Positions 1-64,000 of a stretch of DNA of 64,000 nt are shown piece after piece. This DNA comes from Halopiger aswanensis. Lineage in GTDB: Archaea; Halobacteriota; Halobacteria; Halobacteriales; Natrialbaceae. The notes under the pieces are model-generated. The model was not told the origin of the DNA. It was given only the letters and a program-made list of their open reading frames with translations, and did no database searches. The translations under genes and the position numbers were made by a program. Position 1 is the stretch's first letter. Each line of letters opens with the position of its first letter. The stretch is taken from NCBI RefSeq assembly GCF_003610195.1, contig NZ_RAPO01000001.1, positions 62,001 through 126,000 on the forward strand, read 5' to 3'.

Positions 1-444
1 GACCCGCTGTTGCTGGCCGCCCGAGAGTTCGCCGGGCTTGCGGTCGAGCAGGTCGCCGATCCCCATCATCTCGGCGGCCTCCTCGACGCGATCGGAGATC
101 TCGTCGTCCGAGAGCTCCGTCGACTCCTCGAGCCCGAAGGCCATGTTCTCCCGCACGGTCATGTGCGGGTACAGCGCGTAGGACTGGAACACCATCGCGA
201 TGTCCCGGTCTTTCGCGGGGATGTCGTTGATCACGCGGTCGTCGAGGCTGATCTGACCGTCCGAGATCGTCTCCAGCCCCGCGATCATTCGCAGCGTCGT
301 CGACTTGCCACAGCCCGACGGGCCGACGAGAACGAGGAACTCCCCGTCCTCGATATCGATCGATACCTCGTCGACGGCAACGATATCGCTGCCGTCGTCG
401 TCCGTGAAGACTTTCGTTACGTCGTCGAGTTTCGTTTCTGCCAT
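1..444 (-). CDS. Sugar ABC transporter ATP-binding protein, C-terminus cut by window edge
   Basis: This is the first 148 codons of a MalK/UgpC-type ATPase that would energise the two permeases encoded just upstream. Walker A reads GPSGCGKST near residues 41-49, the Q-loop reads [12 protein letters not shown], and the fragment ends inside the signature motif LSGGQQQRV, so Walker B and the regulatory domain lie outside the window. The ATG at 444 is preferred because GGAGG stands 8 nt before it on the minus strand; an ATG at 488 opens only a 13-codon frame. The gene is last of the four visible in an operon of binding protein, two permeases and ATPase. The substrate cannot be read from the sequence. 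Confidence 0.93.
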
Positions 445-484
445 CGTCAAATCCTCCGTTTCCGTATCGGTTGTCGCTGGTCGG

Positions 485-1411
485 TCATACTCGGACACCC
501 TCTGCGAACTGGTCGGCGAACAGCACGTAGACGATCAGTGTCGGCAACGCCGTAATGAACGCCCCTGCCATTCGCAGCGGGTAGTCGACGCCCTCGAGTG
601 CCTCGCCGAGCCCGGACAAGATTAGTGTGGCGGACGCGGCGGGATCGTTCACGCTGCCGATGATGGTCAGCGAGAACAGGAACTCGTTCCAGATCTGGGT
701 GAACTGGAAGATGAACACGACGGCGAACATCGGAATCGACAGCGGCAGCACGATCCGGCGGTAGATCCGCCAGACCGACGCGCCGTCGAGTCGGGCCGCC
801 TCGATCATCTCCCAGGACATCGTCTTGTACTGCGAGCGGAACAGCAGCGTACAGATCGGAATCCCGTACGCCGTGTGCGTGATGATCAACTCGAGGATCG
901 TCGCGTGATGTTGCTCGAGGAGCGGCAGCGCCCAGAGGAACGAGAGCCGCTGGTCGAACTGGACGTACTGGGTCCAGAACTCGAACAGGGGCACGATCAC
1001 GGCCTGGTACGGGACGAAGATCCCCGCGATGAACAGCGTGAAGACGGCGATTTGTCCACGCCAGTCGACCAGGGTCAGTCCGTACGCCGCCATACTCCCG
1101 AAGATCGCACAGAGGATCGTTGCGGGGATGGTAAACAGCAGGCTGTTGACGAGCCCGCGGCTGAGCGCGTTAAACGCGAACTGCCATTTCTCGAACGTGA
1201 ACCCCTCGAGCCCCGGCGGGATGAACGGGTACGTCGTTCGCAGCGCTTCCGACGTTTTGATCGACGTTACCAGGCCCGATTCGATCGGAATCAGGTAAAA
1301 GCCGATGAGACCGACGAGGGTCACATACAGCACCACTCGCTGGAAGTCGATGGCGTCGGCCCAGCTTTGCTCCGCCGCTTCGGTCGTAACTGATACTGAT
1401 TCCTCGCTCAT
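485..1411 (-). CDS. Carbohydrate ABC transporter permease, MalG-type
   Basis: This 308-residue inner permease belongs to the binding-protein-dependent sugar importer family. About six membrane segments are visible, the first starting near residue 27 ([18 protein letters not shown]). The cytoplasmic EAA loop reads [20 protein letters not shown], the site that docks the ATPase. Its ATG overlaps the stop of the upstream permease in an ATGA arrangement, so the two are probably translationally coupled. Length and loop position fit the MalG/UgpE subfamily, which normally pairs with one MalF-type partner. The family is clear; the sugar is not. Confidence 0.94.
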
Positions 1412-2379
1412 AGGTTACCTTGTTTGTACTGGTTGTACAGGTACGGCGCGATGACGGCCAGCGACACCGCGAACAGCACGAGTGCGATCGCGGAGCCGTA
1501 CGCCCACTCGGACTTGCCGAACGACTCGCGGACCATGAAGGTCGCGAGGATGTCCGCCCCCTTGCGGGGCCGGTAGCCGTCGAAGGTTGCGTACAGGAAG
1601 TCGAAGGCCTTCAGCGCGAACAGCACGAGGGTGACGGAGGCGCTGACCATCGCAGCCCGCAGCTGCGGGATGATGACGCGCCAGTACATCCGGATCGTGC
1701 TCGCACCGTCGACGCGAGCGGCCTCGTACTGGTCGGTCGGAATCGACCGGAGCGCGGCGAGATAGATGACCATCGTGTAGCCGCTGAACTGCCAGACGAG
1801 CGCGAAGATCACGGCCCCGAGGACGAGGCGCGGGTCGCCGAGCCAGTTGTACGGTCCGAGCCCGAACACGCCGATGACCTGATTGATGATGCCGTTGTTG
1901 ACGTTGTACATCCACCGCCAGAACTGTGCCGTGACGATGAACGACAGCGCGAACGGGAGCAGGTAGATCGTCCGGAACGACCGCTCGAAGCGGATCTTGC
2001 GATCGAGCAGCAGCGCGAGGACGAGTCCGATCGCCAGACACGCCACGGTAAAGACGACGAGCAACACGACGGTGTTCCGCGTCGCCTCCCAGAACTGCGG
2101 ATCGCTCAACAGCGTCGTATAGTTCTCCAGTCCCAGATCGCTGTAGTCCGGGTCACCGAACCCCGAGTAACTCGTCAGCGACAGGAAGAAGTTCCACCCG
2201 ATCGCTGCGTAGACGAAAAAGCCCATCAGCAAGAACGGGGGGAACCAGAACGGCGCCGACTGAACGATGTCGCTATCGAGCCAGCGACGCACCGTCGATC
2301 GCTCCTCGACCGTCCCGCCGTCGGTCTCGACGCGTCGGCTGTCACGGACGCTACGCAGTAACGCTAACACACCTTTCAT
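1408..2379 (-). CDS. Carbohydrate ABC transporter permease, MalF-type
   Basis: This 323-residue membrane protein is the second permease of the importer. It has a charged cytoplasmic N-terminus of about 45 residues, then hydrophobic segments such as FLLMGFFVYAAIGWNFFL and TVVLLVVFTVACLAIGLVLA. The EAA loop reads YEAARVDGASTIRMYWRVII. It starts 18 bp after the stop of the binding-protein gene and overlaps the next permease by 4 bp, so one transcript for all four genes is likely. Among paralogues the MalF-type partner usually has this longer N-terminus. No sign of damage or transfer is seen. Confidence 0.94.
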   Translation of the reverse strand: MKGVLALLRSVRDSRRVETDGGTVEERSTVRRWLDSDIVQSAPFWFPPFLLMGFFVYAAIGWNFFLSLTSYSGFGDPDYSDLGLENYTTLLSDPQFWEATRNTVVLLVVFTVACLAIGLVLALLLDRKIRFERSFRTIYLLPFALSFIVTAQFWRWMYNVNNGIINQVIGVFGLGPYNWLGDPRLVLGAVIFALVWQFSGYTMVIYLAALRSIPTDQYEAARVDGASTIRMYWRVIIPQLRAAMVSASVTLVLFALKAFDFLYATFDGYRPRKGADILATFMVRESFGKSEWAYGSAIALVLFAVSLAVIAPYLYNQYKQGNL

Positions 2380-2397
2380 AAAATTAAGAACAGTTTT

Positions 2398-3723
2398 TTA
2401 GACGACGTCCATGAAGCCGTCCGTCGCTGCCTCGGGGTCGTAGGGGTCGGCGAAGTTGTTGTTGAGCACGCCTTCGAGTTCGGATTGGGTGCTCGGGTCA
2501 ACTGCCAGCCCGTGGGCAAGCGTCGGGGGCTTCTCCGACACTTCGTCGAAGTTCTCGATCGTGTCGGTGAGGTAGTCGTTGAACTCGTCGGTCGCCACGC
2601 CCGTCCGGGTCGGGATCGATCCCTTGTACTGGTTGTACGCAACCTGCGCGTCCTCGGAGCCGGCGAATCGGAGGAACGCGGCGGACTCCTCGGGGCTCGG
2701 GTTGTCGCCGGGGTAGATGAACGAGTCGATGTGCAGGGTGTAGTAGTCCTCGGTGCCGGGGAAGCGGACTGCGTCCCAGTCGGTACCGTACTCCAGCCCT
2801 TCCGTGATGTACGCGCCGGCGACCCAGTTACCCTGGTGGATGAAGGCGGCGTCGCCGCTCATGATGTCCTGGTTGACTTCGGTGAAGTCGACCGAGGCCG
2901 CGTCGTTGTTGATGTAGCCCAGCAGCTCCTCGAGCTTCTCGAAGGTCTGGAGGACGAGGTCGCGGTCGCCTTCCCCTTCGATGAAGTTCATGTAGGCGTC
3001 GTAGCCGTGCTCGCTGAGCATCACGGTGCCCCACGTCTGGAGGATACACCACGTGGCGAGCGAGAACGCGAACGGGGTCGCGTCGGTCTCGGACTCGACG
3101 GCGTCCAGCGCGTCGATAAGGTCGTCGACGCTACTGAGCGAGGACGGATCGACGCCCGCTTCCTCGAGGACCTCGACGTTGTAGAAGAGGTCGTTCAGGC
3201 GGTGGGAGCCGATGGGGACCGCGGAGAAGCCGTCGTCGGTTTCGCACAGTTCGACCGCTTCCTGTGCGTGGGCTTCTTTCAGGCCGCCTTCGTCCCAGAC
3301 CTCGCTCTCGATGTCGCCGAGGACGCCCTCGTACTGCTCGAGGTTCGCGCCGGGCCAGCCGGCGAACGAACTCGGCGGGTTGCCACCCTGCAGGCGGTTG
3401 GCGACCGTCTGGTCGAGGTTCTGGTTGCCACCGCCGCCGATCGGCTGGTCGTCGACGTCCATGTCGGGGTACTCCTCCCGGAGCGCCGAGAAGAGGGCGT
3501 CGGCGGCTTCCGCGCCGTCGCCGCCGGTCCAGCCGTGGAGGACCTCGAGCGTGTTGCTCCACTGGCCGTCGCCACCGTTACCGTTGCCGTTACCGTCGCC
3601 GTTACCGTTGCCGTCGCCATTTCCGCCGCCAGTACAACCCGCAAGCGCGGTAAGCGCTCCGGTTCCCGCCAGGCCTGCACCCTTCAGAACCGTTCTCCGC
3701 GAACGATCACTATTGAAATCCAT
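2398..3723 (-). CDS. Extracellular sugar-binding lipoprotein (ABC importer)
   Basis: This 441-residue solute-binding protein (family 1, MalE-like) would capture the sugar outside the cell and deliver it to the adjacent permeases. The N-terminus has a twin-arginine motif (RSRRTVLKG, residues 8-15) and a lipobox LAGC ending at Cys30, so it is probably a Tat-exported membrane-anchored lipoprotein. A Gly/Asn/Asp linker of about 22 residues follows, typical of haloarchaeal lipoproteins. The ATG at 3723 is chosen because GGTGAGG lies just upstream; an in-frame ATG at 3738 would add five residues. It is the first gene of the operon and lies directly behind the duplicated promoter element at 3759-3839. 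Confidence 0.93.
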   Translation of the reverse strand: MDFNSDRSRRTVLKGAGLAGTGALTALAGCTGGGNGDGNGNGDGNGNGNGGDGQWSNTLEVLHGWTGGDGAEAADALFSALREEYPDMDVDDQPIGGGGNQNLDQTVANRLQGGNPPSSFAGWPGANLEQYEGVLGDIESEVWDEGGLKEAHAQEAVELCETDDGFSAVPIGSHRLNDLFYNVEVLEEAGVDPSSLSSVDDLIDALDAVESETDATPFAFSLATWCILQTWGTVMLSEHGYDAYMNFIEGEGDRDLVLQTFEKLEELLGYINNDAASVDFTEVNQDIMSGDAAFIHQGNWVAGAYITEGLEYGTDWDAVRFPGTEDYYTLHIDSFIYPGDNPSPEESAAFLRFAGSEDAQVAYNQYKGSIPTRTGVATDEFNDYLTDTIENFDEVSEKPPTLAHGLAVDPSTQSELEGVLNNNFADPYDPEAATDGFMDVV

Positions 3724-3758
3724 GTTAAGCCTCACCATCTTGGTAGGAGACCGAATAC

Positions 3759-3839
3759 TTAATAGTTACTATTATTATTTTAGATGCGAGTAAAGCTGGC
3801 ACCAAACCTATATTTAATAGTTACTATTATTATTTTAGA
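3759..3839 (-). promoter_or_regulatory. Duplicated 26-bp AT-rich element upstream of the sugar importer
   Basis: Two identical 26-bp copies occupy 3759-3784 and 3814-3839, with start points 55 bp apart, about five helical turns. Each copy contains the dyad AATAGT-T-ACTATT (3761-3773 and 3816-3828). On the minus strand each copy runs into a TATA-like ACTATTAA stretch. The near copy lies 35 bp before the binding-protein start codon. The repeats could be tandem operators, tandem promoters or both; the dyad favours a dimeric regulator. Confidence 0.75.
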
Positions 3840-3969
3840 AACGAGTGAAGATATAGCTATACTAACATCCGGCCGAACGTAATCGGCTCCGCCAGTGTCC
3901 GCCGACCCTCTGCGGGCGGTTCGTCGTCGTACCGGTGGATTTTACCTGACACCCCGAGATGCCTCGCGT

Positions 3970-5382
3970 ATGGGAGACGACGACTACCGAATCGAGGAGG
4001 ACAGCCTCGGCGAGATGCAGGTGCCCACGGACGCCTACTGGGGCGCCCAGACACAGCGCGCGATCCAGAACTTCCCCATCTCGGGGATCACCTTCAGCCG
4101 TCGATTCGTCCGCGCGCTCGGCGTCGTCAAGAAGGCCGCCGCACAGGCCAACCGCGACCTCGAGTTGATCGAGGACGACGTCGCCGAGGCGATCATCGAG
4201 GCCGCCGACGAGGTCATCGAGGGCCAACACGACGACCAGTTCCCGGTCGACGTCTTCCAGACCGGCTCCGGGACGTCCTCGAACATGAACGCCAACGAGG
4301 TCATCGCCAACCGCGCCGCCGAGCTCATGGGCGCCGAGATCGGCGACCGCGTCGTCCACCCGAATGACCACGTCAACTACGGCCAATCGAGCAACGACGT
4401 CATCCCGACCGCGATGCACGTTGCCTCGCTCGAGGCCGTCGAGAAGGACGTCATCCCTGCCCTCGATACGCTCCGCGAGGCGCTCGAGGCGAAGGAGGAG
4501 GAGTTCGACGACGTCGTCAAGACCGGCCGCACGCACCTCCAGGACGCGACGCCCGTAACCCTGGGCCAGGAGTTCTCCGGCTACCGCACGCAGGTCGAGA
4601 AGGGGCTGGCCCGCGTCGATAAGGTCCGCGAACACCTCGCGGAACTCGCGCTGGGCGGCACCGCGACCGGGACCGGACTGAACACTCATCCCGAGTTCCC
4701 CTCGCGCGCGGCAGAATATATTACGAAGGAGACCGGCGTTCAGTTCCGCGAGGCCGACAACCACTTCGAGGCTCAGGCCGCCCACGATGCCATGTCTGAG
4801 GCCCACGGTGCCCTCCGAACCGTTGCCGGCTCACTGAACAAGATCGCCAACGACCTGCGGCTGCTCGCTTCCGGGCCGCGCAACGGTCTCGGCGAGATCG
4901 AACAGCCCGAGAACCAGCCCGGCTCCTCGATCATGCCCGGGAAAATCAACCCGGTCGTCGCCGAGGCCGTCAATCAGGTCCACAAACAGGTCGTCGGCAA
5001 CGACGCCGCGGTCTCCGCCGGCGCCGCGGAGGGCCAGATCGATCTGAACCTCTACAAGCCCGTGCTGGCGCACAACTTCCTCGAGTCGGCCGAACTCATC
5101 TCGAACGCCAGCCAGGTCTTCGCCGAGCGGTTCGTCTCGGAACTCGAGGCCAACGAGGAGTACTGCCGGGACCGCGTCGAGCAGTCCATGGCGATGGCCA
5201 CCTCGCTCAACGTCCACATCGGCTACGACAAGGCCAGCGAGGTCGCCAAGACCGCGCTCAAGGAGGGGAAGACCGTCCGCGAGGTCGTCCTCGAGAAGGG
5301 CTACCTCGACGAGGAGGAAGCCGACGAGGTCCTCGACCCCGCGAAGATGACCGAACGTGGGATCCTCGGCCAGGACGACTGA
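3970..5382 (+). CDS. fumC: Fumarate hydratase, class II
   Basis: This 470-residue enzyme interconverts fumarate and malate in the citric acid cycle. It matches the fumarase/aspartase superfamily: the signature GSSIMPGKINP begins at residue 318, the upstream substrate region reads TGSGTSSNMNANEV, and the catalytic His region reads GRTHLQDATPV. The ATG at 3970 gives the usual class II N-terminus (YRIEEDSLGEMQVP); an upstream in-frame extension to 3895 is not family-like. Aspartase and argininosuccinate lyase share the signature, but the overall sequence is class II fumarase. It is transcribed divergently from the sugar importer. Confidence 0.96.
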   Translation: MGDDDYRIEEDSLGEMQVPTDAYWGAQTQRAIQNFPISGITFSRRFVRALGVVKKAAAQANRDLELIEDDVAEAIIEAADEVIEGQHDDQFPVDVFQTGSGTSSNMNANEVIANRAAELMGAEIGDRVVHPNDHVNYGQSSNDVIPTAMHVASLEAVEKDVIPALDTLREALEAKEEEFDDVVKTGRTHLQDATPVTLGQEFSGYRTQVEKGLARVDKVREHLAELALGGTATGTGLNTHPEFPSRAAEYITKETGVQFREADNHFEAQAAHDAMSEAHGALRTVAGSLNKIANDLRLLASGPRNGLGEIEQPENQPGSSIMPGKINPVVAEAVNQVHKQVVGNDAAVSAGAAEGQIDLNLYKPVLAHNFLESAELISNASQVFAERFVSELEANEEYCRDRVEQSMAMATSLNVHIGYDKASEVAKTALKEGKTVREVVLEKGYLDEEEADEVLDPAKMTERGILGQDD

Positions 5383-5646
5383 GCCGGTCGTCCCGCCGCT
5401 GATCTCGAGTCGGTTTTCGCCGACGCCTCCAGTTCTCGACAGTATTCTCCGACCGTCGCTTGGTGGCTCTGCACACGGGCGAACTACCGAACTAACGACT
5501 ACTCGAAACGGAATAAACAGACACGACGAACGCTCTTTCTTCCCTACCGCTATCGGCTAAATCGACGCAGTGGACCCGAATCACGGGTGACCCGGCCGGA
5601 ATAAAAAATCCAAGCAGTTTTGTCGGACGCCAGCGTCAGACGAATT

Positions 5647-5880
5647 ATGCACACCTGTCGCAACTGCAACCAGTCGTTTCAGACCGAACTCGCGCTCGAA
5701 CTCCACCGGGATACCTGTCAGAAAGGACAGTTATTCTGCCAGGTCTGTGGCGAACGATTCCGGGAAGGCGACGCGACTCAGGACGGTTGGCACTACGAGT
5801 GTCCGAACGAGGACTGTGAGGGCGACGGACTTCAGGACGATCTCTATCACGTCGACGACGTCGGCGTAACGACGAACTGA
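5647..5880 (+). CDS. Small C2H2-type zinc-finger protein
   Basis: This 77-residue protein begins with a Cys4-X2-Cys7-X12-His20-X3-Cys24 finger, followed by a second zinc-binding patch CQVCGERF...HYECPNEDC. Small proteins with paired CxxC knuckles are numerous in haloarchaea; most are uncharacterised and are thought to bind nucleic acid or protein. The ATG at 5647 is preferred over an in-frame TTG at 5620, because the finger then starts at residue 4. A TATA-like run, ATAAAAAATC, lies about 40 bp before the ATG. It stands alone with no operon partner. Confidence 0.8.
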   Translation: MHTCRNCNQSFQTELALELHRDTCQKGQLFCQVCGERFREGDATQDGWHYECPNEDCEGDGLQDDLYHVDDVGVTTN

Positions 5881-7413
5881 CTGCGCCGCGAACTGTCTCT
5901 TCGAGCGTTCTCAGATCTCGACCCGGTCTGCTCTCCTTTGACCGTGCGAGGGGATAACTCCCGACAGGTGTTTTGACGGTCTTCTCGCTGTGGTCGCTCT
6001 CGTTCGTCCGTCGGTTTCCAGACCGGGGTCGTTCGATCGGAAATCAGGCGATGTTCGATATAGCGAAATAGAATTCATTTGGACGAGGCAGAACACGGCC
6101 GCGGACAGATACTAGAGCAGTAGCGACACGAAGGTGGCGAGACGAACGCGAAAATCGTCGCACTCGAGTCTGCAATCGGCGTCGGCGACGACCACTCGAG
6201 CGAACTCGATCTCGTGTAATTCCTTTCTAGCCCGGTCTCTCCCCTCGTCCTGGCGTCGCCGGCTTCGACTGGCCGGTCCACGTAGAGATGCACTCATCTT
6301 CAACCACCCACGAAGGGACTTTCAGTTCCCTGATATCGACCCGCTTCTGTACGGTTTTCACCTCGCTGTCGATCGATCGACGCTCAGGTATTGCTGCAGC
6401 GTACTGTAATCGATTTCCCGGTCTCAGCACAGGCCCCGGCAATTGGGGATAGAAGGCGGACTCGAGCAGAACGACTCCGTCACGGTGCCTCGCGGTCACT
6501 GAATCGTCTCACACGATACCGACGGTATGGCCCTTCCGCCTGTCGCCGGTCTACTGCTCCCTTCGCACGACCCCAGTCCGGTGACGCAAAACCCTGATTC
6601 CGAGTATCCTGCGCCGATCGACGGCGAGGCGGCAGGTGGGCTCTGTCGAAGAGGCGACCCTCGAGCGGGCAGTCAACGGCGGGGATAGCAACCCGAAAGT
6701 GTGGGTTGATGCCCACGCACTCTCTCGGTGGCGTGTTAGACTGCTGGCAACTGACCCGACACGATCGAGTCGCCGGTCCGGTAATCGATCGTGTCCTCTT
6801 CGACGCCACGACGAATTGTGGTCACGACGTTCACCTCGAGTCCGCATTCGCCGGCGCTCGTTCCTCGGCTTCATTCTTCGTTCATGTTGGATCGGAAGTC
6901 ACGGTCGTCACCAGCGACGACGGTAGCTGATACCAATGCCCATTCTATATGTTGTTTGCTAACACATATTTTACCTGCCGAAACGCCGACAAAATATCCT
7001 TTCACTCGGACAAAAACCATCCAATTATAGTATGAAATAAAGTTCGCTGGAGCGGTGTTTCTCGACCGCAACCCCTAGGGTCTGACCGCCTAGAATGGGT
7101 TTCCAAATATGGTTGCAAAGTATACACTTCTCTCTATCGCCTCGCTGAATTAGTTCTAGAATCTGGTAATTTGTTCTTCTGCCGCGATAGGTGGGGTGGA
7201 TCTCGTCACGACCTGCCGCTGTGTTAGTGATAGCGCGGTTCGCTCCCGAGTAGTTTATGTTCCAATCTGGGACTAAAACGTGACTTATTGCAGAACTATA
7301 CTCACAAATAATATCTCTGCCCGGGTGGCTATAGGGTTCCAGTAGCCCAAATAAGGATGTTTATTTGTGAATGTGGGTTAGATTGAAGTGAGCGGCGTGA
7401 GTGGGTGTCGTCG
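5881..7413. other. Gene-poor region of about 1.5 kb
   Basis: No open frame here has convincing haloarchaeal coding character. Frames are short, unusually rich in Arg, Ser and Cys, and oppose one another. Base composition drops from about 6900 onward, with AT-rich runs and several stop codons in all frames. No tRNA, rRNA or transposase motif was recognised. The right end contains the repeated CAAATAA elements in front of the ribbon-helix-helix gene. It could be decayed accessory DNA beside the recombinase. Confidence 0.6.
7302..7370. promoter_or_regulatory. Repeated CAAATAA half-sites before the RHH/integrase pair
   Basis: TCACAAATAA at 7302-7311 is repeated in inverted form as TTATTTGTGA at 7361-7370. 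A further CAAATAA at 7348-7354 forms a tight dyad with TTATTTG at 7361-7367, separated by 6 bp. The dyad ends 46 bp before the start of the ribbon-helix-helix gene. Such proteins often bind short inverted repeats at their own promoter, so these are candidate autoregulatory operators. That role is inference. Confidence 0.55.
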
Positions 7414-7824
7414 ATGACAGACGACGAGCGAGTCGCCGTGAAAACATACGTTCCCCGATACCAGAAGGAAACCTGGGAAGACCACGCCGACGATCTCGAG
7501 ATGAGCCAAAGCGAGTTCGTCCGGACGATGGTCCAGGCCGGACGGAGCGATTTCGATGTTCCCTCGAGCGGGGGAGACTGGGATGGCAAACAGAGCGCGG
7601 CGGACGCCGATGCTGAGACGACCGACGCTGCGGGCGAGGACTTCGCCGACCGCATCCTCGAGGTACTCCAGCGCGAGGGCGTCCACGACTGGGACGAACT
7701 CGTCGACGCGCTGATCGACGACGTCGAGGACGACCTCGACGCGGCGCTACAGCAGCTGCAGGACGAAAACGAGGTCCGGTACAGCGGCCGCGAGGGCGGG
7801 TACGTGGTGGTCGACGATGAGTGA
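7414..7824 (+). CDS. Ribbon-helix-helix protein with C-terminal helical domain (DUF5805-like)
   Basis: This 136-residue protein starts with a ribbon-helix-helix-like segment: VAVKTYVP forms the strand, then ETWEDHADDLEMSQSEFVRTMV forms two helices. An acidic linker (residues 50-75) leads to a C-terminal segment, FADRILEVLQREGVHDWDELVDALIDDVEDDLDAALQQLQDENEVRY, that resembles a small winged helix. The ATG at 7414 is chosen; an in-frame GTG at 7405 would add three residues. Its end overlaps the recombinase start by 8 bp, implying coupled translation. I recall this pairing as common in haloarchaea. A role in controlling or assisting the recombinase is inferred from position. Confidence 0.8.
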   Translation: MTDDERVAVKTYVPRYQKETWEDHADDLEMSQSEFVRTMVQAGRSDFDVPSSGGDWDGKQSAADADAETTDAAGEDFADRILEVLQREGVHDWDELVDALIDDVEDDLDAALQQLQDENEVRYSGREGGYVVVDDE

Positions 7825-8869
7825 AGGTCAGCAGCCCCAACAGCAGGCCAATACGGTCGAATACTTCCTGCAGGACATCGAGCACCACGGCCGCAACGAA
7901 CGGACCGCAGCGGCCTATCAGCGCGTGCTGACGGACTACGAGTCCTTCCTCGCCGACCGCTTCGAGAAGGAGCCGCCGGAGGCGAGCTACCGGGATTGCA
8001 TGGCCTGGATCCACGAACTGCGGTCCACGCACTCCGAGAGCACCGTCGCGACGTACGCCTCCTATCTCAATCGCTTCTACAGCTACCTCGAGCGGGTCGG
8101 CCACACCGACGAGAACCCGATGACGGTCGTCTTGGAGGAAATGAGCGAGTCGATCGAGTCGAACCCGACTCGCCGCGATATCACGCTGCCCGAGATGCGG
8201 TCGTTCGTCGCGGACGTCCGCCATCCGCTGCACCGAGCGATTATCGTCACGCTACTGAAAACCGGCATGCGGGCGGGCGAGTTGTGCAATCTGGATCTCA
8301 TCGACTGCCACCTCGAACACGAAGCCCAGACCTGGCAGCCACGCGCTCACATTGCCGGTCGTCCGGACTCGCTGTTCGTCTCGACGGAGCACACCTACGG
8401 CGAGGAATCCGGAGGCGAACGGCGCTCAGCGTCGAACAAGCGCAAGCGCGAGACCGTGATTCCGATCGACGAGGAGCTGAAGGACGTGCTGGTTCGGTGG
8501 CTCGCCGTCCGGCCAGATGTGCCGTCGGACTCGAGAACGCCGTCTGCGACGGCGACGGAGCCGCTGTTCGTCGGCACGGCCGACTGCTGGGGCCAGCGGC
8601 TGACGCCGAACGTCGTCCACCACGTCGTCGAACAGTACGCCAGAGAGCGCGGCTGGTACCGGACCGGTGGCGGGGCTTCGGAGAACGTCACACCCCACTA
8701 CTTCCGGCACTTCTTCACCACGCACCTCCGGGATCGAACCGGTGATCGCGGGATCGTCCAGTATCTGCGAGGTGACGTCGCCAGCGACGTGATCGACACC
8801 TACACCCACAACTGGGGTGACCGCGTTCGGGAGACGTACCTCGAGCACATCTATTCAGTGACGGCGTAG
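7817..8869 (+). CDS. Tyrosine recombinase / integrase
   Basis: This 350-residue protein has an N-terminal SAM-like core-binding domain (about residues 10-105) and a C-terminal catalytic domain. Visible catalytic elements are Arg152 in TGMRAGEL, a Lys-rich beta hairpin (SNKRKRETVIP), His294 and Arg297 in HYFRHFFTTHL, and the nucleophile Tyr329 in DTYTHNW. The LGH motif usually found about ten residues before the tyrosine is replaced by RGD (residues 318-320), so the second catalytic His/Trp is not in its usual place. The family performs site-specific recombination, either chromosome dimer resolution (XerA-like) or element integration. It is coupled to the upstream RHH gene. Confidence 0.92.
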   Translation: MSEGQQPQQQANTVEYFLQDIEHHGRNERTAAAYQRVLTDYESFLADRFEKEPPEASYRDCMAWIHELRSTHSESTVATYASYLNRFYSYLERVGHTDENPMTVVLEEMSESIESNPTRRDITLPEMRSFVADVRHPLHRAIIVTLLKTGMRAGELCNLDLIDCHLEHEAQTWQPRAHIAGRPDSLFVSTEHTYGEESGGERRSASNKRKRETVIPIDEELKDVLVRWLAVRPDVPSDSRTPSATATEPLFVGTADCWGQRLTPNVVHHVVEQYARERGWYRTGGGASENVTPHYFRHFFTTHLRDRTGDRGIVQYLRGDVASDVIDTYTHNWGDRVRETYLEHIYSVTA

Positions 8870-9187
8870 TCGCGGCTGCAGCGACTGCGCGTCGATGAAG
8901 TCCTGCTCGAGCTATCAATCGAACTTTCCGTATTCGGCAGTTGCTGGTCCACATATTGTTGGAATAATAACTATAATCTGGGATGTCGATTGTCCTATAT
9001 CGAACTCCTAAATCCTATATCGATATATAGAAATTGGGTCCCCGAGCCAACGCATTTTGATCGCTATTCGGCCGTGTCAGAGGTCCTCGAGAAGGAATAC
9101 GGACGTTGCCGTCGACTGGCCGAATCGACTGGCGAATTTGAGGGAGAAAACGAGCGCTGTAGTTGCGTCGGTTCGCGCGCTGTGCCG
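8870..9187. repeat. AT-rich intergenic DNA with repeats behind the recombinase
   Basis: No gene is seen here. TCCTATATCGA occurs twice, at 8993-9003 and 9013-9023, and the second copy runs into the perfect 12-bp palindrome TATATCGATATA at 9016-9027. The block is much richer in A and T than its surroundings. Its position just behind a tyrosine recombinase makes an attachment or resolution site possible, but nothing proves it. It may equally hold the end-of-gene signals of the converging ArsR-type gene. Confidence 0.45.
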
Positions 9188-9553
9188 TTACACCGCCTCA
9201 GCGCGTGCACCGACTGCGTCGAAGATCTGCGGGACGAATCCTTCGGCCAGCGGCGACAGTTCGTACACTCGGCTGCTGCCGTCACGGAATTTTCCGACGA
9301 GACCGGCGTCCTCGAGCGTATTCAGGTGGTGGTACAGGTCGTTTTGGCGTCGATCGAGCAGGTCAGCGAGTTCGCCGCTGCGGAGTCGCCCCTCCTCGGC
9401 GAGGAGGTAGAGGATGGTAAACCGCGTCGGTTCGCCCATCACCTGCAGTCGGTTCGCCTCCCGCTCGAGGTCGAGCGTGCCGTTGAGTAGGTCCGATTCG
9501 ACCCGGTCTCGGGCAGCAGAGCGTTCGTCGTTCGGAATCTCTCGTTCGCTCAT
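9188..9553 (-). CDS. ArsR-type winged-helix transcriptional regulator
   Basis: This 121-residue protein is a single winged-helix domain. The pattern RLQVMGEPTRFTILYLLAEEGRLRSGELADLLDRRQNDLYHHLNTLEDAGLV (in pieces, residues about 36-86) is the ArsR/HTH-20 arrangement, with recognition helix around DLYHHLNTLEDAGL and a beta wing KFRDGSSRVYELS. No Cys cluster for metal sensing is present, so its signal is unknown. It is divergent from the gene at 9650 with a 96-bp shared promoter containing a dyad, so control of that neighbour and of itself is the simplest guess. Confidence 0.88.
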   Translation of the reverse strand: MSEREIPNDERSAARDRVESDLLNGTLDLEREANRLQVMGEPTRFTILYLLAEEGRLRSGELADLLDRRQNDLYHHLNTLEDAGLVGKFRDGSSRVYELSPLAEGFVPQIFDAVGARAEAV

Positions 9554-9583
9554 AGGCGAGGGTACGCGCTCGATCCACTTAGA

Positions 9584-9599
9584 CTTAATCGACGTTAAG
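9584..9599. promoter_or_regulatory. Inverted repeat between the ArsR-type gene and its divergent neighbour
   Basis: CTTAA-N6-TTAAG spans 9584-9599, 31 bp before the ArsR-type start at 9553 and 51 bp before the start at 9650. Its place in a short divergent promoter suits an operator for the dimeric regulator. Arms of only 5 bp make chance occurrence possible. Confidence 0.4.
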
Positions 9600-9649
9600 A
9601 CGAATTGCTGAAACGAACTTTAACTGTCGCCCGTTTGGACTGGCGAGGG

Positions 9650-10348
9650 ATGACCGCGCTCACGGAGTACGAGGGACGGCCGATCGAGGAGTGGGTCGCT
9701 CGGTCGATTCCTGACGCCGATCGGAACGACGCTTTCGTCTTCCTCATGGGGCCGTACCGCCTGCTCGATCCCGCCTATCTGTATCCGAACGACGGCTACC
9801 CGCTGCCGCCGGATCCGCTCGCCCCGCGAGGGAACGGTGCCGCGCCCGACGCGATCGAAGCGACGCTGCGGACGATCTGCGACCGCGTATCGGCCGAAAC
9901 CGGGACGACGGCGTTCATCGCGAGCGACGTCGAGATCCCGACCAGACGCGAGGCGGAGCGGCAGGATCTCGAGGAGCCGGGAATGCCGGTTATCGACCAA
10001 TCCGTCGCGCTCGCGAAAGCCAGTGCGGGGAACGCGTTCGTCTTCACGAAGGCCGGACTCACGACGGGCGCCGGTGCGGAAGCCGGTGCGATTCCCGAAC
10101 ACTTCAGGTTACGAGACGCCGAGCACCGCCTGCGCGATCCGCGAACGTTCTGCATCTTCGCGGAAGCCGAGAAGGCGAGCGCCGAATCCGGAACCGTCTA
10201 CGAACCGCGGTTCAGCAGCGCCTCGATCGACGAGATGGACGACGCGTACGATCTTCGATTTCGGTACTTCGTCGATCGAGAAGAGTTAGTCGAGCGGCTG
10301 ATCGATTTCGTCGAGTCGTACGTCGTGCCGCTGGCGAGTCAGCCGTGA
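9650..10348 (+). CDS. Conserved haloarchaeal protein, possibly DUF7509
   Basis: This 232-residue soluble protein is not confidently recognised; from memory it resembles the haloarchaeal DUF7509 family. It opens a domain with FVFLMGPYRLLDP (about residues 24-36) and alternates hydrophobic strands (TAFIASDVEIPT, NAFVFTKAGLTTGAGAEAGAIPE, RTFCIFAEAEKA) with helices, like small alpha/beta folds of the TIR or deoxyribosyltransferase kind. That fold guess rests only on this pattern. The ATG at 9650 is preferred to the TTG-type extension at 9605. It is divergent from the ArsR-type regulator and may be its target. Confidence 0.7.
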   Translation: MTALTEYEGRPIEEWVARSIPDADRNDAFVFLMGPYRLLDPAYLYPNDGYPLPPDPLAPRGNGAAPDAIEATLRTICDRVSAETGTTAFIASDVEIPTRREAERQDLEEPGMPVIDQSVALAKASAGNAFVFTKAGLTTGAGAEAGAIPEHFRLRDAEHRLRDPRTFCIFAEAEKASAESGTVYEPRFSSASIDEMDDAYDLRFRYFVDREELVERLIDFVESYVVPLASQP

Positions 10349-10374
10349 CTCGAGTCGAGTCCCGGCTCCGACCG

Positions 10375-11319
10375 TTACTGCGAGGCCCCGTCGACGGCGA
10401 GTTCCGTCTCGAGATCGTCGCCGTCTAACAACGAACGGACGGCCGCCGCTGCGTCCGTTTTGTTCAGTTCCGAGGTGTTTTCGAGCAGCACGGTTTCGCT
10501 GGGGAACAGTTGCTCTCCGAGCAGGAGGCCGTGTTCGCGGGCGGTCGAGCCGGTGACGGTGAGGTAGACGCCGAGTCCGGTGTCGGCGATCGCCGCTTCC
10601 TCCTCCCGGCCTTCCGCGGGGTAGCGAAACTCCACGCCGTCGAGCGTTCGCGTGCCGAGGACGGCCTGGACGAGTCGCTCGTACCGGGGCTCGATACACA
10701 GCGGTCCCTCGTAGCGCTCGAGGAAGTCGCGGTCGAGCGAGTCGTCGGCGGGAGCGACCTCGGGTGCGGCCATCAGCGTGTGGTAGACGGTATCCCCGAG
10801 ACCGGTGGCGACCCGGACGTCGGTGTCGGAGGGATCGATCCGGGCGTTGATGTCGGCGATCCGGTCGAGCGGTTCGGGCCGCAGTTCGACGACCTCCTCT
10901 AAGACGAGGTCGGCGCTGTCGAAGCCGAGCGCGAACTCGTGGGTTCGAAGCGCGCGGAAGGGCTCCTCGCGGCCGACGAGTTGGATCGCGCCGCCGTCGA
11001 CAGCGATGGCATCGACGTCTGCGAGCGGAATCGTGACGCTATCGAAGACGATCCGCCGGGGTTTCCCGGCGCGGGCGTCCCGCAGCAGAGTGTATTCGGG
11101 TTCGGTCGGATCGTCGGCGCTGCTGTAGTCGGCGAGACGATGGTAGACGTTCTCCTCGTCGGGTTCGAGGTCGCCTTTCGTGACGGCCTTCTCGTGGCGG
11201 AGCGTCGACGAAATCTCGTCCGCGAGGCCGGGCACGTCGAGCCGCCGCGCGAGTCGATCGAGTACCGACTCGAGGGGGCGTCCTTTCCTGGGAACGGCGA
11301 TCGGAATCGTCTCGCCCAT
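10375..11319 (-). CDS. Divergent HisG-like (ATP phosphoribosyltransferase-like) protein
   Basis: This 314-residue protein has two marks of HisG: an N-terminal IPIAVPRKGRPLESVL (residues 5-20), like the IAxPKKGRL start, and TGSTAREHGLLLGEQ (256-270), the phosphoribosyl-phosphate loop and following helix. The stretch PRYERLVQAV (211-220) matches the EYP-NLTR region only loosely. HisG catalyses the first step of histidine synthesis from ATP and PRPP. Between the two ends this protein diverges strongly, so a changed substrate or a non-catalytic role is possible. It lies alone, followed on the same strand by no his gene; hisF is about 17 kb away. Confidence 0.6.
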   Translation of the reverse strand: MGETIPIAVPRKGRPLESVLDRLARRLDVPGLADEISSTLRHEKAVTKGDLEPDEENVYHRLADYSSADDPTEPEYTLLRDARAGKPRRIVFDSVTIPLADVDAIAVDGGAIQLVGREEPFRALRTHEFALGFDSADLVLEEVVELRPEPLDRIADINARIDPSDTDVRVATGLGDTVYHTLMAAPEVAPADDSLDRDFLERYEGPLCIEPRYERLVQAVLGTRTLDGVEFRYPAEGREEEAAIADTGLGVYLTVTGSTAREHGLLLGEQLFPSETVLLENTSELNKTDAAAAVRSLLDGDDLETELAVDGASQ

Positions 11320-11394
11320 CGAGCAGTGCTCGGCCGGCGACGGATAAACGAGTTGTGTTTTCGGCTATCGCTGCCTCTCGTCGGTCCTCGGTCG

Positions 11395-13425
11395 TCAGTT
11401 GTCCGCGAACATCGAGCCGAGCTGGTTGCGCCACTCCTGAATGTCGGTGATCTCCTCTCGGACATCCTCGAGGTCGGATTCGACGCTTTCGACGTCTTCC
11501 TCGACGGCCCTGAGATCCTCGGAGAGATCGTCGACGTCGCCTTCGACCGCATCGACATCGCCGGCGACGGTTTCGACGTCCGATTCGACGGTCTCGAGGC
11601 CGGTCTCGAGTTCGCTGACGTCGTCCGCGACCGTTTCGATCTCGTCTTCGACATCGTCGGTCCGGTCGGTCAGCGAGTCGACGGTTTCGGGGAGATGATC
11701 GAGAGCCGAGAGATCGTCCTCGAGGTCGGTCGTCCACTCGGTGAGCGTGTCGATTTCGGTTTCGACGTCCTCGACCTGCGATTCGGTGTCCGCGAGACGG
11801 TCGTCCATCTCGCCGAGGGCGTCCTGTACGTCTTCCAGTTCGGACCGGAAGTCCGCGATGAGTTGCTCGCCGGTGCCGTTCTCGCCGAGGAATTCCTCGA
11901 GGGCCTCGGTGTAGGCGGCGACCTCCTCGACGCGGGACTGGAGGTGGTCGAGTTTCGCCAGTTCGGGGGCGCTCAGTTCCGGTTCGGTCGCGAGTTCGGC
12001 GCGGAGCACCTCGAGTTCGTCCTCGTCGGCCTCGCCGTTTCGGATCTCGCTGGCGAGGCGCTCGGCGAGGGTACCCTCGAGTACCGGTTCGGAGCCGGAT
12101 TCGGGTTCGGCGGCGGCCTCGGTCTCAGTCTCGAGTTCGGATTCTGGATCGGGATCGGAATCCGAATCGGATTCTGCGTCCGCTTCGGCTGCCGACGCCG
12201 TTTCGTCCGTCGGGGCCGTCTCGGCGGCCGGGTCGGCCGTCTCCGCCGCGGTTTCGTCCGGTTCTGTCCCTTCGTCGGTCTCGACAGCCGTCACGTCGTC
12301 CGCTTCGATGCTGTCTGGTTCGATGGCAGTAGCACCGCTGTCCTCGAGGTCTTCGTCGCCGTCGTCGGAAGCGGGTTCAGACGCGGGCTCGGACTCGACC
12401 TCTGATTCGGGTTCGCCGTCCAGTTCGGTTTCTGCGTCCCCCTCCTCGTCGGCATCTTCGAGGGCCGCATCTGCCGCTTCGTCCGTGGCCTCGTCCTCAT
12501 CCTCGTCCTCGAGTCCGAGATCGATATCGGCGTCCGCCTCGGCCTCGCTTTCGTCTTCGGCTTCGCCGTCCGCCTCGGAATCGGCGTCGAGGTCCAAGTC
12601 CAGATCGAGGTCCTCGCCGTCGTCCGGTTCGGCGAGGGGATCGACGTCCTCCGAGTCGGCCGGCTCGGGAATCTCCTCCTCTTCGAAGCCGAGGTCGATG
12701 TCGGGTGCGTCGTCTTCGTCTCCTTCGGCGTCCTCGTCGGCGCCCTCGGCTGGATCGGTTTCGACGTCGCTGAGGTCGAGATCGAGGCCGTCGTCTTCGT
12801 CCTCGCCGGATTCGTCGTCGGACTCGGGAACGGCGCTCTCGCTTTCGGCGGCAGCCTCGTCAGCAGCCGCCCCATCGGCGGCCGCGGACTCGTCGTCCGC
12901 ACTCGAGTCGCCGGCGGCTACATCGGCGGCGTCGAGGCCGGGAACCGAGGCCGAGTCGCCCGAAAGCATGTCCCGGACGGCCTGGTTGCGGTCCTCCGAG
13001 ACGATGCTGTCGATGACGCCGTCGTCGATCTCATCGCCTTCGGTCGTCCGTTGGTCTTCGGCGCTTACCTCGACGACCGTCGGCTCGGTGAGAAACTCCT
13101 CGGCGGTGCTCTCGTCGTCGATCCGAATGCCGTAGACCGTGACGAGCGTTTCACCGGGCTCGAGCGTGCCGGTGAACTCGACGTGGTTGTCCTGAAACGC
13201 CGTCCAGTCGTCGCTGTGGTAGTCGGGGTGGAAGCCGACCTTGTCCATCGGGAACGAGTCGGGGATGTCCTCGGACAGTCGAAAATCGACCTGGCTCTCG
13301 CGTTCGGAGTCGATTTCGAATCGAATCGCGGGGACCGGAAACTCGTCCGCCGTAAACGTCTTCCGGACTGATAGTCCGTCAGCACTGACCTCGATAACCT
13401 CGTCCGTATCGGCGGTGCTACTCAT
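11395..13425 (-). CDS. Very acidic haloarchaeal protein with C-terminal coiled coil
   Basis: This 676-residue protein has three parts. Residues 1-130 form a folded beta-rich domain (ISADGLSVRKTF-like start, then FEIDSERESQVDFRL and EFTGTLEPGETLVTVYGIRI). Residues about 180-450 are almost wholly Asp, Glu, Ala and Ser and contain DLDLDLDAD runs, probably disordered. Residues about 470-665 are heptad-rich (VEDVETEIDTLTEWTTDLED and the following repeats) and end in EWRNQLGSMFADN. It resembles haloarchaeal proteins proposed to scaffold other components; no catalytic motif is visible. A TATA box 26 bp before the ATG supports the start. Confidence 0.8.
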   Translation of the reverse strand: MSSTADTDEVIEVSADGLSVRKTFTADEFPVPAIRFEIDSERESQVDFRLSEDIPDSFPMDKVGFHPDYHSDDWTAFQDNHVEFTGTLEPGETLVTVYGIRIDDESTAEEFLTEPTVVEVSAEDQRTTEGDEIDDGVIDSIVSEDRNQAVRDMLSGDSASVPGLDAADVAAGDSSADDESAAADGAAADEAAAESESAVPESDDESGEDEDDGLDLDLSDVETDPAEGADEDAEGDEDDAPDIDLGFEEEEIPEPADSEDVDPLAEPDDGEDLDLDLDLDADSEADGEAEDESEAEADADIDLGLEDEDEDEATDEAADAALEDADEEGDAETELDGEPESEVESEPASEPASDDGDEDLEDSGATAIEPDSIEADDVTAVETDEGTEPDETAAETADPAAETAPTDETASAAEADAESDSDSDPDPESELETETEAAAEPESGSEPVLEGTLAERLASEIRNGEADEDELEVLRAELATEPELSAPELAKLDHLQSRVEEVAAYTEALEEFLGENGTGEQLIADFRSELEDVQDALGEMDDRLADTESQVEDVETEIDTLTEWTTDLEDDLSALDHLPETVDSLTDRTDDVEDEIETVADDVSELETGLETVESDVETVAGDVDAVEGDVDDLSEDLRAVEEDVESVESDLEDVREEITDIQEWRNQLGSMFADN

Positions 13426-13450
13426 GCGAGCAACGTTGCCCCACCATTAT

Positions 13451-13456
13451 TATAAA
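13451..13456 (-). promoter_or_regulatory. TATA box of the acidic coiled-coil gene
   Basis: The minus strand reads GTATTTATAATAATGG here. Its core lies 26 bp before the ATG at 13425, which places transcription start at or within a few bases of the start codon, as in leaderless haloarchaeal genes. Confidence 0.65.
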
Positions 13457-13494
13457 TACTACGGGAGAATATCAAATTTAGTTCAGGAACCGAT

Positions 13495-14331
13495 CTAGAG
13501 ATCGACGCGATCGCCGATCTCGACGAGCTCCAGTTCGCGGGGATGTTCGAAGCTCTTCGCGTGGTGGTGGAGTACCTTCGGATCCGACGTGAGCCCGCGC
13601 CACATGTCCCAGTGGCTCGGCAGGAGTCGCTCGAGTGCGAGGTCGTCGGCCGCTTCGACGATCTGGTTCTCGTCGTTGTACCAGCGCGTTCGCTTCGGCT
13701 CGTGGCTCTCCTTGTCCGGGATCATCCCGACGGTGCCGAAGGCGAGGATGCCGAGGTCGATGTCGTACTCGTCGCCGATGCGGGCGAACTCGTCGCTGGG
13801 TTTCGTGTCGCCGCCGTGGAAGACCGTGCCGGCGTCGTGCTCGATGACGTAGCTCACCGGGTGGGTCGCGTCGGGGTCGTACGCCTCCTCGACGTGGACG
13901 GTGAAATCACCGATTTCGAAGGTGTCGCCCTCGGCCACTTCGACGAACTGGTCGTCGTCGACGTCCCACTCTTCGGTCCAATTTTCTTCGCGCGTGACCG
14001 CGAGGCTGTCGTCGGCGCCGTAGAAGGTCGCGCCCGTGTTCTCGAGGATCGGCGCCTGGCTGGGGCCGTCGACGTGGTCGGTGTGCTCGTGAGTCGCGAA
14101 CACTGCATCGGCGGTTTCGACGTCGCCGGGCGTGAACGGGACGGGGATCATGCGGACGGTCCGCGGCGGGTTGCCGAGGCCGAGGTACGGGTCGATGTAG
14201 ACGGTCGTTCCCGCGTCGTCCTTCAGGACGAAGCCGTTACAGCCGAGGTACCAGACCGCGACGCCGTCGGGATTCGCGTCTTCGATCCGCTGAATGAACC
14301 AATCGCCCCAGTCGCTGTGAATCATATGCAT
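13495..14331 (-). CDS. Metallo-beta-lactamase-fold hydrolase, UlaG-like
   Basis: This 278-residue protein carries the zinc-binding motif THEHTDHVD (His81, His83, Asp85, His86) and later HGGDTKPS and PSHWDMWRGL, which supply further ligands. The layout resembles UlaG/L-ascorbate-6-phosphate lactonase-type proteins (UPF0173-like) rather than true lactamases. The substrate is unknown. An in-frame ATG at 14325 is an alternative start. It lies between the coiled-coil gene and a winged-helix gene on the same strand but is separated from both, with no sign of an operon. Confidence 0.88.
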   Translation of the reverse strand: MHMIHSDWGDWFIQRIEDANPDGVAVWYLGCNGFVLKDDAGTTVYIDPYLGLGNPPRTVRMIPVPFTPGDVETADAVFATHEHTDHVDGPSQAPILENTGATFYGADDSLAVTREENWTEEWDVDDDQFVEVAEGDTFEIGDFTVHVEEAYDPDATHPVSYVIEHDAGTVFHGGDTKPSDEFARIGDEYDIDLGILAFGTVGMIPDKESHEPKRTRWYNDENQIVEAADDLALERLLPSHWDMWRGLTSDPKVLHHHAKSFEHPRELELVEIGDRVDL

Positions 14332-14529
14332 TGGTGCGAGGACCGACTGGGTAAGTGTTATTGTCTCTTCGAAAACCGTGAGTGTACGACGGCAGACGGT
14401 GAACCGTGAGTGTACCGCAGCGGAATGCGGGGCGCCGACGTCCCGGAAGCCGAGATCGCCGGCGTCGCGACCGCGAGACGATTCGAGTCGATACAGTCGA
14501 GAACCACGGACAAGGAACCGGCAGAGACG

Positions 14530-15321
14530 TTACTCGTGCAGCGACTGCTCGGCGGCGACGGTGATCGTAAACTCCGAGCGGATCTGGATGTCGATCTCCG
14601 CGAGCGCCGTTCCGTCGGCACCCGCCTCGATCGCGTCGTCGCCGATCCAGGAGACGTGCAGTTCGGGGTGGCCGTCGTAGGCGACGCCGTCCGAGACGGT
14701 ATCGACGAGACCGGCGTCCTCGAGAAGCGGCAGGTGAACGTGGACGAGCGAACTGTAGACGGTCGCGACGCGGTCCTGCGAGACGTCGTCGGCGTCCGTA
14801 TCGGCTTCGCGAGCGGCCACGGCTCGAGCGAGCGTTTCGCGGTCCATCGCGTCCGATTCCGCACGGGCGTTGCCCGCGAGGACGGAGAGCACGAGTCGGC
14901 GCCGCGAGTCGGCGACGGCCTCGAACAGGGTGTCGAGTTCCGCGGCGGGCGCGTCGAGTCGGCCCGTGATGACGTTCTCGAGGGCGGGTTCGTCGAAGGC
15001 CCAGTGGTCCGTCGTGACGATTAGGGTGTCATCGGTGTCGGTGTTCTCGGCTTCCGCGAGGAGGCCCGCCTCGAGCAGCATCGGCAGGTGCGTGTGCTGG
15101 CAGGCGACGGCGGCTCGCTGGTACTCTGCGTCCGTCACATCGTCGACCGATTTATCAGCAGTTACCGCCGCCAGTTCGCGAATAAGATCGTCTTTCGCGA
15201 TGCCGTCGGGGGATTGCTCGTAAACGAGTCGGAGGAGGGCGCGTCGGGTAGCGTCCGCAAGCGACCGGAAGCAGTCATCTCGGGCAGTCGTCGATCGTCC
15301 GCTGGCCGCTGTGTTACTCAT
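14530..15321 (-). CDS. Two-domain winged-helix protein (DUF7344-like repeats)
   Basis: This 263-residue protein contains two related domains. The first covers about residues 14-105 (CFRSLADATRRALLRLVYEQ to HTHLPMLLEAGLLAEAEN), the second about 130-225 (LFEAVADSRRRLVLSVLAGN to HVHLPLLEDAGLVDTVSDG). Each has the helix pattern and the xVHLPLLEDAGLV recognition helix of haloarchaeal DUF7344 winged-helix proteins. Such proteins are inferred DNA-binding regulators with no known ligand. The fused pair would act like a built-in dimer. An 8-bp inverted repeat flanks its promoter. Confidence 0.8.
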   Translation of the reverse strand: MSNTAASGRSTTARDDCFRSLADATRRALLRLVYEQSPDGIAKDDLIRELAAVTADKSVDDVTDAEYQRAAVACQHTHLPMLLEAGLLAEAENTDTDDTLIVTTDHWAFDEPALENVITGRLDAPAAELDTLFEAVADSRRRLVLSVLAGNARAESDAMDRETLARAVAAREADTDADDVSQDRVATVYSSLVHVHLPLLEDAGLVDTVSDGVAYDGHPELHVSWIGDDAIEAGADGTALAEIDIQIRSEFTITVAAEQSLHE

Positions 15322-15636
15322 CGACTACTGGTCCGTGCCGTTCGGGCAAAAGAACTCCTCCAAACAGATTTGGAATCAGTAGTCTATTACGCAATTCTCA
15401 CTGAAATTCTGTTGTATAGAACTAAAATTCCGTGAATGGTATAACATCATTTCCGGTTCTGCGCCGATATATACTATTTTGAATGATTGTGTATCGGTCG
15501 TGAGCCTCCGGTAATCGAACTGCTCTCTCTACCTGAATCGGTGATCGAACAGTTACGTCTCGGCCGGTCAATCCGTTCAAAGTGAGACGCGTGAATTCAG
15601 CAGTGCGATGCGCCGTACCGGATCGTATCGGCCGGC
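15322..15636. other. Intergenic promoter region with spaced inverted repeat
   Basis: This 315-bp gap holds no gene. GACTACTG at 15323-15330, right at the winged-helix start, is mirrored by CAGTAGTC at 15377-15384. The central part (15370-15480) is AT-rich with several stops in every frame. The right part lies behind the dph2 stop and shows no clear terminator hairpin. Confidence 0.5.
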
Positions 15637-16686
15637 TTACCAGGTGCCGTGGAACGTATCGAAGGAGAGTTCGTCGAGCGGCTTGTTGCCGACGGCGATC
15701 TCGTACTCGCCGGGCGTGAGCATCGGCTTGTGGAACTGCGGACCGTCGTCGGTCGTGATCCGCGGACAGCCGGTGTTGACGAACGCGTCCATGTCGAAGT
15801 TCCGCAGGCGGTCCGGCGTCACCTCGTCCATCGTGATGAGGTAGGCGTCGTCGTTGTCCTCGAGGATGTCCTGGGCGACTTCCCAGCGACCCTGGCCGAT
15901 CTTGGTACAGAAGATGACACCCCACTTCTCGGCGTCCATCGCCTTGTGGACCGAGGCGTACCGCTGTTTCATGAACTTCTCCGTGTCCGCGACGGTGACG
16001 ACGTTGTTGACGGGGTCGGCGATGACGACGTGCTTGTCTGGGTGTTCCATCGCCAGCCCGAGCGGGTGGAACTTCCCGCCGCCCACATAGAGAACTTGAT
16101 CCGCGGGCACGTCCGCGCTCGCGTAGTTGCAGCCGAGCACCTGCCCCTCGTGGGTCAGTCGCTCGTCGCCGCGCCGGCTGTGAACCTCGTAGCCCCGTTC
16201 CTCGAGGAAGGCGCTCATCTCGTCGTAGCGGTTCATGTGCTGGGCCGTCGTCACGAGGCCGACGCCTTCGGTCTCCTCGGGCGGCTCGAGGGTGTCCAGC
16301 GCCTCCTCCATGATGGGTGTAACTTCGACGTTCGAGAACAGCGGGACGTAGATCACCTTGTCCGTGTTCTTCATCGGCGAGTGGCCGAAGTGGACGAACA
16401 CGTCGGTGCGTTTCATCAGATAGGTATCGAGATCGCAGGCGCCGTAACACGGCTGGCCCGAGAGCATGAAGGTGACGTCGTCGTCCGCGAGTTCGCGGAG
16501 GTCGTCGGCGACGGCCGGGCCGCGCCGCTTCAGTCCTTCGGGGAACTGCAGGCCGACTTTCTTCGCATCGCGTTCCTCGATCGCGTCGACGATCCGGTCC
16601 AGTTCGTAGTCCCACTCGCGATCGTGGCGCAGCTGCATTCCGGTGTTACGGAGGTCCCCCTCGGTGTACTCCGACTCCTGACTCAT
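15637..16686 (-). CDS. dph2: Diphthamide biosynthesis radical enzyme Dph2
   Basis: This 349-residue enzyme starts diphthamide synthesis on a histidine of elongation factor 2. It breaks S-adenosylmethionine by a non-classical radical route with a [4Fe-4S] cluster. Cysteines in the three conserved regions are present: Cys80/Cys84 in GQPCYGACD, Cys186 in LGCNYAS and Cys307 in NTGCPRI. Archaeal Dph2 acts as a homodimer. The ATG at 16686 is chosen over an upstream extension because TATATA lies 25 bp before it, giving a leaderless transcript. No partner gene for later steps is in the window. Confidence 0.94.
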   Translation of the reverse strand: MSQESEYTEGDLRNTGMQLRHDREWDYELDRIVDAIEERDAKKVGLQFPEGLKRRGPAVADDLRELADDDVTFMLSGQPCYGACDLDTYLMKRTDVFVHFGHSPMKNTDKVIYVPLFSNVEVTPIMEEALDTLEPPEETEGVGLVTTAQHMNRYDEMSAFLEERGYEVHSRRGDERLTHEGQVLGCNYASADVPADQVLYVGGGKFHPLGLAMEHPDKHVVIADPVNNVVTVADTEKFMKQRYASVHKAMDAEKWGVIFCTKIGQGRWEVAQDILEDNDDAYLITMDEVTPDRLRNFDMDAFVNTGCPRITTDDGPQFHKPMLTPGEYEIAVGNKPLDELSFDTFHGTW

Positions 16687-16710
16687 TAGCCGTCCTAACG
16701 GCCACGGACG

Positions 16711-16716
16711 TATATA
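16711..16716 (-). promoter_or_regulatory. TATA box of dph2
   Basis: TATATA stands 25 bp before the dph2 ATG at 16686. This spacing implies a leaderless mRNA and decides between the two possible starts. Confidence 0.7.
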
Positions 16717-16998
16717 CTGCACGCTGTCACAATCGGTACGAATTCGCCGACTTGCCGGCGAATTCGGATACTGACTGACAGCGCGTAGTAGTGGCGGCGC
16801 TTTTCGCTATCTGGTCTGGCAGGGCGAGACGGGATCGATTTCGGAGGCCGCCAGCGACCTTCGACCTCGAGCCGACAGCCGAGTCCGCGCCGGCGTTCGG
16901 TGACGCGATCCGTCGTCCCGGTAACGTGTGAGCGACGCGGGTGCGACGATACGTTCGCGACCCAACAGTCATAGTACTGGAGCGTAAACGAGGCCTTA

Positions 16999-17904
16999 AT
17001 GCCAGCGGAACAGCCCCTCGACGGCTATCTCTTCGACCTTTACCGCCGCTATATCGGCGAGCCGGAGAACCGGACCGACGTCTATCTCGGGTTCGGTCTG
17101 TTCCTCGGCGGCGTCGGTCTGGCGGTCGTCGCACTGCTCCTTTTCCTCTGGAGCAGCACGTTCAGCAGAACCGATCCGGCCTACTTCACGTGGGTCCAGC
17201 CGGCCTACGCGCTCGGGATGCTCTCCTTACCGGCGATGATCCTCGGCGTGGTCGTCCTCTTGCCCGCTGACCGCAAAACGATCGGCGTCTCGGCGGCCGG
17301 CGCCGCCGTCACCGTCGGCGCGACGCTCGGATTCCTCGTCGCCTATCCGGACAACTGGAACTTCATGGCCGAGACCGACTACACCGTCGAAGTGACGGCC
17401 ACCTACGCCGTCGGCCTCGCGGGACTGACCGCCTCGACCGGCGCCGCACTGATCGCTCACTACCTCGATATGGCCCGCGAGGCCGACCGCGTCGCGGTCG
17501 ACTCGAGCGAGGACGAGGGCGAGTCCTACTCCGACGAGGAGATCCAACAGGACATCGACGAGGCCATGGAGGACGTCGAACTCTCCTGGGGCGGCGTCGA
17601 GAAGACCGAGCACAAGCGCCTGAGCTTCTCGGAAAACGAGTTCGACGAAGTCAACGTCAGCGAGGCCGGGACGACGACCACCCGTTCCTCCGGCGTCGAC
17701 GCGCAGGTCGCCGGCCTCAAGGGGCTGAAAGGCGGCGAGACGAAGACCACCACCTCGAGCGCGACGGTCGACGACCAGACCCAGAAGTTAAAGGAACTGC
17801 GCGAGCAGCGCCGAGCGGAGGAACTCGCCGAGGCGGACGACGGCGGTCGCGGCTTCCTGACGTCACTGCGAAACTCCTTGCGGAACCTCCTCAAGAGGAA
17901 TTAA
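16999..17904 (+). CDS. Four-helix membrane protein beside the actin gene (DUF7139-like)
   Basis: This 301-residue protein has four predicted membrane helices in residues about 28-152 (LGFGLFLGGVGLAVVALLLFLW is the first). An acidic cytoplasmic domain of about 150 residues follows, ending in a basic amphipathic stretch LRNSLRNLLKRN. Residues 225-265 contain repeated LKGLKGGE and TTTSS segments. From memory it resembles haloarchaeal DUF7139. The next gene, 98 bp downstream on the same strand, encodes the salactin-like actin. A membrane anchor or polar partner for that filament is an inference from this placement only. Confidence 0.78.
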   Translation: MPAEQPLDGYLFDLYRRYIGEPENRTDVYLGFGLFLGGVGLAVVALLLFLWSSTFSRTDPAYFTWVQPAYALGMLSLPAMILGVVVLLPADRKTIGVSAAGAAVTVGATLGFLVAYPDNWNFMAETDYTVEVTATYAVGLAGLTASTGAALIAHYLDMAREADRVAVDSSEDEGESYSDEEIQQDIDEAMEDVELSWGGVEKTEHKRLSFSENEFDEVNVSEAGTTTTRSSGVDAQVAGLKGLKGGETKTTTSSATVDDQTQKLKELREQRRAEELAEADDGGRGFLTSLRNSLRNLLKRN

Positions 17905-17972
17905 TACCTCGTAAACCGCAGTAAACACTATATTTTTCCTAATTTTGAGAAAATGAAATCAACGCACATAGA

Positions 17973-17978
17973 TTTATA
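17973..17978 (+). promoter_or_regulatory. TATA box of the salactin-like gene
   Basis: TTTATA lies 25 bp before the ATG at 18003, so the actin gene has its own promoter inside the 98-bp gap and is probably leaderless. Confidence 0.65.
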
Positions 17979-18002
17979 ATCCGTCGGCCGCCTTGCCCAA
18001 CT

Positions 18003-19019
18003 ATGGCCAAAGGCCTGGACGTCGGTACGATGAACATCCTGTCTGCACAGCAGGATGGGAACGACACGGTATTCGTGCAGCAGCGCAACTCCTTCGTCGA
18101 GATCGAGTACTCGGATATGGCCGAGCAGATGCTCTCGCGAAGCGAAGTCCTCCACATTCGCAAGGACGACAAGGTCTACGTCGTCGGCGACGACGCCCTC
18201 AACTTTGCGAACATTTTCAATAAGGAGACCCGCCGCCCGATGAAACACGGGATCCTCTCGAACGACGAGCAGAGCGCGATCCCGATGATGAAGCTCATCA
18301 TCGAACAGGTCGTCGGCGAGCCCGCCTATCCGGACGAGAAACTGTACTTCTCGACGCCCGCGGACCCGATCGACTCCGATCTCTCGACGCTGTACCACCA
18401 GAAGACGATCGAATCCTTCCTCGACGACATGGGCTACGATGCCGAGCCCATCAACGAGGGGATGTCCGTCATCTACTCCGAACTCGCGGACAACAACTTC
18501 ACCGGCCTCGGGATCTCCTTCGGCGCCGGCATGACGAACGTCTGTCTGGCCTACTACGCCGTCCCCGTCATGAAGTTCTCCGTCGCCCGCGGTGGCGACT
18601 GGGTCGACGAGCAGGCCGCCCGCGCGACCGGCACGCCCGTCGACAAGGTCACCTCCATCAAGGAGGACGACTTCGAACTCGACTTCACCACCGACGTCGG
18701 CGGCGTCGAAGGCGCACTGTCGATCTACTACGAGAACCTGCTGGACTACGTCATCGACAACATCGTCGAGGAAGTCGACGAGGAAGACGTCGAGGAAGGC
18801 CTGGACGTCCCCGTCGTCGTCACCGGCGGCACCTCGAGCCCCGACGGCTTCGAGGAACTGTTCCGCGACCACCTCAACGACGCGAACATCCCGTTCTCGA
18901 TCAGCGGCGTGACCCACGCCGACGAGCCGCTCTACAGCGTCGCTCGCGGTGGCCTCGTCGCCGCCCGCTCGGACGAGGACGTCGACGGCGAGGAAGCCGA
19001 AGCGGCCGCCGCCGAGTAA
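18003..19019 (+). CDS. Salactin-like actin homologue
   Basis: This 338-residue ATPase of the actin/Hsp70 superfamily strongly resembles salactin of Halobacterium salinarum as I recall it, especially in the first 100 residues. Nucleotide-binding elements are visible: GLDVGTMN (phosphate 1), [12 protein letters not shown] (phosphate 2) and [14 protein letters not shown] (adenosine loop). Salactin forms dynamically unstable filaments that grow from the cell poles and help chromosome distribution. The last 15 residues are an acidic tail. The upstream membrane-protein gene is the obvious candidate partner. Ordinary MreB or ParM is less likely given the near-identity of the N-terminus. Confidence 0.93.
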
Positions 19020-19150
19020 CCTCGCGGTCTCGGTTCGGACGTTTCGGTTCGTTCACTCTCCCTCTCGCTTTCATTTTCTTGGGCTGGCGCTCTTTCACAA
19101 CAGCGCAGCCGCTTTGCCGTCTCGAGCGTTACGTACGCCGCTTCGTTTTC

Positions 19151-19402
19151 TCAGTCCTCTCGAGCGATCGGTTCCGGCTCCTCGTTCGCATTCGGCGCCG
19201 ACTCGACCTCGACGGGATCGACCTTGGGAACCGTCTCCTCGTAAAAGCGATTGAGCGCGTCCCGCCAGGACTCGGGCGTCTCGGGAACGCTCTCGTGTTC
19301 GACGGGGATGTCCGCGTACTCGCAGTGCGGACAGCTAACCGTCGAGACGTCCCCGAGCGAGAGTTCCTCGAGCGAGCCCTGGCACCGGGGGCACTCGTCC
19401 AT
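19151..19402 (-). CDS. Small zinc-ribbon protein
   Basis: This 83-residue protein has two Cys pairs, CPRC (residues 4-7) and CPHC (24-27), forming a probable zinc ribbon. An acidic helical tail containing SWRDALNRFYEETVPKVDP follows. Such TFIIB-like ribbons occur in many small haloarchaeal proteins of unknown role. It converges on the salactin-like gene and shows no operon link. Confidence 0.75.
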   Translation of the reverse strand: MDECPRCQGSLEELSLGDVSTVSCPHCEYADIPVEHESVPETPESWRDALNRFYEETVPKVDPVEVESAPNANEEPEPIARED

Positions 19403-19554
19403 ACGTAGACTTCGAACGGCCCGTCCTTAACTCTATTCGATTATATCACGAAAGAAGAACGTATCCGCCGTCGGTCGGCCACCCTCTCGCCGCTCGTGTA
19501 TTACTACTACGAATCCAACAACATTTTTGTATGCAGCCTATGTATGGTCTCGTA

Positions 19555-19956
19555 ATGAGCACCACGTCACCCGCCGACGGCGAGTCAGCGATCGAACGCT
19601 GTTCACCCGCGGACGTCACCCCCGTGACCCTCGAGGCCACCGCGCTGGAGTCGACCGCACCCGAGTACCTCCGCGATCTCAAGCACGAGTTCGCCGCCGA
19701 AGACCTCTCGCCGGTCGAGCTAACCGTTGACGCCTGCTTCGACGAGGACTGCTCGCTCGCGACGCAGGACGAGGTCGACCGCATCCGCGGCTACGTCCGC
19801 GCCGGCTCGTTCCTCGGCGTCAACGCCGTTACGGTCGCCGTCGACGACGTCGCCAACGACGAGAAGGTCCGCCCCGCGCTCGCGGCCTGCGCCGAACGGG
19901 CCGAGCGCGAGGGTCTCGTCCTCGAGGTCGACGGACCGATTACGCTCGACCGGTAA
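19555..19956 (+). CDS. Conserved acidic protein encoded before a methyltransferase
   Basis: This 133-residue protein is not recognised with certainty. It has a compact alpha/beta pattern with ELTVDACFDEDCSLATQDEVDRIRGYVRAG and AVTVAVDDVANDEKVRPALAACAERAEREGLVLEV (in pieces). One Cys pair, CFDEDC, is notable. The ATG at 19555 is preferred; in-frame ATGs exist at 19531 and 19540. Only 9 bp separate its stop from the methyltransferase gene, so the two are probably co-transcribed and may act together in RNA modification. Confidence 0.65.
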   Translation: MSTTSPADGESAIERCSPADVTPVTLEATALESTAPEYLRDLKHEFAAEDLSPVELTVDACFDEDCSLATQDEVDRIRGYVRAGSFLGVNAVTVAVDDVANDEKVRPALAACAERAEREGLVLEVDGPITLDR

Positions 19957-19965
19957 CGGTCGGGC

Positions 19966-20592
19966 ATGGCAGGCCCCTCGCGTCGCTCGCTCGCCCGGGA
20001 CCTCGAGTCGCTCGCGGACTTTTCCGATCCCTCGGCTTCCTTGGAACAGTACCTCACGCCGCCCGATATCGCCGCCCACGTCTGTCACCGCGCCGCCCTC
20101 TCGGGCGACCTCGAGCGCCCGGTCGTCGACCTCGGAACGGGGACGGGCATGCTCGCGATCGGGGCTGCGCTCGCCGGCGCCGACCGCGTGCTGGGGATCG
20201 ACGTGGACCCCGACGCGCTCGCCGTCGCCCGGGAAAACGCCGCTCGCGTCGATACGGGGTCGACCTCGATCGACTGGATCCTCGGCGACGCGACCCGCCC
20301 GCCGCTCGCTCGCTCCGATGTCACCGTCCTTTCGAATCCGCCCTTCGGCGCCCAGCGCGGCAACCGCCACGCGGATCGGCGCTTTCTCGAGACCGCCAGT
20401 TCGATCGCGACCGTCTCCTACACCATCCACAACGAGGGGAGCCAGGAATTCGTCGAATCGTTCGCGGCCGACGAGGGCGGCGAAGTGACCCACGCCTTCC
20501 GCGCCGAGTTCCCGATCGAGCGCCGCTTCGAGTTCCACGACGCTGCCGAGCAGACGCTCGCGGCCGAAGTGTTCCGGATCGAGTGGCGCTGA
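19966..20592 (+). CDS. METTL5-like SAM-dependent methyltransferase
   Basis: This 208-residue Rossmann-fold methylase has the SAM loop DLGTGTGMLAIGAAL (residues 55-69), the acidic ribose contact GIDVDPDAL (78-86) and the catalytic NPPFG (124-128), typical of enzymes that methylate the exocyclic nitrogen of adenine. QYLTPPDIAAHV (29-40) marks the METTL5/Mja0882 group. The eukaryotic member makes m6A on 18S rRNA with a TRMT112-type partner. rRNA methylation is therefore the best guess; a DNA target cannot be excluded. It is coupled to the preceding small gene. Confidence 0.88.
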   Translation: MAGPSRRSLARDLESLADFSDPSASLEQYLTPPDIAAHVCHRAALSGDLERPVVDLGTGTGMLAIGAALAGADRVLGIDVDPDALAVARENAARVDTGSTSIDWILGDATRPPLARSDVTVLSNPPFGAQRGNRHADRRFLETASSIATVSYTIHNEGSQEFVESFAADEGGEVTHAFRAEFPIERRFEFHDAAEQTLAAEVFRIEWR

Positions 20593-20615
20593 ATGGGACG
20601 GCCCGGTGTAACGGC

Positions 20616-21854
20616 TCAGATCTCGAGGTGTTCGATACTGGCGTACTTTCCGGCGCGCCAACCGGCGACGAGCGCGACGACGGTCCCGACGACGATGGCC
20701 ACCGCGAGGCCGACGGCGTAGACCTTCGGCGGCGTTTGCAGCAGGTTCTCGAAGCCGGCGATCGACGCCGCGACGCGGTTGAATCCCCTCGTGAGCAACG
20801 GCGTCGCGACGAGGCCGACTACGCCCCCGACGATACCGGTGATGAGCCCCTGAACGGCGATCGTCCCCGCGAGGACACGTCGAGAGAGGCCGACGGCTCG
20901 CAGTGCGGCGAGTTCGTCGCGCTGCTGGGCGGCCACGAGCACGAACAGGTTGACCGTGAGGACGACGCCGCCGACGATCGCCAGTCCGACCAGCGTCGCG
21001 CCGCTGGCGAGCACGAGCGGCCGCTCCGCGAACATCGCCTCGATCTGCTCGTCGCTCGTGCGGACGTCGTAGCCCGGATACTCCTCGTCGAGGTCGTTCG
21101 CAACGGCTTCCCGGTCGGCGCCGTCGGCCACGTCGGCCGTGATGAACGTCGCCCGATCGGTCCCCGTCGTCCCGGCGACGGCCTGTAGATCCACGAGCGG
21201 CATCGTCACCGTCTCGGAGCCGAGGTACTGCGAGTAGTAGCTCGAGGTGCCGACGACGGTGAACTCGTACTCGGGGGCCGTCTGGCGGCTGGTGCCGACG
21301 TAGATCGTGTCGCCGACCTCGGCGCCGATCTCGTCGGCAACCCGCGGATCGAGCACGATCTCTTCGGTCATCGGCTCCTCGGTGCGGCCGCCCTCGTAGG
21401 CCTCCGGCGGCGTTTCGAATCCGCCGCCGGACTGGAAGTCGAACCCCTCGTGGGTTTCCCGGACGCCCACGGCGGGGTGGCGTTCGAGATCGTTCGGGTC
21501 CGTCCCGACGTAGACGTCGTACATCCCGATCGGCGCGGCGTAGCTGACGTCGTCGCGTTGCATGAGCTGGCCCGCGATCCCGTGGGACCCGACGATGGGG
21601 TTCTCGGTGCCGCTGGCGGCGGGATCGACGGGATCGCTCGAGATCCAGATGTCCTGATCGGCGTTGTCCAGCCCTCGTTCACCGGTCTCGACGACGCCGA
21701 CGCCGAGGCTCGCGAGCAGGGTGACTGCGAGCACGGCGACCGCTACCGCCAGTACCGTCAGCGCAGTGCGGCCGGGTGAGCGCCGCAGTTGGGCGAGCGC
21801 GAGGCCGACGACCGCTTTTCCGCGGACGATGGCGGCGCTGACGCTCGCGCTCAT
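20616..21854 (-). CDS. ABC transporter permease, FtsX/MacB-type (second permease)
   Basis: This 412-residue protein has one N-terminal membrane helix (ALTVLAVAVAVLAVTLLASLG) and a large extracytoplasmic domain of about 230 residues. Three C-terminal helices follow around ATLVGLAIVGGVVLTVNLFVLV, AVQGLITGIVGGVVGLVATP and VYAVGLAVAIVVGTVVALVAGW. This is the FtsX/MacB topology, used for efflux or for driving envelope processes rather than import. It overlaps the first permease by 4 bp and is the last gene of the three-gene operon. No substrate clue is visible. Confidence 0.9.
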   Translation of the reverse strand: MSASVSAAIVRGKAVVGLALAQLRRSPGRTALTVLAVAVAVLAVTLLASLGVGVVETGERGLDNADQDIWISSDPVDPAASGTENPIVGSHGIAGQLMQRDDVSYAAPIGMYDVYVGTDPNDLERHPAVGVRETHEGFDFQSGGGFETPPEAYEGGRTEEPMTEEIVLDPRVADEIGAEVGDTIYVGTSRQTAPEYEFTVVGTSSYYSQYLGSETVTMPLVDLQAVAGTTGTDRATFITADVADGADREAVANDLDEEYPGYDVRTSDEQIEAMFAERPLVLASGATLVGLAIVGGVVLTVNLFVLVAAQQRDELAALRAVGLSRRVLAGTIAVQGLITGIVGGVVGLVATPLLTRGFNRVAASIAGFENLLQTPPKVYAVGLAVAIVVGTVVALVAGWRAGKYASIEHLEI

Positions 21855-23224
21855 CGTCCCACCTCCGCGAGGACGGACGTGCGCGAGGCGACCGCGAGCG
21901 GATAGGGAACCGCGAGCAGCCCCGAAAGCAGGGCGACGCCGACGGCGTAGGGAACGAACAGCGGGTGGACGGTCGCGACCGCGCCCGGCGCCACCGTCGC
22001 CGATGCAATGGCGTTGACGGCGTGAACGCCGCCGATTCCGATCGCGGCGCCCAGCACCGCGCCGGCGACCGTCGTGACGAGCGTCGACAGCGCGACGACC
22101 AGCAGCCGGCTCGAGGCCGGGAAGCCGACCGCCTCGAGGACGGCCAGCGTCCGCCGGTCCTGGTCGACGGTCATCCCCATCGTCGTCGCGACGAACGACG
22201 CACAGATCACGACGCTGGCCAGCAGCGCCAGCAGGCTCGTCGCCAGCGCCAGTCCGTCGTCGAACAGCGACTCGAGGTCGAGTTCGGCGGCCGATTCGAC
22301 GGCCGCGTCGGGGTAGGCGTCGGTAGCCGCCGCTTCGGCCGCGTCGGACTCGCCCCAGACGAGGACGCGGTTCGCGAGTTCGCCGTCGTCCGCTCCGGAG
22401 GCGGTCTGAAGTTCGCTCAGGTGGACGAGCGCGACGGGCGCCGCCTTCTCCGCGTCCTGCCCGTCCGAGCCGCCGTCGCCGGCCGGTTCGACGGCGGTTA
22501 CCGTGACCGACGGCGTCGTTTCGCCGCCCGCGACACTCATACCGTCCCCGCTCCCGGCACCGGAACCGGGGCCTGCAAGCTCGAGTTCGTCGCCGGCTTC
22601 GGCGCCGAGTCTGCTCGCCGCGGCCTCCGAGAGGACGATCTCCTGGCGCGGCACGCCGTCGTAGGAGCCGTCGGCGTAGTGGGGATCGCCCGGCTCGAGC
22701 GCGTCCGTCGGGAGGCCGGCGACGGTCCGGGTCTCGTCGTCGGGAACGACGCCGACGAGGAGCACGTGCTTCGATTCGGACGCACCGTCGGCTTCGCCGG
22801 CCGGCTGGAGCCGAGCGGTCTCGGTGAGCACCGGCGAGGCGTGGTCGACCCCGTCTCGCTCGCGGATGGTCGCCGCGCGCGAGTTCGTCTCACCGAGCCG
22901 AGGTCGTTCGACGCCGTCGACGGCCGAGAGCGCGCCGCTTTCTTCCGGTGCGATCCAGACATCAGCATCGTCGTCGCTGACGACGCCCCCATCCGCGAGC
23001 CCCATCGCGACGCCGGTCACGACGACCAACAGGGCGATCGTCAACGCGACCGCGCTGATCGTCGCCGCGATGCGGCCCGATCGCGTCCGCGTCGCGCGGT
23101 TCCACAGCCGCGTAACCGAAAACCCGACGAGGTCGCTCCAGCGCCGGCGGCGCGTGCCGTCGATCGCTGTACTCGTGTCGCCCGATTCTCCGGTCGTCCC
23201 GTCGTCGCCGCGCTTATCCGCCAT
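21851..23224 (-). CDS. ABC transporter permease, FtsX/MacB-type (first permease)
   Basis: This 457-residue protein shares the FtsX/MacB layout with its neighbour: a helix near residue 50 (IAATISAVALTIALLVVVTGVAMG), an extracytoplasmic domain of about 270 residues, and three C-terminal helices beginning with ALATSLLALLASVVICASFVATT. A glycine-rich insert GPGSGAGSGDG sits in the outer domain. It overlaps the ATPase gene by 11 bp and the second permease by 4 bp. Together the two permeases would form a heterodimer. Confidence 0.9.
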   Translation of the reverse strand: MADKRGDDGTTGESGDTSTAIDGTRRRRWSDLVGFSVTRLWNRATRTRSGRIAATISAVALTIALLVVVTGVAMGLADGGVVSDDDADVWIAPEESGALSAVDGVERPRLGETNSRAATIRERDGVDHASPVLTETARLQPAGEADGASESKHVLLVGVVPDDETRTVAGLPTDALEPGDPHYADGSYDGVPRQEIVLSEAAASRLGAEAGDELELAGPGSGAGSGDGMSVAGGETTPSVTVTAVEPAGDGGSDGQDAEKAAPVALVHLSELQTASGADDGELANRVLVWGESDAAEAAATDAYPDAAVESAAELDLESLFDDGLALATSLLALLASVVICASFVATTMGMTVDQDRRTLAVLEAVGFPASSRLLVVALSTLVTTVAGAVLGAAIGIGGVHAVNAIASATVAPGAVATVHPLFVPYAVGVALLSGLLAVPYPLAVASRTSVLAEVGR

Positions 23225-24026
23225 CCGTCACCACCCGCCCGTCCCGGAGCGAAATCACTCGATCGGCGACCGCCAGCGTGTCGTCGTCGTGGGACGCGAC
23301 CAGCACCGCTCGGTCGCGCTCGCGGCCGACGTCGGTCAACAGCTCGAGCACGTTCTGGCCGGTCGCCGTATCGAGTTCGCCGGTCGGTTCGTCCGCGACG
23401 ATGACGTCGGGGTCGGTCGCCAGCGCCCTGGCGATCGCGACCCGCTGGCGTTCACCGCCGCTGAGTTCGCCGGGCAGGTGGCCCGCACGATCGTCGAGCC
23501 CGACGCCCTCGAGCAGTTCCGCGGCGCGCTCGCGGCGGGTGGCTTTGGGGACGCCCACCTGCACCAGCGGCAGGGCGACGTTCGCGCGGGCCGACAGCGA
23601 CGGCAGGAGGTGGAACCGCTGGAAGACGATCCCGACGTGGCGCCGGCGCATCCGCGTTCGCTCCCGCTCCGAGAGGGCGGTGAGGTCCGTCTCCATCACC
23701 TCGACGGTTCCGTCGGTCGGCACTAACAGCCCCGTGACGGCGTGGAGTATCGTCGACTTGCCGCTGCCGCTCGGGCCCTCGAGGCCGACGATCTCGCCCG
23801 GGCGGATCGACAGCGAGACGTCGCGGAGCGCGGTCACCGACCGGCCCCCGCTCGATCGGAAGCCGCCGTCGGCGCCGTACTCGTGAGTGACGTTCTCGAG
23901 ACGGACGGCGGCCGGCGACCGGGGATCGGCGCGGCCGTCGTCTCGGGTGGACGTGGCATCGACGTCGGCGTCGGCATCGGCGTCAGTCGTCTCCGACGCC
24001 GATTTCGGGAGTGAACGGTGGCTCAT
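23214..24026 (-). CDS. ABC transporter ATPase, LolD/MacB-type
   Basis: This 270-residue ATPase drives the two FtsX-type permeases encoded after it. Walker A is GPSGSGKST, the Q-loop is GIVFQRFHLLPSLSA, the signature is LSGGERQRVAIARAL, and Walker B is DVIVADEPTGELD. The GELD D-loop context is typical of the LolD/MacB group. A variable acidic N-terminus of about 40 residues (DADADADVDA) precedes the conserved domain. As first gene of the operon it probably sets its expression. Confidence 0.93.
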   Translation of the reverse strand: MSHRSLPKSASETTDADADADVDATSTRDDGRADPRSPAAVRLENVTHEYGADGGFRSSGGRSVTALRDVSLSIRPGEIVGLEGPSGSGKSTILHAVTGLLVPTDGTVEVMETDLTALSERERTRMRRRHVGIVFQRFHLLPSLSARANVALPLVQVGVPKATRRERAAELLEGVGLDDRAGHLPGELSGGERQRVAIARALATDPDVIVADEPTGELDTATGQNVLELLTDVGRERDRAVLVASHDDDTLAVADRVISLRDGRVVTDGG

Positions 24027-24375
24027 CTCTCCGGATTCAACTCACCCGATCGAACGCCCCGTCGAGTCATTGTTTCACGCCGACTTCCCGCTGCCACGTG
24101 GCGGTTAATCGATTGCCGCCGCGGCAACCGATCGCGAGCGTTCGCCGGGCCAATCGCTCGAGGCGCGCTCGAGGCCTGAAATATCCACGTACAGTCGACT
24201 GTTCGCCGTCCGTGACATATTCGACGAGGAAAACGAGCCGGACCCAGGAATCGGCTGCTCGCGGAGGGTATCGGACGATATCGTCAAATCGCTGTTCGAG
24301 TATCGGTTCCGGTCTCGAGAAATCACCGCAAACACGTTCCAGAGTTGGCAGGAAACCGGCCCGTACGAGTCGGCG
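24027..24375. other. Intergenic region with an unexplained open frame
   Basis: This 349-bp gap lies between the ATPase start and the rhomboid stop. On the plus strand a frame without ATG is open from 24109 across the gap. Its translation is protein-like (for example DIFDEENEPDPGIGCSRRV and SLFEYRFRSREITANTFQSW), but it runs on antisense to the rhomboid gene. No start or ribosome site is seen. It may be a gene remnant or a chance frame in GC-rich DNA. Confidence 0.4.
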
Positions 24376-26241
24376 TTAGTCGTACGTCTCTTTACTCGCG
24401 ACGGCGACCGCCGTTCCATCGGAGGCGGCGTAGAGCGTGCCGTCCTTGCGTTCGAAGGTGAGTCCGCCGGCCCGAGTCGTGTCGCCCTCCTCGGGGAGCG
24501 GCGTCGTCGCGATCAGGCCGGTTTCGTTCGAGGCGACCTCGATGACGAACGCGCCGTCCTGCGAGGTGATCGTCACCAGCCGATTCTCGATCAGGACGTC
24601 GGCCATCGACCCCGCCGATTCGTGGACGACCGCGGACTCCTCGCCCGCCTCCCACATCCGGATCTGGTACACCGGTTCGTTGCCGACCGGCTCCCAGCCG
24701 ACGCGTTCGACGTGGACCGTCTCGCGCCAGCCGGGGCCGCCGACCGCGATGGTCTCCTCGCCGGTGAACGAGAGCCGCTGACTCGTGACCGCCTCCATCC
24801 AGATGTTCCGTCGCTCGCTCGAGACGATGACGCCGCTGGCCTCGAGCCCGCTGTCGTCGACCACCGCGTCGATGCCGATGCCGGAGACGAGTTCGTTCTC
24901 GACCTCCTCGCCGTACTCGATCGTGTAGTCCTGAATGCGGATCGCGTCGCTCGAGGCCTCGGTCGACTCGTAGACGGCGAGGTTGACCGGGATCGCCGTC
25001 CCGGCCAGCACCGCGAGCACGAGGAGAACGACCAGAAACGCCGAACTGCGCCGCGTCGCGTCCGCCAACGGCGACCGGTCCGAGTCGTGCGTTCGTCCGC
25101 CGCCGGCGAGTTCGCGGATCCGCTCGAGTCGCCTCGGGCCGCGGTCAGTGCCTCCGCCGTCCGCACTGTGGGGCCACGCGCCGGCGGCGATCTCGAGCGG
25201 TCGATCGACGAGCGACTTCGAGCGACGGTCGTCTTGACCCCGCAAGCGTGCGACGAACCGACCGACGCGCCGTGGGACGACCGGCTTATCGGATCCTGCT
25301 AGCGCGACCGTGATCACCAGCGCGAGGACGGTGACGATGACGACGCCGGGACCCCGAAAGAGGATAAAGGAGTTCCCCTCGCCGTACCAGTAGATCTGCC
25401 ACAGCCCCCGCGAGAACGCGAAGACCAGGATCGCGATCCAGACGTGGAGTGCGTTCGGCCGGCGGTCGCGGCGCTCGAGGACCACCGCGCCGAGGACGAG
25501 TCCGATGAAAAAGCCGAGCGCGTGCCCCTGGATCGCGATGCCGGCCCACCCTGGTGCGGTCGGCGGACTCTGTTCGACGACGTGGACGTACACCGGGTTT
25601 CGGATCGCGCGGTAGATCGTCAGCAGGACGCTCTGTAGCCCGATCGCCGCGATGAGCGTCGCGATCGGGTAGTGGACGATCGCGAAGGCGATGATCGCGA
25701 AGACGACCCCGGAAAAGCCGATGATCGGGCCGAGCGCGAACACGCTCGTGAGCAGCCCGACGCCGATGACCGCGAGCGGAAAGAGCACGAGGGCCCGGAT
25801 CCACGGGTTCGTTCGCCACCGCTCGAGGAAGCGGCGGCCGTCAGCCGTCGGGTCGACGTCTCGATCGGGTGTGTAGTGACCCCAGGCGTACTCGGCGATC
25901 GGCGCGGCGACGACGGTCCCCGCCATGTTGCCGACGAGATGGCCCAGGTCGGCGTGGGAGAACGCGGCCGTCGCCAGCCCGAACGGATAGAAGAACGACC
26001 ACGCCCGGTACGGAATCGTCACCGGATCGCTGACGTCGGTGACACCGTCCTGGACGAACAGGTAGACGCAGACGACGAACGCGACGACGACCAGCGTTCC
26101 CCACGGCACCCCCATGACGAGCCGCTCGCCGGCTACGTCGCGCCAGCGGCGGGCCGGACGGTCGAGCCGACTGACGGTAGCGAGCGAGAGGGCGACCGTC
26201 GCCGCGAGGGCAGTTGCGAGCGCGACCGCGGTCCAGCGCAT
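24376..26241 (-). CDS. Rhomboid-family membrane serine protease with added C-terminal domain
   Basis: This 621-residue protein has a rhomboid core in residues about 45-345: HADLGHLVGNM with Asn105, GFSGVVF with catalytic Ser177, and IQGHALGFFIG with catalytic His240. Rhomboids cleave substrates inside the membrane. A charged linker (about residues 345-430) leads to another helix (FLVVLLVLAVLAGTAIPVNLAVY) and a beta-rich domain of about 190 residues with no known motif. The ATG at 26241 is supported by a TATA box 26 bp before it; upstream in-frame ATGs at 26268 and 26427 exist. It is divergent from rpoL. Confidence 0.88.
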   Translation of the reverse strand: MRWTAVALATALAATVALSLATVSRLDRPARRWRDVAGERLVMGVPWGTLVVVAFVVCVYLFVQDGVTDVSDPVTIPYRAWSFFYPFGLATAAFSHADLGHLVGNMAGTVVAAPIAEYAWGHYTPDRDVDPTADGRRFLERWRTNPWIRALVLFPLAVIGVGLLTSVFALGPIIGFSGVVFAIIAFAIVHYPIATLIAAIGLQSVLLTIYRAIRNPVYVHVVEQSPPTAPGWAGIAIQGHALGFFIGLVLGAVVLERRDRRPNALHVWIAILVFAFSRGLWQIYWYGEGNSFILFRGPGVVIVTVLALVITVALAGSDKPVVPRRVGRFVARLRGQDDRRSKSLVDRPLEIAAGAWPHSADGGGTDRGPRRLERIRELAGGGRTHDSDRSPLADATRRSSAFLVVLLVLAVLAGTAIPVNLAVYESTEASSDAIRIQDYTIEYGEEVENELVSGIGIDAVVDDSGLEASGVIVSSERRNIWMEAVTSQRLSFTGEETIAVGGPGWRETVHVERVGWEPVGNEPVYQIRMWEAGEESAVVHESAGSMADVLIENRLVTITSQDGAFVIEVASNETGLIATTPLPEEGDTTRAGGLTFERKDGTLYAASDGTAVAVASKETYD

Positions 26242-26266
26242 ATCCCTGTGGTGCGACCGCACGCCC

Positions 26267-26271
26267 ATATA
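26267..26271 (-). promoter_or_regulatory. TATA-like box of the rhomboid gene
   Basis: GGTATATGGG on the minus strand lies about 26 bp before the ATG at 26241. This favours a leaderless start there over the two upstream ATGs, one of which would overlap rpoL. Confidence 0.55.
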
Positions 26272-26401
26272 CCGTTCGCTGTCCGCCGTTCGTCCGTAGA
26301 CCCCGCCGCCGGTACCCGTCTCACTTCGAGCGACCGGTACCCGCGATCGAGGGCTGCCCGCCTTCGAAAGGTACAAGCGGCCGACGGCCGGATACAGGGG
26401 T

Positions 26402-26695
26402 ATGGAACTGCGGGTCACCGAGAGCACCGAGGACGAACTCTCGATCGAAATCGCGGGCGAGGATCACACGTTCATGAACGTCCTCAAGGGCGCACTGCTC
26501 GAGCACGAGGACGTCAGCGCAGCGACCTACGACGTGAACCCCGAACAGTCGGGCGGTCAGACGGAGCCGATCCTGACGATCAAGACCGAGAGCGGCGTCG
26601 ATCCGCTCGAGGCCCTCGAGGAAGCTGCTGTCGACGTCCGCGAGAAGGCGATGTCGTTCCGCGAGACGTTCGAAGACGCTGCGCAGGCGGCGTAA
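26402..26695 (+). CDS. rpoL: DNA-directed RNA polymerase subunit L (Rpo11)
   Basis: This 97-residue protein is the small assembly subunit of archaeal RNA polymerase, equivalent to eukaryotic RPB11. It pairs with subunit D to start core assembly. The diagnostic segment [26 protein letters not shown] is split across residues 20-45, and the helix [21 protein letters not shown] follows. Length and end points match the family. It is divergent from the rhomboid gene with only 160 bp between start codons. Confidence 0.95.
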
Positions 26696-26758
26696 TCGGC
26701 TCCGGTTTTCGTTCGGATTTCTCCTCTCTATCGCGTCGCAACAGTCGGCGGAGACGCC

Positions 26759-27646
26759 TCAGCACGTCGCGTAGAACCCGTGAATTTCTCCGTCGTCCGT
26801 GACGTGCAGATCGAGTCCTTCTGCGGAGAGGTCGCCGCTCGAGCCGCTGTCGGCCGTCGGTCGGAGGGCATCGGCGATCTCGGCTGCGAGGTCCGATTCG
26901 TCGTCGTAGCCGTCGATATCCTCCTCGAGTTGCGGTAACTGCACGGCGACTACGTCCTCGGCCGCACAGTCGACGCCGAACGCGTCGGGATCGGCCGGCT
27001 CGGGGTTCGCGTCGCCGTAGTCGCTCGCGATGAGGGCTCGATTCCAGTACTCGGCGAACGCCGCGAGGTCGGCGTCGTAGGTTCGCGAATCGGCCGCACC
27101 GCGATCGGTCTCGAGTTCCTCGTGGACCAGTTCCGCCGTCCGATCGAGGTCGATCCCGCCGGCCTGACTCCCGTTTCCGGGTGCGTCCGGCGGCGACGGC
27201 GGCCCGATTCCCGGCAGCACCGACGGCGGCACGATGCCGGTCGCGAACAGCGCGACGACGAGCCCGATGACGACCAGAATCGGCGCGTACGGCTTCGCCA
27301 ACTCGAGCCAGCTCGGCGTTTCGAGCTCCCGATCGATCTCGTCGTAGGTCTGTTCGGTTTGCTCGAGGTCGGGATTGCCGCAGCGAGAACAGGGCGGATT
27401 GTTCCTGACGTGATCCCGCCCGCAGTTCGGGCATCGCCAGACGTACTGGGTGCCGGTGTCGACGGTTCCCGGTGTGGCGCCGTCGAGTTCGTCGGGCGCA
27501 CCGCTCGTGCCCGCACCGCCGTTCGCGTTGCTCGAGTCCTCGTCCGCGCGGACGACGGCCTTCTCGAAGACGTTGTGCCCGCATTCGTCGCAGGGTGGGT
27601 CGTTCTCCGCGTGAGGCTTCCCACACCAGGTGCACCGCCACTTCAC
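26759..27646 (-). CDS. Double zinc-ribbon membrane protein
   Basis: This 295-residue protein has two N-terminal zinc ribbons, CTWCGKPHAENDPPCDECGH and CPNCGRDHVRNNPPCSRCG, sharing the pattern NDPPC/NNPPC. One membrane helix (PILVVIGLVVALFATGIVPPSVL) follows and then an extracytoplasmic domain with AELVHEELETDRGAADSRTY and DADLAAFAEYWNRALIAS. The latter weakly recalls CAP/SCP domains but lacks their histidines. The start is a GTG at 27646, since the first ribbon begins at residue 4. It follows hisF on the same strand after a repeat-rich gap. Confidence 0.72.
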   Translation of the reverse strand: MKWRCTWCGKPHAENDPPCDECGHNVFEKAVVRADEDSSNANGGAGTSGAPDELDGATPGTVDTGTQYVWRCPNCGRDHVRNNPPCSRCGNPDLEQTEQTYDEIDRELETPSWLELAKPYAPILVVIGLVVALFATGIVPPSVLPGIGPPSPPDAPGNGSQAGGIDLDRTAELVHEELETDRGAADSRTYDADLAAFAEYWNRALIASDYGDANPEPADPDAFGVDCAAEDVVAVQLPQLEEDIDGYDDESDLAAEIADALRPTADSGSSGDLSAEGLDLHVTDDGEIHGFYATC

Positions 27647-27682
27647 TGCTTCTAGCGGTTGACTGCGAGAGAATAAGCGTGT

Positions 27683-27741
27683 CGGGTCGATGGCACGACG
27701 GCACGACGGCACGGCCACGACGGCGTAGCCGTCACGACCCG
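27683..27741. repeat. Short tandem repeats and nested hairpins behind hisF
   Basis: GGCACGAC is repeated in tandem from 27692. CGGGTCG at 27683-27689 pairs with CGACCCG at 27735-27741, and inside it GACGGC-GTA-GCCGTC (27719-27733) forms a tight hairpin. The block sits 12 bp beyond the hisF stop at 27754. A transcription end signal is possible, though no T-run follows on the minus strand. Confidence 0.45.
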
Positions 27742-27753
27742 TCGAACGCGACT

Positions 27754-28569
27754 TCAGAGCCGGACCGGCACGCCGCGTTCGTCCAGATACTCCTTGGTCT
27801 CCTCGATCGAGTAGTCGCCGAAGTGGAAGATCGACGCCGCCAGCCCGGCGTCCGCGTCGGCCTCGGTGAACACGTCGTACATGTCCTCCGGACCGCCACA
27901 GCCCGAGGAGGCGATGACCGGCGTGTCGACGGTCTCCGAGACCGCCGTCGTCAGCGGGAGGTCGTAGCCGTCCTTGGTGCCGTCCTTGTCGATCGAGTTG
28001 ACGAAGAGTTCGCCCGCGCCGCGGGATTCGGCTTCGGCGGCCCACTCCATGACGTCGATGCCGGTCCCCTCGCGGCCGCCCTTCTTGGTGCACTCGAACC
28101 AGCAGGACTCGCCGTCGACCTCGACGTAGTGTTCGCCTCGCTCGTCGTACCGGCGCTTGGCGTCGACGCTGATGACGATACACTGGCTGCCGAAGGCCTT
28201 CGCACCCTCGTTGACGAGTTCGGGGCGCTCTAAGGCGCCGGTGGTAATCGAGACCTTGTCCGCGCCGGCGCGGAGGGTTTCCTTGATGTCCTCGGTGGTG
28301 CGGATGCCGCCGCCGACGGTCAGCGGAATGAAGACCTCGTCGGCGACGTCGCGGACGACGTCCAGCATGGTCTCGCGGCCCTCCGCGGAGGCGGTGATAT
28401 CGAGGAAGACGAACTCGTCGGCCCCGGACTCGTTGTACGCCTTGGCCATCTCGACGGGGTCGCCGGTGTACTCGAGGTCCTCGAAGTGGACGCCGGTGTA
28501 GACCGCCGGATCCCCGTCTTCGTCCAGGTCGACGTCGATACACGGGATGATTCGCTTTGTCAGTGCCAT
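27754..28569 (-). CDS. hisF: Imidazole glycerol phosphate synthase cyclase subunit HisF
   Basis: This 271-residue TIM barrel makes imidazole glycerol phosphate and AICAR in histidine synthesis, using ammonia from the HisH glutaminase. Catalytic Asp12 ([10 protein letters not shown]) and Asp136 (VISVDAKRR) are present. Phosphate-binding loops [12 protein letters not shown] and [11 protein letters not shown] are also present. An insert typical of haloarchaea ([16 protein letters not shown]) lies after the first strand. HisH is not in the window; haloarchaeal his genes are commonly scattered. Confidence 0.96.
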
Positions 28570-28655
28570 GAACGGTGGTTCTTATCGGGTGTTGGCACCC
28601 GGGGTAGTAAAGGCGTCTGGATCGGACAATTCGCGCCGTCAGTTGCTGGACGGGA

Positions 28656-30056
28656 TCACGCGGCGAACAACCGCTCTCGGAGCGCCGTCACGGCCGCCGG
28701 CAGGGCCTCGAGTTGGGCCCGGACGCGGGCGTAGTTACCGACCTCCTCGCCGAGCGAGACGACCACGTCGGGATCGTTGTCGGCGGCCCGCCGAACGTTG
28801 TCGTCGACCCAACTGAGCGACCGCAGGGTCTCGGCGAGGCGAAACGCGCCCGGTGATGGCACATCCGGTGGAAACTCCTCGCGCGCCGCAGTCGCCGCCT
28901 CGAGCGCGGCCGTTCGCTCGGTCCGAATCTCGTCGATCGTTTCCGGCGTCGCGATCGCCCCGTCCTGCAACCGGTCGCGGACGGTCTCGAACGCCCGGTA
29001 TGTCTGCTCGAACTCGAGCGCGCGTGCGAGTCCCGTCGCGAGGTCACCGTCATCGCGGGCGTCCGTCATCCCCTCGCGGGCGTCCTCGACGCGCCGACCG
29101 ATGTCCCAGGCGAACAGTCGACGACGCTGGTCCTCGAGGTCGTCCAGCCCGACCGCCTCGTACCACTCCTCACCGTCTTGGCTCGGAAACCCGGTTTCGT
29201 CGGCGCGATCGATCGAGCGTTCGAGCGCAGTGTCGAACGCCGACTCGAGGTCGATCGGCCCTGTCGCGGCGTCGTCGATGTCGGCTGCGTACCGGCCGTC
29301 GAAGTGGTCCCAGACGCGTGCCGTCGCGGTCGCGAACTCGAGCTCACCCGCGGCGTCCCCGATGTCGACGACGCTCGCGGCCGGATCGACGGTCCACTGC
29401 TCGAGCACGTGCTCGGCCCACCCGAGGTCGTCCTCCCGTCGGTGCCAGTACAGCGCCGCTCGAAGCCGTCCGCTATCGGTATCGACTCCCCGATAGTCGG
29501 TCGCCGCCCGCCGGTCTCGGATCGTCGGGCGAACGGCTTCGTGTTCATCCTCGAGTTCGCCGACGAGTTGCGCCCGATCGGCGTCGATTGCGGTCAGCGC
29601 CGTCGCCGCCGCTCGAGCCGCGTCCCGCGCGCCCCTCGTTTCGCGGAGTCGGCGGTACCGGTTCGCGGCCGGGTCCGAATCGTCGCTCTCGGCACTGACG
29701 CGGTCCCGAATTTCGCGGGCTTCGTCCCGATCGTCGGCGATCTCCTCGCGAACGACGCCGTTCGGAACGTCGTCGGCGGTGAGCGACGACGGGACCGACT
29801 CGAGGAGCGAGTCGATCCGCTCGAGTTCGTCCTCGAGCGCGCCTCGAGTCGGCTGGACCGGCGCCGGCCACTCGATCGTCGGTCCCGTCAGGTCCGCCAA
29901 CAGGGTTTCGGCGTCCGCTGCGGTAAACGACGGCGCGGCGTCGTCTTCCCAGGGGAGGTCGGTGCTGCCACAGCCGGCGATGGCGACGCTGCCGCCGGCC
30001 GCGAGGGCGGCGAGGAATCCGCGGCGTCGGAGACGCGGTTGACGGTCAGCAGTCAT
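28656..30056 (-). CDS. Tat-exported helical lipoprotein of unknown function
   Basis: This 466-residue protein starts with a twin-arginine signal (RLRRRGFLAALAAGG) and lipobox IAGC at about residue 29. The rest is almost wholly alpha-helical and acidic, with long helices such as REEIADDRDEAREIRDRVSA and RTERTAALEAATAAREEF. No enzyme motif or named domain is recognised. Its start overlaps the stop of the preceding lipoprotein gene by 4 bp (ATGA), so the two are coupled and may form one surface complex. Confidence 0.78.
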   Translation of the reverse strand: MTADRQPRLRRRGFLAALAAGGSVAIAGCGSTDLPWEDDAAPSFTAADAETLLADLTGPTIEWPAPVQPTRGALEDELERIDSLLESVPSSLTADDVPNGVVREEIADDRDEAREIRDRVSAESDDSDPAANRYRRLRETRGARDAARAAATALTAIDADRAQLVGELEDEHEAVRPTIRDRRAATDYRGVDTDSGRLRAALYWHRREDDLGWAEHVLEQWTVDPAASVVDIGDAAGELEFATATARVWDHFDGRYAADIDDAATGPIDLESAFDTALERSIDRADETGFPSQDGEEWYEAVGLDDLEDQRRRLFAWDIGRRVEDAREGMTDARDDGDLATGLARALEFEQTYRAFETVRDRLQDGAIATPETIDEIRTERTAALEAATAAREEFPPDVPSPGAFRLAETLRSLSWVDDNVRRAADNDPDVVVSLGEEVGNYARVRAQLEALPAAVTALRERLFAA

Positions 30057-30784
30057 TCGTCCCCGCCCTCCGTTCCCCCAGAGACTGCCGTCGAATTCGA
30101 TTCGCCGGCCGTCGCGTTCGACTCGGTCGACTCGTTCCCCTCGCCTGCCGACTCACCACCGTAGCGAGCTGCCCGCTCTGAATCCCGACACCTGTGGCTC
30201 TCGGAACTCGAGAAACTCGAGGGCGCCTCGTCGTAAGGCCGCTGCACGCGGATAACGATCGCTTCGACGAGTTCTTTGTCGGCCTCGCAGGGCGTCGTGG
30301 CGTCTTTTAGCGTCTGGCAGTACTCCGTTCGAAACTCGTCGTCGCCGGCCCGAACCGCGACGAGGCGCCGCCGGTAGCAGTCCTCGATCGACCGCTGTTC
30401 GACGACGACCGATTCGTTCTCGAAGTCGGTCGCCTCGACGAACTCGCGGATTCGGCTCGCGTCGGGCTCGCTCGTCTCGATTCGCAGGGCCGTCGCAGCC
30501 TCGTCGTCGACGACGAATACTCGCTCCCGTCTGCTCCTGTAGCCGTCGCGGTCGGCGGCCGCCTCGGCCGCTTCCTCGTCCTGATGGACGAAAATCTCGT
30601 TTTCGGCCGACCGGACCGCGATCGATTCGTACTCGTGGCTCGACTCGAGCGTCGTCCCTTCGCTCGCGCTGTGTTCGACGGTGGTACCGCTGCCGTCGCT
30701 GCCGGCACACCCTGCGACGGCGAGTGCAAGCGTACTGCCCGCAGTAGCGAGTAGTCGTCTGCGAGAAACCGTTGTGGAGGGCAT
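30053..30784 (-). CDS. Tat-exported lipoprotein, first of a coupled pair
   Basis: This 243-residue protein begins MPSTTVSRRRLLATAGS and has a lipobox VAGC at about residue 25. A mixed alpha/beta domain follows, with FVEATDFENESVVVEQRSIEDCYRRRLVAVRA in pieces and paired Cys residues (EDCYRR, EYCQTL, TPCEAD, HRCRDS) that could form disulfides outside the cell. The C-terminus is a Ser/Asn/Glu-rich tail. The ATG at 30784 is chosen because the Tat motif then lies at the N-terminus; an upstream extension is not signal-like. Function unknown. Confidence 0.75.
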   Translation of the reverse strand: MPSTTVSRRRLLATAGSTLALAVAGCAGSDGSGTTVEHSASEGTTLESSHEYESIAVRSAENEIFVHQDEEAAEAAADRDGYRSRRERVFVVDDEAATALRIETSEPDASRIREFVEATDFENESVVVEQRSIEDCYRRRLVAVRAGDDEFRTEYCQTLKDATTPCEADKELVEAIVIRVQRPYDEAPSSFSSSESHRCRDSERAARYGGESAGEGNESTESNATAGESNSTAVSGGTEGGDE

Positions 30785-30886
30785 TGCCGCCGCTTCTCCC
30801 GCCGTTAGTAAATACTTTGATATGATCCGACGGCTGCTCTCTCCCGTGTAGGTGTTTTTAAGACCGCGAGGGGTCAACACGCGAGT

Positions 30887-31090
30887 ATGGCAGACACGGA
30901 CGATACGCACGACAGTCCAGCGGAGCACGGGAGCGACACGGGCGCCGACGTCGGCCACGATCTCGAGGCCGAGCGGACGACGGCACCGATGAGTGACTAC
31001 TCCTCGCGAGCCGTCGGCGTCGGCGCGTTCGTGCTCGTGGTCGGGGCGGCGATTGCCTTCGGCATCCCCCTCCTCACGATCGCGCTGTAG
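30887..31090 (+). CDS. Small single-helix membrane protein (DUF7550-like)
   Basis: This 67-residue protein has an acidic, His-containing N-terminal half and one C-terminal membrane helix (AVGVGAFVLVVGAAIAFGIPLLTIAL). From memory it matches the small haloarchaeal DUF7550 family, whose role is unknown. It is divergent from the lipoprotein pair and ends 7 bp before the converging ribbon-helix-helix gene. Confidence 0.7.
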   Translation: MADTDDTHDSPAEHGSDTGADVGHDLEAERTTAPMSDYSSRAVGVGAFVLVVGAAIAFGIPLLTIAL

Positions 31091-31097
31091 GCCGGAG

Positions 31098-31331
31098 TTA
31101 GAAGACGTATTCGTCGTCGTGGCCCATCATTCCGTCGTCTTCGAGACCGGTGCCGCCACCGGTGCCTGTACCTTCCTCTTCGTCCATCGGCCCGCTGGTC
31201 TTGTAGGCCTTAATGCCCGTCGAGAGGAGGTCCTCGATCGCCTCCTCGCGATTGACGAACTCGCCGCGCTCGACCATCTGGGCGATCTGCATCTCGAGGT
31301 GTTCCGGGATGGTGATCTCTACTTTCGGCAT
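31098..31331 (-). CDS. Ribbon-helix-helix protein (CopG-like, DUF7120-like)
   Basis: This 77-residue protein has an N-terminal ribbon-helix-helix fold: PKVEITIPEHLEMQIAQMVE forms the strand and first helix, NREEAIEDLLSTGIKAYK the second helix. The tail is Gly/Asp-rich. The family binds DNA as a dimer of paired strands. No target is obvious; the neighbours are small membrane proteins. Confidence 0.8.
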   Translation of the reverse strand: MPKVEITIPEHLEMQIAQMVERGEFVNREEAIEDLLSTGIKAYKTSGPMDEEEGTGTGGGTGLEDDGMMGHDDEYVF

Positions 31332-31557
31332 CTGATTCGGCTTTCGGTGAGGGGGTATTTAGGTTTGACGGGGATTCTGCACGCGCAGAAAAGCCTTGCG
31401 TCGGCGTTCGAATCGGCGGTTTGTGCCACATTCCGATCCGCTCGCGGAGCCACCAGCGGCTCACGAGGTTCGGTCTGGGACGCAGAAACGGAATCCGCAA
31501 CGGAGGGCGCGACTCGAATGTCGCGGTCGTCAGCGGTTAGCGGTTCCCTGAAACCGA

Positions 31558-31857
31558 TTACCGGTTGCCCATCATCGAGTCGAACGCGTTCTTGAGCGTC
31601 GTCCCGGGCTGGGTGATCGAATCGAGTTGCTGGCGTATCTTGCGCTGGTTGAAGTAACTCGCGAACGCGAGGATTGTCGGCGGCCAGAGGCCGACGAACA
31701 GTCCGCGTTCGGTCTCTCCGCGCAGGAAGAAGTAGTACCACGAGAGGGCGACTGATGCCGCGGACGCGAGGAACGCGGGCCCCATCGCTTGTTCGCCGAC
31801 TTCCTCGGCTGCCTCTCCGGACATTTCCTGTTCCGTCATCTGTTGTCTACTCGCCAT
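31558..31857 (-). CDS. Small membrane protein of unknown function
   Basis: This 99-residue protein has a charged N-terminus and two probable membrane helices, FLASAASVALSWYYFFL and GLFVGLWPPTILAFASYF. A C-terminal segment RKIRQQLDSITQPGTTLKNAFDSMMGNR follows. I do not recognise the family. An in-frame ATG at 31839 is an alternative start. The 226 bp between it and the ribbon-helix-helix gene show nothing notable. Confidence 0.68.
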   Translation of the reverse strand: MASRQQMTEQEMSGEAAEEVGEQAMGPAFLASAASVALSWYYFFLRGETERGLFVGLWPPTILAFASYFNQRKIRQQLDSITQPGTTLKNAFDSMMGNR

Positions 31858-32102
31858 GCATTGCGTTGGTGGGCGAGTTGCTACTAAGGGATGACGAGGG
31901 TTTCAGCCCGTATGCTGGTATTATAACGGACGCAGGACCGTTTCACACCGTTTCGAGCCCCCGTTACAGTGGGTAACAGAGTCTTTCTCCGGCCGTTCCT
32001 CTCATTTGCGACCGGATTAGTTCGGTAACGGCTGATGGCGTCCGCCGCGCTGCTCGAGCCAGCAGGGCAGAGCGTCACACCTACGGCTATCCGGACGAAG
32101 TG

Positions 32103-32702
32103 ATGGACATGACGAAGGACGTTACGGACCTCTACCAGGAGTTCGGCGACGATCGGCTCCCGTCGGGACAACGCGAAACCTCGGCGTTTCCCGTCCTCTC
32201 GAAGAGCGGAACCCCTGACTGGGACCCCGAGACGTGGGAGTTCACCGTCACCGGCGCGGTCGACGAGGAACTGTCGTTCTCGTGGGACGAGTTCCGCGAC
32301 CTGCCCAGCGAGACCCAGCGACAGGACTTCCACTGCGTGACCGGCTGGAGCAAGTTCGACTGTGAATTCACCGGCGTTCCCTTCACCGAGATCGCCGATC
32401 GTGCCGGCGTCCACGACGACGCCGTTCACGTCATGTTCTCCGCACTGGACGGCTACACGACCGACCTCTCGCTCGAGGACTGCATGCGCGAGGAGGTCCT
32501 GTTCACCTGGGCGTTCAACGGCGAGGAACTCCCCGAAGACCACGGCGGCCCGCTCCGAGTCGTCACGCCGCACAAGTACGCCTACAAGGGCGCGAAGTGG
32601 GTCGACGGCGTCGAGTTCCTCACGGAGCCCGAGCGCGGCTACTGGGAGAAGCGCGGCTACTCCCAGACGGCGAACCCGTGGCGAGAGGAGCGATATAGTT
32701 AG
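32103..32702 (+). CDS. Molybdopterin-binding oxidoreductase, sulfite-oxidase fold
   Basis: This 199-residue soluble protein carries the sulfite oxidase/YedY molybdopterin core. The molybdenum-ligand Cys78 lies in DFHCVTGWSKFD, and conserved segments GVPFTEIADRAGV, MFSALDGYTTDLSL and TPHKYAYKGAKWV are present. No Tat signal or heme domain is seen, so it probably works in the cytoplasm, and its electron partner and substrate are unknown. An in-frame GTG at 32100 and ATG at 32109 are alternative starts. It precedes menF by 32 bp, close enough for co-transcription. Confidence 0.87.
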   Translation: MDMTKDVTDLYQEFGDDRLPSGQRETSAFPVLSKSGTPDWDPETWEFTVTGAVDEELSFSWDEFRDLPSETQRQDFHCVTGWSKFDCEFTGVPFTEIADRAGVHDDAVHVMFSALDGYTTDLSLEDCMREEVLFTWAFNGEELPEDHGGPLRVVTPHKYAYKGAKWVDGVEFLTEPERGYWEKRGYSQTANPWREERYS

Positions 32703-32734
32703 GCTGAAGGCGCGGCGGTCCTGACCATCGTGCG

Positions 32735-34198
32735 ATGGACCGGACGTCGGGCGAGCGGGAGGTCGAAGGCCGGCTGGTAGGCGACGCTGCCACCCGGAGT
32801 GTGGCGGCCGACGGCGAGTTGGTGAGCCGCAGCCGTGAACTCGAGGACGTCTCATTCGGCGCAATTGCGGCCGCCGACGTCGACGAGCTCGATGCTGACA
32901 CCGCCACAGCGGCCGACCGAACCGACCGCGCACGCATCCAGTGGGCGGCACCCGACGGCCTCGAGCTCGTCGGTCGCGGCGTAGCCGCGCGATTCGTCGC
33001 AACCGGGCCCGAGCGGTTCGCCGAGGTCCGACGACAGGCGAGCCGCGCGTTCGACGGCCTCGAGCACGACGGCCCGGACGTCGCTCGCCCGCGGGCCGTC
33101 GGCGGCTTCGCATTCCACGATTATCACGCCGCCGACCGCACGGATTCCGATGCTACTGCGGGTTCGACGCCGAACCCGCATCCGAACTGGGACGAGTTCG
33201 ACGCCGCTTCCTTCGTGATCCCCCGCGTGTTCGTCGTCCGAAGCGCCGACGGCGAGGACGAGGGCACGTGGCTCACGGCCGTCGGCGCCGACGCTGACGA
33301 GGCGACGACACGACTCGAGCGCTGGCACGATCACGTTGCGGAGCTCCCGGCGATGCAGCCAAGCGGCGCGGGTCCCGGCGTCGCCGCGACCCACCGAACC
33401 ACCGCACCCGACGAGTGGCGAGCCGGGATCGAAACCGCCCTCGAGCGAATCGCCGACGGCCGCCTCACGAAGGTCGTTCTCGCGCAGGCGCTGTCGGTCG
33501 ACCTCGAGGGCCCGATCGACGTCGGCGCGACGCTCGAACGGCTCCGCCGGGAGTATCCGAACTGCTACCGGTTCCGGATCGGTCGCGAGGGCGGGGTCAC
33601 CTTCTTCGGCGCGCCGCCCGAGCGGCTGGTCGCGAAACGCGGCCCTCGAGTGGCGACCGAGGCGCTCGCGGGCTCCGCGCCACGGGGTGAGACCCCCGAG
33701 GAGGACGATGGACACGCCGATCGGCTGCTCGAGAGCGACAAACTCCGACGCGAGCACGAACTGGTCGTCGACGCGATCCGCGACCAGCTCGCGCCGCTCG
33801 CGCGGGATCTCGAGATCGACGAGCGGACGATCCGAAAGCTGGCGACGATCCAGCACCTCCGGACGCCGATCGAGGCGACGCTGAACGGTGATCGCCACGT
33901 CCTCGAGATCGTCGAAGCGCTGCACCCGACGCCCGCCGTCGGCGGGATGCCGCCCGACGCGGCCTGGGAAACGATCCGCGAGACGGAACCGTTCGATCGC
34001 GGCTGGTACGCCGCGCCGGTCGGCTGGTTCGACGCCGACGGGGACGGCGAGTTTGCGGTCGGCCTCCGTTCCGGAATCGCGACCGACGAGGCGGTCACGC
34101 TGTTCGCGGGCAGCGGCATCGTCGCCGACAGCGACCCCGACGAGGAGTGGGAGGAAGTGCAGTTGAAGTTCCGGCCGATTCTCGACGAGTTACGATAA
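32735..34198 (+). CDS. menF: Isochorismate synthase
   Basis: This 487-residue enzyme turns chorismate into isochorismate, the entry to menaquinone synthesis. The C-terminal chorismate-binding domain shows LAGSAPRGETPEED, LHPTPAVGGMPPDAA and AAPVGWFDADGDGEFAVGLRSG. The N-terminal half is variable and acidic, as usual. It is 34 bp before menD, which uses its product. Menaquinone is the main respiratory quinone of haloarchaea. Salicylate or anthranilate synthases share the fold, but the neighbours settle the call. Confidence 0.94.
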   Translation: MDRTSGEREVEGRLVGDAATRSVAADGELVSRSRELEDVSFGAIAAADVDELDADTATAADRTDRARIQWAAPDGLELVGRGVAARFVATGPERFAEVRRQASRAFDGLEHDGPDVARPRAVGGFAFHDYHAADRTDSDATAGSTPNPHPNWDEFDAASFVIPRVFVVRSADGEDEGTWLTAVGADADEATTRLERWHDHVAELPAMQPSGAGPGVAATHRTTAPDEWRAGIETALERIADGRLTKVVLAQALSVDLEGPIDVGATLERLRREYPNCYRFRIGREGGVTFFGAPPERLVAKRGPRVATEALAGSAPRGETPEEDDGHADRLLESDKLRREHELVVDAIRDQLAPLARDLEIDERTIRKLATIQHLRTPIEATLNGDRHVLEIVEALHPTPAVGGMPPDAAWETIRETEPFDRGWYAAPVGWFDADGDGEFAVGLRSGIATDEAVTLFAGSGIVADSDPDEEWEEVQLKFRPILDELR

Positions 34199-34232
34199 CG
34201 ATTCCATTGCCGTTTGCAACTCCACAACACGC

Positions 34233-36047
34233 ATGAGCGCACCGAACCGCGCGACCCTCTGGGGTCGCGTCCTCGCCGACGAACTCGCCGCCGGCGGCCT
34301 CGAGGCCGCCTGTATCGCCCCGGGGAGCCGCTCGACGCCGCTGACGGTTGCCTTCGCCGAACACCCAGAGATCGACGTCTACTCGCACTTAGACGAGCGC
34401 TCGGCGGCCTACTTCGCGCTCGGCCGGGCGCGTCGCACCGGCGAGCCGACGGCCCTGATCTGCACGTCGGGCACTGCGGCGGCGAACTTCCACCCCGCCG
34501 TCATCGAGGCGAGCCAGGCCCGCGTGCCGCTGCTCGTACTCACCGCCGATCGGCCGCCCGAACTCCGCGATAGCGGCGCGAACCAGACGATCGACCAGGT
34601 CAAGCTCTACGGCGACGCCGTCCGGTGGTACGCCGAGCTTCCCGAACCCGAGGCCGACGAGCGGAAGGTCCGCAGCCTCCGAACGACCGCCGCGCGGGCG
34701 CTCTCGGAGACCGTCGGCGTCGAACCCGGCCCCGTCCACCTCAACTGCCCGTTCAAGAAACCCCTCGAGCCGCTCGAGGTTCCCGACGCCGTCCCCGAGT
34801 CCTTCGGTGAGACGCTCGCCGGACGCGGGCGGGACGGTCCGTTCGTCGAAACGGATCGCGGGCGGCGGACGCTCGAGGCGGACGCCGACGGATTGCGGTC
34901 GCTTACCGAGGCGCTTCAGACCGCCGAGCGGCCGCTGATCGTCGCCGGGCCCGCGGATCCGCGGGACCTGCAGGAACTCGAGCCCGACGCGGTCGTCGAC
35001 CTCGCCGAACGCGTCGGCGCGCCGATCCTCGCCGATCCCCTGTCGGGGCTGCGGTTCGGTTCGCACGTTCGTGCGCGCGAGGATCCTCTGATCTACGGCG
35101 GCTACGACACCTACGTCGACGCGCTCGAGGATCCGGACGTCGTCCTCCGGTTCGGCGCGTCGCCGACGTCGAAACCGCTGCGCCACGCGCTGCGCGACGC
35201 CGACGCCCGCCAGTTCGTGGTCGACCCCGCGGGGGCGTGGCGCGAGGCGACCTTTACCGCGACCGATCTGCTCGCGGCGACGTCCGCGTCGGTCGTGGAG
35301 GGTCTACTCGAGGTGCTCGACTCTGGATCTACTGCCGAGACGGACACGGACGACGCATGGCTCGAGCAGTTCGCCGCCGCCGAGCGGAACCACTGGGCGG
35401 TCCACGACGAGGCGCGAACCGACGACGCGCTCGAGTCCGAGCCGCTCGAGGGCGCCGTCCTCGCGTCGGTCTTCGAAACGGCGCCCGATCCGGCGACGGT
35501 GTTCGTCTCGAACAGCATGCCGATCCGAGATGCGGAACGGTTCGGCCGGCCTCGAGCCGCCGACCTGACGGTCCTCGCGAATCGCGGCGCCAGCGGTATC
35601 GACGGCATCGAGAGCACGGCGCTGGGGGCCGGCAGCGCGACCGACCAGGACGAACCGCTCGTGCTCGTCACCGGCGATCTGGCCTTCTACCACGACGCGA
35701 ACGGGTTGCTCGCCGTCGACCGATGCGACGTCGACGCCACGATCGTCCTGCTGGACAACGACGGCGGCGGCATCTTCCACAAACTCCCCATCGAGGCGTT
35801 CGACCCGCCGTTTACCGACCAGTTCAAGACGCCCCACGGGATCGAGTTCGAATCGCTCGGGGAGGCGTACGGCCTCGAGTTCGAGCGGGTCGAACCCCAC
35901 GAGTTCGACGACGCGTATTGCGAGTCGCTCGAGCGCGAGGGAACGCAGGTGCTGTCCGTCGGGTTCGACGCCGAGCGGAGTCATCGGCGGCGAGAGGAAC
36001 TCGCAGAGCGTGTGGCCGACAGCGTTGACGAGACGCGACGCGACTGA
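34233..36047 (+). CDS. menD: SEPHCHC synthase MenD
   Basis: This 604-residue thiamine-diphosphate enzyme joins isochorismate and 2-oxoglutarate to give 2-succinyl-5-enolpyruvyl-6-hydroxy-3-cyclohexene-1-carboxylate. Family segments are CIAPGSRSTPLTVAF, CTSGTAAANFHPAVIEA, SNSMPIRDAERFG, NRGASGIDG and the cofactor site VTGDLAFYHDANGLLA with LLDNDGGGIFHKLP. Length fits the family. It follows menF closely; a gap with no gene separates it from the converging transporter gene. Confidence 0.96.
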   Translation: MSAPNRATLWGRVLADELAAGGLEAACIAPGSRSTPLTVAFAEHPEIDVYSHLDERSAAYFALGRARRTGEPTALICTSGTAAANFHPAVIEASQARVPLLVLTADRPPELRDSGANQTIDQVKLYGDAVRWYAELPEPEADERKVRSLRTTAARALSETVGVEPGPVHLNCPFKKPLEPLEVPDAVPESFGETLAGRGRDGPFVETDRGRRTLEADADGLRSLTEALQTAERPLIVAGPADPRDLQELEPDAVVDLAERVGAPILADPLSGLRFGSHVRAREDPLIYGGYDTYVDALEDPDVVLRFGASPTSKPLRHALRDADARQFVVDPAGAWREATFTATDLLAATSASVVEGLLEVLDSGSTAETDTDDAWLEQFAAAERNHWAVHDEARTDDALESEPLEGAVLASVFETAPDPATVFVSNSMPIRDAERFGRPRAADLTVLANRGASGIDGIESTALGAGSATDQDEPLVLVTGDLAFYHDANGLLAVDRCDVDATIVLLDNDGGGIFHKLPIEAFDPPFTDQFKTPHGIEFESLGEAYGLEFERVEPHEFDDAYCESLEREGTQVLSVGFDAERSHRRREELAERVADSVDETRRD

Positions 36048-36211
36048 GTGTTGATCCTTCTCCGGCTAGTCTCGAGGAGTTGACCTGCTGATTGCCTGCT
36101 TCAGGCTGCGTCGCGACGGCCACGGTCGCTGACCGATACCGACCGAATAAATCTCATATCGCTATATCAAACAGGGCTTAATTCGGGTCCGCAATCTACT
36201 CCCTGAATTCG

Positions 36212-37084
36212 TCAGACGGCAATCAGCGTCACGCCGATCACCGCGAGCACGGCGGCGGCGAGTCGAAGCCGGAAGTGGCGCTCGCCCAGGAGGACGCCGC
36301 CGAGGACGACCGCGACGATCGCCTGCGTGTTGATGACCGGCGAGGCGATGCTAGCGGGCAGGATCGCGAACGCGAGCGTCGTCAGGTGCTCGCCGAGCGC
36401 GACCATCCCGCCCGCGACGGCGAGCTTCGGCAGGTCGCCGCGGATCGCGGTCGGCGGATTGCGAACCGCGATCGGGAGGAGCACGACCGCGACCCCGAAC
36501 AGCAACAGCGGCACCCAGAGCCGCTCGGGGATCGCCAATTCCTGCAGCGATACGCGCTTGCCGAGGTCGCTGACCGCGTAACACATCGCGCTCAGCAGCG
36601 CGAGCTGGGCGGGCCGCGAGGCCGCGGCCTTCCGGAACGGTTCGAAGAAGCCACCGGGATCGTAGTTGGCGACGTAGACGGCGAGCGTCGCGACGACGAC
36701 GCCGCCGACCTCGAGCGGCGTCAGCACCTGCCCGAGCACCACCACCTCGAGGGGCAACACGAACATCGGGACGAGCTTGTTGATCGGGGTGACGTAGGAG
36801 ACGTCGCCCTCCGCGATGGCCCGCAGAAAGAGCACGAACGCGGCGGCGGTCGCGACGATCGTGAGCGCCGTCACACCGGCTTCCGCGGCGCCGAAGCGTC
36901 CAAGCGCCGCCGCTGACCCGTCGACCTGCGTGACGGCGATCGGCAGGTACCACGCGATTCCGAAGGCGTTGATGAGGACGGTCAACGCCGCCGGCGGATA
37001 CTCGTCGAACGACCGCTTCAGCACGTAGATGTAGACGCCCCAGACGAGGGCGGCGACCAGCGCGACTCCGAGTCCGGCATCCAT
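36212..37084 (-). CDS. EamA/DMT-family transporter
   Basis: This 290-residue protein has ten predicted membrane helices in two repeated halves, as in the drug/metabolite transporter superfamily. The first half starts GLGVALVAALVWGVYIYVLKR, the second near LALLSAMCYAVSDLGKRV. The C-terminus HFRLRLAAAVLAVIGVTLIAV is typical. Substrates in this family range from amino acids to sugars, and none is indicated. It lies antisense within the menaquinone locus and looks functionally separate. Confidence 0.88.
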   Translation of the reverse strand: MDAGLGVALVAALVWGVYIYVLKRSFDEYPPAALTVLINAFGIAWYLPIAVTQVDGSAAALGRFGAAEAGVTALTIVATAAAFVLFLRAIAEGDVSYVTPINKLVPMFVLPLEVVVLGQVLTPLEVGGVVVATLAVYVANYDPGGFFEPFRKAAASRPAQLALLSAMCYAVSDLGKRVSLQELAIPERLWVPLLLFGVAVVLLPIAVRNPPTAIRGDLPKLAVAGGMVALGEHLTTLAFAILPASIASPVINTQAIVAVVLGGVLLGERHFRLRLAAAVLAVIGVTLIAV

Positions 37085-37232
37085 ATCGCGACCCCACGAA
37101 AGTCCGCGCCAAGAACGGTTCGATTGCTCGCTCGCGGCGCGGTTCGTCTCCGTCCCGCGGCTCGGTCCGACGCTCGAGTCACTGCGTCGTCGAGGCCGAA
37201 AATGAGATCGCCAGCCGCTCGAGCCGTTGCGT

Positions 37233-37538
37233 TCAGTCGATCTGGGGCGCCTTTTCGTCCGTACGGCCGGGTAACTCGAGTTCGATCTCGAGTTCCGGCT
37301 CGCCCATGCCGTCGAAGTCGAGCTCGAGTTCGACCGGTTCGCCGAAGGCGAAGGGGAGTTCCCACGCCTCGCCGTCGGTAGTGTCGCTGATCGTCAGCTC
37401 GTCGCCGTCACGAAGCTGCTCGCCCAGCGCGATCAGGAACTCGCCCGCCTCGCTGGCGTCGAGCCGGTACTCCTGTTCGAACTCGCGGCCTGCTCGGATG
37501 ACGGTTCGCTCGTCGCTCGCGGAGTCGTCGTCTGCCAT
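37233..37538 (-). CDS. Amphi-Trp domain protein
   Basis: This 101-residue acidic protein contains one amphi-Trp domain: FEQEYRLDASEAGEFLIALGEQLRDGDELTI (in pieces, residues 19-50) followed by DGEAWELPFAFGEPVELELDF with the defining Trp-containing strand. The domain is widespread in haloarchaea and some bacteria; its role is not established. It follows no operon partner. Confidence 0.82.
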   Translation of the reverse strand: MADDDSASDERTVIRAGREFEQEYRLDASEAGEFLIALGEQLRDGDELTISDTTDGEAWELPFAFGEPVELELDFDGMGEPELEIELELPGRTDEKAPQID

Positions 37539-37762
37539 CGGCGGGGGTACGGAATCGACGACTATGTTTCTCGCGGTTGGTCGCGCTCCGCCTGGGCCTG
37601 ACCAGGCGTTTTGGTCGCGGTGACAAGCGCAGGACTCGAGGGTGAATACGGTGGACAGCGTTGCTCGCCGTGCCCCCTCTCGACGAGCGACGCTGCCCGG
37701 TACGTAGCCGTCGGGCCCGATATATTCTCGACATAATAGTTAAAATTCAACCGTACGACTAT

Positions 37763-37768
37763 TATAAA
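37763..37768 (+). promoter_or_regulatory. TATA box of the beta-helix gene
   Basis: ATTATAAAAC at 37761-37770 is the only AT-rich stretch before the ATG at 37799. The spacing of about 33 bp allows a very short leader and argues against the longer upstream reading frame. Confidence 0.55.
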
Positions 37769-37798
37769 ACGCTATCGGCCGCCCCCGGACAGTCCCGG

Positions 37799-39166
37799 AT
37801 GATGTTCGACGATACCGGTACGACGGGCGGATGGCCTGCTGCAAACGGACAGTCGACGCGCCGATCGTTCCTCGGCGGACTCGGCGCGACCGTCGGACTC
37901 GGCGCGCTGACCGGTTCCGGCCGAGCGCAGCCGACCGGCGCTTCTAGCCCGGACGGAACGGTGTACTACGTCGCCCGAATCGGCGATCTCGAGCTTCCGG
38001 GTCGCAAACGAGGATGGAACAGGAGTGAAAACGGAAATGGAAACCACAACGGCGCGAACAACGGTGAACACGCACGCGGTCGACTCACCGACGCCGAGTA
38101 CCTGGTCCTCGAGGGCCAGACGGGAACGATCGCATTTACGACGGACGGCACCGCCGAGGAGGCGTTCCAGTACGCCTTCGACGAACTCTCTGGGTCCGGC
38201 GGCACCGTCGTCGCGAGCGGCGACACCTTCGAGTTCGGCGGCCCGGCCACGGCCGGCGACGGAACCGCGCTGGTCGGCAGCGGCGGAACCCGGTTCGTCG
38301 TCGCCGGTGCCAGCGGGGAGTCGGGCCACGACCTGCTCCGCGTTCGCGGCGACGGCGCGACGGTGGCCAACGTCGAGTTCGACGCCAACGGCACGCAGAC
38401 CGACAACCACGCGATTCAGGCCGACGACTGCGACGGGCTGGTGATCGCGAACAACCGCACGGTCGACGGCTTCCAGATGGCGATTTCGTTCTCGCGGTGC
38501 CGGAACGTGCGGGTCGTCGGCAACGAGGTCCTCGATCCCAACTGGTACGGCATCACCGCTCGGGCCGCCGACGACGAACGGGACCTGCGCCGCTCCGAGA
38601 ACGTGCTCGTCGCGCAGAACTACGTCGCCGGCGTGACCTACAACAACATCGCGACCTACAACGTCAGCAACTTCGCCGTCTCCGGCAACGTCGTCGAGGA
38701 CGGCGGCCACAGCCTCATCGCGTGCTCGCCCGCCCAGCAGGGCGCCATCGTCGGCAACGTCTGTCGCGACCTCGAGGAGTACGCCCCCGATCCGGGCGGC
38801 GAGGCGGGGATCGAGATCGAGTACAAGGAAACCCACGTCCGCGAAGAGATCGCCGGGACGGACCGCGCTCGGTCCTACGACATCACGATTTCGGGGAATC
38901 AGGTCGACAACTGTCCGGTCGGGATCCTCGCCCGAACCGTCCCCGCGGACCCCGAGGACGAATCCACCCGCGAGACGGAACGTCCCCACAGCTTCACCGT
39001 GACGGGAAACTCGATCAACGGCGCTGGCGCCGCCGGAATCCGCATCCGCTCCGGCGCGGCGGGCGTCGTCGCGACGAACACGGTCCGCGACAGCGCGACG
39101 CCGCTCGAGGTCGACGAGACGTACGCGGTCGATATTCAGGAGGGACTGAACGCCACTCGAGCGTGA
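37799..39166 (+). CDS. Tat-exported right-handed beta-helix protein
   Basis: This 455-residue protein has a twin-arginine signal (QSTRRSFLGGLGATVGLGALTG) without a lipobox Cys, so it is probably secreted. A short Asn/Gly-rich linker precedes a parallel beta-helix domain. Repeated rungs are visible: LVIANNRTVDGF, VRVVGNEVLDPNWYGI, VLVAQNYVAGVTYNNI, FAVSGNVVEDGGHS, ITISGNQVDNCPVGI and FTVTGNSINGAGAAGI. This pattern resembles NosD/pectate-lyase-like proteins, which bind or cleave polysaccharides. No catalytic Asp/Arg set was identified, so the substrate is open. The start is set by the TATA box. Confidence 0.85.
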   Translation: MMFDDTGTTGGWPAANGQSTRRSFLGGLGATVGLGALTGSGRAQPTGASSPDGTVYYVARIGDLELPGRKRGWNRSENGNGNHNGANNGEHARGRLTDAEYLVLEGQTGTIAFTTDGTAEEAFQYAFDELSGSGGTVVASGDTFEFGGPATAGDGTALVGSGGTRFVVAGASGESGHDLLRVRGDGATVANVEFDANGTQTDNHAIQADDCDGLVIANNRTVDGFQMAISFSRCRNVRVVGNEVLDPNWYGITARAADDERDLRRSENVLVAQNYVAGVTYNNIATYNVSNFAVSGNVVEDGGHSLIACSPAQQGAIVGNVCRDLEEYAPDPGGEAGIEIEYKETHVREEIAGTDRARSYDITISGNQVDNCPVGILARTVPADPEDESTRETERPHSFTVTGNSINGAGAAGIRIRSGAAGVVATNTVRDSATPLEVDETYAVDIQEGLNATRA

Positions 39167-39269
39167 GTTGACCCGGTCTCGATTACACGGTTTTGATCGG
39201 CGAACTCGGACCACGTCCCCCTCTCGTTTCGATCCGGTACCCCGGGAAACGGCCGAAACGGGCGGGACT

Positions 39270-39320
39270 GAAAGGGGCTGACCCGGTCGACCGACCGTAT
39301 CGACCGGGTCAGGGGCTTTC
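39270..39320. promoter_or_regulatory. Strong hairpin/dyad just before menB
   Basis: A perfect 12-bp inverted repeat, CTGACCCGGTCG (39278-39289) and CGACCGGGTCAG (39301-39312), encloses an 11-nt loop. Outside it a symmetrical GGG/GGG bulge is closed by GAAAG (39270-39274) and CTTTC (39316-39320). It ends 47 bp before the menB ATG, next to the TATA-like CTATTTC. No T-run follows, so an operator or RNA element is more likely than a terminator. Confidence 0.7.
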
Positions 39321-39367
39321 GGCTGGACGCGAATCTATTTCAGCCGTCGCCGACCAACAACGAGCCG

Positions 39368-40258
39368 ATGGTTTCGGAACTGTTCGACCCCGAGCGCTGG
39401 GAGCCCGTCGGGCTCAACGACGACTTTCGCGATATCACGTATCACCGCGCGGTCGACTCCGGCACGGTCCGGATCGCCTTCGATCGCCCGGAGGTGCGCA
39501 ACGCCTTCCGGCCGGGGACGGTCGACGAACTGTACGACGCCTTAGAGCACGCGAAACGCCAGACCGACGTCGGCTGCGTCCTGCTGACCGGCAACGGGCC
39601 GTCGCCGAAGGACGGCGGCTGGGCGTTCTGTTCCGGCGGGGATCAGACGATCCGCGGCGAGGACGGCTACCAGTACGAAGGAGACGAAGAACGAGCGTCC
39701 GAACAAGGACGCCTCCACATCCTCGAGGTTCAGCGGCTGATCCGCCACATTCCGAAGGTCGTCGTCTGCGTCGTTCCGGGCTGGGCCGTCGGCGGCGGTC
39801 ACTCGCTGCACGTCGTCTGCGACCTCACCCTCGCGAGCGAGGAGCACGCCAAGTTTCTCCAGACCGATCCCGACGTGGCCAGCTACGACGCCGGCTTCGG
39901 CTCCGCGTATCTCGCCAAGCAGATCGGCCAGAAGAAAGCGCGCGAGGTGTTCTTCCTCGGGAAGACCTACGACGCCGAGGAGGCCGCCGAGATGGGCATG
40001 GTCAACGAGGTCGTCCCCCACGAGGACCTCGAGGAGACGGCCCTCGAGTGGGGCGAGCGCATCAACTCGAAGAGCCCGACGGCGATGCGGATGCTCAAGT
40101 ACGGGTTCAACATGACCGACGACGGGATGATCGGCCAGCAGGTGTTCGCCGGCGAGGCGACGCGGCTGGGCTACATGACCGACGAGGCAAAGGAAGGCCG
40201 CGACGCGTTCGTCGAGGGCCGCGAGCCCGATTTCGACGACTTCCCGTGGCACTACTGA
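39368..40258 (+). CDS. menB: 1,4-dihydroxy-2-naphthoyl-CoA synthase
   Basis: This 296-residue crotonase-family enzyme closes the naphthalene ring from o-succinylbenzoyl-CoA. Family marks are FCSGGDQTIRGEDGYQY, GWAVGGGHSLHVVCDLTLAS (an oxyanion-hole Gly pair) and TDPDVASYDAGFGSAYLAKQIG, with the MenB-specific Asp in SYDAGFG. The C-terminal REPDFDDFPWHY is typical. It is separated from menD by about 3.3 kb and has its own promoter region with the hairpin. Confidence 0.96.
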   Translation: MVSELFDPERWEPVGLNDDFRDITYHRAVDSGTVRIAFDRPEVRNAFRPGTVDELYDALEHAKRQTDVGCVLLTGNGPSPKDGGWAFCSGGDQTIRGEDGYQYEGDEERASEQGRLHILEVQRLIRHIPKVVVCVVPGWAVGGGHSLHVVCDLTLASEEHAKFLQTDPDVASYDAGFGSAYLAKQIGQKKAREVFFLGKTYDAEEAAEMGMVNEVVPHEDLEETALEWGERINSKSPTAMRMLKYGFNMTDDGMIGQQVFAGEATRLGYMTDEAKEGRDAFVEGREPDFDDFPWHY

Positions 40259-40392
40259 CGGCCGGGTCGATTTTCGAGGAGCGGACGCTCGACGTAGAGG
40301 CTCCGCGAGAACGGTGGGAAACGTACTCGAGCGGAGACGTACGTAGCCGCTGAGAGAAAGCCATTTGGGCTTCACGGCCGGTTGTTCACGTA

Positions 40393-41742
40393 GTGACGCT
40401 TCCCGATCGGTCCTCGCTGCCCCGCCGGGATTACCTCCGTGCATTAGTCGCCGTCGGCGGGACGACGGCGTTGAGCGCCTGCCTCGAGTTCGCCAGCGAC
40501 GGGGCGGACGGCGACCCGGACGTGCCGACCGGAACGGACGACCCCGAGTCGCTCCCGGACCGCCAACACGCGTGGAACGAGGCATTGGGGACGGACGACG
40601 ACGGCAACGTCCAGCCGCCGGAACACCACGTGTTGGTGGCACTGTCGCTCCGGGACGACGTGCTCGAGGACACCGGCGGCGGTGACGGGAACGGAGACGG
40701 CGACCCCATCGACGCAGACGCTCGAGAGACGACTGAATCCGCACTCCGAACGCTCGAGCGAGCCTACGAGTGGAGTAACGACGGCCTCGTCTTCACGCTC
40801 GGCTACACGCCGGCGTACTTCCACCGGTTCGACGCCTCGCTGTCCGACGCGGTCGACCTGCCGGACCCCGAGGCACTGACCGCACAGGAGGCCCCCGAGT
40901 TCGACGACTTCGACGCCGTCCTCCACCTCGCGAGCGACCGTCCCGAGGTCGTCCTCGAGGCCGAAGAGTGGCTGTTCGGTGAGCGCGACCAGCTCAACGG
41001 GCTCGAGATCGAGACCGACCTCACGGGCGTCTTCGAGCGCCTCGAGGAGCGGCGCCGGACCGGTTTCGTCGGCGCAGGGTTGCCGGCCGAGCACACCGAC
41101 GTCCCGGGCGTCCCGGAGTCGGTACCCGAGGAGGCGCCCTTCTTCATGGGCTTTCGGTCGGGCTTCCGGGCCAGCCAGGCGACCGAAGATCGCGTTACGA
41201 TCGAGTCGGGCCCGTTCGCCGGCGGGACGACCCAGCACGTCGAGTCCCTGGAGATCAACCTCGAGCAGTGGTTCCAGCAGGAGAACCACACCCAGCGCGT
41301 CTCGAAGCTGTTCAGCCGCGAACACGCCGAAGAAGGTCTGACTGGCGACGTCGGGGAAGAGCTGACGACGGCGAACGGGCTGACCACCGAGCGGATCGAC
41401 GCCACCGAGGCCGACGCCCGCGAGCACAACGTCGTCGGCCACGCGCAGAAGGCGGCTCGAGCCCGCGAGGACGGCGAACCGCCGCTCCTGCGCCGGGATT
41501 TCAACACCGTCGACGGCGACCGGCCCGGCGTCCACTTCCTCGCGCTCCAGCGGGGCATCGACGACTTCGTCCGGACGCGCGAGGCGATGACGGGCGCCGA
41601 TTTGGACGTGCCGATGGCGAACAACGGCATTCGCCACTACATCTTCGTCGAGCGGCGGGGCAACTACCTGGTGCCGCCGCGGTCGCTGCGCGCTCTGCCG
41701 CCGGCGACTCCCGAGAGTGAGGCTGACAACGACGCCGACTGA
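40393..41742 (+). CDS. Tat-exported DyP-peroxidase-like protein (DUF7405-like)
   Basis: This 449-residue protein has a Tat signal (LPRRDYLRALVAVGGT) and lipobox-like SACLE, so it is probably a surface lipoprotein. The C-terminal half follows the DyP/EfeB plan: FMGFRSG in place of the usual GFxDG, a GGTTQHVESLEINLEQW strand-helix, a His in EHNVVGHAQKAAR that may be the heme ligand, LLRRDFN, and FLALQRGIDDF. The catalytic Asp of GxxDG appears as Ser, so classic peroxidase activity is doubtful. It starts at GTG 40393. With the next gene, a P19-like protein, it recalls iron-uptake systems. Confidence 0.75.
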   Translation: MTLPDRSSLPRRDYLRALVAVGGTTALSACLEFASDGADGDPDVPTGTDDPESLPDRQHAWNEALGTDDDGNVQPPEHHVLVALSLRDDVLEDTGGGDGNGDGDPIDADARETTESALRTLERAYEWSNDGLVFTLGYTPAYFHRFDASLSDAVDLPDPEALTAQEAPEFDDFDAVLHLASDRPEVVLEAEEWLFGERDQLNGLEIETDLTGVFERLEERRRTGFVGAGLPAEHTDVPGVPESVPEEAPFFMGFRSGFRASQATEDRVTIESGPFAGGTTQHVESLEINLEQWFQQENHTQRVSKLFSREHAEEGLTGDVGEELTTANGLTTERIDATEADAREHNVVGHAQKAARAREDGEPPLLRRDFNTVDGDRPGVHFLALQRGIDDFVRTREAMTGADLDVPMANNGIRHYIFVERRGNYLVPPRSLRALPPATPESEADNDAD

Positions 41743-41808
41743 CTCGAGCCGCGGACGCGGACCGGAATCGAACGAAACCAACGCTCACGAGGACACGACG
41801 CGAGACAC

Positions 41809-43116
41809 ATGCAAAACCGAAAGCACGGGTTCGACGCCATCGACCGACGAACGTTCGTCCGCCGAACGGGAGCGGTCACGGGAACGCTCGCGCTCGCCGG
41901 CTGTACGAGTACTGACGACGAGTCCGACGAGAACGAAAGCGATCGGTCGGGCGGTGACGCCGGAAACGAGAGCGAGAACGAGGCCGGAGCCGGCGACGCG
42001 GCGCTCCCCCGACAGATCACCGTCGAGGACCCACCCGAGGCCGTCTATCTGCCGACCCACCGCGAGTCGATGCGGACCCTCGAGCCAGTCGAAGCCGGCG
42101 ACTACGCGGTCGCGGCGATGCTCTCCTACCCCCACCAGTTCTGGGTGATCGCGGGCGACACCGACGACGCGGTCGAACGGACGACGCCCGAGGAGGCCCG
42201 CGGCGTCCACGTGATGTTCGTCGCCTGGGACGCCGAAACGGGAACCGTCCTCCCGGTCGACGAGGGCGTCCAGATCAGGATTCGACAGGACGGCGAACAG
42301 GTCGGTGCGCCGCGCCAGCCCTGGACCATGCTCTCCCAGGAGATGGGCTTTCACTTCGGCGACAACGTCGGACTCCCCGGCGACGGCACCTACACCGTCG
42401 AGGTCACGCTCCCGCCGATTTCGACCCGGAAAACCGGTGCCCTCGAGGGGCGGTTGGACGAGCGCGCGACGGCGACCTTCGAGTTCGACTACGACGACGA
42501 GTTCCGCGAGTCGGTCGTCAGCGGCGTCGAGTACCTCGACGAGGAGCGGTGGGGCGAGCGCGGTGCCCTCGAGCCCATGGAGATGATGGTGACGGGCGAG
42601 CACGACGAAGAGGATGGGATTCCCTACTCCACGCTACCGCCTGTCGACGCCTATCCCGGGACGCTGCTCCTCGAGTCCGATGCCGACGACGAGAACGCTG
42701 GTTCCGACCGCGAGGCCCTCGAGACGACCGACCTTCCCCGCAGCGGTGACGCGGCGTTTCTCGCGACGCTGCTCGAGTCGGACCACCGGCTCGCTGACGA
42801 CGGACAGTACCTCCTCGTCTCGCCGCGGACGCCGTACAACCGCGCGCCGCTGGCGGATATGTCCCTGCGCGCGACGATCGAACGCGACGGGGCGGAACTC
42901 GGCGGTGCGCCGCTCGAGCAGACCCTCGACGGTGAGTACGGCTTGCACTACGGCCTCTCGCTGCCGGCCGTCGACGGCGTCGAGGGCCTCGAGCCCGGCG
43001 ATTCGGTAACGATCGAGATCGAGTCGCCGCCGCAGGTCGCCCGCCATCAGGGGTACGAGACGGCGTTTCTCGAGATGCCGCCGGTCGAGCTGACGGTGCC
43101 GGAATCGGGAGCGTAG
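41809..43116 (+). CDS. P19/Tp34-like iron-associated lipoprotein (DUF7350-like)
   Basis: This 435-residue protein has a Tat motif (IDRRTFVRRTGAV) and lipobox LAGC, then an acidic linker and a beta-sandwich domain of about 170 residues. Segments SYPHQFWVIAGD, ARGVHVMFVAWDAETG and MGFHFGDNVGLPGDGTYTVEV resemble P19/Tp34 high-affinity iron proteins, with His residues placed as possible metal ligands. A second beta domain follows. It lies 66 bp behind the DyP-like gene, so both are probably made together. Iron binding or delivery is inference; no FTR1 permease is in the window. Confidence 0.75.
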   Translation: MQNRKHGFDAIDRRTFVRRTGAVTGTLALAGCTSTDDESDENESDRSGGDAGNESENEAGAGDAALPRQITVEDPPEAVYLPTHRESMRTLEPVEAGDYAVAAMLSYPHQFWVIAGDTDDAVERTTPEEARGVHVMFVAWDAETGTVLPVDEGVQIRIRQDGEQVGAPRQPWTMLSQEMGFHFGDNVGLPGDGTYTVEVTLPPISTRKTGALEGRLDERATATFEFDYDDEFRESVVSGVEYLDEERWGERGALEPMEMMVTGEHDEEDGIPYSTLPPVDAYPGTLLLESDADDENAGSDREALETTDLPRSGDAAFLATLLESDHRLADDGQYLLVSPRTPYNRAPLADMSLRATIERDGAELGGAPLEQTLDGEYGLHYGLSLPAVDGVEGLEPGDSVTIEIESPPQVARHQGYETAFLEMPPVELTVPESGA

Positions 43117-43202
43117 TCCCGGAACGCGAAAGCGGGATCGGGGCCGCAATCGCTCGACTGCAATGCCAACGTTGACACTCTCTCGAGTGGGACACTCGAG
43201 GT

Positions 43203-44141
43203 ATGACCGAGGTGGAGACGTCACGGACGAAGGCGTGGCTGATGGCGGCGCGCCCGCAGACGTTGCCCGCGGCCGCGGCGCCCGTCATCGTCGGTACCGG
43301 ACTCGCGGTCTCCGAGGGCGTATTCGCCCCGGTGCCCGCGCTACTGGCGTTCGTCGGCGCGGCGCTGATCCAGATCGGCACGAACTTCGCGAACGACTAC
43401 TACGACGCGATCAAGGGCGCGGACACGGAGGACCGCGAGGGGTTCACCCGCGTCACGCAGTCGGGACTGATCCCCGCCGAACAGGTCAAACTCGCGACGA
43501 TCGTCACGTTCGCGCTGGCGATCCTCACCGGCACGTATCTCGTCTACGTCGGCGGCGTGCCGATCCTCGTGATCGGCCTCGTCAGCGTCCTCTGCGGCTG
43601 GGCCTACACCGGCGGTCCCTACCCGCTGGGCTACCACGGCCTCGGCGACCCCTTCGTCTTCGTTTTCTTCGGGATCGTTGCCGTGATGGGGACGTTCTAC
43701 GTGCAGGCGGCCGCTGTGGCCCCCGTCGGGCCGCTGCCGACGGCCGTTCCCGAAGGGACGATCACTCTCGAGGCGTTCGTCGCCAGCCTCCCCATCGGCG
43801 CCATTTCGACCTGTATCATCGTCGTGAACAACATCCGGGACAAGGAGACCGACGCCGAGACCGGCAAGCGAACGCTCGCGGTTCGGCTCGGCTACCGGTG
43901 GAGCCGCGTCGAGTACCTGGCGCTGCTCGCGCTGGCCTACCTGACGCCGTTGTGGTTCTGGCTCGAGGGCTTCGGCCTCGGCGCCCTGCTCCCGCTGATC
44001 TCGCTGCCCTACGCCGCGTCGGTGGCGCGGACGGTCCTGACCCGAACTGACGGGGAGGCGCTCAACCCGGCCCTCGAGGGGACCGGGAAGCTGCTCGCCC
44101 TCTACGCGGTACTGTTCGCCGCCGGGCTGGTGGTGCTATGA
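43203..44141 (+). CDS. menA: 1,4-dihydroxy-2-naphthoate polyprenyltransferase
   Basis: This 312-residue UbiA-family membrane enzyme attaches the isoprenoid tail to dihydroxynaphthoate. Both Mg-pyrophosphate motifs are present: NFANDYYDAIKGADTEDR and NNIRDKETDAETGKRTLAVRLG. Eight to nine membrane helices are visible between and around them. Its stop overlaps the menC start (ATGA), so menA-menC-menE form a coupled operon. Confidence 0.95.
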   Translation: MTEVETSRTKAWLMAARPQTLPAAAAPVIVGTGLAVSEGVFAPVPALLAFVGAALIQIGTNFANDYYDAIKGADTEDREGFTRVTQSGLIPAEQVKLATIVTFALAILTGTYLVYVGGVPILVIGLVSVLCGWAYTGGPYPLGYHGLGDPFVFVFFGIVAVMGTFYVQAAAVAPVGPLPTAVPEGTITLEAFVASLPIGAISTCIIVVNNIRDKETDAETGKRTLAVRLGYRWSRVEYLALLALAYLTPLWFWLEGFGLGALLPLISLPYAASVARTVLTRTDGEALNPALEGTGKLLALYAVLFAAGLVVL

Positions 44142-45250
44142 GCGATTCCGATCCGGGTTCGGGTCGCGACCCCGACGACCCTGACGCCGACCCCAACGCC
44201 ACTCTCGAGTTCGAGTTCCGGCCGTTCTCGCTCGACCTCGCCAGCCCGCTCGAGACGTCAAACGAGACGATCGAGACCCGCGAGGGATTCCTCGTCCGAC
44301 TGGCCGACGAAAACGGCGCAGTCGGCTACGGCGAGGCGACCCCGTTGCCGGGCTGGACCGAATCCCGGGACGACTGTCGAGCGGCCCTCGAGCGCGCGCA
44401 GGACGCCTTCAGTACCGGCGGTCCGAACGAGGCGCTCGAGGCGGTCGACCGGCAGGTTGCGGCCCGCCACGCGGTCTCGCTTGCGCTCGCGGACCTGCAG
44501 TCCTCCCGGCACGCGACGCCGCTGTACCGCTACCTCGGCAACGGACCGATGGTGGGACGCGTCCCGGTAAACGCGACCATCGGCGACGGCTCGCCCGCGG
44601 AGACCCGCACGGCGGCGCGCGAAGCGAGCGAGCGGGGCTACGCCTGCTGCAAACTCAAGGTCGGTCTGCGTAGCGTCGAGGCAGACATCGAACGCGTCCG
44701 GGAAGCCCGCGACGCGGTCGGCGACGAGGTCGAACTCCGCGCGGACGCGAACGAAGCCTGGACCTACGAGGAAGCCGAGTCGGCCCTCGAGGCCTTCGCC
44801 GACCTCGGCGTCTCGCTGGTCGAACAGCCGCTTCCCGCGGGCGCACTCGAGGGCCACGCCGACCTCCGCGCCGCGAGCAACGGCGTCGACATCGCGCTCG
44901 ACGAGGGGCTGCTCGAACACGGCGTGGACGCGATCTGCGAGGCCGAGGCTGCCGACGCCGTCGTGCTGAAGCCGATGGCGCTGGGCGGGGTCGACGTCGC
45001 CCGCCGGGTCGCGGCGTGGGTGATGGAGGTCGACATCACGCCGATCGTCACGACGACCATCGACGGCGTCGTCGCCCGAACCGGCGCGGTCCACCTCGCG
45101 GCCGCGATCCCCGACGTGCCGGCCTGCGGGCTCGCCACCGCCGAACTGCTCGCCGAGGATCTCGGCCGCGATCCGGTCCTGCTCGAGAAGGGAGCGGCCG
45201 TCGTGCCGCAGGCGAAGGGTCTGGGCGTCGAGGGGGTGTGGGAGGAGTGA
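44138..45250 (+). CDS. menC: o-Succinylbenzoate synthase
   Basis: This 370-residue enolase-superfamily enzyme dehydrates SHCHC to o-succinylbenzoate. Catalytic elements are KLKVG (general acid/base Lys), metal ligands in RADANEAW, LVEQPL and ALDEGL, and the second Lys in VLKPMALGG. An acidic N-terminal stretch of about 25 residues precedes the capping domain. Dipeptide epimerases share the fold, but the setting between menA and menE decides. It overlaps menE by 4 bp. Confidence 0.94.
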   Translation: MSDSDPGSGRDPDDPDADPNATLEFEFRPFSLDLASPLETSNETIETREGFLVRLADENGAVGYGEATPLPGWTESRDDCRAALERAQDAFSTGGPNEALEAVDRQVAARHAVSLALADLQSSRHATPLYRYLGNGPMVGRVPVNATIGDGSPAETRTAAREASERGYACCKLKVGLRSVEADIERVREARDAVGDEVELRADANEAWTYEEAESALEAFADLGVSLVEQPLPAGALEGHADLRAASNGVDIALDEGLLEHGVDAICEAEAADAVVLKPMALGGVDVARRVAAWVMEVDITPIVTTTIDGVVARTGAVHLAAAIPDVPACGLATAELLAEDLGRDPVLLEKGAAVVPQAKGLGVEGVWEE

Positions 45251-46839
45251 CGGGGCCGGCAGGGGCGACTGAGTGGCCCACCCGCGACCTCCTCGCGCAC
45301 AGAGCGGCGACGACGCCTGAACGGACGGCACTGATCGACGCCGACGCGGACGAGGGCGACGCAGGTGCGACGTGGACCTACGCCGAATTCGACCGCCGCG
45401 TCGACCGAACCGCGGCGGCGCTCGAGGCCGCGGACGTCGCAGAGGACCGGCTCGGCGTTCTCGTGGGTACGCGACCAGCCTTCGGAACCGTCTTCTTCGC
45501 CGCGATGCGGCTCGGACTGACGGTCGTCCCGCTGAACGTCCGCGAGACGACCGCCGAACTCGCATCGAAGGTCGACCGCACGGAACTCGAGGCGATCGTC
45601 TGTGAGCGCGAGACCGAGACGACGGCGCTCGATATTGCGGGTACGACCGACGGGCGTCGGCTGCCGGTACTCTCCGTGGACGACCCTGCCGCCGAACCGG
45701 AGACCGACGCCGACGTCCGGTTCCTCGAGACGACCGCGGACGGCGATTCGAGTTCGCCGTCGGTCGATCCCGTCCCGCTCGAGCGCGACCACACGCAACT
45801 CCTGATGTTTACCTCGGGCACGTCGGGCCAGCCGAAGATCGTTCGGTTGACCGTCGGCAATCTGGTCGCCAGCGCGACCGCCTCGGCGTTCCGGCTGGGC
45901 GTCGACCGCGACGACCGCTGGCTCTGCTGTCTCCCGATGTACCATATGGGCGGGCTCGCGCCGGTCGTCCGGTCGACGCTGTACGGCACGACCGCCGTGA
46001 TCCAGCGCGAATTCGACGCTCGAGAGACAGCACGCGTGATGGACGAGTACGACGTGACCGGCGTCTCGATCGTGCCCACGATGTGCAAGCGGCTGCTCGA
46101 CGCGGATTGGGAGCCGCCCGAATCGCTCCGGTTCGTCCTGCTGGGCGGCGCACCCGCCTCGAGCGAGCTGCTCGAGCGCTGTCTCGAAGCGGACGTGCCG
46201 GTCCACCCGACCTACGGGATGACCGAGACGGCCTCGCAGGTCGCGACCGCGACGCCGGCCGCCGTTCGCGAGCACGAAGGGACGGTCGGCCAGCCGCTCG
46301 TGAACACTGATGTCGCGATCGTCGACGAGGACGGCGATCCCGTTCCGGCCGGCGAACCGGGAGAACTCGTCGTCTCAGGGCCAACTGTGACCCCGGGCTA
46401 TCTCGACGCCGATCGAACCGACGAGGCGTTCGGCGACCGCGGACTCCACACCGGCGACGTCGGCTACCGGGACGACGACGGCCGACTCTGGATCCTCAAC
46501 CGGCGCAGCGACCGCATCGTTACCGGCGGGGAGAACGTCGATCCGGGAGAAGTTGTCGCGGCGCTGCGCGAGTACCCCGCCGTCGAAGACGCCGCCGTCG
46601 TCGGCCTCGAGGATCCCGAGTGGAGCGAGCGCGTCGCGGCGCTCGTCGTACCGGCTGCGGAGACCGAACCCGATGTCGATACGCTGCTCGCACACTGCGA
46701 CGCACACCTCGCGGGATTCAAGAAACCGAAAACGGTCGGCTTCGCGGACTCGCTGCCACGTACCGCATCGGGGACCGTCGACCGCGAGGCTACTCGTAAA
46801 CGGCTGCTCGAGGGCGGGATCGACGTCACTGAGCGGTGA
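45247..46839 (+). CDS. menE: o-Succinylbenzoate-CoA ligase
   Basis: This 530-residue AMP-forming ligase activates o-succinylbenzoate with CoA. Adenylation motifs are MFTSGTSGQPKIVRLT, YGMTETASQ, GDVGYRDDDGRLWILNRRSDRIVTGGENV (in pieces) and the C-terminal Lys region LPRTASGTVDREATRK. The start is taken as GTG 45247, in a GTGA overlap with menC and behind GGGAGGAG. Longer frames upstream run inside menC. Other acyl-CoA ligases look alike, so the operon is the main reason for the specific call. Confidence 0.93.
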   Translation: MTGPAGATEWPTRDLLAHRAATTPERTALIDADADEGDAGATWTYAEFDRRVDRTAAALEAADVAEDRLGVLVGTRPAFGTVFFAAMRLGLTVVPLNVRETTAELASKVDRTELEAIVCERETETTALDIAGTTDGRRLPVLSVDDPAAEPETDADVRFLETTADGDSSSPSVDPVPLERDHTQLLMFTSGTSGQPKIVRLTVGNLVASATASAFRLGVDRDDRWLCCLPMYHMGGLAPVVRSTLYGTTAVIQREFDARETARVMDEYDVTGVSIVPTMCKRLLDADWEPPESLRFVLLGGAPASSELLERCLEADVPVHPTYGMTETASQVATATPAAVREHEGTVGQPLVNTDVAIVDEDGDPVPAGEPGELVVSGPTVTPGYLDADRTDEAFGDRGLHTGDVGYRDDDGRLWILNRRSDRIVTGGENVDPGEVVAALREYPAVEDAAVVGLEDPEWSERVAALVVPAAETEPDVDTLLAHCDAHLAGFKKPKTVGFADSLPRTASGTVDREATRKRLLEGGIDVTER

Positions 46840-46909
46840 CCGCCCCTCGAGCGACTCACCACTTCGTTTCGAAACTGGAGTTAAGACGCTCGAGCCCCTA
46901 CTTCGGATC

Positions 46910-47758
46910 GTGTGCACGCTGACTCTCGCCTGGCAGGTCTTCGACGACGCGCCGGTCGCCGTCGCGGCGAACCGGGACGAGGCAGTCGGTCGCGAGTCCC
47001 GGCCGCCGAGCGTCTACCGGGAGGAGCCGCTGATCGTCGCCCCACGAGACGCGGAAGCCGGCGGCACCTGGATCGGTTACAACGAGTTCGGCGTCTTCGC
47101 CGGCATCACCAACCGGTGGACCGACGCCGATCTGGCGGGCGAGCGCTCGCGCGGCTTGCTCGTCGCCGACGCGCTCGAGGCGCGCTCGGCGGCCGAGGCG
47201 GCCTCGATCGTCGAGGATGCGACCGCCACTGACGAGTACGACGGGTTCAACCTCGTCGTCGCCGACGCGGACGACGCTTTCTGCCTCCAGTGGGATGGGG
47301 ACCTCGTCCGGACGAACTTCGACCCCGGCGTTCACGTCGTGGTCAACGTCGCCGTCGATGACGACGTTGCTATCCCGTCGTTCCGGACCGAGGCCGCTCG
47401 AGCGCAGGCCGAGAACGCTCGAACGGTGCGTCGAGAACTCTCCGTTTCCGGGGTCGACATCGACGAGCGCGGCGAACTCGAAGCGACCGAGTCGGTCTCG
47501 GAGTGGCTCGAACGTGCGGGATCGGTGCTCGGCGATCACGACTACGGGGTCTGCATCCACGGCGACGGGTTCGGAACTCGCTCGTCGTCGCTGATCGCGA
47601 TCCGTGACGGGGACCGCGCCGGCGACGGCGAAGGTGTGGTCGGCGCTCGGTACGCGTTCGCCGACGGCCCGCCGTGTCGAACGAGCTACGAGACTGTCGA
47701 CCTCTCCGCAGTCGCTGACGCGTCTGCGTTCGCGAGCGACGCCGAAGGGCACATTTAA
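46910..47758 (+). CDS. NRDE-family protein (TANGO2-like)
   Basis: This 282-residue protein starts at GTG and has Cys2, the position of the nucleophile in N-terminal-nucleophile hydrolases. The name-giving motif NRDE follows in VAANRDEAVGRESRPP (about residues 18-33). GGTWIGYNEFGVFAGITNR is also family-typical. The human relative TANGO2 is linked to metabolic disease and proposed to handle heme; the archaeal role is unknown. The start codon is set by the need for Cys at position 2. Confidence 0.88.
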   Translation: MCTLTLAWQVFDDAPVAVAANRDEAVGRESRPPSVYREEPLIVAPRDAEAGGTWIGYNEFGVFAGITNRWTDADLAGERSRGLLVADALEARSAAEAASIVEDATATDEYDGFNLVVADADDAFCLQWDGDLVRTNFDPGVHVVVNVAVDDDVAIPSFRTEAARAQAENARTVRRELSVSGVDIDERGELEATESVSEWLERAGSVLGDHDYGVCIHGDGFGTRSSSLIAIRDGDRAGDGEGVVGARYAFADGPPCRTSYETVDLSAVADASAFASDAEGHI

Positions 47759-47777
47759 GCGGCTCCCGAACGCTCCT

Positions 47778-47834
47778 ATGGACATGGACGCACTCCTGCC
47801 TGTAGCGGCGAGCACGGAGAGGTGGTCACCGTGA
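47778..47834 (+). CDS. 18-codon leader ORF overlapping the next gene
   Basis: ATG at 47778 opens MDMDALLPVAASTERWSP and stops at TGA 47832-47834. That stop overlaps the GTG start of the winged-helix gene in a GTGA junction. The peptide looks protein-like, not random, and could couple translation or be the start of the same protein joined by a frameshift. There is no wet evidence in the sequence for either. Confidence 0.45.
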   Translation: MDMDALLPVAASTERWSP

Positions 47835-48181
47835 GCGTTTCCGCGGCCGAAGCAGAACTCTCCGAGGACGAGCGCGCCGGCCTCGAACTCGTTCGCGAGA
47901 CCGGCGGTATCCACCAGAGCGACTTCTGGAAGGAGTTGGGCGTCTCCTCGCGGAAGGGCAGCCGGATCGTCGAATCGCTCGTCGAGAAGGGATTAGTTGA
48001 CCGCGAGGAGACGATCTACGACGGTCACAACACCTACTACATCAGCCCGACGGCGCGGGATCTGGATTTCACGCTGTTGATGGCCGGCGACATGCTCTCG
48101 CCGTTTATCGGCGAAGAAGAGGTCGATCCCAACAGCGACGCCTTCTCGCAGTGGATCATGAACCTCGCGTACGAGGAGTAG
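47831..48181 (+). CDS. Winged-helix transcriptional regulator
   Basis: This 116-residue protein carries a MarR/Lrp-like helix-turn-helix: LSEDERAGLELVRETGGIHQSDFWKELGVSSRKGSRIVESLVEKGLVDREET in pieces (residues 10-65). A beta wing, YDGHNTYYISPTA, follows and then a C-terminal helix region LDFTLLMAGDMLSPFIGEEE. GTG 47831 is preferred because it overlaps the leader ORF stop; GTG 47822 would add three residues. It lies close behind the NRDE gene. Its target is unknown. Confidence 0.8.
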   Translation: MSVSAAEAELSEDERAGLELVRETGGIHQSDFWKELGVSSRKGSRIVESLVEKGLVDREETIYDGHNTYYISPTARDLDFTLLMAGDMLSPFIGEEEVDPNSDAFSQWIMNLAYEE

Positions 48182-48265
48182 TCGACTCGACCGTCGAGAC
48201 GGTCGCTGCAACTGCGCATTCGATAGTTTTCGATTTTCGACCGAGATCGAGCGTCGCGACCGCAG

Positions 48266-48682
48266 CTACTCGTAGAGACCGAATCGCTCGATCAGCACGA
48301 ACGGGTCCCGCTCGCGATTGTAGTACGGAACGTCACCGTCGATCGCCTCGAGGATCCGCCGGTGGACTTCCCGCGCCGCGCGGCCTTCGTCGGGCTCGAG
48401 GTGGTGACGCCCGCGCATGTCGGACCAGAAGTCGCCGTCGAGCCAGTAGAGCGTCTCGCGGTTCGACTGGTAGACGATGTCGCCCGCATCGGTGAGTCCG
48501 GCGCCCTCGTTTGCGAGACGCCGGCCCGACAGTTGGGCGCGTGCGAGGACCGCGACGAGTTGGCGGCGCGATACGGGGGCGTGGAGTGCGACGTCGTCGA
48601 GCGTCTCGCCGAAGTACTCCTCGACGAGGTCGCACACCCGAGAGAATTCGTCGAATTCGACCGCTTGCTGTGTGATTTTCAT
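48266..48682 (-). CDS. Conserved haloarchaeal protein of unknown function
   Basis: This 138-residue soluble protein is not recognised. It is mostly helical: VEFDEFSRVCDLVEEYFGETLDDVALHAPVSRRQLVAVLARAQLSG in pieces, then a Trp-rich middle (ETLYWLDGDFWSDMRGRHHLEP) and EVHRRILEAIDGDVPYYNRERDPFVLIERFG. The composition and codon use match its neighbours, so it is a real gene. It converges on the winged-helix gene and lies 90 bp before the gatA stop on the same strand. Confidence 0.72.
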   Translation of the reverse strand: MKITQQAVEFDEFSRVCDLVEEYFGETLDDVALHAPVSRRQLVAVLARAQLSGRRLANEGAGLTDAGDIVYQSNRETLYWLDGDFWSDMRGRHHLEPDEGRAAREVHRRILEAIDGDVPYYNRERDPFVLIERFGLYE

Positions 48683-48772
48683 ACCAGTTTACTCAGGGGA
48701 GGGTCAGCGGATCGTGACTTTGCGTCCCACGGTAAAAAGTCTGTACCTGTCCGGTACCGATCGCCGGCTCCC

Positions 48773-50044
48773 TCAGGCGAGCGCGCTCGCCGCCCGGATC
48801 AGGCGCTCCTCGCCGAACGCCGGGCCGACGAGTTGCAGGCCGACGGGGAGGCCGTCGGTCTCGCCTGCGGGCACCGAGATCGCGGGCAGATCCGCGAGGT
48901 TCACCGGGACGGTGTTGGCGTCGGCGAGGTACATCTGCAGCGGGTCGGCGAGGCTCTCGCCGAGTTCGAACGGCGGGACGGGCATGGTCGGCGAGGCGAG
49001 CACGTCGGCCTCGGACAGGGCCTCGTCGAAATCCTGCTTGACCCACGCTCGAGCGTCCTGGGCCTGCTTGTAGTACTTGTCGTGGTAGCCGGCCGAGAGC
49101 GCGTAGGTACCCAGCAGGATGCGGCGCTTGACTTCGTCGCCGAAGCCCTCCTGGCGGGCCTTCGAGAAAGCCTCGTTCCAGTTGCCGTCGTAGCCGCCCG
49201 AATGCCCGTAGCGGACGCCGTCGAACCGCGCGAGGTTCGAGGAGGCTTCGGACATCGCGATCACGTAGTAGGCCTCGACGGCGTGTTCGACCGACGGCAG
49301 CGAAACTTCGTGGTACTCGGCGCCTCGATCCTCGAGGTCCGCGATCGCGTCCCAGAAGGACTCGACGACGCCCTCGTCGGCGCCCTCGAGCAATTCCGTC
49401 GGGACGCCGATCGTGAGCCCGTCGACGTCGCCGGTCGCGGCGGCGGCGTAGCTCTCGCCCTCGAGTTGCGGTTCGCGGGTGGTCGCGTCGCGCTCGTCCT
49501 CGCCGGCGATCACGTCGAGCAGGGCGGCGGCGTCCTCGACCGTGTTCGCGAACGGGCCGATCTGCTCGAGACTGTTGGCGTAGGCGACAAGGCCGTACCG
49601 CGAGACCAGCCCGTAGGTGGGCTTAATCCCGACGACGCCGCAGAAGGCGGCCGGACAGCGGACGGAGCCGCCGGTGTCGGAGCCGAGCGCGAGGTCGGCC
49701 TCGCCCGCGGCGACCGCGGCGGCGGAGCCGCCCGAGGAGCCCCCGGGGACCCGACCCGGCGCGGCGGGGTTGTCCGTCGCGCCGAACGCGGAGGTTTCGG
49801 TGGTCGTCCCCATTCCGAACTCGTCCATGTTGGCCTTGCCGACGATGGTCGCGCCCGCCTCTTTCAGGCGTTCGACGACCGTCGCGTCGTACGGCGGGAC
49901 GTAGTCCTCGAGCATGGCCGAGCCGCAGGTCGTGCGGACGCCCTCGGTGGAGATGTTGTCCTTGACCGCGACGGTGGCGTCGGCCAGCGGGCCGTCGTCG
50001 GCGCCCTCGATCCGCTCTTCCGTGATGTAGATGTTTTCGGACAT
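48773..50044 (-). CDS. gatA: Asp/Glu-tRNA amidotransferase subunit A
   Basis: This 423-residue amidase frees ammonia from glutamine for the conversion of misacylated Asp-tRNA(Asn) (and possibly Glu-tRNA(Gln)) to the amide form. The Ser-cisSer-Lys triad is visible: Lys28 in VAVKDNIS, Ser103 in PGGSSGGSAAA and Ser127 in GSDTGGSVRCP. At 423 residues it is shorter than many bacterial GatA but normal for haloarchaea. It follows gatC by 12 bp in an operon. gatB is not in the window. Confidence 0.95.
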   Translation of the reverse strand: MSENIYITEERIEGADDGPLADATVAVKDNISTEGVRTTCGSAMLEDYVPPYDATVVERLKEAGATIVGKANMDEFGMGTTTETSAFGATDNPAAPGRVPGGSSGGSAAAVAAGEADLALGSDTGGSVRCPAAFCGVVGIKPTYGLVSRYGLVAYANSLEQIGPFANTVEDAAALLDVIAGEDERDATTREPQLEGESYAAAATGDVDGLTIGVPTELLEGADEGVVESFWDAIADLEDRGAEYHEVSLPSVEHAVEAYYVIAMSEASSNLARFDGVRYGHSGGYDGNWNEAFSKARQEGFGDEVKRRILLGTYALSAGYHDKYYKQAQDARAWVKQDFDEALSEADVLASPTMPVPPFELGESLADPLQMYLADANTVPVNLADLPAISVPAGETDGLPVGLQLVGPAFGEERLIRAASALA

Positions 50045-50056
50045 TGTGGATCTGGA

Positions 50057-50335
50057 TTACGAGACGTTCGGCCCCTTGAAGTAGCCGTCCTCGGTTTCCG
50101 ACGCGTTGCGCAGGGCCGCCTCCTTGTCGAGGGAGTCGCGCTCCTCGTCGGGGCGCATCACGTTCGCGAGGTCGGCCTCGCGGTCGACCTCGGGGACCTC
50201 GTCCAGCGTCTCGAAGTACTCGAGAATGTCCGCGAACTGCCGGGCGAACTGGTCGACCTCGTCGTCCTCGAGGTCGACGCGAGCCAGCTCCGCGACGTGG
50301 CGGACCTCCTCGGGACTGACGGCGTCGTCGCTCAT
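50057..50335 (-). CDS. gatC: Asp/Glu-tRNA amidotransferase subunit C
   Basis: This 92-residue protein wraps around GatA and GatB and stabilises the complex. The typical start VSPEEVRHVAELARVDLEDDEVDQFARQFADILEYFE is read in pieces (residues 6-42). A conserved middle, LDEVPEVDREADLANVMRPDE, follows. It is the first gene of the gatCA pair and is divergent from the TFB gene across 200 bp. Confidence 0.94.
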   Translation of the reverse strand: MSDDAVSPEEVRHVAELARVDLEDDEVDQFARQFADILEYFETLDEVPEVDREADLANVMRPDEERDSLDKEAALRNASETEDGYFKGPNVS

Positions 50336-50535
50336 ACCTGTTCGAACCGCCTTCCGGAGAGTAAGGGTTTCGATACGCGAGGGCCGTTTCGTCCCGTCTC
50401 GAGGTCCGGTCGACGCGGGGAATCGGGCCGTTCTGCGGGCAGCGCATCGTATCGCAGTATTTAAGTGACCGTCGTTCGTTACTAGGGAGCACTACGGATT
50501 CGAGCGTTTTCACCGACGTTTTGACGTTCAACACA

Positions 50536-51513
50536 ATGACTGACACCAGTATTCGAACTCGCAGCGACGAGCAACGCCAGGCTACCCAGGAGGAGTCGAC
50601 AGCGCAGGCGGGCGAACGGGAACAGTGTCCGGAGTGTGGCGGTCGACTCGTCTCGGACGCCGAGCACGCCGAGACGGTCTGTGAGGACTGCGGGCTCGTC
50701 GTCGACGAAGGCGAAATCGATCGCGGACCCGAGTGGCGCGCCTTCGACGCCGCCGAGAAGGACGAGAAGAGCCGGGTCGGGGCCCCCACGACCAACATGA
50801 TGCACGACCAGGGGCTCTCGACCAACATCGGCTGGCAGGACAAGGACGCCTACGGCCGCTCGCTCTCGAGCCGTCAGCGCCAGAAGATGCAGCGCCTGCG
50901 CACCTGGAACGAGCGGTTCCGCACCCGCGACTCCAAGGAGCGCAACCTCAAGCAGGCGCTCGGCGAAATCGACCGGATGGCCTCCGCGCTCGGGCTCCCC
51001 GAGAACGTCCGCGAAACGGCGAGCGTCATCTACCGCCGCGCGCTCGAGGAGGACCTGCTGCCCGGCCGCTCGATCGAGGGCGTCTCGACGGCCTCGCTGT
51101 ACGCCGCGGCTCGGCAGGCCGGCACGCCGCGCAGCTTAGACGAGATCGACGCGGTCTCCCGCGTCGAGAAGGACGAAATCGCCCGCACCTACCGCTACGT
51201 CATCCGCGAACTGGGCCTGGAGGTCCAGCCGGCCGACCCCGAGAGCTACGTGCCTCGCTTCGCGAGCGACCTCGACCTCCCTGACGAGACCGAGCGCCGC
51301 GCCCGCCAACTGCTCAAGACGGCCAAGGACTCGGGCATCCACAGCGGCAAGTCCCCGGTCGGCCTCGCGGCCGCCGCGGTCTACGCCGGCGCGCTCCTGA
51401 CGAACGAGAAGGTCACGCAAAACGACGTCAGCGAGGTCGCGAGCATCTCCGAAGTGACGATTCGCAATCGGTACCACGAACTCCTCGAGGCGGGAGAAGG
51501 CGCACCGGCCTGA
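50536..51513 (+). CDS. tfb: Transcription initiation factor IIB
   Basis: This 325-residue TFB recruits RNA polymerase to TBP-bound promoters. It has an N-terminal zinc ribbon, CPECGGRL and CEDCGLVV, then a B-reader/linker (RVGAPTTNMMHDQGLSTNI). Two cyclin-fold repeats begin near ALGEIDRMASALGLPENVRE and YVPRFASDLDLPDETERRAR, and the C-terminal BRE helix reads VSEVASISEVTIRNRY. Haloarchaea carry several TFB paralogues, so no number is given. The ATG at 50536 is preferred to a TTG at 50521. A TATA-like TATTTAAG lies about 75 bp upstream, leaving a leader of some 50 nt. Confidence 0.96.
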   Translation: MTDTSIRTRSDEQRQATQEESTAQAGEREQCPECGGRLVSDAEHAETVCEDCGLVVDEGEIDRGPEWRAFDAAEKDEKSRVGAPTTNMMHDQGLSTNIGWQDKDAYGRSLSSRQRQKMQRLRTWNERFRTRDSKERNLKQALGEIDRMASALGLPENVRETASVIYRRALEEDLLPGRSIEGVSTASLYAAARQAGTPRSLDEIDAVSRVEKDEIARTYRYVIRELGLEVQPADPESYVPRFASDLDLPDETERRARQLLKTAKDSGIHSGKSPVGLAAAAVYAGALLTNEKVTQNDVSEVASISEVTIRNRYHELLEAGEGAPA

Positions 51514-51650
51514 TCCCGCATCGCGTCCCGTCGCCCCGCGTCTGCCCGTCGATGCGAATACCGTGTTTCGCCGACTGTTGGCGAGACCAATACGATCTTA
51601 ATCCTGATAATCGGCCCATACTGAATATAGTGCGTCGCTACGGGTTCGGT

Positions 51651-51785
51651 ATGCACCGCGAATGCGATAACTGCGAGTCGGAGTCGGAGATCGCATACAC
51701 GCTGACCACACACGTCGCGTCCGACCCGGACGCCCAGATCGACCTGCACTTTTGCTCGACGGATTGCCTGCAGGTCTGGACGTAG
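51651..51785 (+). CDS. Very small CxxC zinc-binding protein (DUF7576-like)
   Basis: This 44-residue protein has Cys pairs CDNC (residues 5-8) and HFCSTDC near the C-terminus, forming one probable zinc knuckle. From memory it matches small haloarchaeal proteins grouped as DUF7576. A TATA-like TGAATATAG about 25 bp before the ATG supports this start over a frame beginning at 51552. Function unknown. Confidence 0.68.
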   Translation: MHRECDNCESESEIAYTLTTHVASDPDAQIDLHFCSTDCLQVWT

Positions 51786-51905
51786 AAGCGCGGCCGCTGC
51801 TCCGGTTCTTCGACGCTCTCGAGTGCCTGTCTCCTCGAGCAACTTCGATGTGTCTCGTGATCGTCGCGAGTCACCGAGCAGAAAAAGAGGGGCCCGGCGG
51901 CCCCG

Positions 51906-53012
51906 TCACTGTTCCCGTTCACCGGGGGTCTCGTCGTAGATCTCGGGGTTCTCTTCGCCCTCGACGTCGATGACGGCCATCGCGCCGCGGCGACCGGCGC
52001 GGGTCAGCGCGTGGTCGACGATCTTGACCGGGCCGGGGACCGGGAACTCCATCTCGCCGACGGTGGTGGTCCCGGGCGCGACCGGCGCCGTCTCGATGTT
52101 TCGGTCGGGCTCGCTCAGCAGGTCGCCGTCCCGGTAGTAGTTTCGCCAGACGTTGCCGATCGGGTGTAGGGCGCTGGTGAAGTTCGGGCCGCCGTTGGCG
52201 AAGTACACCCGTGCGGTCTCGCCGGTTTCGGCTTCCATCGGCCCGACTCCGTCCTCCGTGAGGCCGTAGGCCTGGCCGTTGAAGACGACGTAGGTCGGGT
52301 CTTCCGTCTTCATGCCCTCGAAGTCGAAGGCGTGGTGGCCCTGCTCGCCGACCTCGCCGTCGGTGTAGATCTCGTGCTGGCCGAGGTAGAACTCCCGGTC
52401 CACCTCGGGGAGTCCCTCCTCGGGCTCGACGAGGATCGTCCCGAACATGCCGGCGCTGATGTGCTGGTCCAGGTTCGGGACCGCACAGTGGTAGATGAAC
52501 GCGCCGGCGTACTCGGCGGTGAAGCTGATCGTCGCCGCGTTCTCGCCGGGGGCGACGGTCGTCGCTTCGGCCCCGCCACCGGGCCCGTAGACCGCGTGGA
52601 AGTCCATGTTGTGGGCCTCGAGGTTCATGTCCTCGGGCACCTCGACGGTGAGGTTCACCCGGTCGCCCTTGCGGACGCGGATCATCGGTCCGGGGACCTG
52701 CCCCTCGAAGGTCATGTAGTCGAACGTGACGCCGGGTTCGATTTCGGCCGTCACGCGCTCCGTGCGGACCGTGATGTCGTGTTCGCGGGGTTCCGTCCAG
52801 TCGACGGGAGCCGGGATGTCGGTCGGATCGCGGGCGATCCGGTCGACGTCGGCAGCCTTCGCCGCCGGCAGTCCCTCGTCGACCGCCGCGGGTTCGGTCG
52901 TCGTGCTGTTCCCCGACACGTCGTCGTTGCTGAGGCAACCGGCGATTGCGACGACGCCTGTTGCCCCGAGCGCCTGCATGAACTGCCGTCGGTTGGCTGC
53001 GGTTGTGGTCAT
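51906..53012 (-). CDS. nirK: Copper-containing nitrite reductase
   Basis: This 368-residue enzyme reduces nitrite to nitric oxide in denitrification. Two cupredoxin domains carry the copper ligands: His134, Asp137 and His139 in AHNMDFHA; Cys176, His184 and Met189 in YHCAVPNLDQHISAGM with His175; and His283 (ALHPIG) and His334 (IVDHALTR) from the second domain. The N-terminus has a Tat motif (NRRQFMQALG) and lipobox IAGC at Cys26, so it faces outward. The start at 53012 follows GGAGAAGG. The palindrome at 53090 lies 77 bp upstream. Azurin-like donors and NO reductase are not in the window. Confidence 0.95.
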   Translation of the reverse strand: MTTTAANRRQFMQALGATGVVAIAGCLSNDDVSGNSTTTEPAAVDEGLPAAKAADVDRIARDPTDIPAPVDWTEPREHDITVRTERVTAEIEPGVTFDYMTFEGQVPGPMIRVRKGDRVNLTVEVPEDMNLEAHNMDFHAVYGPGGGAEATTVAPGENAATISFTAEYAGAFIYHCAVPNLDQHISAGMFGTILVEPEEGLPEVDREFYLGQHEIYTDGEVGEQGHHAFDFEGMKTEDPTYVVFNGQAYGLTEDGVGPMEAETGETARVYFANGGPNFTSALHPIGNVWRNYYRDGDLLSEPDRNIETAPVAPGTTTVGEMEFPVPGPVKIVDHALTRAGRRGAMAVIDVEGEENPEIYDETPGEREQ

Positions 53013-53089
53013 TGTCCTTCTCCTCATTTCCAGATACGGTGGTCATACGTTCAGACCCCTCGACGATTCCCTTGGAGAAGGAAAGTGTG

Positions 53090-53101
53090 CGAACATGTTC
53101 G
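53090..53101. promoter_or_regulatory. CGAAC-N2-GTTCG palindrome between nirK and the hydrolase gene
   Basis: CGAACATGTTCG is an exact copy and is extended to a perfect 14-bp palindrome by flanking G and C. It lies 77 bp before nirK and 74 bp before the divergent hydrolase gene. It matches the motif found five more times up to 56374. It is probably bound by the regulator encoded at 55163. Confidence 0.75.
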
Positions 53102-53175
53102 CCCTCGAGTTCTCGATCGGTATCGCCGCGTCACAACGGCGGCGATTGAAAGCCTGCGGCGTCGTACGAACGGAT

Positions 53176-54090
53176 ATGAGTGCGAACGCAGCGTCCCCGC
53201 AAGCAGCGGCGTCGGTGCTATCGGCAGTCGACGCGACGACCGACGTGCGGACGGTCAACGGCGTCGATCTCCACGTCGTCGCCGCCGGCGATCCGGACGA
53301 CCCGCTCGTCGTCTTGCTCCACGGCTTCCCGGAGTTCTGGTACGGCTGGCACGACCAACTCGAGCCGCTCGTCGACGCCGGCTATCGGGTGCTCGTCCCC
53401 GACCAGCGCGGCTACAATCTGAGCGAGAAGCCCGAGTCAGTGCGCGCGTATCGCCGCCAGCAACTCGCTCGAGATATCGTCGAACTGATCGACTCCGAGA
53501 GCCGAGACGCCGCACACGTCGTCGGCCACGACTGGGGCGGGATGGTCGCGTGGGACCTCGCGCTTCGCCACCCCGCAGTGGTCGATCGGCTCGCGATCGT
53601 CAACGCACCGCATCCGACCGTGTTTCGACAGCACCTCCGATCGAACCCCGCACAGTTGCGCCGGAGCTGGTACGCCGCCTGCTTCCAAGTGCCCTGGCTT
53701 CCCGAACTGGTCTGTCGGTACGACGACTTCCGACTCCTCGAGCGCGCGCTCCGAGAGACGGCGGCGCCGGGGACGTTTGCCGACGCGGACCTCGGACGCT
53801 ATCGGCGCGCGTGGAGCGAGGACGGCGCGCTGTCCGGGATGATCAACTGGTATCGTGCGAGCGCGAGGTACTCGACGACCGTCCCGCGAGAGCGCGTTGA
53901 CGCGCCGACGCTGCTCGCCTGGGGCACCGACGACGCGGCGCTGGGAACCGAACTGGCGGTCGACAGCTACGACTACTGCGCCCGCGAGGGACGGCGCCTC
54001 GAGCTATTCGAGGGGACGAGTCACTGGGTCCAACACGAGGAACCCGAACGGCTGACGGCGACGCTGCTCGAGCACTTTGAGGCCGAGTAG
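53176..54090 (+). CDS. Alpha/beta hydrolase, epoxide-hydrolase-like
   Basis: This 304-residue enzyme has the alpha/beta-hydrolase fold. The oxyanion region is LLHGFPEFWYGWHDQLEPL, the nucleophile is Asp in VVGHDWGGMVAWDLA, and the catalytic His is in GTSHWVQHEEPERL. The Asp nucleophile and HGFPE motif point to epoxide hydrolases or haloalkane dehalogenases. The acid residue is probably in LAWGTDDAAL. ATG 53176 is chosen as the first in-frame start after the palindrome. It is divergent from nirK and shares its control region; a direct role in denitrification is not known. Confidence 0.87.
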   Translation: MSANAASPQAAASVLSAVDATTDVRTVNGVDLHVVAAGDPDDPLVVLLHGFPEFWYGWHDQLEPLVDAGYRVLVPDQRGYNLSEKPESVRAYRRQQLARDIVELIDSESRDAAHVVGHDWGGMVAWDLALRHPAVVDRLAIVNAPHPTVFRQHLRSNPAQLRRSWYAACFQVPWLPELVCRYDDFRLLERALRETAAPGTFADADLGRYRRAWSEDGALSGMINWYRASARYSTTVPRERVDAPTLLAWGTDDAALGTELAVDSYDYCAREGRRLELFEGTSHWVQHEEPERLTATLLEHFEAE

Positions 54091-54123
54091 CGGCGAAAAG
54101 CGAGCGACAACGACGAGCGTCGC

Positions 54124-54399
54124 TCAGGCGTCGGGCGACCAGATGACGGTCACGACCTCGTCGTCGTCCTCGAGTTCCACGCTCTCGTGGGCGTACCCCC
54201 GGTCCTCGAGTTTCGGGAAGAGGAACTGCGGGACGCGGTCGTTTCGCTGGACGAGCACCGTCTCGTCGGGCAGATCGACGAGGGTCTCGAGGGTGCGTTT
54301 GAGCGGCTCCGGCGGGCCGAGCGATCGCACGTCGATCGTCTCTCGCGGTCGGTCGGACGGTGCGTCGGTGCGGTCGACGACGGACGCGGGTGACTGCAT
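54124..54399 (-). CDS. DUF2249 (TusA-like) protein 1
   Basis: This 91-residue protein has an unconserved N-terminus of 20 residues and one DUF2249 domain: TIDVRSLGPPEPLKRTLETL, then DETVLVQRNDRVPQFLFPKLEDRGY. The TusA Cys for sulfur relay is absent here, with LGPPEP in the place of the CPxP motif. DUF2249 proteins cluster with nitrite and nitric oxide reductase genes in archaea and bacteria. The start at 54399 is supported by the palindrome 38 bp upstream. Confidence 0.85.
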   Translation of the reverse strand: MQSPASVVDRTDAPSDRPRETIDVRSLGPPEPLKRTLETLVDLPDETVLVQRNDRVPQFLFPKLEDRGYAHESVELEDDDEVVTVIWSPDA

Positions 54400-54437
54400 A
54401 CGTGAACGATCGGCGGGCAGCGAGCTATCTTTCGTGC

Positions 54438-54449
54438 CGTACGTGTTCG
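54438..54449 (-). promoter_or_regulatory. Palindrome copy (one mismatch) before DUF2249 gene 1
   Basis: CGTACGTGTTCG differs from CGAAC-N2-GTTCG at one base. It ends 38 bp before the ATG at 54399, and a weak TATA-like AAGATAG lies between them. The spacing is nearly identical to that at the two other DUF2249 genes. Confidence 0.65.
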
Positions 54450-54482
54450 GTCGGGAAGCCGCGGCCGACCGCGGCTGTGGCG

Positions 54483-54716
54483 CTACGCCTCTACCTTGGG
54501 GAACTTCGCGACGAACTCCTCCGAGCCGACCCGCTCGACTTCGTAGTTGTCGGCGTCGAAGCTCTCGACTTCGGCCTGAAACTCGTAGAACAGCGGCTTC
54601 GGCTCGTGGTCGTTGACGATCGTCAGCGTCTCGCCGGGCGCTAGGTCCTCGAACTCCTCGTGGATGGTCGGGTGACGCTTCACCGGTGGGATATCCCTGA
54701 CGTCGAGTCGGGTCAT
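54483..54716 (-). CDS. DUF2249 (TusA-like) protein 2
   Basis: This 77-residue protein is a single DUF2249 domain: RLDVRDIPPVKRHPTIHEEF, then ETLTIVNDHEPKPLFYEFQAE. The NDHEPKPL strand-turn is diagnostic. Like its relatives it has no Cys. It is one of three separate paralogues in 0.9 kb, each with its own palindrome, so they are not one operon. A role in electron or metal handling near NirK is inferred from context. Confidence 0.88.
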   Translation of the reverse strand: MTRLDVRDIPPVKRHPTIHEEFEDLAPGETLTIVNDHEPKPLFYEFQAEVESFDADNYEVERVGSEEFVAKFPKVEA

Positions 54717-54756
54717 GCAGGTGGGTGTCGGATCGGCGCACCCGTCGGCCTTTGCC

Positions 54757-54768
54757 CGAACAGGTTCG
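54757..54768 (-). promoter_or_regulatory. Palindrome copy (exact) before DUF2249 gene 2
   Basis: CGAACAGGTTCG lies 40 bp before the ATG at 54716. No strong TATA box is seen between it and the start, which suits a promoter that needs an activator. Confidence 0.7.
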
Positions 54769-54803
54769 CCTCCTGGATCGGGGGCGATCGCGGTCGTCTC
54801 GGA

Positions 54804-55028
54804 TTAGGCCTCCTCGATGAGTACGTACCAGACCCCGTCGCGCTGCTCGCTCTCGTAGGTATAGCCCCGGGACTCGAGCACGTTGTAGAGCGGCTTGGGC
54901 TCGAAGGGCGCGATCAACTCGAGGCGGTCGCCCGCGTTGAGCGTGCTCAGCGCCGACATGATGTCGTCGAACGGCGGGCCGTCGATCTCGCGCACGTCGA
55001 GCGTGCGGTCAGCGGTGTTCGTTGCCAT
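54804..55028 (-). CDS. DUF2249 (TusA-like) protein 3
   Basis: This 74-residue protein is a single DUF2249 domain: RTLDVREIDGPPFDDIMSAL, then DRLELIAPFEPKPLYNVLES and RGYTYESEQRDGVWYVLIEEA. It is divergent from the regulator gene, and each has its own palindrome copy within the 134-bp intergenic gap. No Cys is present. The function is unknown and is judged only from the recurring association with denitrification genes. Confidence 0.88.
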   Translation of the reverse strand: MATNTADRTLDVREIDGPPFDDIMSALSTLNAGDRLELIAPFEPKPLYNVLESRGYTYESEQRDGVWYVLIEEA

Positions 55029-55067
55029 CGGTCGTGGATACCGTCGGATTCGTGTTGGGCATTCCTG

Positions 55068-55079
55068 CGAACGTGTTCG
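55068..55079 (-). promoter_or_regulatory. Palindrome copy (exact) before DUF2249 gene 3
   Basis: CGAACGTGTTCG lies 39 bp before the ATG at 55028 on the minus strand. It is the first of two copies in the divergent promoter shared with the regulator gene. Confidence 0.7.
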
Positions 55080-55112
55080 TGCGGGAGAATTCCCACGCCG
55101 TAGGAATTCCGA

Positions 55113-55124
55113 CGAACATATTCG
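55113..55124 (+). promoter_or_regulatory. Palindrome copy (one mismatch) before the regulator gene
   Basis: CGAACATATTCG lies 38 bp before the ATG at 55163. A TATA-like GGTATAGA (55133-55140) stands between, about 26 bp before the ATG. The regulator may therefore control itself. Confidence 0.68.
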
Positions 55125-55162
55125 TAGCTACGGGTATAGACCTACGCCTAGACTATTCGCGT

Positions 55163-55837
55163 ATGGCACAGGCGACACTGACGATCACGATGCCCGACCA
55201 AATCTGGATCCAGCAACTCTCCACGGAGTATCCCGACGCGACCTTTCGCGTGTTGGCGGGCGTTCCGGGCTCCGACACGGGGTTCGCGCTCGTTCGGATC
55301 ACCGGCTCGAAGGTACCGGAGATCGTCGACGATATGACCGAGCACGAACAGATCACCGAACTCACGCTCGCCCAGTGGAGCGACAACGAGGCGACGGTCC
55401 ACTTCGAGACGACCGCGCCGCTCCTGCTCTTTTCCTCCCAGGAGTCGGGGATGCCGATCGAACTCCCCGTCGAAATCTCCGACGGCGAGGCGACCATCGA
55501 GGTGACGGGTTCGCGGGACCGGCTGGCCGAACTCGCCGAGCAACTCGAGCACTTCGGGCTCCAGTACCGCATCGAAAACGTCCGCGAGCGACTCCACGAG
55601 AGTCAACTCCTCTCGGAGCGCCAACTCGAGGTCGTCGCCGCCGCCGTCGAGAAGGGGTACTACGACACCCCGCGACAGTGCTCGCTGACGGAGCTGGCGG
55701 AGCACCTCGAGATCGCGAAATCGACCTGCAGCGAGACGCTCCACCGGGCCGAGGAGGCGATCATCAAGCGGTTCGTCGAGGATCTCCCCGGGCTCGACGA
55801 GGAGGAGTCCCTCGAGGAACAACTCGCGGCGGACTGA
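55163..55837 (+). CDS. Bat-type HTH-10 transcriptional regulator, candidate NarO/DmsR-like
   Basis: This 224-residue protein has an N-terminal sensor-like alpha/beta domain (residues 1-155) and a C-terminal Bat-type HTH-10 domain: LLSERQLEVVAAAVEKGYYDTP, CSLTELAEHLEIAKSTCSETLHRAEEAIIKRF. NarO and DmsR, regulators of haloarchaeal anaerobic respiration, have this architecture. NarO is reported to have an N-terminal Cys cluster; here the only Cys residues lie in the HTH, so the signal must differ. The ATG at 55163 is supported by a TATA box 26 bp upstream. Its stop directly abuts the stop of the converging cupin gene. Confidence 0.85.
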   Translation: MAQATLTITMPDQIWIQQLSTEYPDATFRVLAGVPGSDTGFALVRITGSKVPEIVDDMTEHEQITELTLAQWSDNEATVHFETTAPLLLFSSQESGMPIELPVEISDGEATIEVTGSRDRLAELAEQLEHFGLQYRIENVRERLHESQLLSERQLEVVAAAVEKGYYDTPRQCSLTELAEHLEIAKSTCSETLHRAEEAIIKRFVEDLPGLDEEESLEEQLAAD

Positions 55838-56185
55838 TTACGCCGCCTCGTCGCCAGCCGCGGCCCGCGGTGCGAGGACCAGCACCGCCGTCGTATCCGC
55901 GAGCGCGGTCGGCGCGATGTCCTGTGCGCCGTCGAACCGAATGAGGTCGCCCGCCGCGACCTCGTGCTCGTGATCGTCGTCGCCGAGCGCGATCGAGACG
56001 CGCCCCTCCAGCACGTGGAAGACGATCTCCCGATCCGGATGCTGATGCGGTGCGATCTCGTCGCCTTCTTCGAGCGCGAGCCGGACGGTCTTTGGCTCGC
56101 CGTCGAACACCTGCGCGTGCGGCCGTTGCTCGAGCGCGTCGAGTGAGCGCGTTTCCGTCGGCGTCCGCTGCTGATCGTCGGTCAT
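55838..56185 (-). CDS. Cupin-domain protein
   Basis: This 115-residue single cupin has the first motif in APHQHPDREIVFHVLEGRVSIAL (in pieces) and the second in AAGDLIRFDGAQDIAPTALADT. The metal-binding histidines of motif 1 are present (HQH). The function is open; such proteins range from enzymes to storage or regulatory proteins. The ATG at 56185 is preferred because AAAATACT lies about 27-34 bp upstream. No palindrome copy stands at its promoter, so it may not belong to the regulon. Confidence 0.8.
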   Translation of the reverse strand: MTDDQQRTPTETRSLDALEQRPHAQVFDGEPKTVRLALEEGDEIAPHQHPDREIVFHVLEGRVSIALGDDDHEHEVAAGDLIRFDGAQDIAPTALADTTAVLVLAPRAAAGDEAA

Positions 56186-56212
56186 ATGCGACGATCGACG
56201 CGCTCGCGACAA

Positions 56213-56525
56213 GTATTTTGAGCCGAACGATCGTCCGGGCCGTCCACGAGCCGGTTTCCGGGCTGTGACGCGATTTATGATGCGGCCGGTTCCACGTAAC
56301 GGCTTACGGTAACGCTCGCCACGAGACGTAACAGGGTCGGATAGCGATAGTATTTATAGAAGCGAATATGTTCGGTCCGATTCTCGCGCCGTGGAAATCG
56401 GCTCTACATTTGAACCGCATCTAGTTGCGAGTCCCGGACTAGAGGAGCACAGATAGATATGTTAAAGTGCACCCCAGCAAGTTACTGCCTCACGAAAACG
56501 GCGTATACAGAGGTGTTCTAACTGA
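56213..56525. promoter_or_regulatory. Upstream region of the Fe-S/NrfD genes, with TATA box and palindrome copy
   Basis: No gene is seen in these 313 bp. TTTATA at 56353-56358 is followed by CGAATATGTTCG at 56363-56374, one mismatch from the consensus. Here the palindrome lies between TATA and the expected start, a place that suits repression. A second TATA-like GTTAAAGT at about 56462 could give a transcript nearer the ATG at 56526. Confidence 0.6.
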
Positions 56526-58208
56526 ATGAGTACGGACGATGAATCATTCCACCCACTCGGAAGCGAGTGGGAAGACGAACTCGAGGAGATGCTCGACGAT
56601 ACCGAGTACGATACGGAACTCGGTATGAAGATGGCCCAGGACGCGATGCGGGTCACCAAAGGCGAGCTCTCCGAGGCCGAATTCCACGAGAAATATCACG
56701 AGGACGTGATGGAGGAATTCGGCGAGGACAACCGCCCAACCGCTGACGCATTCGAGGCCGCCCAGGAGGAAGCCAAGGGGACGGTCGGCCGGATGCTCGA
56801 CAAGTTCAGCGGCGACGGTGAGGATACCCGCCGCGGCGCGATGAAGAAGATGGGTGCCGGCGCAGCGGCCGTCGGGCTCGGCGCGTGGGGGACCGCCGAA
56901 GCCGGTTCCCAGCAGAGCATCGCCGAAGCCGAGGGCGAGGAAGGGGGCCACGGTGGCCACACCGAAGCCCAGGAGGTCCACGAGCGCGATACCCAGTGGG
57001 GGATGACGATCGACCTCGAGCGGTGTGACGGCTGTCTCTCCTGTATGACCGCCTGTGCGTCGGAGAACGACCTCGACCAGGGCGTCAACTGGATGTACGT
57101 CATGGCCTTCGAGGACGAACTTACCGCCGGCGGCTCCCCGGCCCCCGACGTGATGGGCGGGGTCGAGCAGAACATGCTCGTGCGTCCGTGTCAACACTGT
57201 ACGGACGCGCCCTGTGAGAAGGTCTGTCCGACCACGGCCCGTCACACCCGCGACAAGGACGGCCTGGTGCTGACCGACTACGACGTCTGTATCGGCTGCC
57301 GGTACTGTCAGGTCGCCTGTCCCTACGGTGTCAACTACTTCCAGTGGGACGAACCCGACGTGGCCCACGAGGACATCACCGGTCACGACGGCGCGGAGGT
57401 CGACGATCCGAAGGAGATCACCCACGCCGAGTACGAAAACGGCGAAGACCGCTGGGTCGACAGTCGGTCGCCCCGCGGCACGATGAGCAAGTGTACGATG
57501 TGCCCGTCCATGCAGGACGGCCAGCAGGGCGAGGAGCGCGTCGGCACGACCGCTTGCGAACGCGCTTGCCCGCCGGACGCGATCCAGTTCGGCAACGTCA
57601 AGAGCGAGCGCAGCGACGCCTACCAGCACCGCGAGCACCCGAGCAAGAGCCGCGCGATCATCGACATCAGCTACTCCGTCCCGTCGGTCGACGAGATCGA
57701 CGAGGCCCTCAGCGACGACGACGACTTCGAATCCGCCCTCGAGGCGCTCGAGATCGACAGCGAACTCGTCAGCGTCATGAAGGCGATCGACATCGTCAGC
57801 GAGCGGCTCGGTCCCGGTGACGAGGAGAACAACAGCATCCTCGAGACCGAACAGTCGATCCTCGAGTCCCTCGACGCGCTCGAAGAGTACGTCGACCTCG
57901 AGAGCGAGGAGGTCCTGTCGGAACTGCGCCTCGGCGACGGCGAAGAGGACGACGCCGGCAGCCGACTGCGCGAGTACGCCGGCAACCCCAGCAACAAGTT
58001 CAAGCTGCTCGAGGATATCGGCACCAACCCGAACATCACGTACATCGGGCAGGAGCCCGGTCCGGAAGCCCACCAGGTCGAAGGGCCGAACAGCTACGGC
58101 GACGTGACCTACACGCGCTCCGACGGCAGTGAGGTCGCGATGGTCGACAACCGCAAGGAAGACGTCCTCGACGAGGGGACGGTCGGCGACGCGGGGGTGT
58201 CGCTATGA
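56526..58208 (+). CDS. Four-cluster Fe-S subunit of an NrfD-type membrane complex
   Basis: This 560-residue protein has an acidic N-terminal domain of about 95 residues, then an internal Tat-like segment TRRGAMKKMGAGAAAVGLGA (101-120). Sixteen Cys residues for four [4Fe-4S] clusters follow: 167/170/173/177, 222/225/230/234, 255/258/261/265 and 323/326/344/348. This is the DmsB/PsrB/TtrB plan for electron transfer between a quinol-linked NrfD subunit and a catalytic subunit. The C-terminal 200 residues are acidic and unique. Its stop overlaps the nrfD start. No molybdenum subunit is encoded here. Confidence 0.9.
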   Translation: MSTDDESFHPLGSEWEDELEEMLDDTEYDTELGMKMAQDAMRVTKGELSEAEFHEKYHEDVMEEFGEDNRPTADAFEAAQEEAKGTVGRMLDKFSGDGEDTRRGAMKKMGAGAAAVGLGAWGTAEAGSQQSIAEAEGEEGGHGGHTEAQEVHERDTQWGMTIDLERCDGCLSCMTACASENDLDQGVNWMYVMAFEDELTAGGSPAPDVMGGVEQNMLVRPCQHCTDAPCEKVCPTTARHTRDKDGLVLTDYDVCIGCRYCQVACPYGVNYFQWDEPDVAHEDITGHDGAEVDDPKEITHAEYENGEDRWVDSRSPRGTMSKCTMCPSMQDGQQGEERVGTTACERACPPDAIQFGNVKSERSDAYQHREHPSKSRAIIDISYSVPSVDEIDEALSDDDDFESALEALEIDSELVSVMKAIDIVSERLGPGDEENNSILETEQSILESLDALEEYVDLESEEVLSELRLGDGEEDDAGSRLREYAGNPSNKFKLLEDIGTNPNITYIGQEPGPEAHQVEGPNSYGDVTYTRSDGSEVAMVDNRKEDVLDEGTVGDAGVSL

Positions 58209-59578
58209 GCACGAAGACACCCTCCGAGGCGGACATCCTCCGCCCGGTCAACAAGTTCTCGAAGAAGTTCATCGCGCTCTCTGCAGTCTCCGCGCTGGCG
58301 CTCGGGGTCTTCCTCGTCGCCTGGGCCTACCAGCTCCAGCAGGGGCTGATCGTCACCGGCCTCGGCGACTGGGGGAGCGGTGGCGGCTCCACCTGGGGCC
58401 TGTACATCGGCGCGTTCATCTGGTGGGTCGGGATCGCCCACGGCGGGATTATCCTCTCCGCGTCCGTGCGGCTGCTCGGCATGGACCGATACATGCCGGT
58501 CGCCCGTCTCGCCGAGATGCTGACGCTGGCCGGCCTCTCCGCCGCCGGCTTCTACATTCTGGTCCACATGGGTCGCCCGGACCGGATGGTCACGAGCGTC
58601 CTCGGTCACTACCACATCACGGTCAACAACTCGCCGCTGGTGTGGGACGTGACCGTCATCACGGCCTACTTCGTGATGACTGCGACCTACCTCGGCCTGA
58701 CGCTTCGCTACGACGTTAACCGGCTGCGCGACCAGCTGCCGGACCAGTTCGAGCCGATCTACAAGCTGATGACGATCGGCTACACCGAGAAGGAAGACGA
58801 GGTCATCGAGCGGATGGTCTGGTGGCTCGCCGCCGCCGTCATCATCATGGCCCCGCTCCTGCTCCACGGCGGCGTCATTCCGTGGCTGTTCTCGCTGCTC
58901 CCGGCGATGCCGGCCTGGACCGGCGCGATTCAGGGGCCGCAGTTCCTCTCGATCGCACTCACGTCGGCGATCAGCGGCGTGATCCTGCTGTCGTACGCCT
59001 TCCGTCGCGCCTACGACTGGGATCACATCATCACGGACGACATCTTCCGCGGGCTGCTCCTGTGGCTCGGGTTCTTCTGCCTGCTGTTCCTCTGGTTCCA
59101 GCTCCAGCAGCTGGTCAACGGGTCGTTCCTCGGCCCGCTCGACCAGGCCCACGCGACCGAGGGCAAGCTCGGCCACCCCATCTACATCACCTCGATGCTG
59201 ATGGTGCTTGGCACGCTCGTGTTCATCTTCCTGCAGGGCATCCGACCCGCCCTGTTCAGCAAGGGCCGCGCGCTCGCCGCCGGCTTCGTCGTCCTCACGG
59301 CGACCTTCCTCGAGAAGCTGCTGTTCGTCGTGGAAGGGTTCCTGCACCCCCACTTCGACATCTACTGGAACGTGCCGGGAACCTACTTCCCGAGCGCGAT
59401 CGAGTGGCTCTCGCTGGCCGGCACGATCGGACTGGTGGTAATGTTCTTCCTCAGCATCTCCCGTCTCGTTCCGGTCGTCGAACTCCACGCGATCGAACAC
59501 CTGCGTGGCGACCACGGCCACGAGCACGGACAGGAGGAAGCGACTGACGCTGCGTCCGAACCGGAGGTGAAAGCATGA
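58205..59578 (+). CDS. nrfD: NrfD/PsrC-type quinol-interacting membrane subunit
   Basis: This 457-residue protein has about nine or ten membrane helices. Early segments are KKFIALSAVSALALGVFLVAW and LYIGAFIWWVGIAHGGIILSA, and the family pattern continues with YMPVARLAEMLTLAGLSAAGF. It matches the polysulfide reductase NrfD/PsrC family, which exchanges electrons with menaquinol, made by the men genes of this window. The C-terminus is His/Glu-rich (HEHGQEEATD). It overlaps both the Fe-S gene and the following small gene by 4 bp. Confidence 0.9.
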   Translation: MSTKTPSEADILRPVNKFSKKFIALSAVSALALGVFLVAWAYQLQQGLIVTGLGDWGSGGGSTWGLYIGAFIWWVGIAHGGIILSASVRLLGMDRYMPVARLAEMLTLAGLSAAGFYILVHMGRPDRMVTSVLGHYHITVNNSPLVWDVTVITAYFVMTATYLGLTLRYDVNRLRDQLPDQFEPIYKLMTIGYTEKEDEVIERMVWWLAAAVIIMAPLLLHGGVIPWLFSLLPAMPAWTGAIQGPQFLSIALTSAISGVILLSYAFRRAYDWDHIITDDIFRGLLLWLGFFCLLFLWFQLQQLVNGSFLGPLDQAHATEGKLGHPIYITSMLMVLGTLVFIFLQGIRPALFSKGRALAAGFVVLTATFLEKLLFVVEGFLHPHFDIYWNVPGTYFPSAIEWLSLAGTIGLVVMFFLSISRLVPVVELHAIEHLRGDHGHEHGQEEATDAASEPEVKA

Positions 59579-59889
59579 GCTTCGCCACGACGCTCGCCGC
59601 TGCCGTCTCGTCGGTCCTGTACCACGGTTACGACGGGACCGCGGGCTTCACCGGCTTCGTCAACGAGGGGACCTGGGTCATCTTCGCGCTGATCCTTGTG
59701 CCGATCTACATCATGCTCATCGCATGGTTCACCGGCAAACCCCGCGACACGAAGACGGGACTGCTCGGCGTCTCCTACCTCGCCGGGCTGACGACGTCGA
59801 TGTGGGTCGGCATGTTCTTCCTGACCGTGCTGATCGGCATCGTCTTCTACGGCGGCATGCCCGAGCCGCTCGCGGCGCCCGGTCCGTAA
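59575..59889 (+). CDS. Small membrane protein A of the NrfD operon
   Basis: This 104-residue protein has two membrane helices, WVIFALILVPIYIMLIAWF and LTTSMWVGMFFLTVLIGIVFY. A conserved front, YHGYDGTAGFTGF, precedes them. Its start overlaps the nrfD stop by 4 bp, so it is probably an added subunit. It is closely related to the gene 172 bp downstream. No similarity to a named family comes to mind. Confidence 0.78.
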   Translation: MSFATTLAAAVSSVLYHGYDGTAGFTGFVNEGTWVIFALILVPIYIMLIAWFTGKPRDTKTGLLGVSYLAGLTTSMWVGMFFLTVLIGIVFYGGMPEPLAAPGP

Positions 59890-60061
59890 GGACCGTCGCG
59901 TCGCCGTCCGTACCGCCGTTCGACCGATTTCGTTCTTTTGTGACCGCCTCTCGCTAGCGACGCGAATTCTCAACGGTGCAACTCCAACGGTGCTTACTGG
60001 GTAGCGGCAACCGTGCAAATGCAGGCACCACCACCACGACAGCGATCGTGAAACGTAACGT

Positions 60062-60373
60062 ATGACCTCCCCAGCCGGGCCTGCAACACTCGAGGCCCTG
60101 TACCACGGGTACGAGGGGACCGCGGGCGTGACCGGGTTTCCCAACACCGGAACCTGGCTCATCTTCGCGGTCATCCTCGTTCCCGTCTACGTCATGATCA
60201 TCGCGTGGTTCGTCGGCTCGCCGCGAAACACCAAGACGGGACTGCTCGGCGTCTCGTACCTCGTCGGGTTGACGACGTCGATGTGGGTCGGCATGTTCTT
60301 CCTGACGATGCTGATCGGGATCCTCTTCTACGGGGGCATGCCGGAACCCATCGGCGCCGTCGGCCCGGGATAA
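60062..60373 (+). CDS. Small membrane protein B, duplicate of A
   Basis: This 103-residue protein is a close paralogue of the preceding one: YHGYEGTAGVTGF, then WLIFAVILVPVYVMIIAWF, then GLLGVSYLVGLTTSMWVGMF. The DNA sequences are alike as well, so it is a tandem duplication. The 172-bp gap before it may carry a separate promoter. The two copies may pair in one complex or serve different conditions. Confidence 0.78.
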   Translation: MTSPAGPATLEALYHGYEGTAGVTGFPNTGTWLIFAVILVPVYVMIIAWFVGSPRNTKTGLLGVSYLVGLTTSMWVGMFFLTMLIGILFYGGMPEPIGAVGPG

Positions 60374-60497
60374 CGCGACGGCTCGAGCGGGTCGTGGACT
60401 CGTCGCTACTGCCGGATACCGCCGCGGCGCTAGGGGCCCAAACCATCACACGTATCCCCGTCGGCTACTTCTATTCGGACACGCACATCGACGCACT

Positions 60498-61589
60498 ATG
60501 AGTATCACAGAACACGAACTCAAAATCAAACTCGAGGACATCGAGGACCCCGATATCGGCGAGGATATCGTGACGCTCGGGCTGGTCAACGATGTCGTGA
60601 TCGACGACGAGACCGCGCGGATCTCGCTCGCGTTCAACGCGCCCTACGCGCCCTCGGAGATGGAGATCGGCAACCGCGTCCGCGAGCTCTGCGAGGAGGT
60701 CGGCCTCGAGGCCGACCTGCGCGCCCACGTCGGCGAGGAACACGGCTTCGACGATCAGGTCCTCCCGCGAGTGCGCAACGTCATCGCGGTCGCCTCGGGG
60801 AAGGGCGGCGTCGGCAAGACGACCGTCGCGGCCAACATCGCCGCCGGCCTCGAGAAGCGCGGTGCGATGGTCGGCCTGCTTGACGCCGACATTCACGGGC
60901 CGAACGTACCCAAGATCCTGCCGGTCGAGAGCGAACCCGGCGTCACGCCCGACGAGGACATCGTCCCGCCGCGCTCGGACGGCGTCCGCGTGATCAGCAT
61001 GGGCTTCATGATGGAGGAGGAGGACGACCCTGCCATCCTCCGTGGCCCGATGGTCAACAAGTTCATGATGAAGTTCCTCGAGGGCGTCGAGTGGGGCCGC
61101 CTCGACTACCTCATCGTCGACCTGCCGCCGGGGACTGGCGACGCGACGCTGAACCTGCTCCAGTCGATGCCCGTGACGGGCGCGGTCGTCGTCACGACGC
61201 CCCAGGAGATGGCCCTGGAGGACACTCGCAAGGGGATCCAGATGTTCAACAAGCACGACACGCCGGTGCTTGGCGTCGTCGAGAACATGAGTTCGTTCGT
61301 CTGCCCGTCCTGTGGCGACCAGCACGGCCTGTTCGGCACCGAGGGCGCGGACACGATCGTCGACAACTACGACGCGCCGCTGCTGGGTCGCATCCCGATC
61401 CACCCGGACTTCGGCGCCGACGGCAGCGAAGGCCCGATCGTCAAGGACGACGAGAGTCCGGTACAGGAGCACGTCGAGGACGTCGTCGCCGAAGCGGCCG
61501 ACCGCATCGGCGAGGCCAACCGTCGCACGGTCGCCGAACACACCTCCGACGAGCCCGCCGACGCGCTCCCGACCGAAACCGAAGACTGA
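60498..61589 (+). CDS. Mrp/Nbp35-family Fe-S cluster carrier ATPase
   Basis: This 363-residue protein has an N-terminal MIP18/PaaD-like domain (residues 1-80), then a P-loop ATPase with deviant Walker A GKGGVGKTT (101-109), DADIHGPNVPKIL and IVDLPPGTGDATL. The bridging-cluster motif CPSC sits at residues 269-272. Family members assemble and hand over [4Fe-4S] clusters, which fits the Fe-S protein upstream, though a specific link is not shown. A C-terminal acidic tail follows. Confidence 0.93.
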   Translation: MSITEHELKIKLEDIEDPDIGEDIVTLGLVNDVVIDDETARISLAFNAPYAPSEMEIGNRVRELCEEVGLEADLRAHVGEEHGFDDQVLPRVRNVIAVASGKGGVGKTTVAANIAAGLEKRGAMVGLLDADIHGPNVPKILPVESEPGVTPDEDIVPPRSDGVRVISMGFMMEEEDDPAILRGPMVNKFMMKFLEGVEWGRLDYLIVDLPPGTGDATLNLLQSMPVTGAVVVTTPQEMALEDTRKGIQMFNKHDTPVLGVVENMSSFVCPSCGDQHGLFGTEGADTIVDNYDAPLLGRIPIHPDFGADGSEGPIVKDDESPVQEHVEDVVAEAADRIGEANRRTVAEHTSDEPADALPTETED

Positions 61590-61660
61590 GTTTCCGACCA
61601 GCCGAGCGGCGCCGAGCGGTATCGTTTATAGCGTCGGTATCGAATCGTCCTGCTACAGCT

Positions 61661-61996
61661 ATGTCCACGTCACTCGACGCGTACGGCGACGCCGTCGCCG
61701 ACCTCGAGCCGGCCGACGGCGAGGTCGAAACGGCGGAACTGGTCGTCACCGACGACGTGCTCGTGAAGGCCTTCGCGCTCGGCCCGGGCGCGGAACTCGA
61801 ACCCCACGAACACGGCGAGAGTACGAACGTCTTCCACGTTCTCGAGGGGACGGTGACGGTCCTGCAGGGCGACGAGAGCGAGGAAATCGAGGCGCCGGGC
61901 GTCGTTCACCACGAGCGCGGCGTCGATCACGGCGCGAAAAACGAAACCGACGAGCGGGTCGTCTTTACGGCGAGTCTGTGCCCGCTGCCGTCCTGA
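61661..61996 (+). CDS. Small cupin protein
   Basis: This 111-residue cupin has LEPHEHGESTNVFHVLEGTVTVLQ (in pieces) with metal-ligand His and Glu residues, and VVHHERGVDHGAKNETDE in the second motif. A TATA-like CGTTTATAGC about 33 bp before the ATG supports a nearly leaderless start. The function is unknown. It ends 6 bp before the stop of the converging asparagine-synthase-like gene. Confidence 0.82.
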   Translation: MSTSLDAYGDAVADLEPADGEVETAELVVTDDVLVKAFALGPGAELEPHEHGESTNVFHVLEGTVTVLQGDESEEIEAPGVVHHERGVDHGAKNETDERVVFTASLCPLPS

Positions 61997-62002
61997 TCCG
62001 GG

Positions 62003-63169
62003 TTACTCGTCCTCGACCTCACCCTCGCCCTCGACCTCGTTCTCGAGCAGCGACGCGACGTACTTCGAGACGTGGTCGTCCATCCGGCGCTTGTAGCCGT
62101 TCTGTCGCGCGAGTCGGTCGAGTTCGCGGGCGACGAGGCTGCCGTACTGGACCGCCTTCTTGTCCCGCATCGCGACCTCCTCGGGGAGGTACCGCGAGGC
62201 AACCTGGCGGAAGGCCCGCTTTCGCGTCTCCGCGTCGGCCAGGAGGTCATCCGGCAGCCGCAGCGCCGCCTCGACCACGCGGTCGTGGAGCAGCGGCGCG
62301 ACCGGCTCGAGGCCGGTCGCTCGGATCGTCAGCACGTCCCGGGGAAGCTGGTCGGGCAAACTCCGGATCTGCTCGCGGACGGCACCACGGGTCGTCTCCG
62401 CGTCGACGCGGTGGTCGAGCCGGACGACCTTCTCGTAGCCGCCGAACAGTTCGTCCGCGCCCTGGCCGACCGCGAGCGCGTCGTAGCCGTCCGCGGCGAC
62501 CCGTTCGCCGACCAGGTACAGCGGCAGGGCGATCTGGACGTCCATCGCGTTCGTCCGCCCCGTCGCGCGGACGATCTCGGGCACCGCGCGCTCGAGGTCC
62601 GCGGGCTCGAGTTCGACGACCGTCAGCTCGCGGCCCATCGCCTCGGCGGCCGTACGTGCGGCCTCGACGTCGTGGCTGTCGGGGAAGCCGACGACGTACA
62701 GCGGCGCGTCCAGCAGTTCGGCCACCAGCGCGGAGTCGACGCCGCCGGAGAAGGCGACGGCAATCTCGCGCTCGGCGGTTCGAGCGGTGTCGGTCGCGGT
62801 TCGGATCGCATCGTCGAGCGCCTCGAGGGCGGTCTCGTGATCGGGTTCGGGATCTGGATCGGGCAGCGTCCAGCGGCGTTCGACGTCGGCCGGGACAACG
62901 CGTCCCGCCTCGTCGGCGTCCACCACCCCACCCGCAGGAACCGGCGTGGGATCCTCGAGCGCGGTCGGTTCGAACGCCCACGCGTCGTCCTCGGTCTCGC
63001 CTGTGGCCGTCGCCTCTGTGCCCTCGAGAAACAGCGGTTCCCGACCGAGCACGTCCCGGACGAGCTTGCCGTCGATCTCGCCCGCGAAGCCGGCCGTCCC
63101 TGGCAGCGGCTCGCCGCGCTCGAGTGCCTCGCGAACCGTCTCGGCGTCGGCACCGTGGAGAGTTGCCAT
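62003..63169 (-). CDS. Asparagine-synthase-like protein without glutaminase Cys
   Basis: This 388-residue protein keeps the ATP-pyrophosphatase domain of asparagine synthase: SGGVDS at residues 141-146, VGQGADELFGGYEK and EEVAMRDKKAVQYGS. The N-terminal 110 residues are a shortened remnant of the class II amidotransferase domain, and residue 2 is Ala instead of the required Cys. It therefore cannot use glutamine in the usual way; free ammonia or another nucleophile would be needed. The ATG at 63169 is only 2 bp from the PHP gene stop, so the two are coupled. The true product is uncertain. Confidence 0.85.
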   Translation of the reverse strand: MATLHGADAETVREALERGEPLPGTAGFAGEIDGKLVRDVLGREPLFLEGTEATATGETEDDAWAFEPTALEDPTPVPAGGVVDADEAGRVVPADVERRWTLPDPDPEPDHETALEALDDAIRTATDTARTAEREIAVAFSGGVDSALVAELLDAPLYVVGFPDSHDVEAARTAAEAMGRELTVVELEPADLERAVPEIVRATGRTNAMDVQIALPLYLVGERVAADGYDALAVGQGADELFGGYEKVVRLDHRVDAETTRGAVREQIRSLPDQLPRDVLTIRATGLEPVAPLLHDRVVEAALRLPDDLLADAETRKRAFRQVASRYLPEEVAMRDKKAVQYGSLVARELDRLARQNGYKRRMDDHVSKYVASLLENEVEGEGEVEDE

Positions 63170-63171
63170 CG

Positions 63172-63858
63172 TTATCGGAACACCCCGAGGATGCCGCTTC
63201 GGATGCGGCGCGTCACGCCGCCGGCGAACTGCTGGAGGCTGATATGCCACGGCGTCCGCTTGCCTTCGACGGACGTCTTCCCGTCGCGGATCGCCTCGAG
63301 AATCGCGTCGACGGATCGCTCCTCGGCGTCGACGCGGGTGATCGCCTGGCCGACCATCTCGCTGATGTGGGCGTCGCTGCCGGCGGTTCTGGGCAGGTCT
63401 CGCGAGCGCGCGAAACGGTCGGCCTGCCGGTTCGCGCGGCCGGTTAGTAGCCGGGAGTTGTAGACTTCGATCGCGTCGCCTTTCGCGAGTTCTTCCCGAG
63501 AAATTCGGGCCATCACACCGTGGCGAGATTCCTGGAACGGATGGGGGATCACCGCCAGCCCGCCCTGCTCGCGGATCGCCTCGAGCGTGGATTCGAAAGA
63601 GAGTCCGGGCGGCACCGCCTCCTCGACACCCAGGCCGAGGATGTGGCCCGCCTTGCTCGAGATTTCCATCGCCGGGATGCCGACGAGCCCGTAGTCGGGG
63701 GCCCGTTCGGCGGCCTCGAGGCTCGCGTCGATTTCGTCGTGATCGGTGACGGCGATCGCGTCGAGGCCGACGGCCTCGGCCTGCTCTAAGATGAGTTCGA
63801 CCGAGTCCCGGCCGTCGTACGACAGCGACGAGTGGGCGTGAAGTTCGACCGACAGCAC
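63172..63858 (-). CDS. PHP-domain phosphoesterase-like protein
   Basis: This 228-residue protein has the PHP metal site: ELHAHSSLSYDG at the N-terminus, AVTDHDEI, IPAMEISS, VIPHPFQESRHG and GSDAHISEMVG. Such proteins hydrolyse phosphate esters of nucleotides or nucleic acids. GTG 63858 is chosen because the family usually starts directly before ELHAHS; a TTG at 63885 would add nine residues. It is the first gene of a pair with the asparagine-synthase-like gene. Confidence 0.88.
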   Translation of the reverse strand: MLSVELHAHSSLSYDGRDSVELILEQAEAVGLDAIAVTDHDEIDASLEAAERAPDYGLVGIPAMEISSKAGHILGLGVEEAVPPGLSFESTLEAIREQGGLAVIPHPFQESRHGVMARISREELAKGDAIEVYNSRLLTGRANRQADRFARSRDLPRTAGSDAHISEMVGQAITRVDAEERSVDAILEAIRDGKTSVEGKRTPWHISLQQFAGGVTRRIRSGILGVFR

Positions 63859-63981
63859 GGGTCGACGTTCGGGTAGCGCGATCAAAAGTTATCCGATTAG
63901 TAAACGGTCGGTTCGATTGAATGAGGCGGCAGCCGATCGGACCGCCGCGGTGATCGGGGAGACGGTAGGCGTCGGTTTCAG

Positions 63982-64000
63982 CTACAGTTCGTCGAACAAC
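63982..64000 (-). other. Possible last codons of a gene running in from the right edge
   Basis: On the minus strand the window edge reads LFDEL followed by TAG at 63982-63984. An acidic C-terminus of this kind is common in haloarchaeal proteins. Five codons cannot prove a gene. Confidence 0.22.

Follow-up and report, generated by a model that had tools for sequence, protein, structure and literature searches.

Two adjacent genes of the haloarchaeon Halopiger aswanensis, belonging to the Pfam families DUF7405 and DUF7350, are tentatively read here as encoding a surface metal-redox pair that is more copper-like than iron-like, a reading to which we give a probability of about 0.4. From their pairing and proximity, a joint function of the two is very likely. 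Both genes lie in the 64,000-nucleotide stretch of DNA analysed here (the window), and an initial annotation made from its letters had already set the outer ends of the two reading frames correctly (40393-43116):

40393..41742, + strand: DUF7405 gene; GTG start, 449 aa; Tat lipoprotein with a predicted DyP/EfeB-like fold.
40423..40482, + strand: DUF7405 protein, from the twin-arginine (residues 11-12) to lipobox Cys30; lipobox LSAC.
41809..43116, + strand: DUF7350 gene; ATG start, 435 aa; Tat lipoprotein of two apparently P19-like halves.

The genes are on the same strand, 66 bases apart. Both products are Tat lipoproteins, as the initial annotation had it: the lipobox Cys30 of the DUF7405 protein is kept in 65 of 65 sequences and Arg11/Arg12 in at least 90% (alignment A3), and the DUF7350 protein has an RR at residues 13-14 and a lipobox LAGC with Cys32. 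In Pfam, the first matches DUF7405 (PF24152, E 1.5e-149) and, barely above the cut-off, Dyp_perox_C (E 5e-4); the second matches DUF7350 (PF24041, E 1.9e-49) and, again barely above the cut-off, Iron_transport/P19 (E 2.4e-4), which some of its relatives match more strongly (6.7e-10 at L069:8539-9606). Since Pfam already covers both as two families without assigned function or partner, the pair is no discovery of genes. The literature searched, from which subscription journals are mostly missing, contained neither the term DUF7405, nor biochemistry on either family, nor, for haloarchaea combined with DyP, P19 and iron, anything on the DUF7405-DUF7350 pair. Three results are absent from the same literature: the residue pattern and the P19 duplication, both new here, and the finding that FTR1 is mutually exclusive with them in the phylum.

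The DyP-like fold suspected in the first protein is found in its predicted model. (AlphaFold inputs were the window protein aligned with proteins of named haloarchaeal loci.) This model (mean pLDDT 86.6; input alignment of 65 sequences) matches DyPs over residues 42-441 (Foldseek, 6.4e-15); its best VIA match is Sphingomonas EfeB 6jbn (Z 26.3, rmsd 3.8, 322 residues), and all 50 VIA matches listed are DyPs or DyP-like (Z 24.6 to 26.3). By sequence, the family profile reaches deferrochelatases only at E 0.011, and hhalign of A3 against a single EfeB gives E 0.0076 but a probability of 5% (1.8% against YfeX). The mapping of motifs rests on the fold and on an agreeing joint MAFFT alignment, which places the active site as follows:

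41149..41163, + strand: GFRSG (residues 253-257), where DyPs have GxxDG; Ser256 corresponds to EfeB Asp235.
41440..41442, + strand: His350, at EfeB His329 (DyP proximal haem ligand); invariant, 65/65 and 40/40.
41491..41496, + strand: Arg367-Arg368, at EfeB Arg347-Arg348 (DyP distal Arg); invariant, 65/65 and 40/40.

The proximal His and distal Arg of a DyP are present, and the distal Asp, as the initial annotation saw, is gone: residue 256 is Ser in 61, Asn in 3 and Ala in 1 of the 65 sequences in A3, and Ser in 32, Ala in 7 and Asn in 1 of the 40 in A1, with no Asp in either set (the window protein is included in both). His381 is also invariant (A3, 65; A1, 40). The DUF7405 protein is read here as a probable haem protein that has the DyP fold but lacks the distal Asp.

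Does the missing Asp mean that peroxidase action is missing as well? The initial annotation had considered this possible. The distal Asp is important for Compound I formation in DyPs, yet Klebsiella pneumoniae DyP D143A still forms Compound I, which is moreover reduced faster (PMC6153280, in the portion available). In a few known DyPs the Asp is replaced by Glu and activity is lower, according to the accessible part of PMC7611857. Loss of the Asp alone does not imply loss of peroxidase action, because neither the distal Arg nor the proximal His varies and D143A still forms Compound I.

The second protein is P19-like, as the initial annotation proposed, but in the predicted model (mean pLDDT 85.4; input alignment of 56 sequences) the P19 immunoglobulin-like fold is found for the N half only. 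The model matches FetP, FtrA, HftA, Tp34 and P19 over residues 86-235, and its N half aligns with FetP 3nrq over 133 residues (VIA, Z 12.2, rmsd 2.6). At the level of sequence, a profile of the whole DUF7350 family finds FtrA 8vv5 at E 2.8e-6 (HMMER). The relevant parts are:

42034..42522, + strand: P19-like half at the N terminus (residues 76-238), with His134, Met136, Met174, Met179 and His182.
42214..42216, + strand: Met136, in the place of P19/FtrA Glu44; Met in 56/56.
42343..42345, + strand: Met179, in the place of P19/FtrA Asp92; Met in 56/56.
42730..43104, + strand: C-terminal half, residues 308-432, the DUF7350 domain; HYG (His380) and RHxxxE (Arg412-His413-Glu417).

Compared by profile, the two halves match each other (hhalign P 3.4e-9, probability 96%). 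The best of 60 column shuffles gave P 1e-3 and reversed columns 0.005; a cohesin profile gave 0.12 against the N half and 0.005 against the C half, and a DyP profile 0.46 and 0.27. Judged from these profiles, the DUF7350 protein arose by internal duplication of a P19 unit. The C half alone found no P19 structure in the PDB by sequence, and the structural match list of the model is occupied by the N half, so that the C half was hardly probed there. With no P19 match of its own, the C half is called P19-like from its similarity to the N half and from two FtrA-like motifs, HYG and RHxxxE.

The residues of the metal sites differ in part from those of P19, and the swaps point to copper. In the HMMER alignment, His134, Met136, Met174, Met179 and His182, all invariant (56/56), fall at FtrA positions 42, 44, 88, 92 and 95 (counted by hand from the alignment). 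Three of these, His134, Met174 and His182, are equivalent to what we take to be the P19 copper-site ligands, His42, Met88 and His95, and the copper positions are thus kept. A fourth copper-site His is presumably supplied in P19 by the partner subunit; this His, in RHxxxE of FtrA, is not in the N half of the DUF7350 protein, and RHxxxE is found in its C half, with His413 in 56/56. The acidic patch, on the other hand, is gone. In Campylobacter jejuni P19 the patch that binds Mn as an iron analogue consists of Glu3, Glu44, Asp46 and Asp92, about 7 Å from the copper site (PMC9174327, as far as the available text goes). Three of these four acids, Glu44, Asp46 and Asp92, were mapped and are lost in DUF7350, the position of Asp46 being Thr in 32, Ser in 14, Val in 6 and Ala in 4 of the 56 sequences and the other two being Met. 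The initial annotation's suggestion of iron binding by this protein is weakened by these changes and by the kept copper positions.

EfeB works with EfeU and EfeO, and P19 with FetM or FtrC; the initial annotation had merged these separate bacterial systems into one with a single FTR1 permease. EfeUOB, FetMP and FtrABCD all depend on such a permease, and none is available to the pair. That no permease lies nearby had been noticed from the window; FTR1 is also absent from the whole H. aswanensis genome and from all 122 high-quality genomes of its order, and the sole trace among 146 order genomes is a fragment that scores below the threshold, from a genome that is incomplete. Iron uptake via a hidden local FTR1 was rejected on these grounds. 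Across 246 genomes of the phylum, FTR1 (PF03239) occurs in 30, all outside the order, and DUF7405 in 35, all within it. The pair itself is widespread: DUF7405 is found in 126 and DUF7350 in 120 of the 146 order genomes, 120 having both, six DUF7405 only, none DUF7350 only and 20 neither (hypergeometric 1e-19, a value that ignores kinship). Since the genomes without both span several families, the two genes tend towards joint loss.

Like EfeB, an A-type DyP, the DUF7405 protein has the DyP fold, is exported by Tat and keeps both the proximal His and the distal Arg; it differs in that the distal Asp is always replaced, that it is a lipoprotein and that no EfeU (FTR1) exists in the order. The DUF7350 protein shares with P19, FetP and FtrA the fold of its N half and the copper-site positions, and differs in having two halves in one chain, Met for Glu44 and Asp92, a lipid anchor and no FTR1-type permease. 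With the permease missing and key residues changed, the pair probably has a different job, in copper or metal redox.

What surrounds the pair elsewhere? Gene neighbourhoods were compared at 81 loci, the window plus the best 80 of 286 relatives; the set was ranked by similarity to the window and leans to Natrialbaceae. (The gene caller placed no DUF7405 in five of the named loci; a profile search found it in 81/81.) Sequence extends 5 kb on both sides in 69 loci, and DUF7350 lies within 5 kb of DUF7405 in 54 of these, downstream and co-directional in 52. The alignments hold 65 of 74 candidate rows in A3, 56 of 63 in A4, 23 of 27 in A5 and 28 of 56 in each of A6 and A7, the rows omitted being near duplicates or every second row. 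Beyond the pair, neighbourhoods are mostly unconserved, and no membrane transporter is common to most loci. DsbD_2-type membrane proteins occur in five loci (three checked), and an HVO_0163-type regulator in 23 of the 121 loci of two sets (one checked).

A third gene, for a membrane-anchored protein with a cohesin domain, accompanies the pair in 25 of the 69 loci and often overlaps DUF7350 by 4 bases. It is missing from the window:

43117..43202, + strand: gap before menA, where relatives have the cohesin-domain third gene.

Relatives of this protein are encoded elsewhere in the H. aswanensis genome (L227 10545-13715, contig C6), where by eye the gene adjoins one for a 5'-nucleotidase-like exported protein, a kind of gene also seen upstream of DUF7405 in L139, L142 and L174. 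The cohesin-domain protein was rejected as a required third part and is considered optional, in view of its 25 of 69 loci and its location elsewhere in this genome. Menaquinone genes (isochorismate synthase, menD, menB, menA and menC-/menE-like) surround the pair at 32735-46839, and a position between menB and menA is frequent in Natrialbaceae (gene names checked for the window). As menA is found in only 26 of 120 loci, the men cluster was rejected as a clue to function and treated as a lineage-specific location.

Several other genes were observed in passing. Some 9 kb further downstream, the window encodes a copper-containing nitrite reductase (51906-53012; TIGR02376, E 9.3e-110), and two adjacent genes for lipoprotein-like proteins of 466 and 243 aa (28656-30784) have no Pfam match at E 0.01. 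A second DUF7405 gene of the same genome (L062 8042-11343) has no DUF7350 beside it and adjoins a gene for a 643-aa lipoprotein-like protein without a Pfam match, a neighbour also found in L153 and L162. In L128, L130, L131, L132, L137 and L163, the gene after DUF7350 encodes a lipoprotein-like protein of about 180 aa that is rich in His (the two tested have no Pfam match), and in some of these loci the two genes share 4 bases.

Two lines of evidence diverge: copper is suggested by the residue swaps and some gene islands, iron by the history of the families, the ferritin neighbours and a repressor. The islands at L069 (457-9609), L100 and L068 hold DUF7405 and one or two DUF7350 genes with varying sets of companions, among them an iron-dependent repressor (FeoA domain), a multicopper oxidase, a ZIP-like protein, a halocyanin, a regulator and a large membrane protein. 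Three islands have a gene that reads by eye like a Cu-ATPase, and two also have multicopper oxidase and halocyanin genes. A ferritin-like gene lies near DUF7405 in seven loci of Natrinema-like genomes (two confirmed by Pfam). In a census of proteins encoded within 3.5 kb (150, thinned from 504), Ferritin appears 3 times. The 25 families listed, with counts down to 1, for a control of distant genes do not include it (107 used of 150 thinned from 240; most of the 43 omitted lay close to the end of a locus or were truncated there), a difference that is suggestive only. The mere presence of Ferritin is uninformative, because it is found in 138 of the 146 order genomes. The lean to copper is taken because the swaps occur in every sequence seen, whereas the iron neighbours are local.

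In the copper-like reading, Tat export and the lipid anchors would keep both proteins on the outside of the membrane, and therefore no cognate FTR1 permease would be needed. One chain of the fused DUF7350 duplication may replace the bacterial P19 homodimer, the N half keeping the His/Met/His of the copper site and the C half presumably the fourth His, and the site would bind one soft metal ion, of which Cu(I) is the likeliest. The DUF7405 protein may contact its partner and exchange electrons with the metal held there, either by peroxide oxidation or as an electron relay. The fuller proposal is less probable: that haloarchaea turned two folds of bacterial-type iron uptake into a copper-redox module that needs no permease, with an asymmetric P19 pseudo-dimer made by fused gene duplication, whose iron site has given way to one Cu(I) site rich in Met and His, and with an Asp-less DyP acting as metal redox partner rather than general peroxidase. 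Counting against copper are the ferritin-like neighbours, the iron-dependent repressor, the ability of an Asp-less DyP to remain a peroxidase, the failure of the C half to find a P19 structure by sequence and the mostly unconserved neighbourhoods.

The main rival is that the pair delivers iron to another importer, redox-cycling surface iron for FecCD-type siderophore ABC systems or a ZIP-like permease. This is a somewhat unlikely reading, though P19 and EfeB relatives do work in iron uptake (PMC9174327 and PMC10783030, in the parts available), and the genome encodes three strong FecCD permeases and no FeoB. The ferritin-like neighbours agree with it, as does the setting of the L069 pair beside the repressor, multicopper oxidase, halocyanin and ZIP-like membrane protein. 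Against this, the P19 iron-patch acids are gone, the pair has no import gene as a conserved neighbour, and the ZIP match is below the cut-off, in a protein of two related islands only. Nor does the available portion of a study of iron starvation in Haloferax volcanii, a species that carries both families, tie anything to the pair; the genes it names are RND and Fhu genes (PMC11349517). A further rival, in which the DUF7405 protein accepts haem at the surface or resembles a deferrochelatase and its P19-like partner takes the released iron, is improbable. It would suit the DyP fold with its invariant proximal His and distal Arg, and EfeB has been proposed to extract iron from haem (PMC9174327, same portion); the conserved neighbours include no gene for haem uptake, the iron acids of P19 are missing from the partner, and deferrochelatase activity of the B-type DyP YfeX is described as disproven in the part of PMC7611857 available. 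Ordinary extracellular peroxide defence, with electrons from the partner, is quite improbable, since despite the kept His and Arg and the behaviour of D143A the Asp is absent in every member seen, which is odd for a peroxidase under selection, and there is no stress-gene neighbourhood.

For the preferred copper-like pair, the nearest working model, by analogy, is the Streptomyces sco-ecuC-SLI_4212-dtpA operon. It too encodes a Tat-exported DyP with extracytoplasmic metal-binding lipoproteins, and its authors hypothesise that DtpA oxidises chaperone-bound copper; its partners are Sco and ECuC, not P19, and unlike the haloarchaeal pair it has a putative copper transporter (PMC4736821, as far as the text was available).

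Whichever metal is handled, two domains of unassigned function that occur in more than 80% of the sampled genomes of the order each gain a fold and a partner, and with them a testable active-site hypothesis, in an order from which FTR1-type systems are absent and in a phylum where other families have them. If the copper reading is true, the P19 fold has changed its metal through swaps of carboxylate for thioether, and DUF7405 would be a second case, after DtpA, of a DyP in copper handling. If iron is true, the pair would be a case of P19 and DyP function without FTR1.
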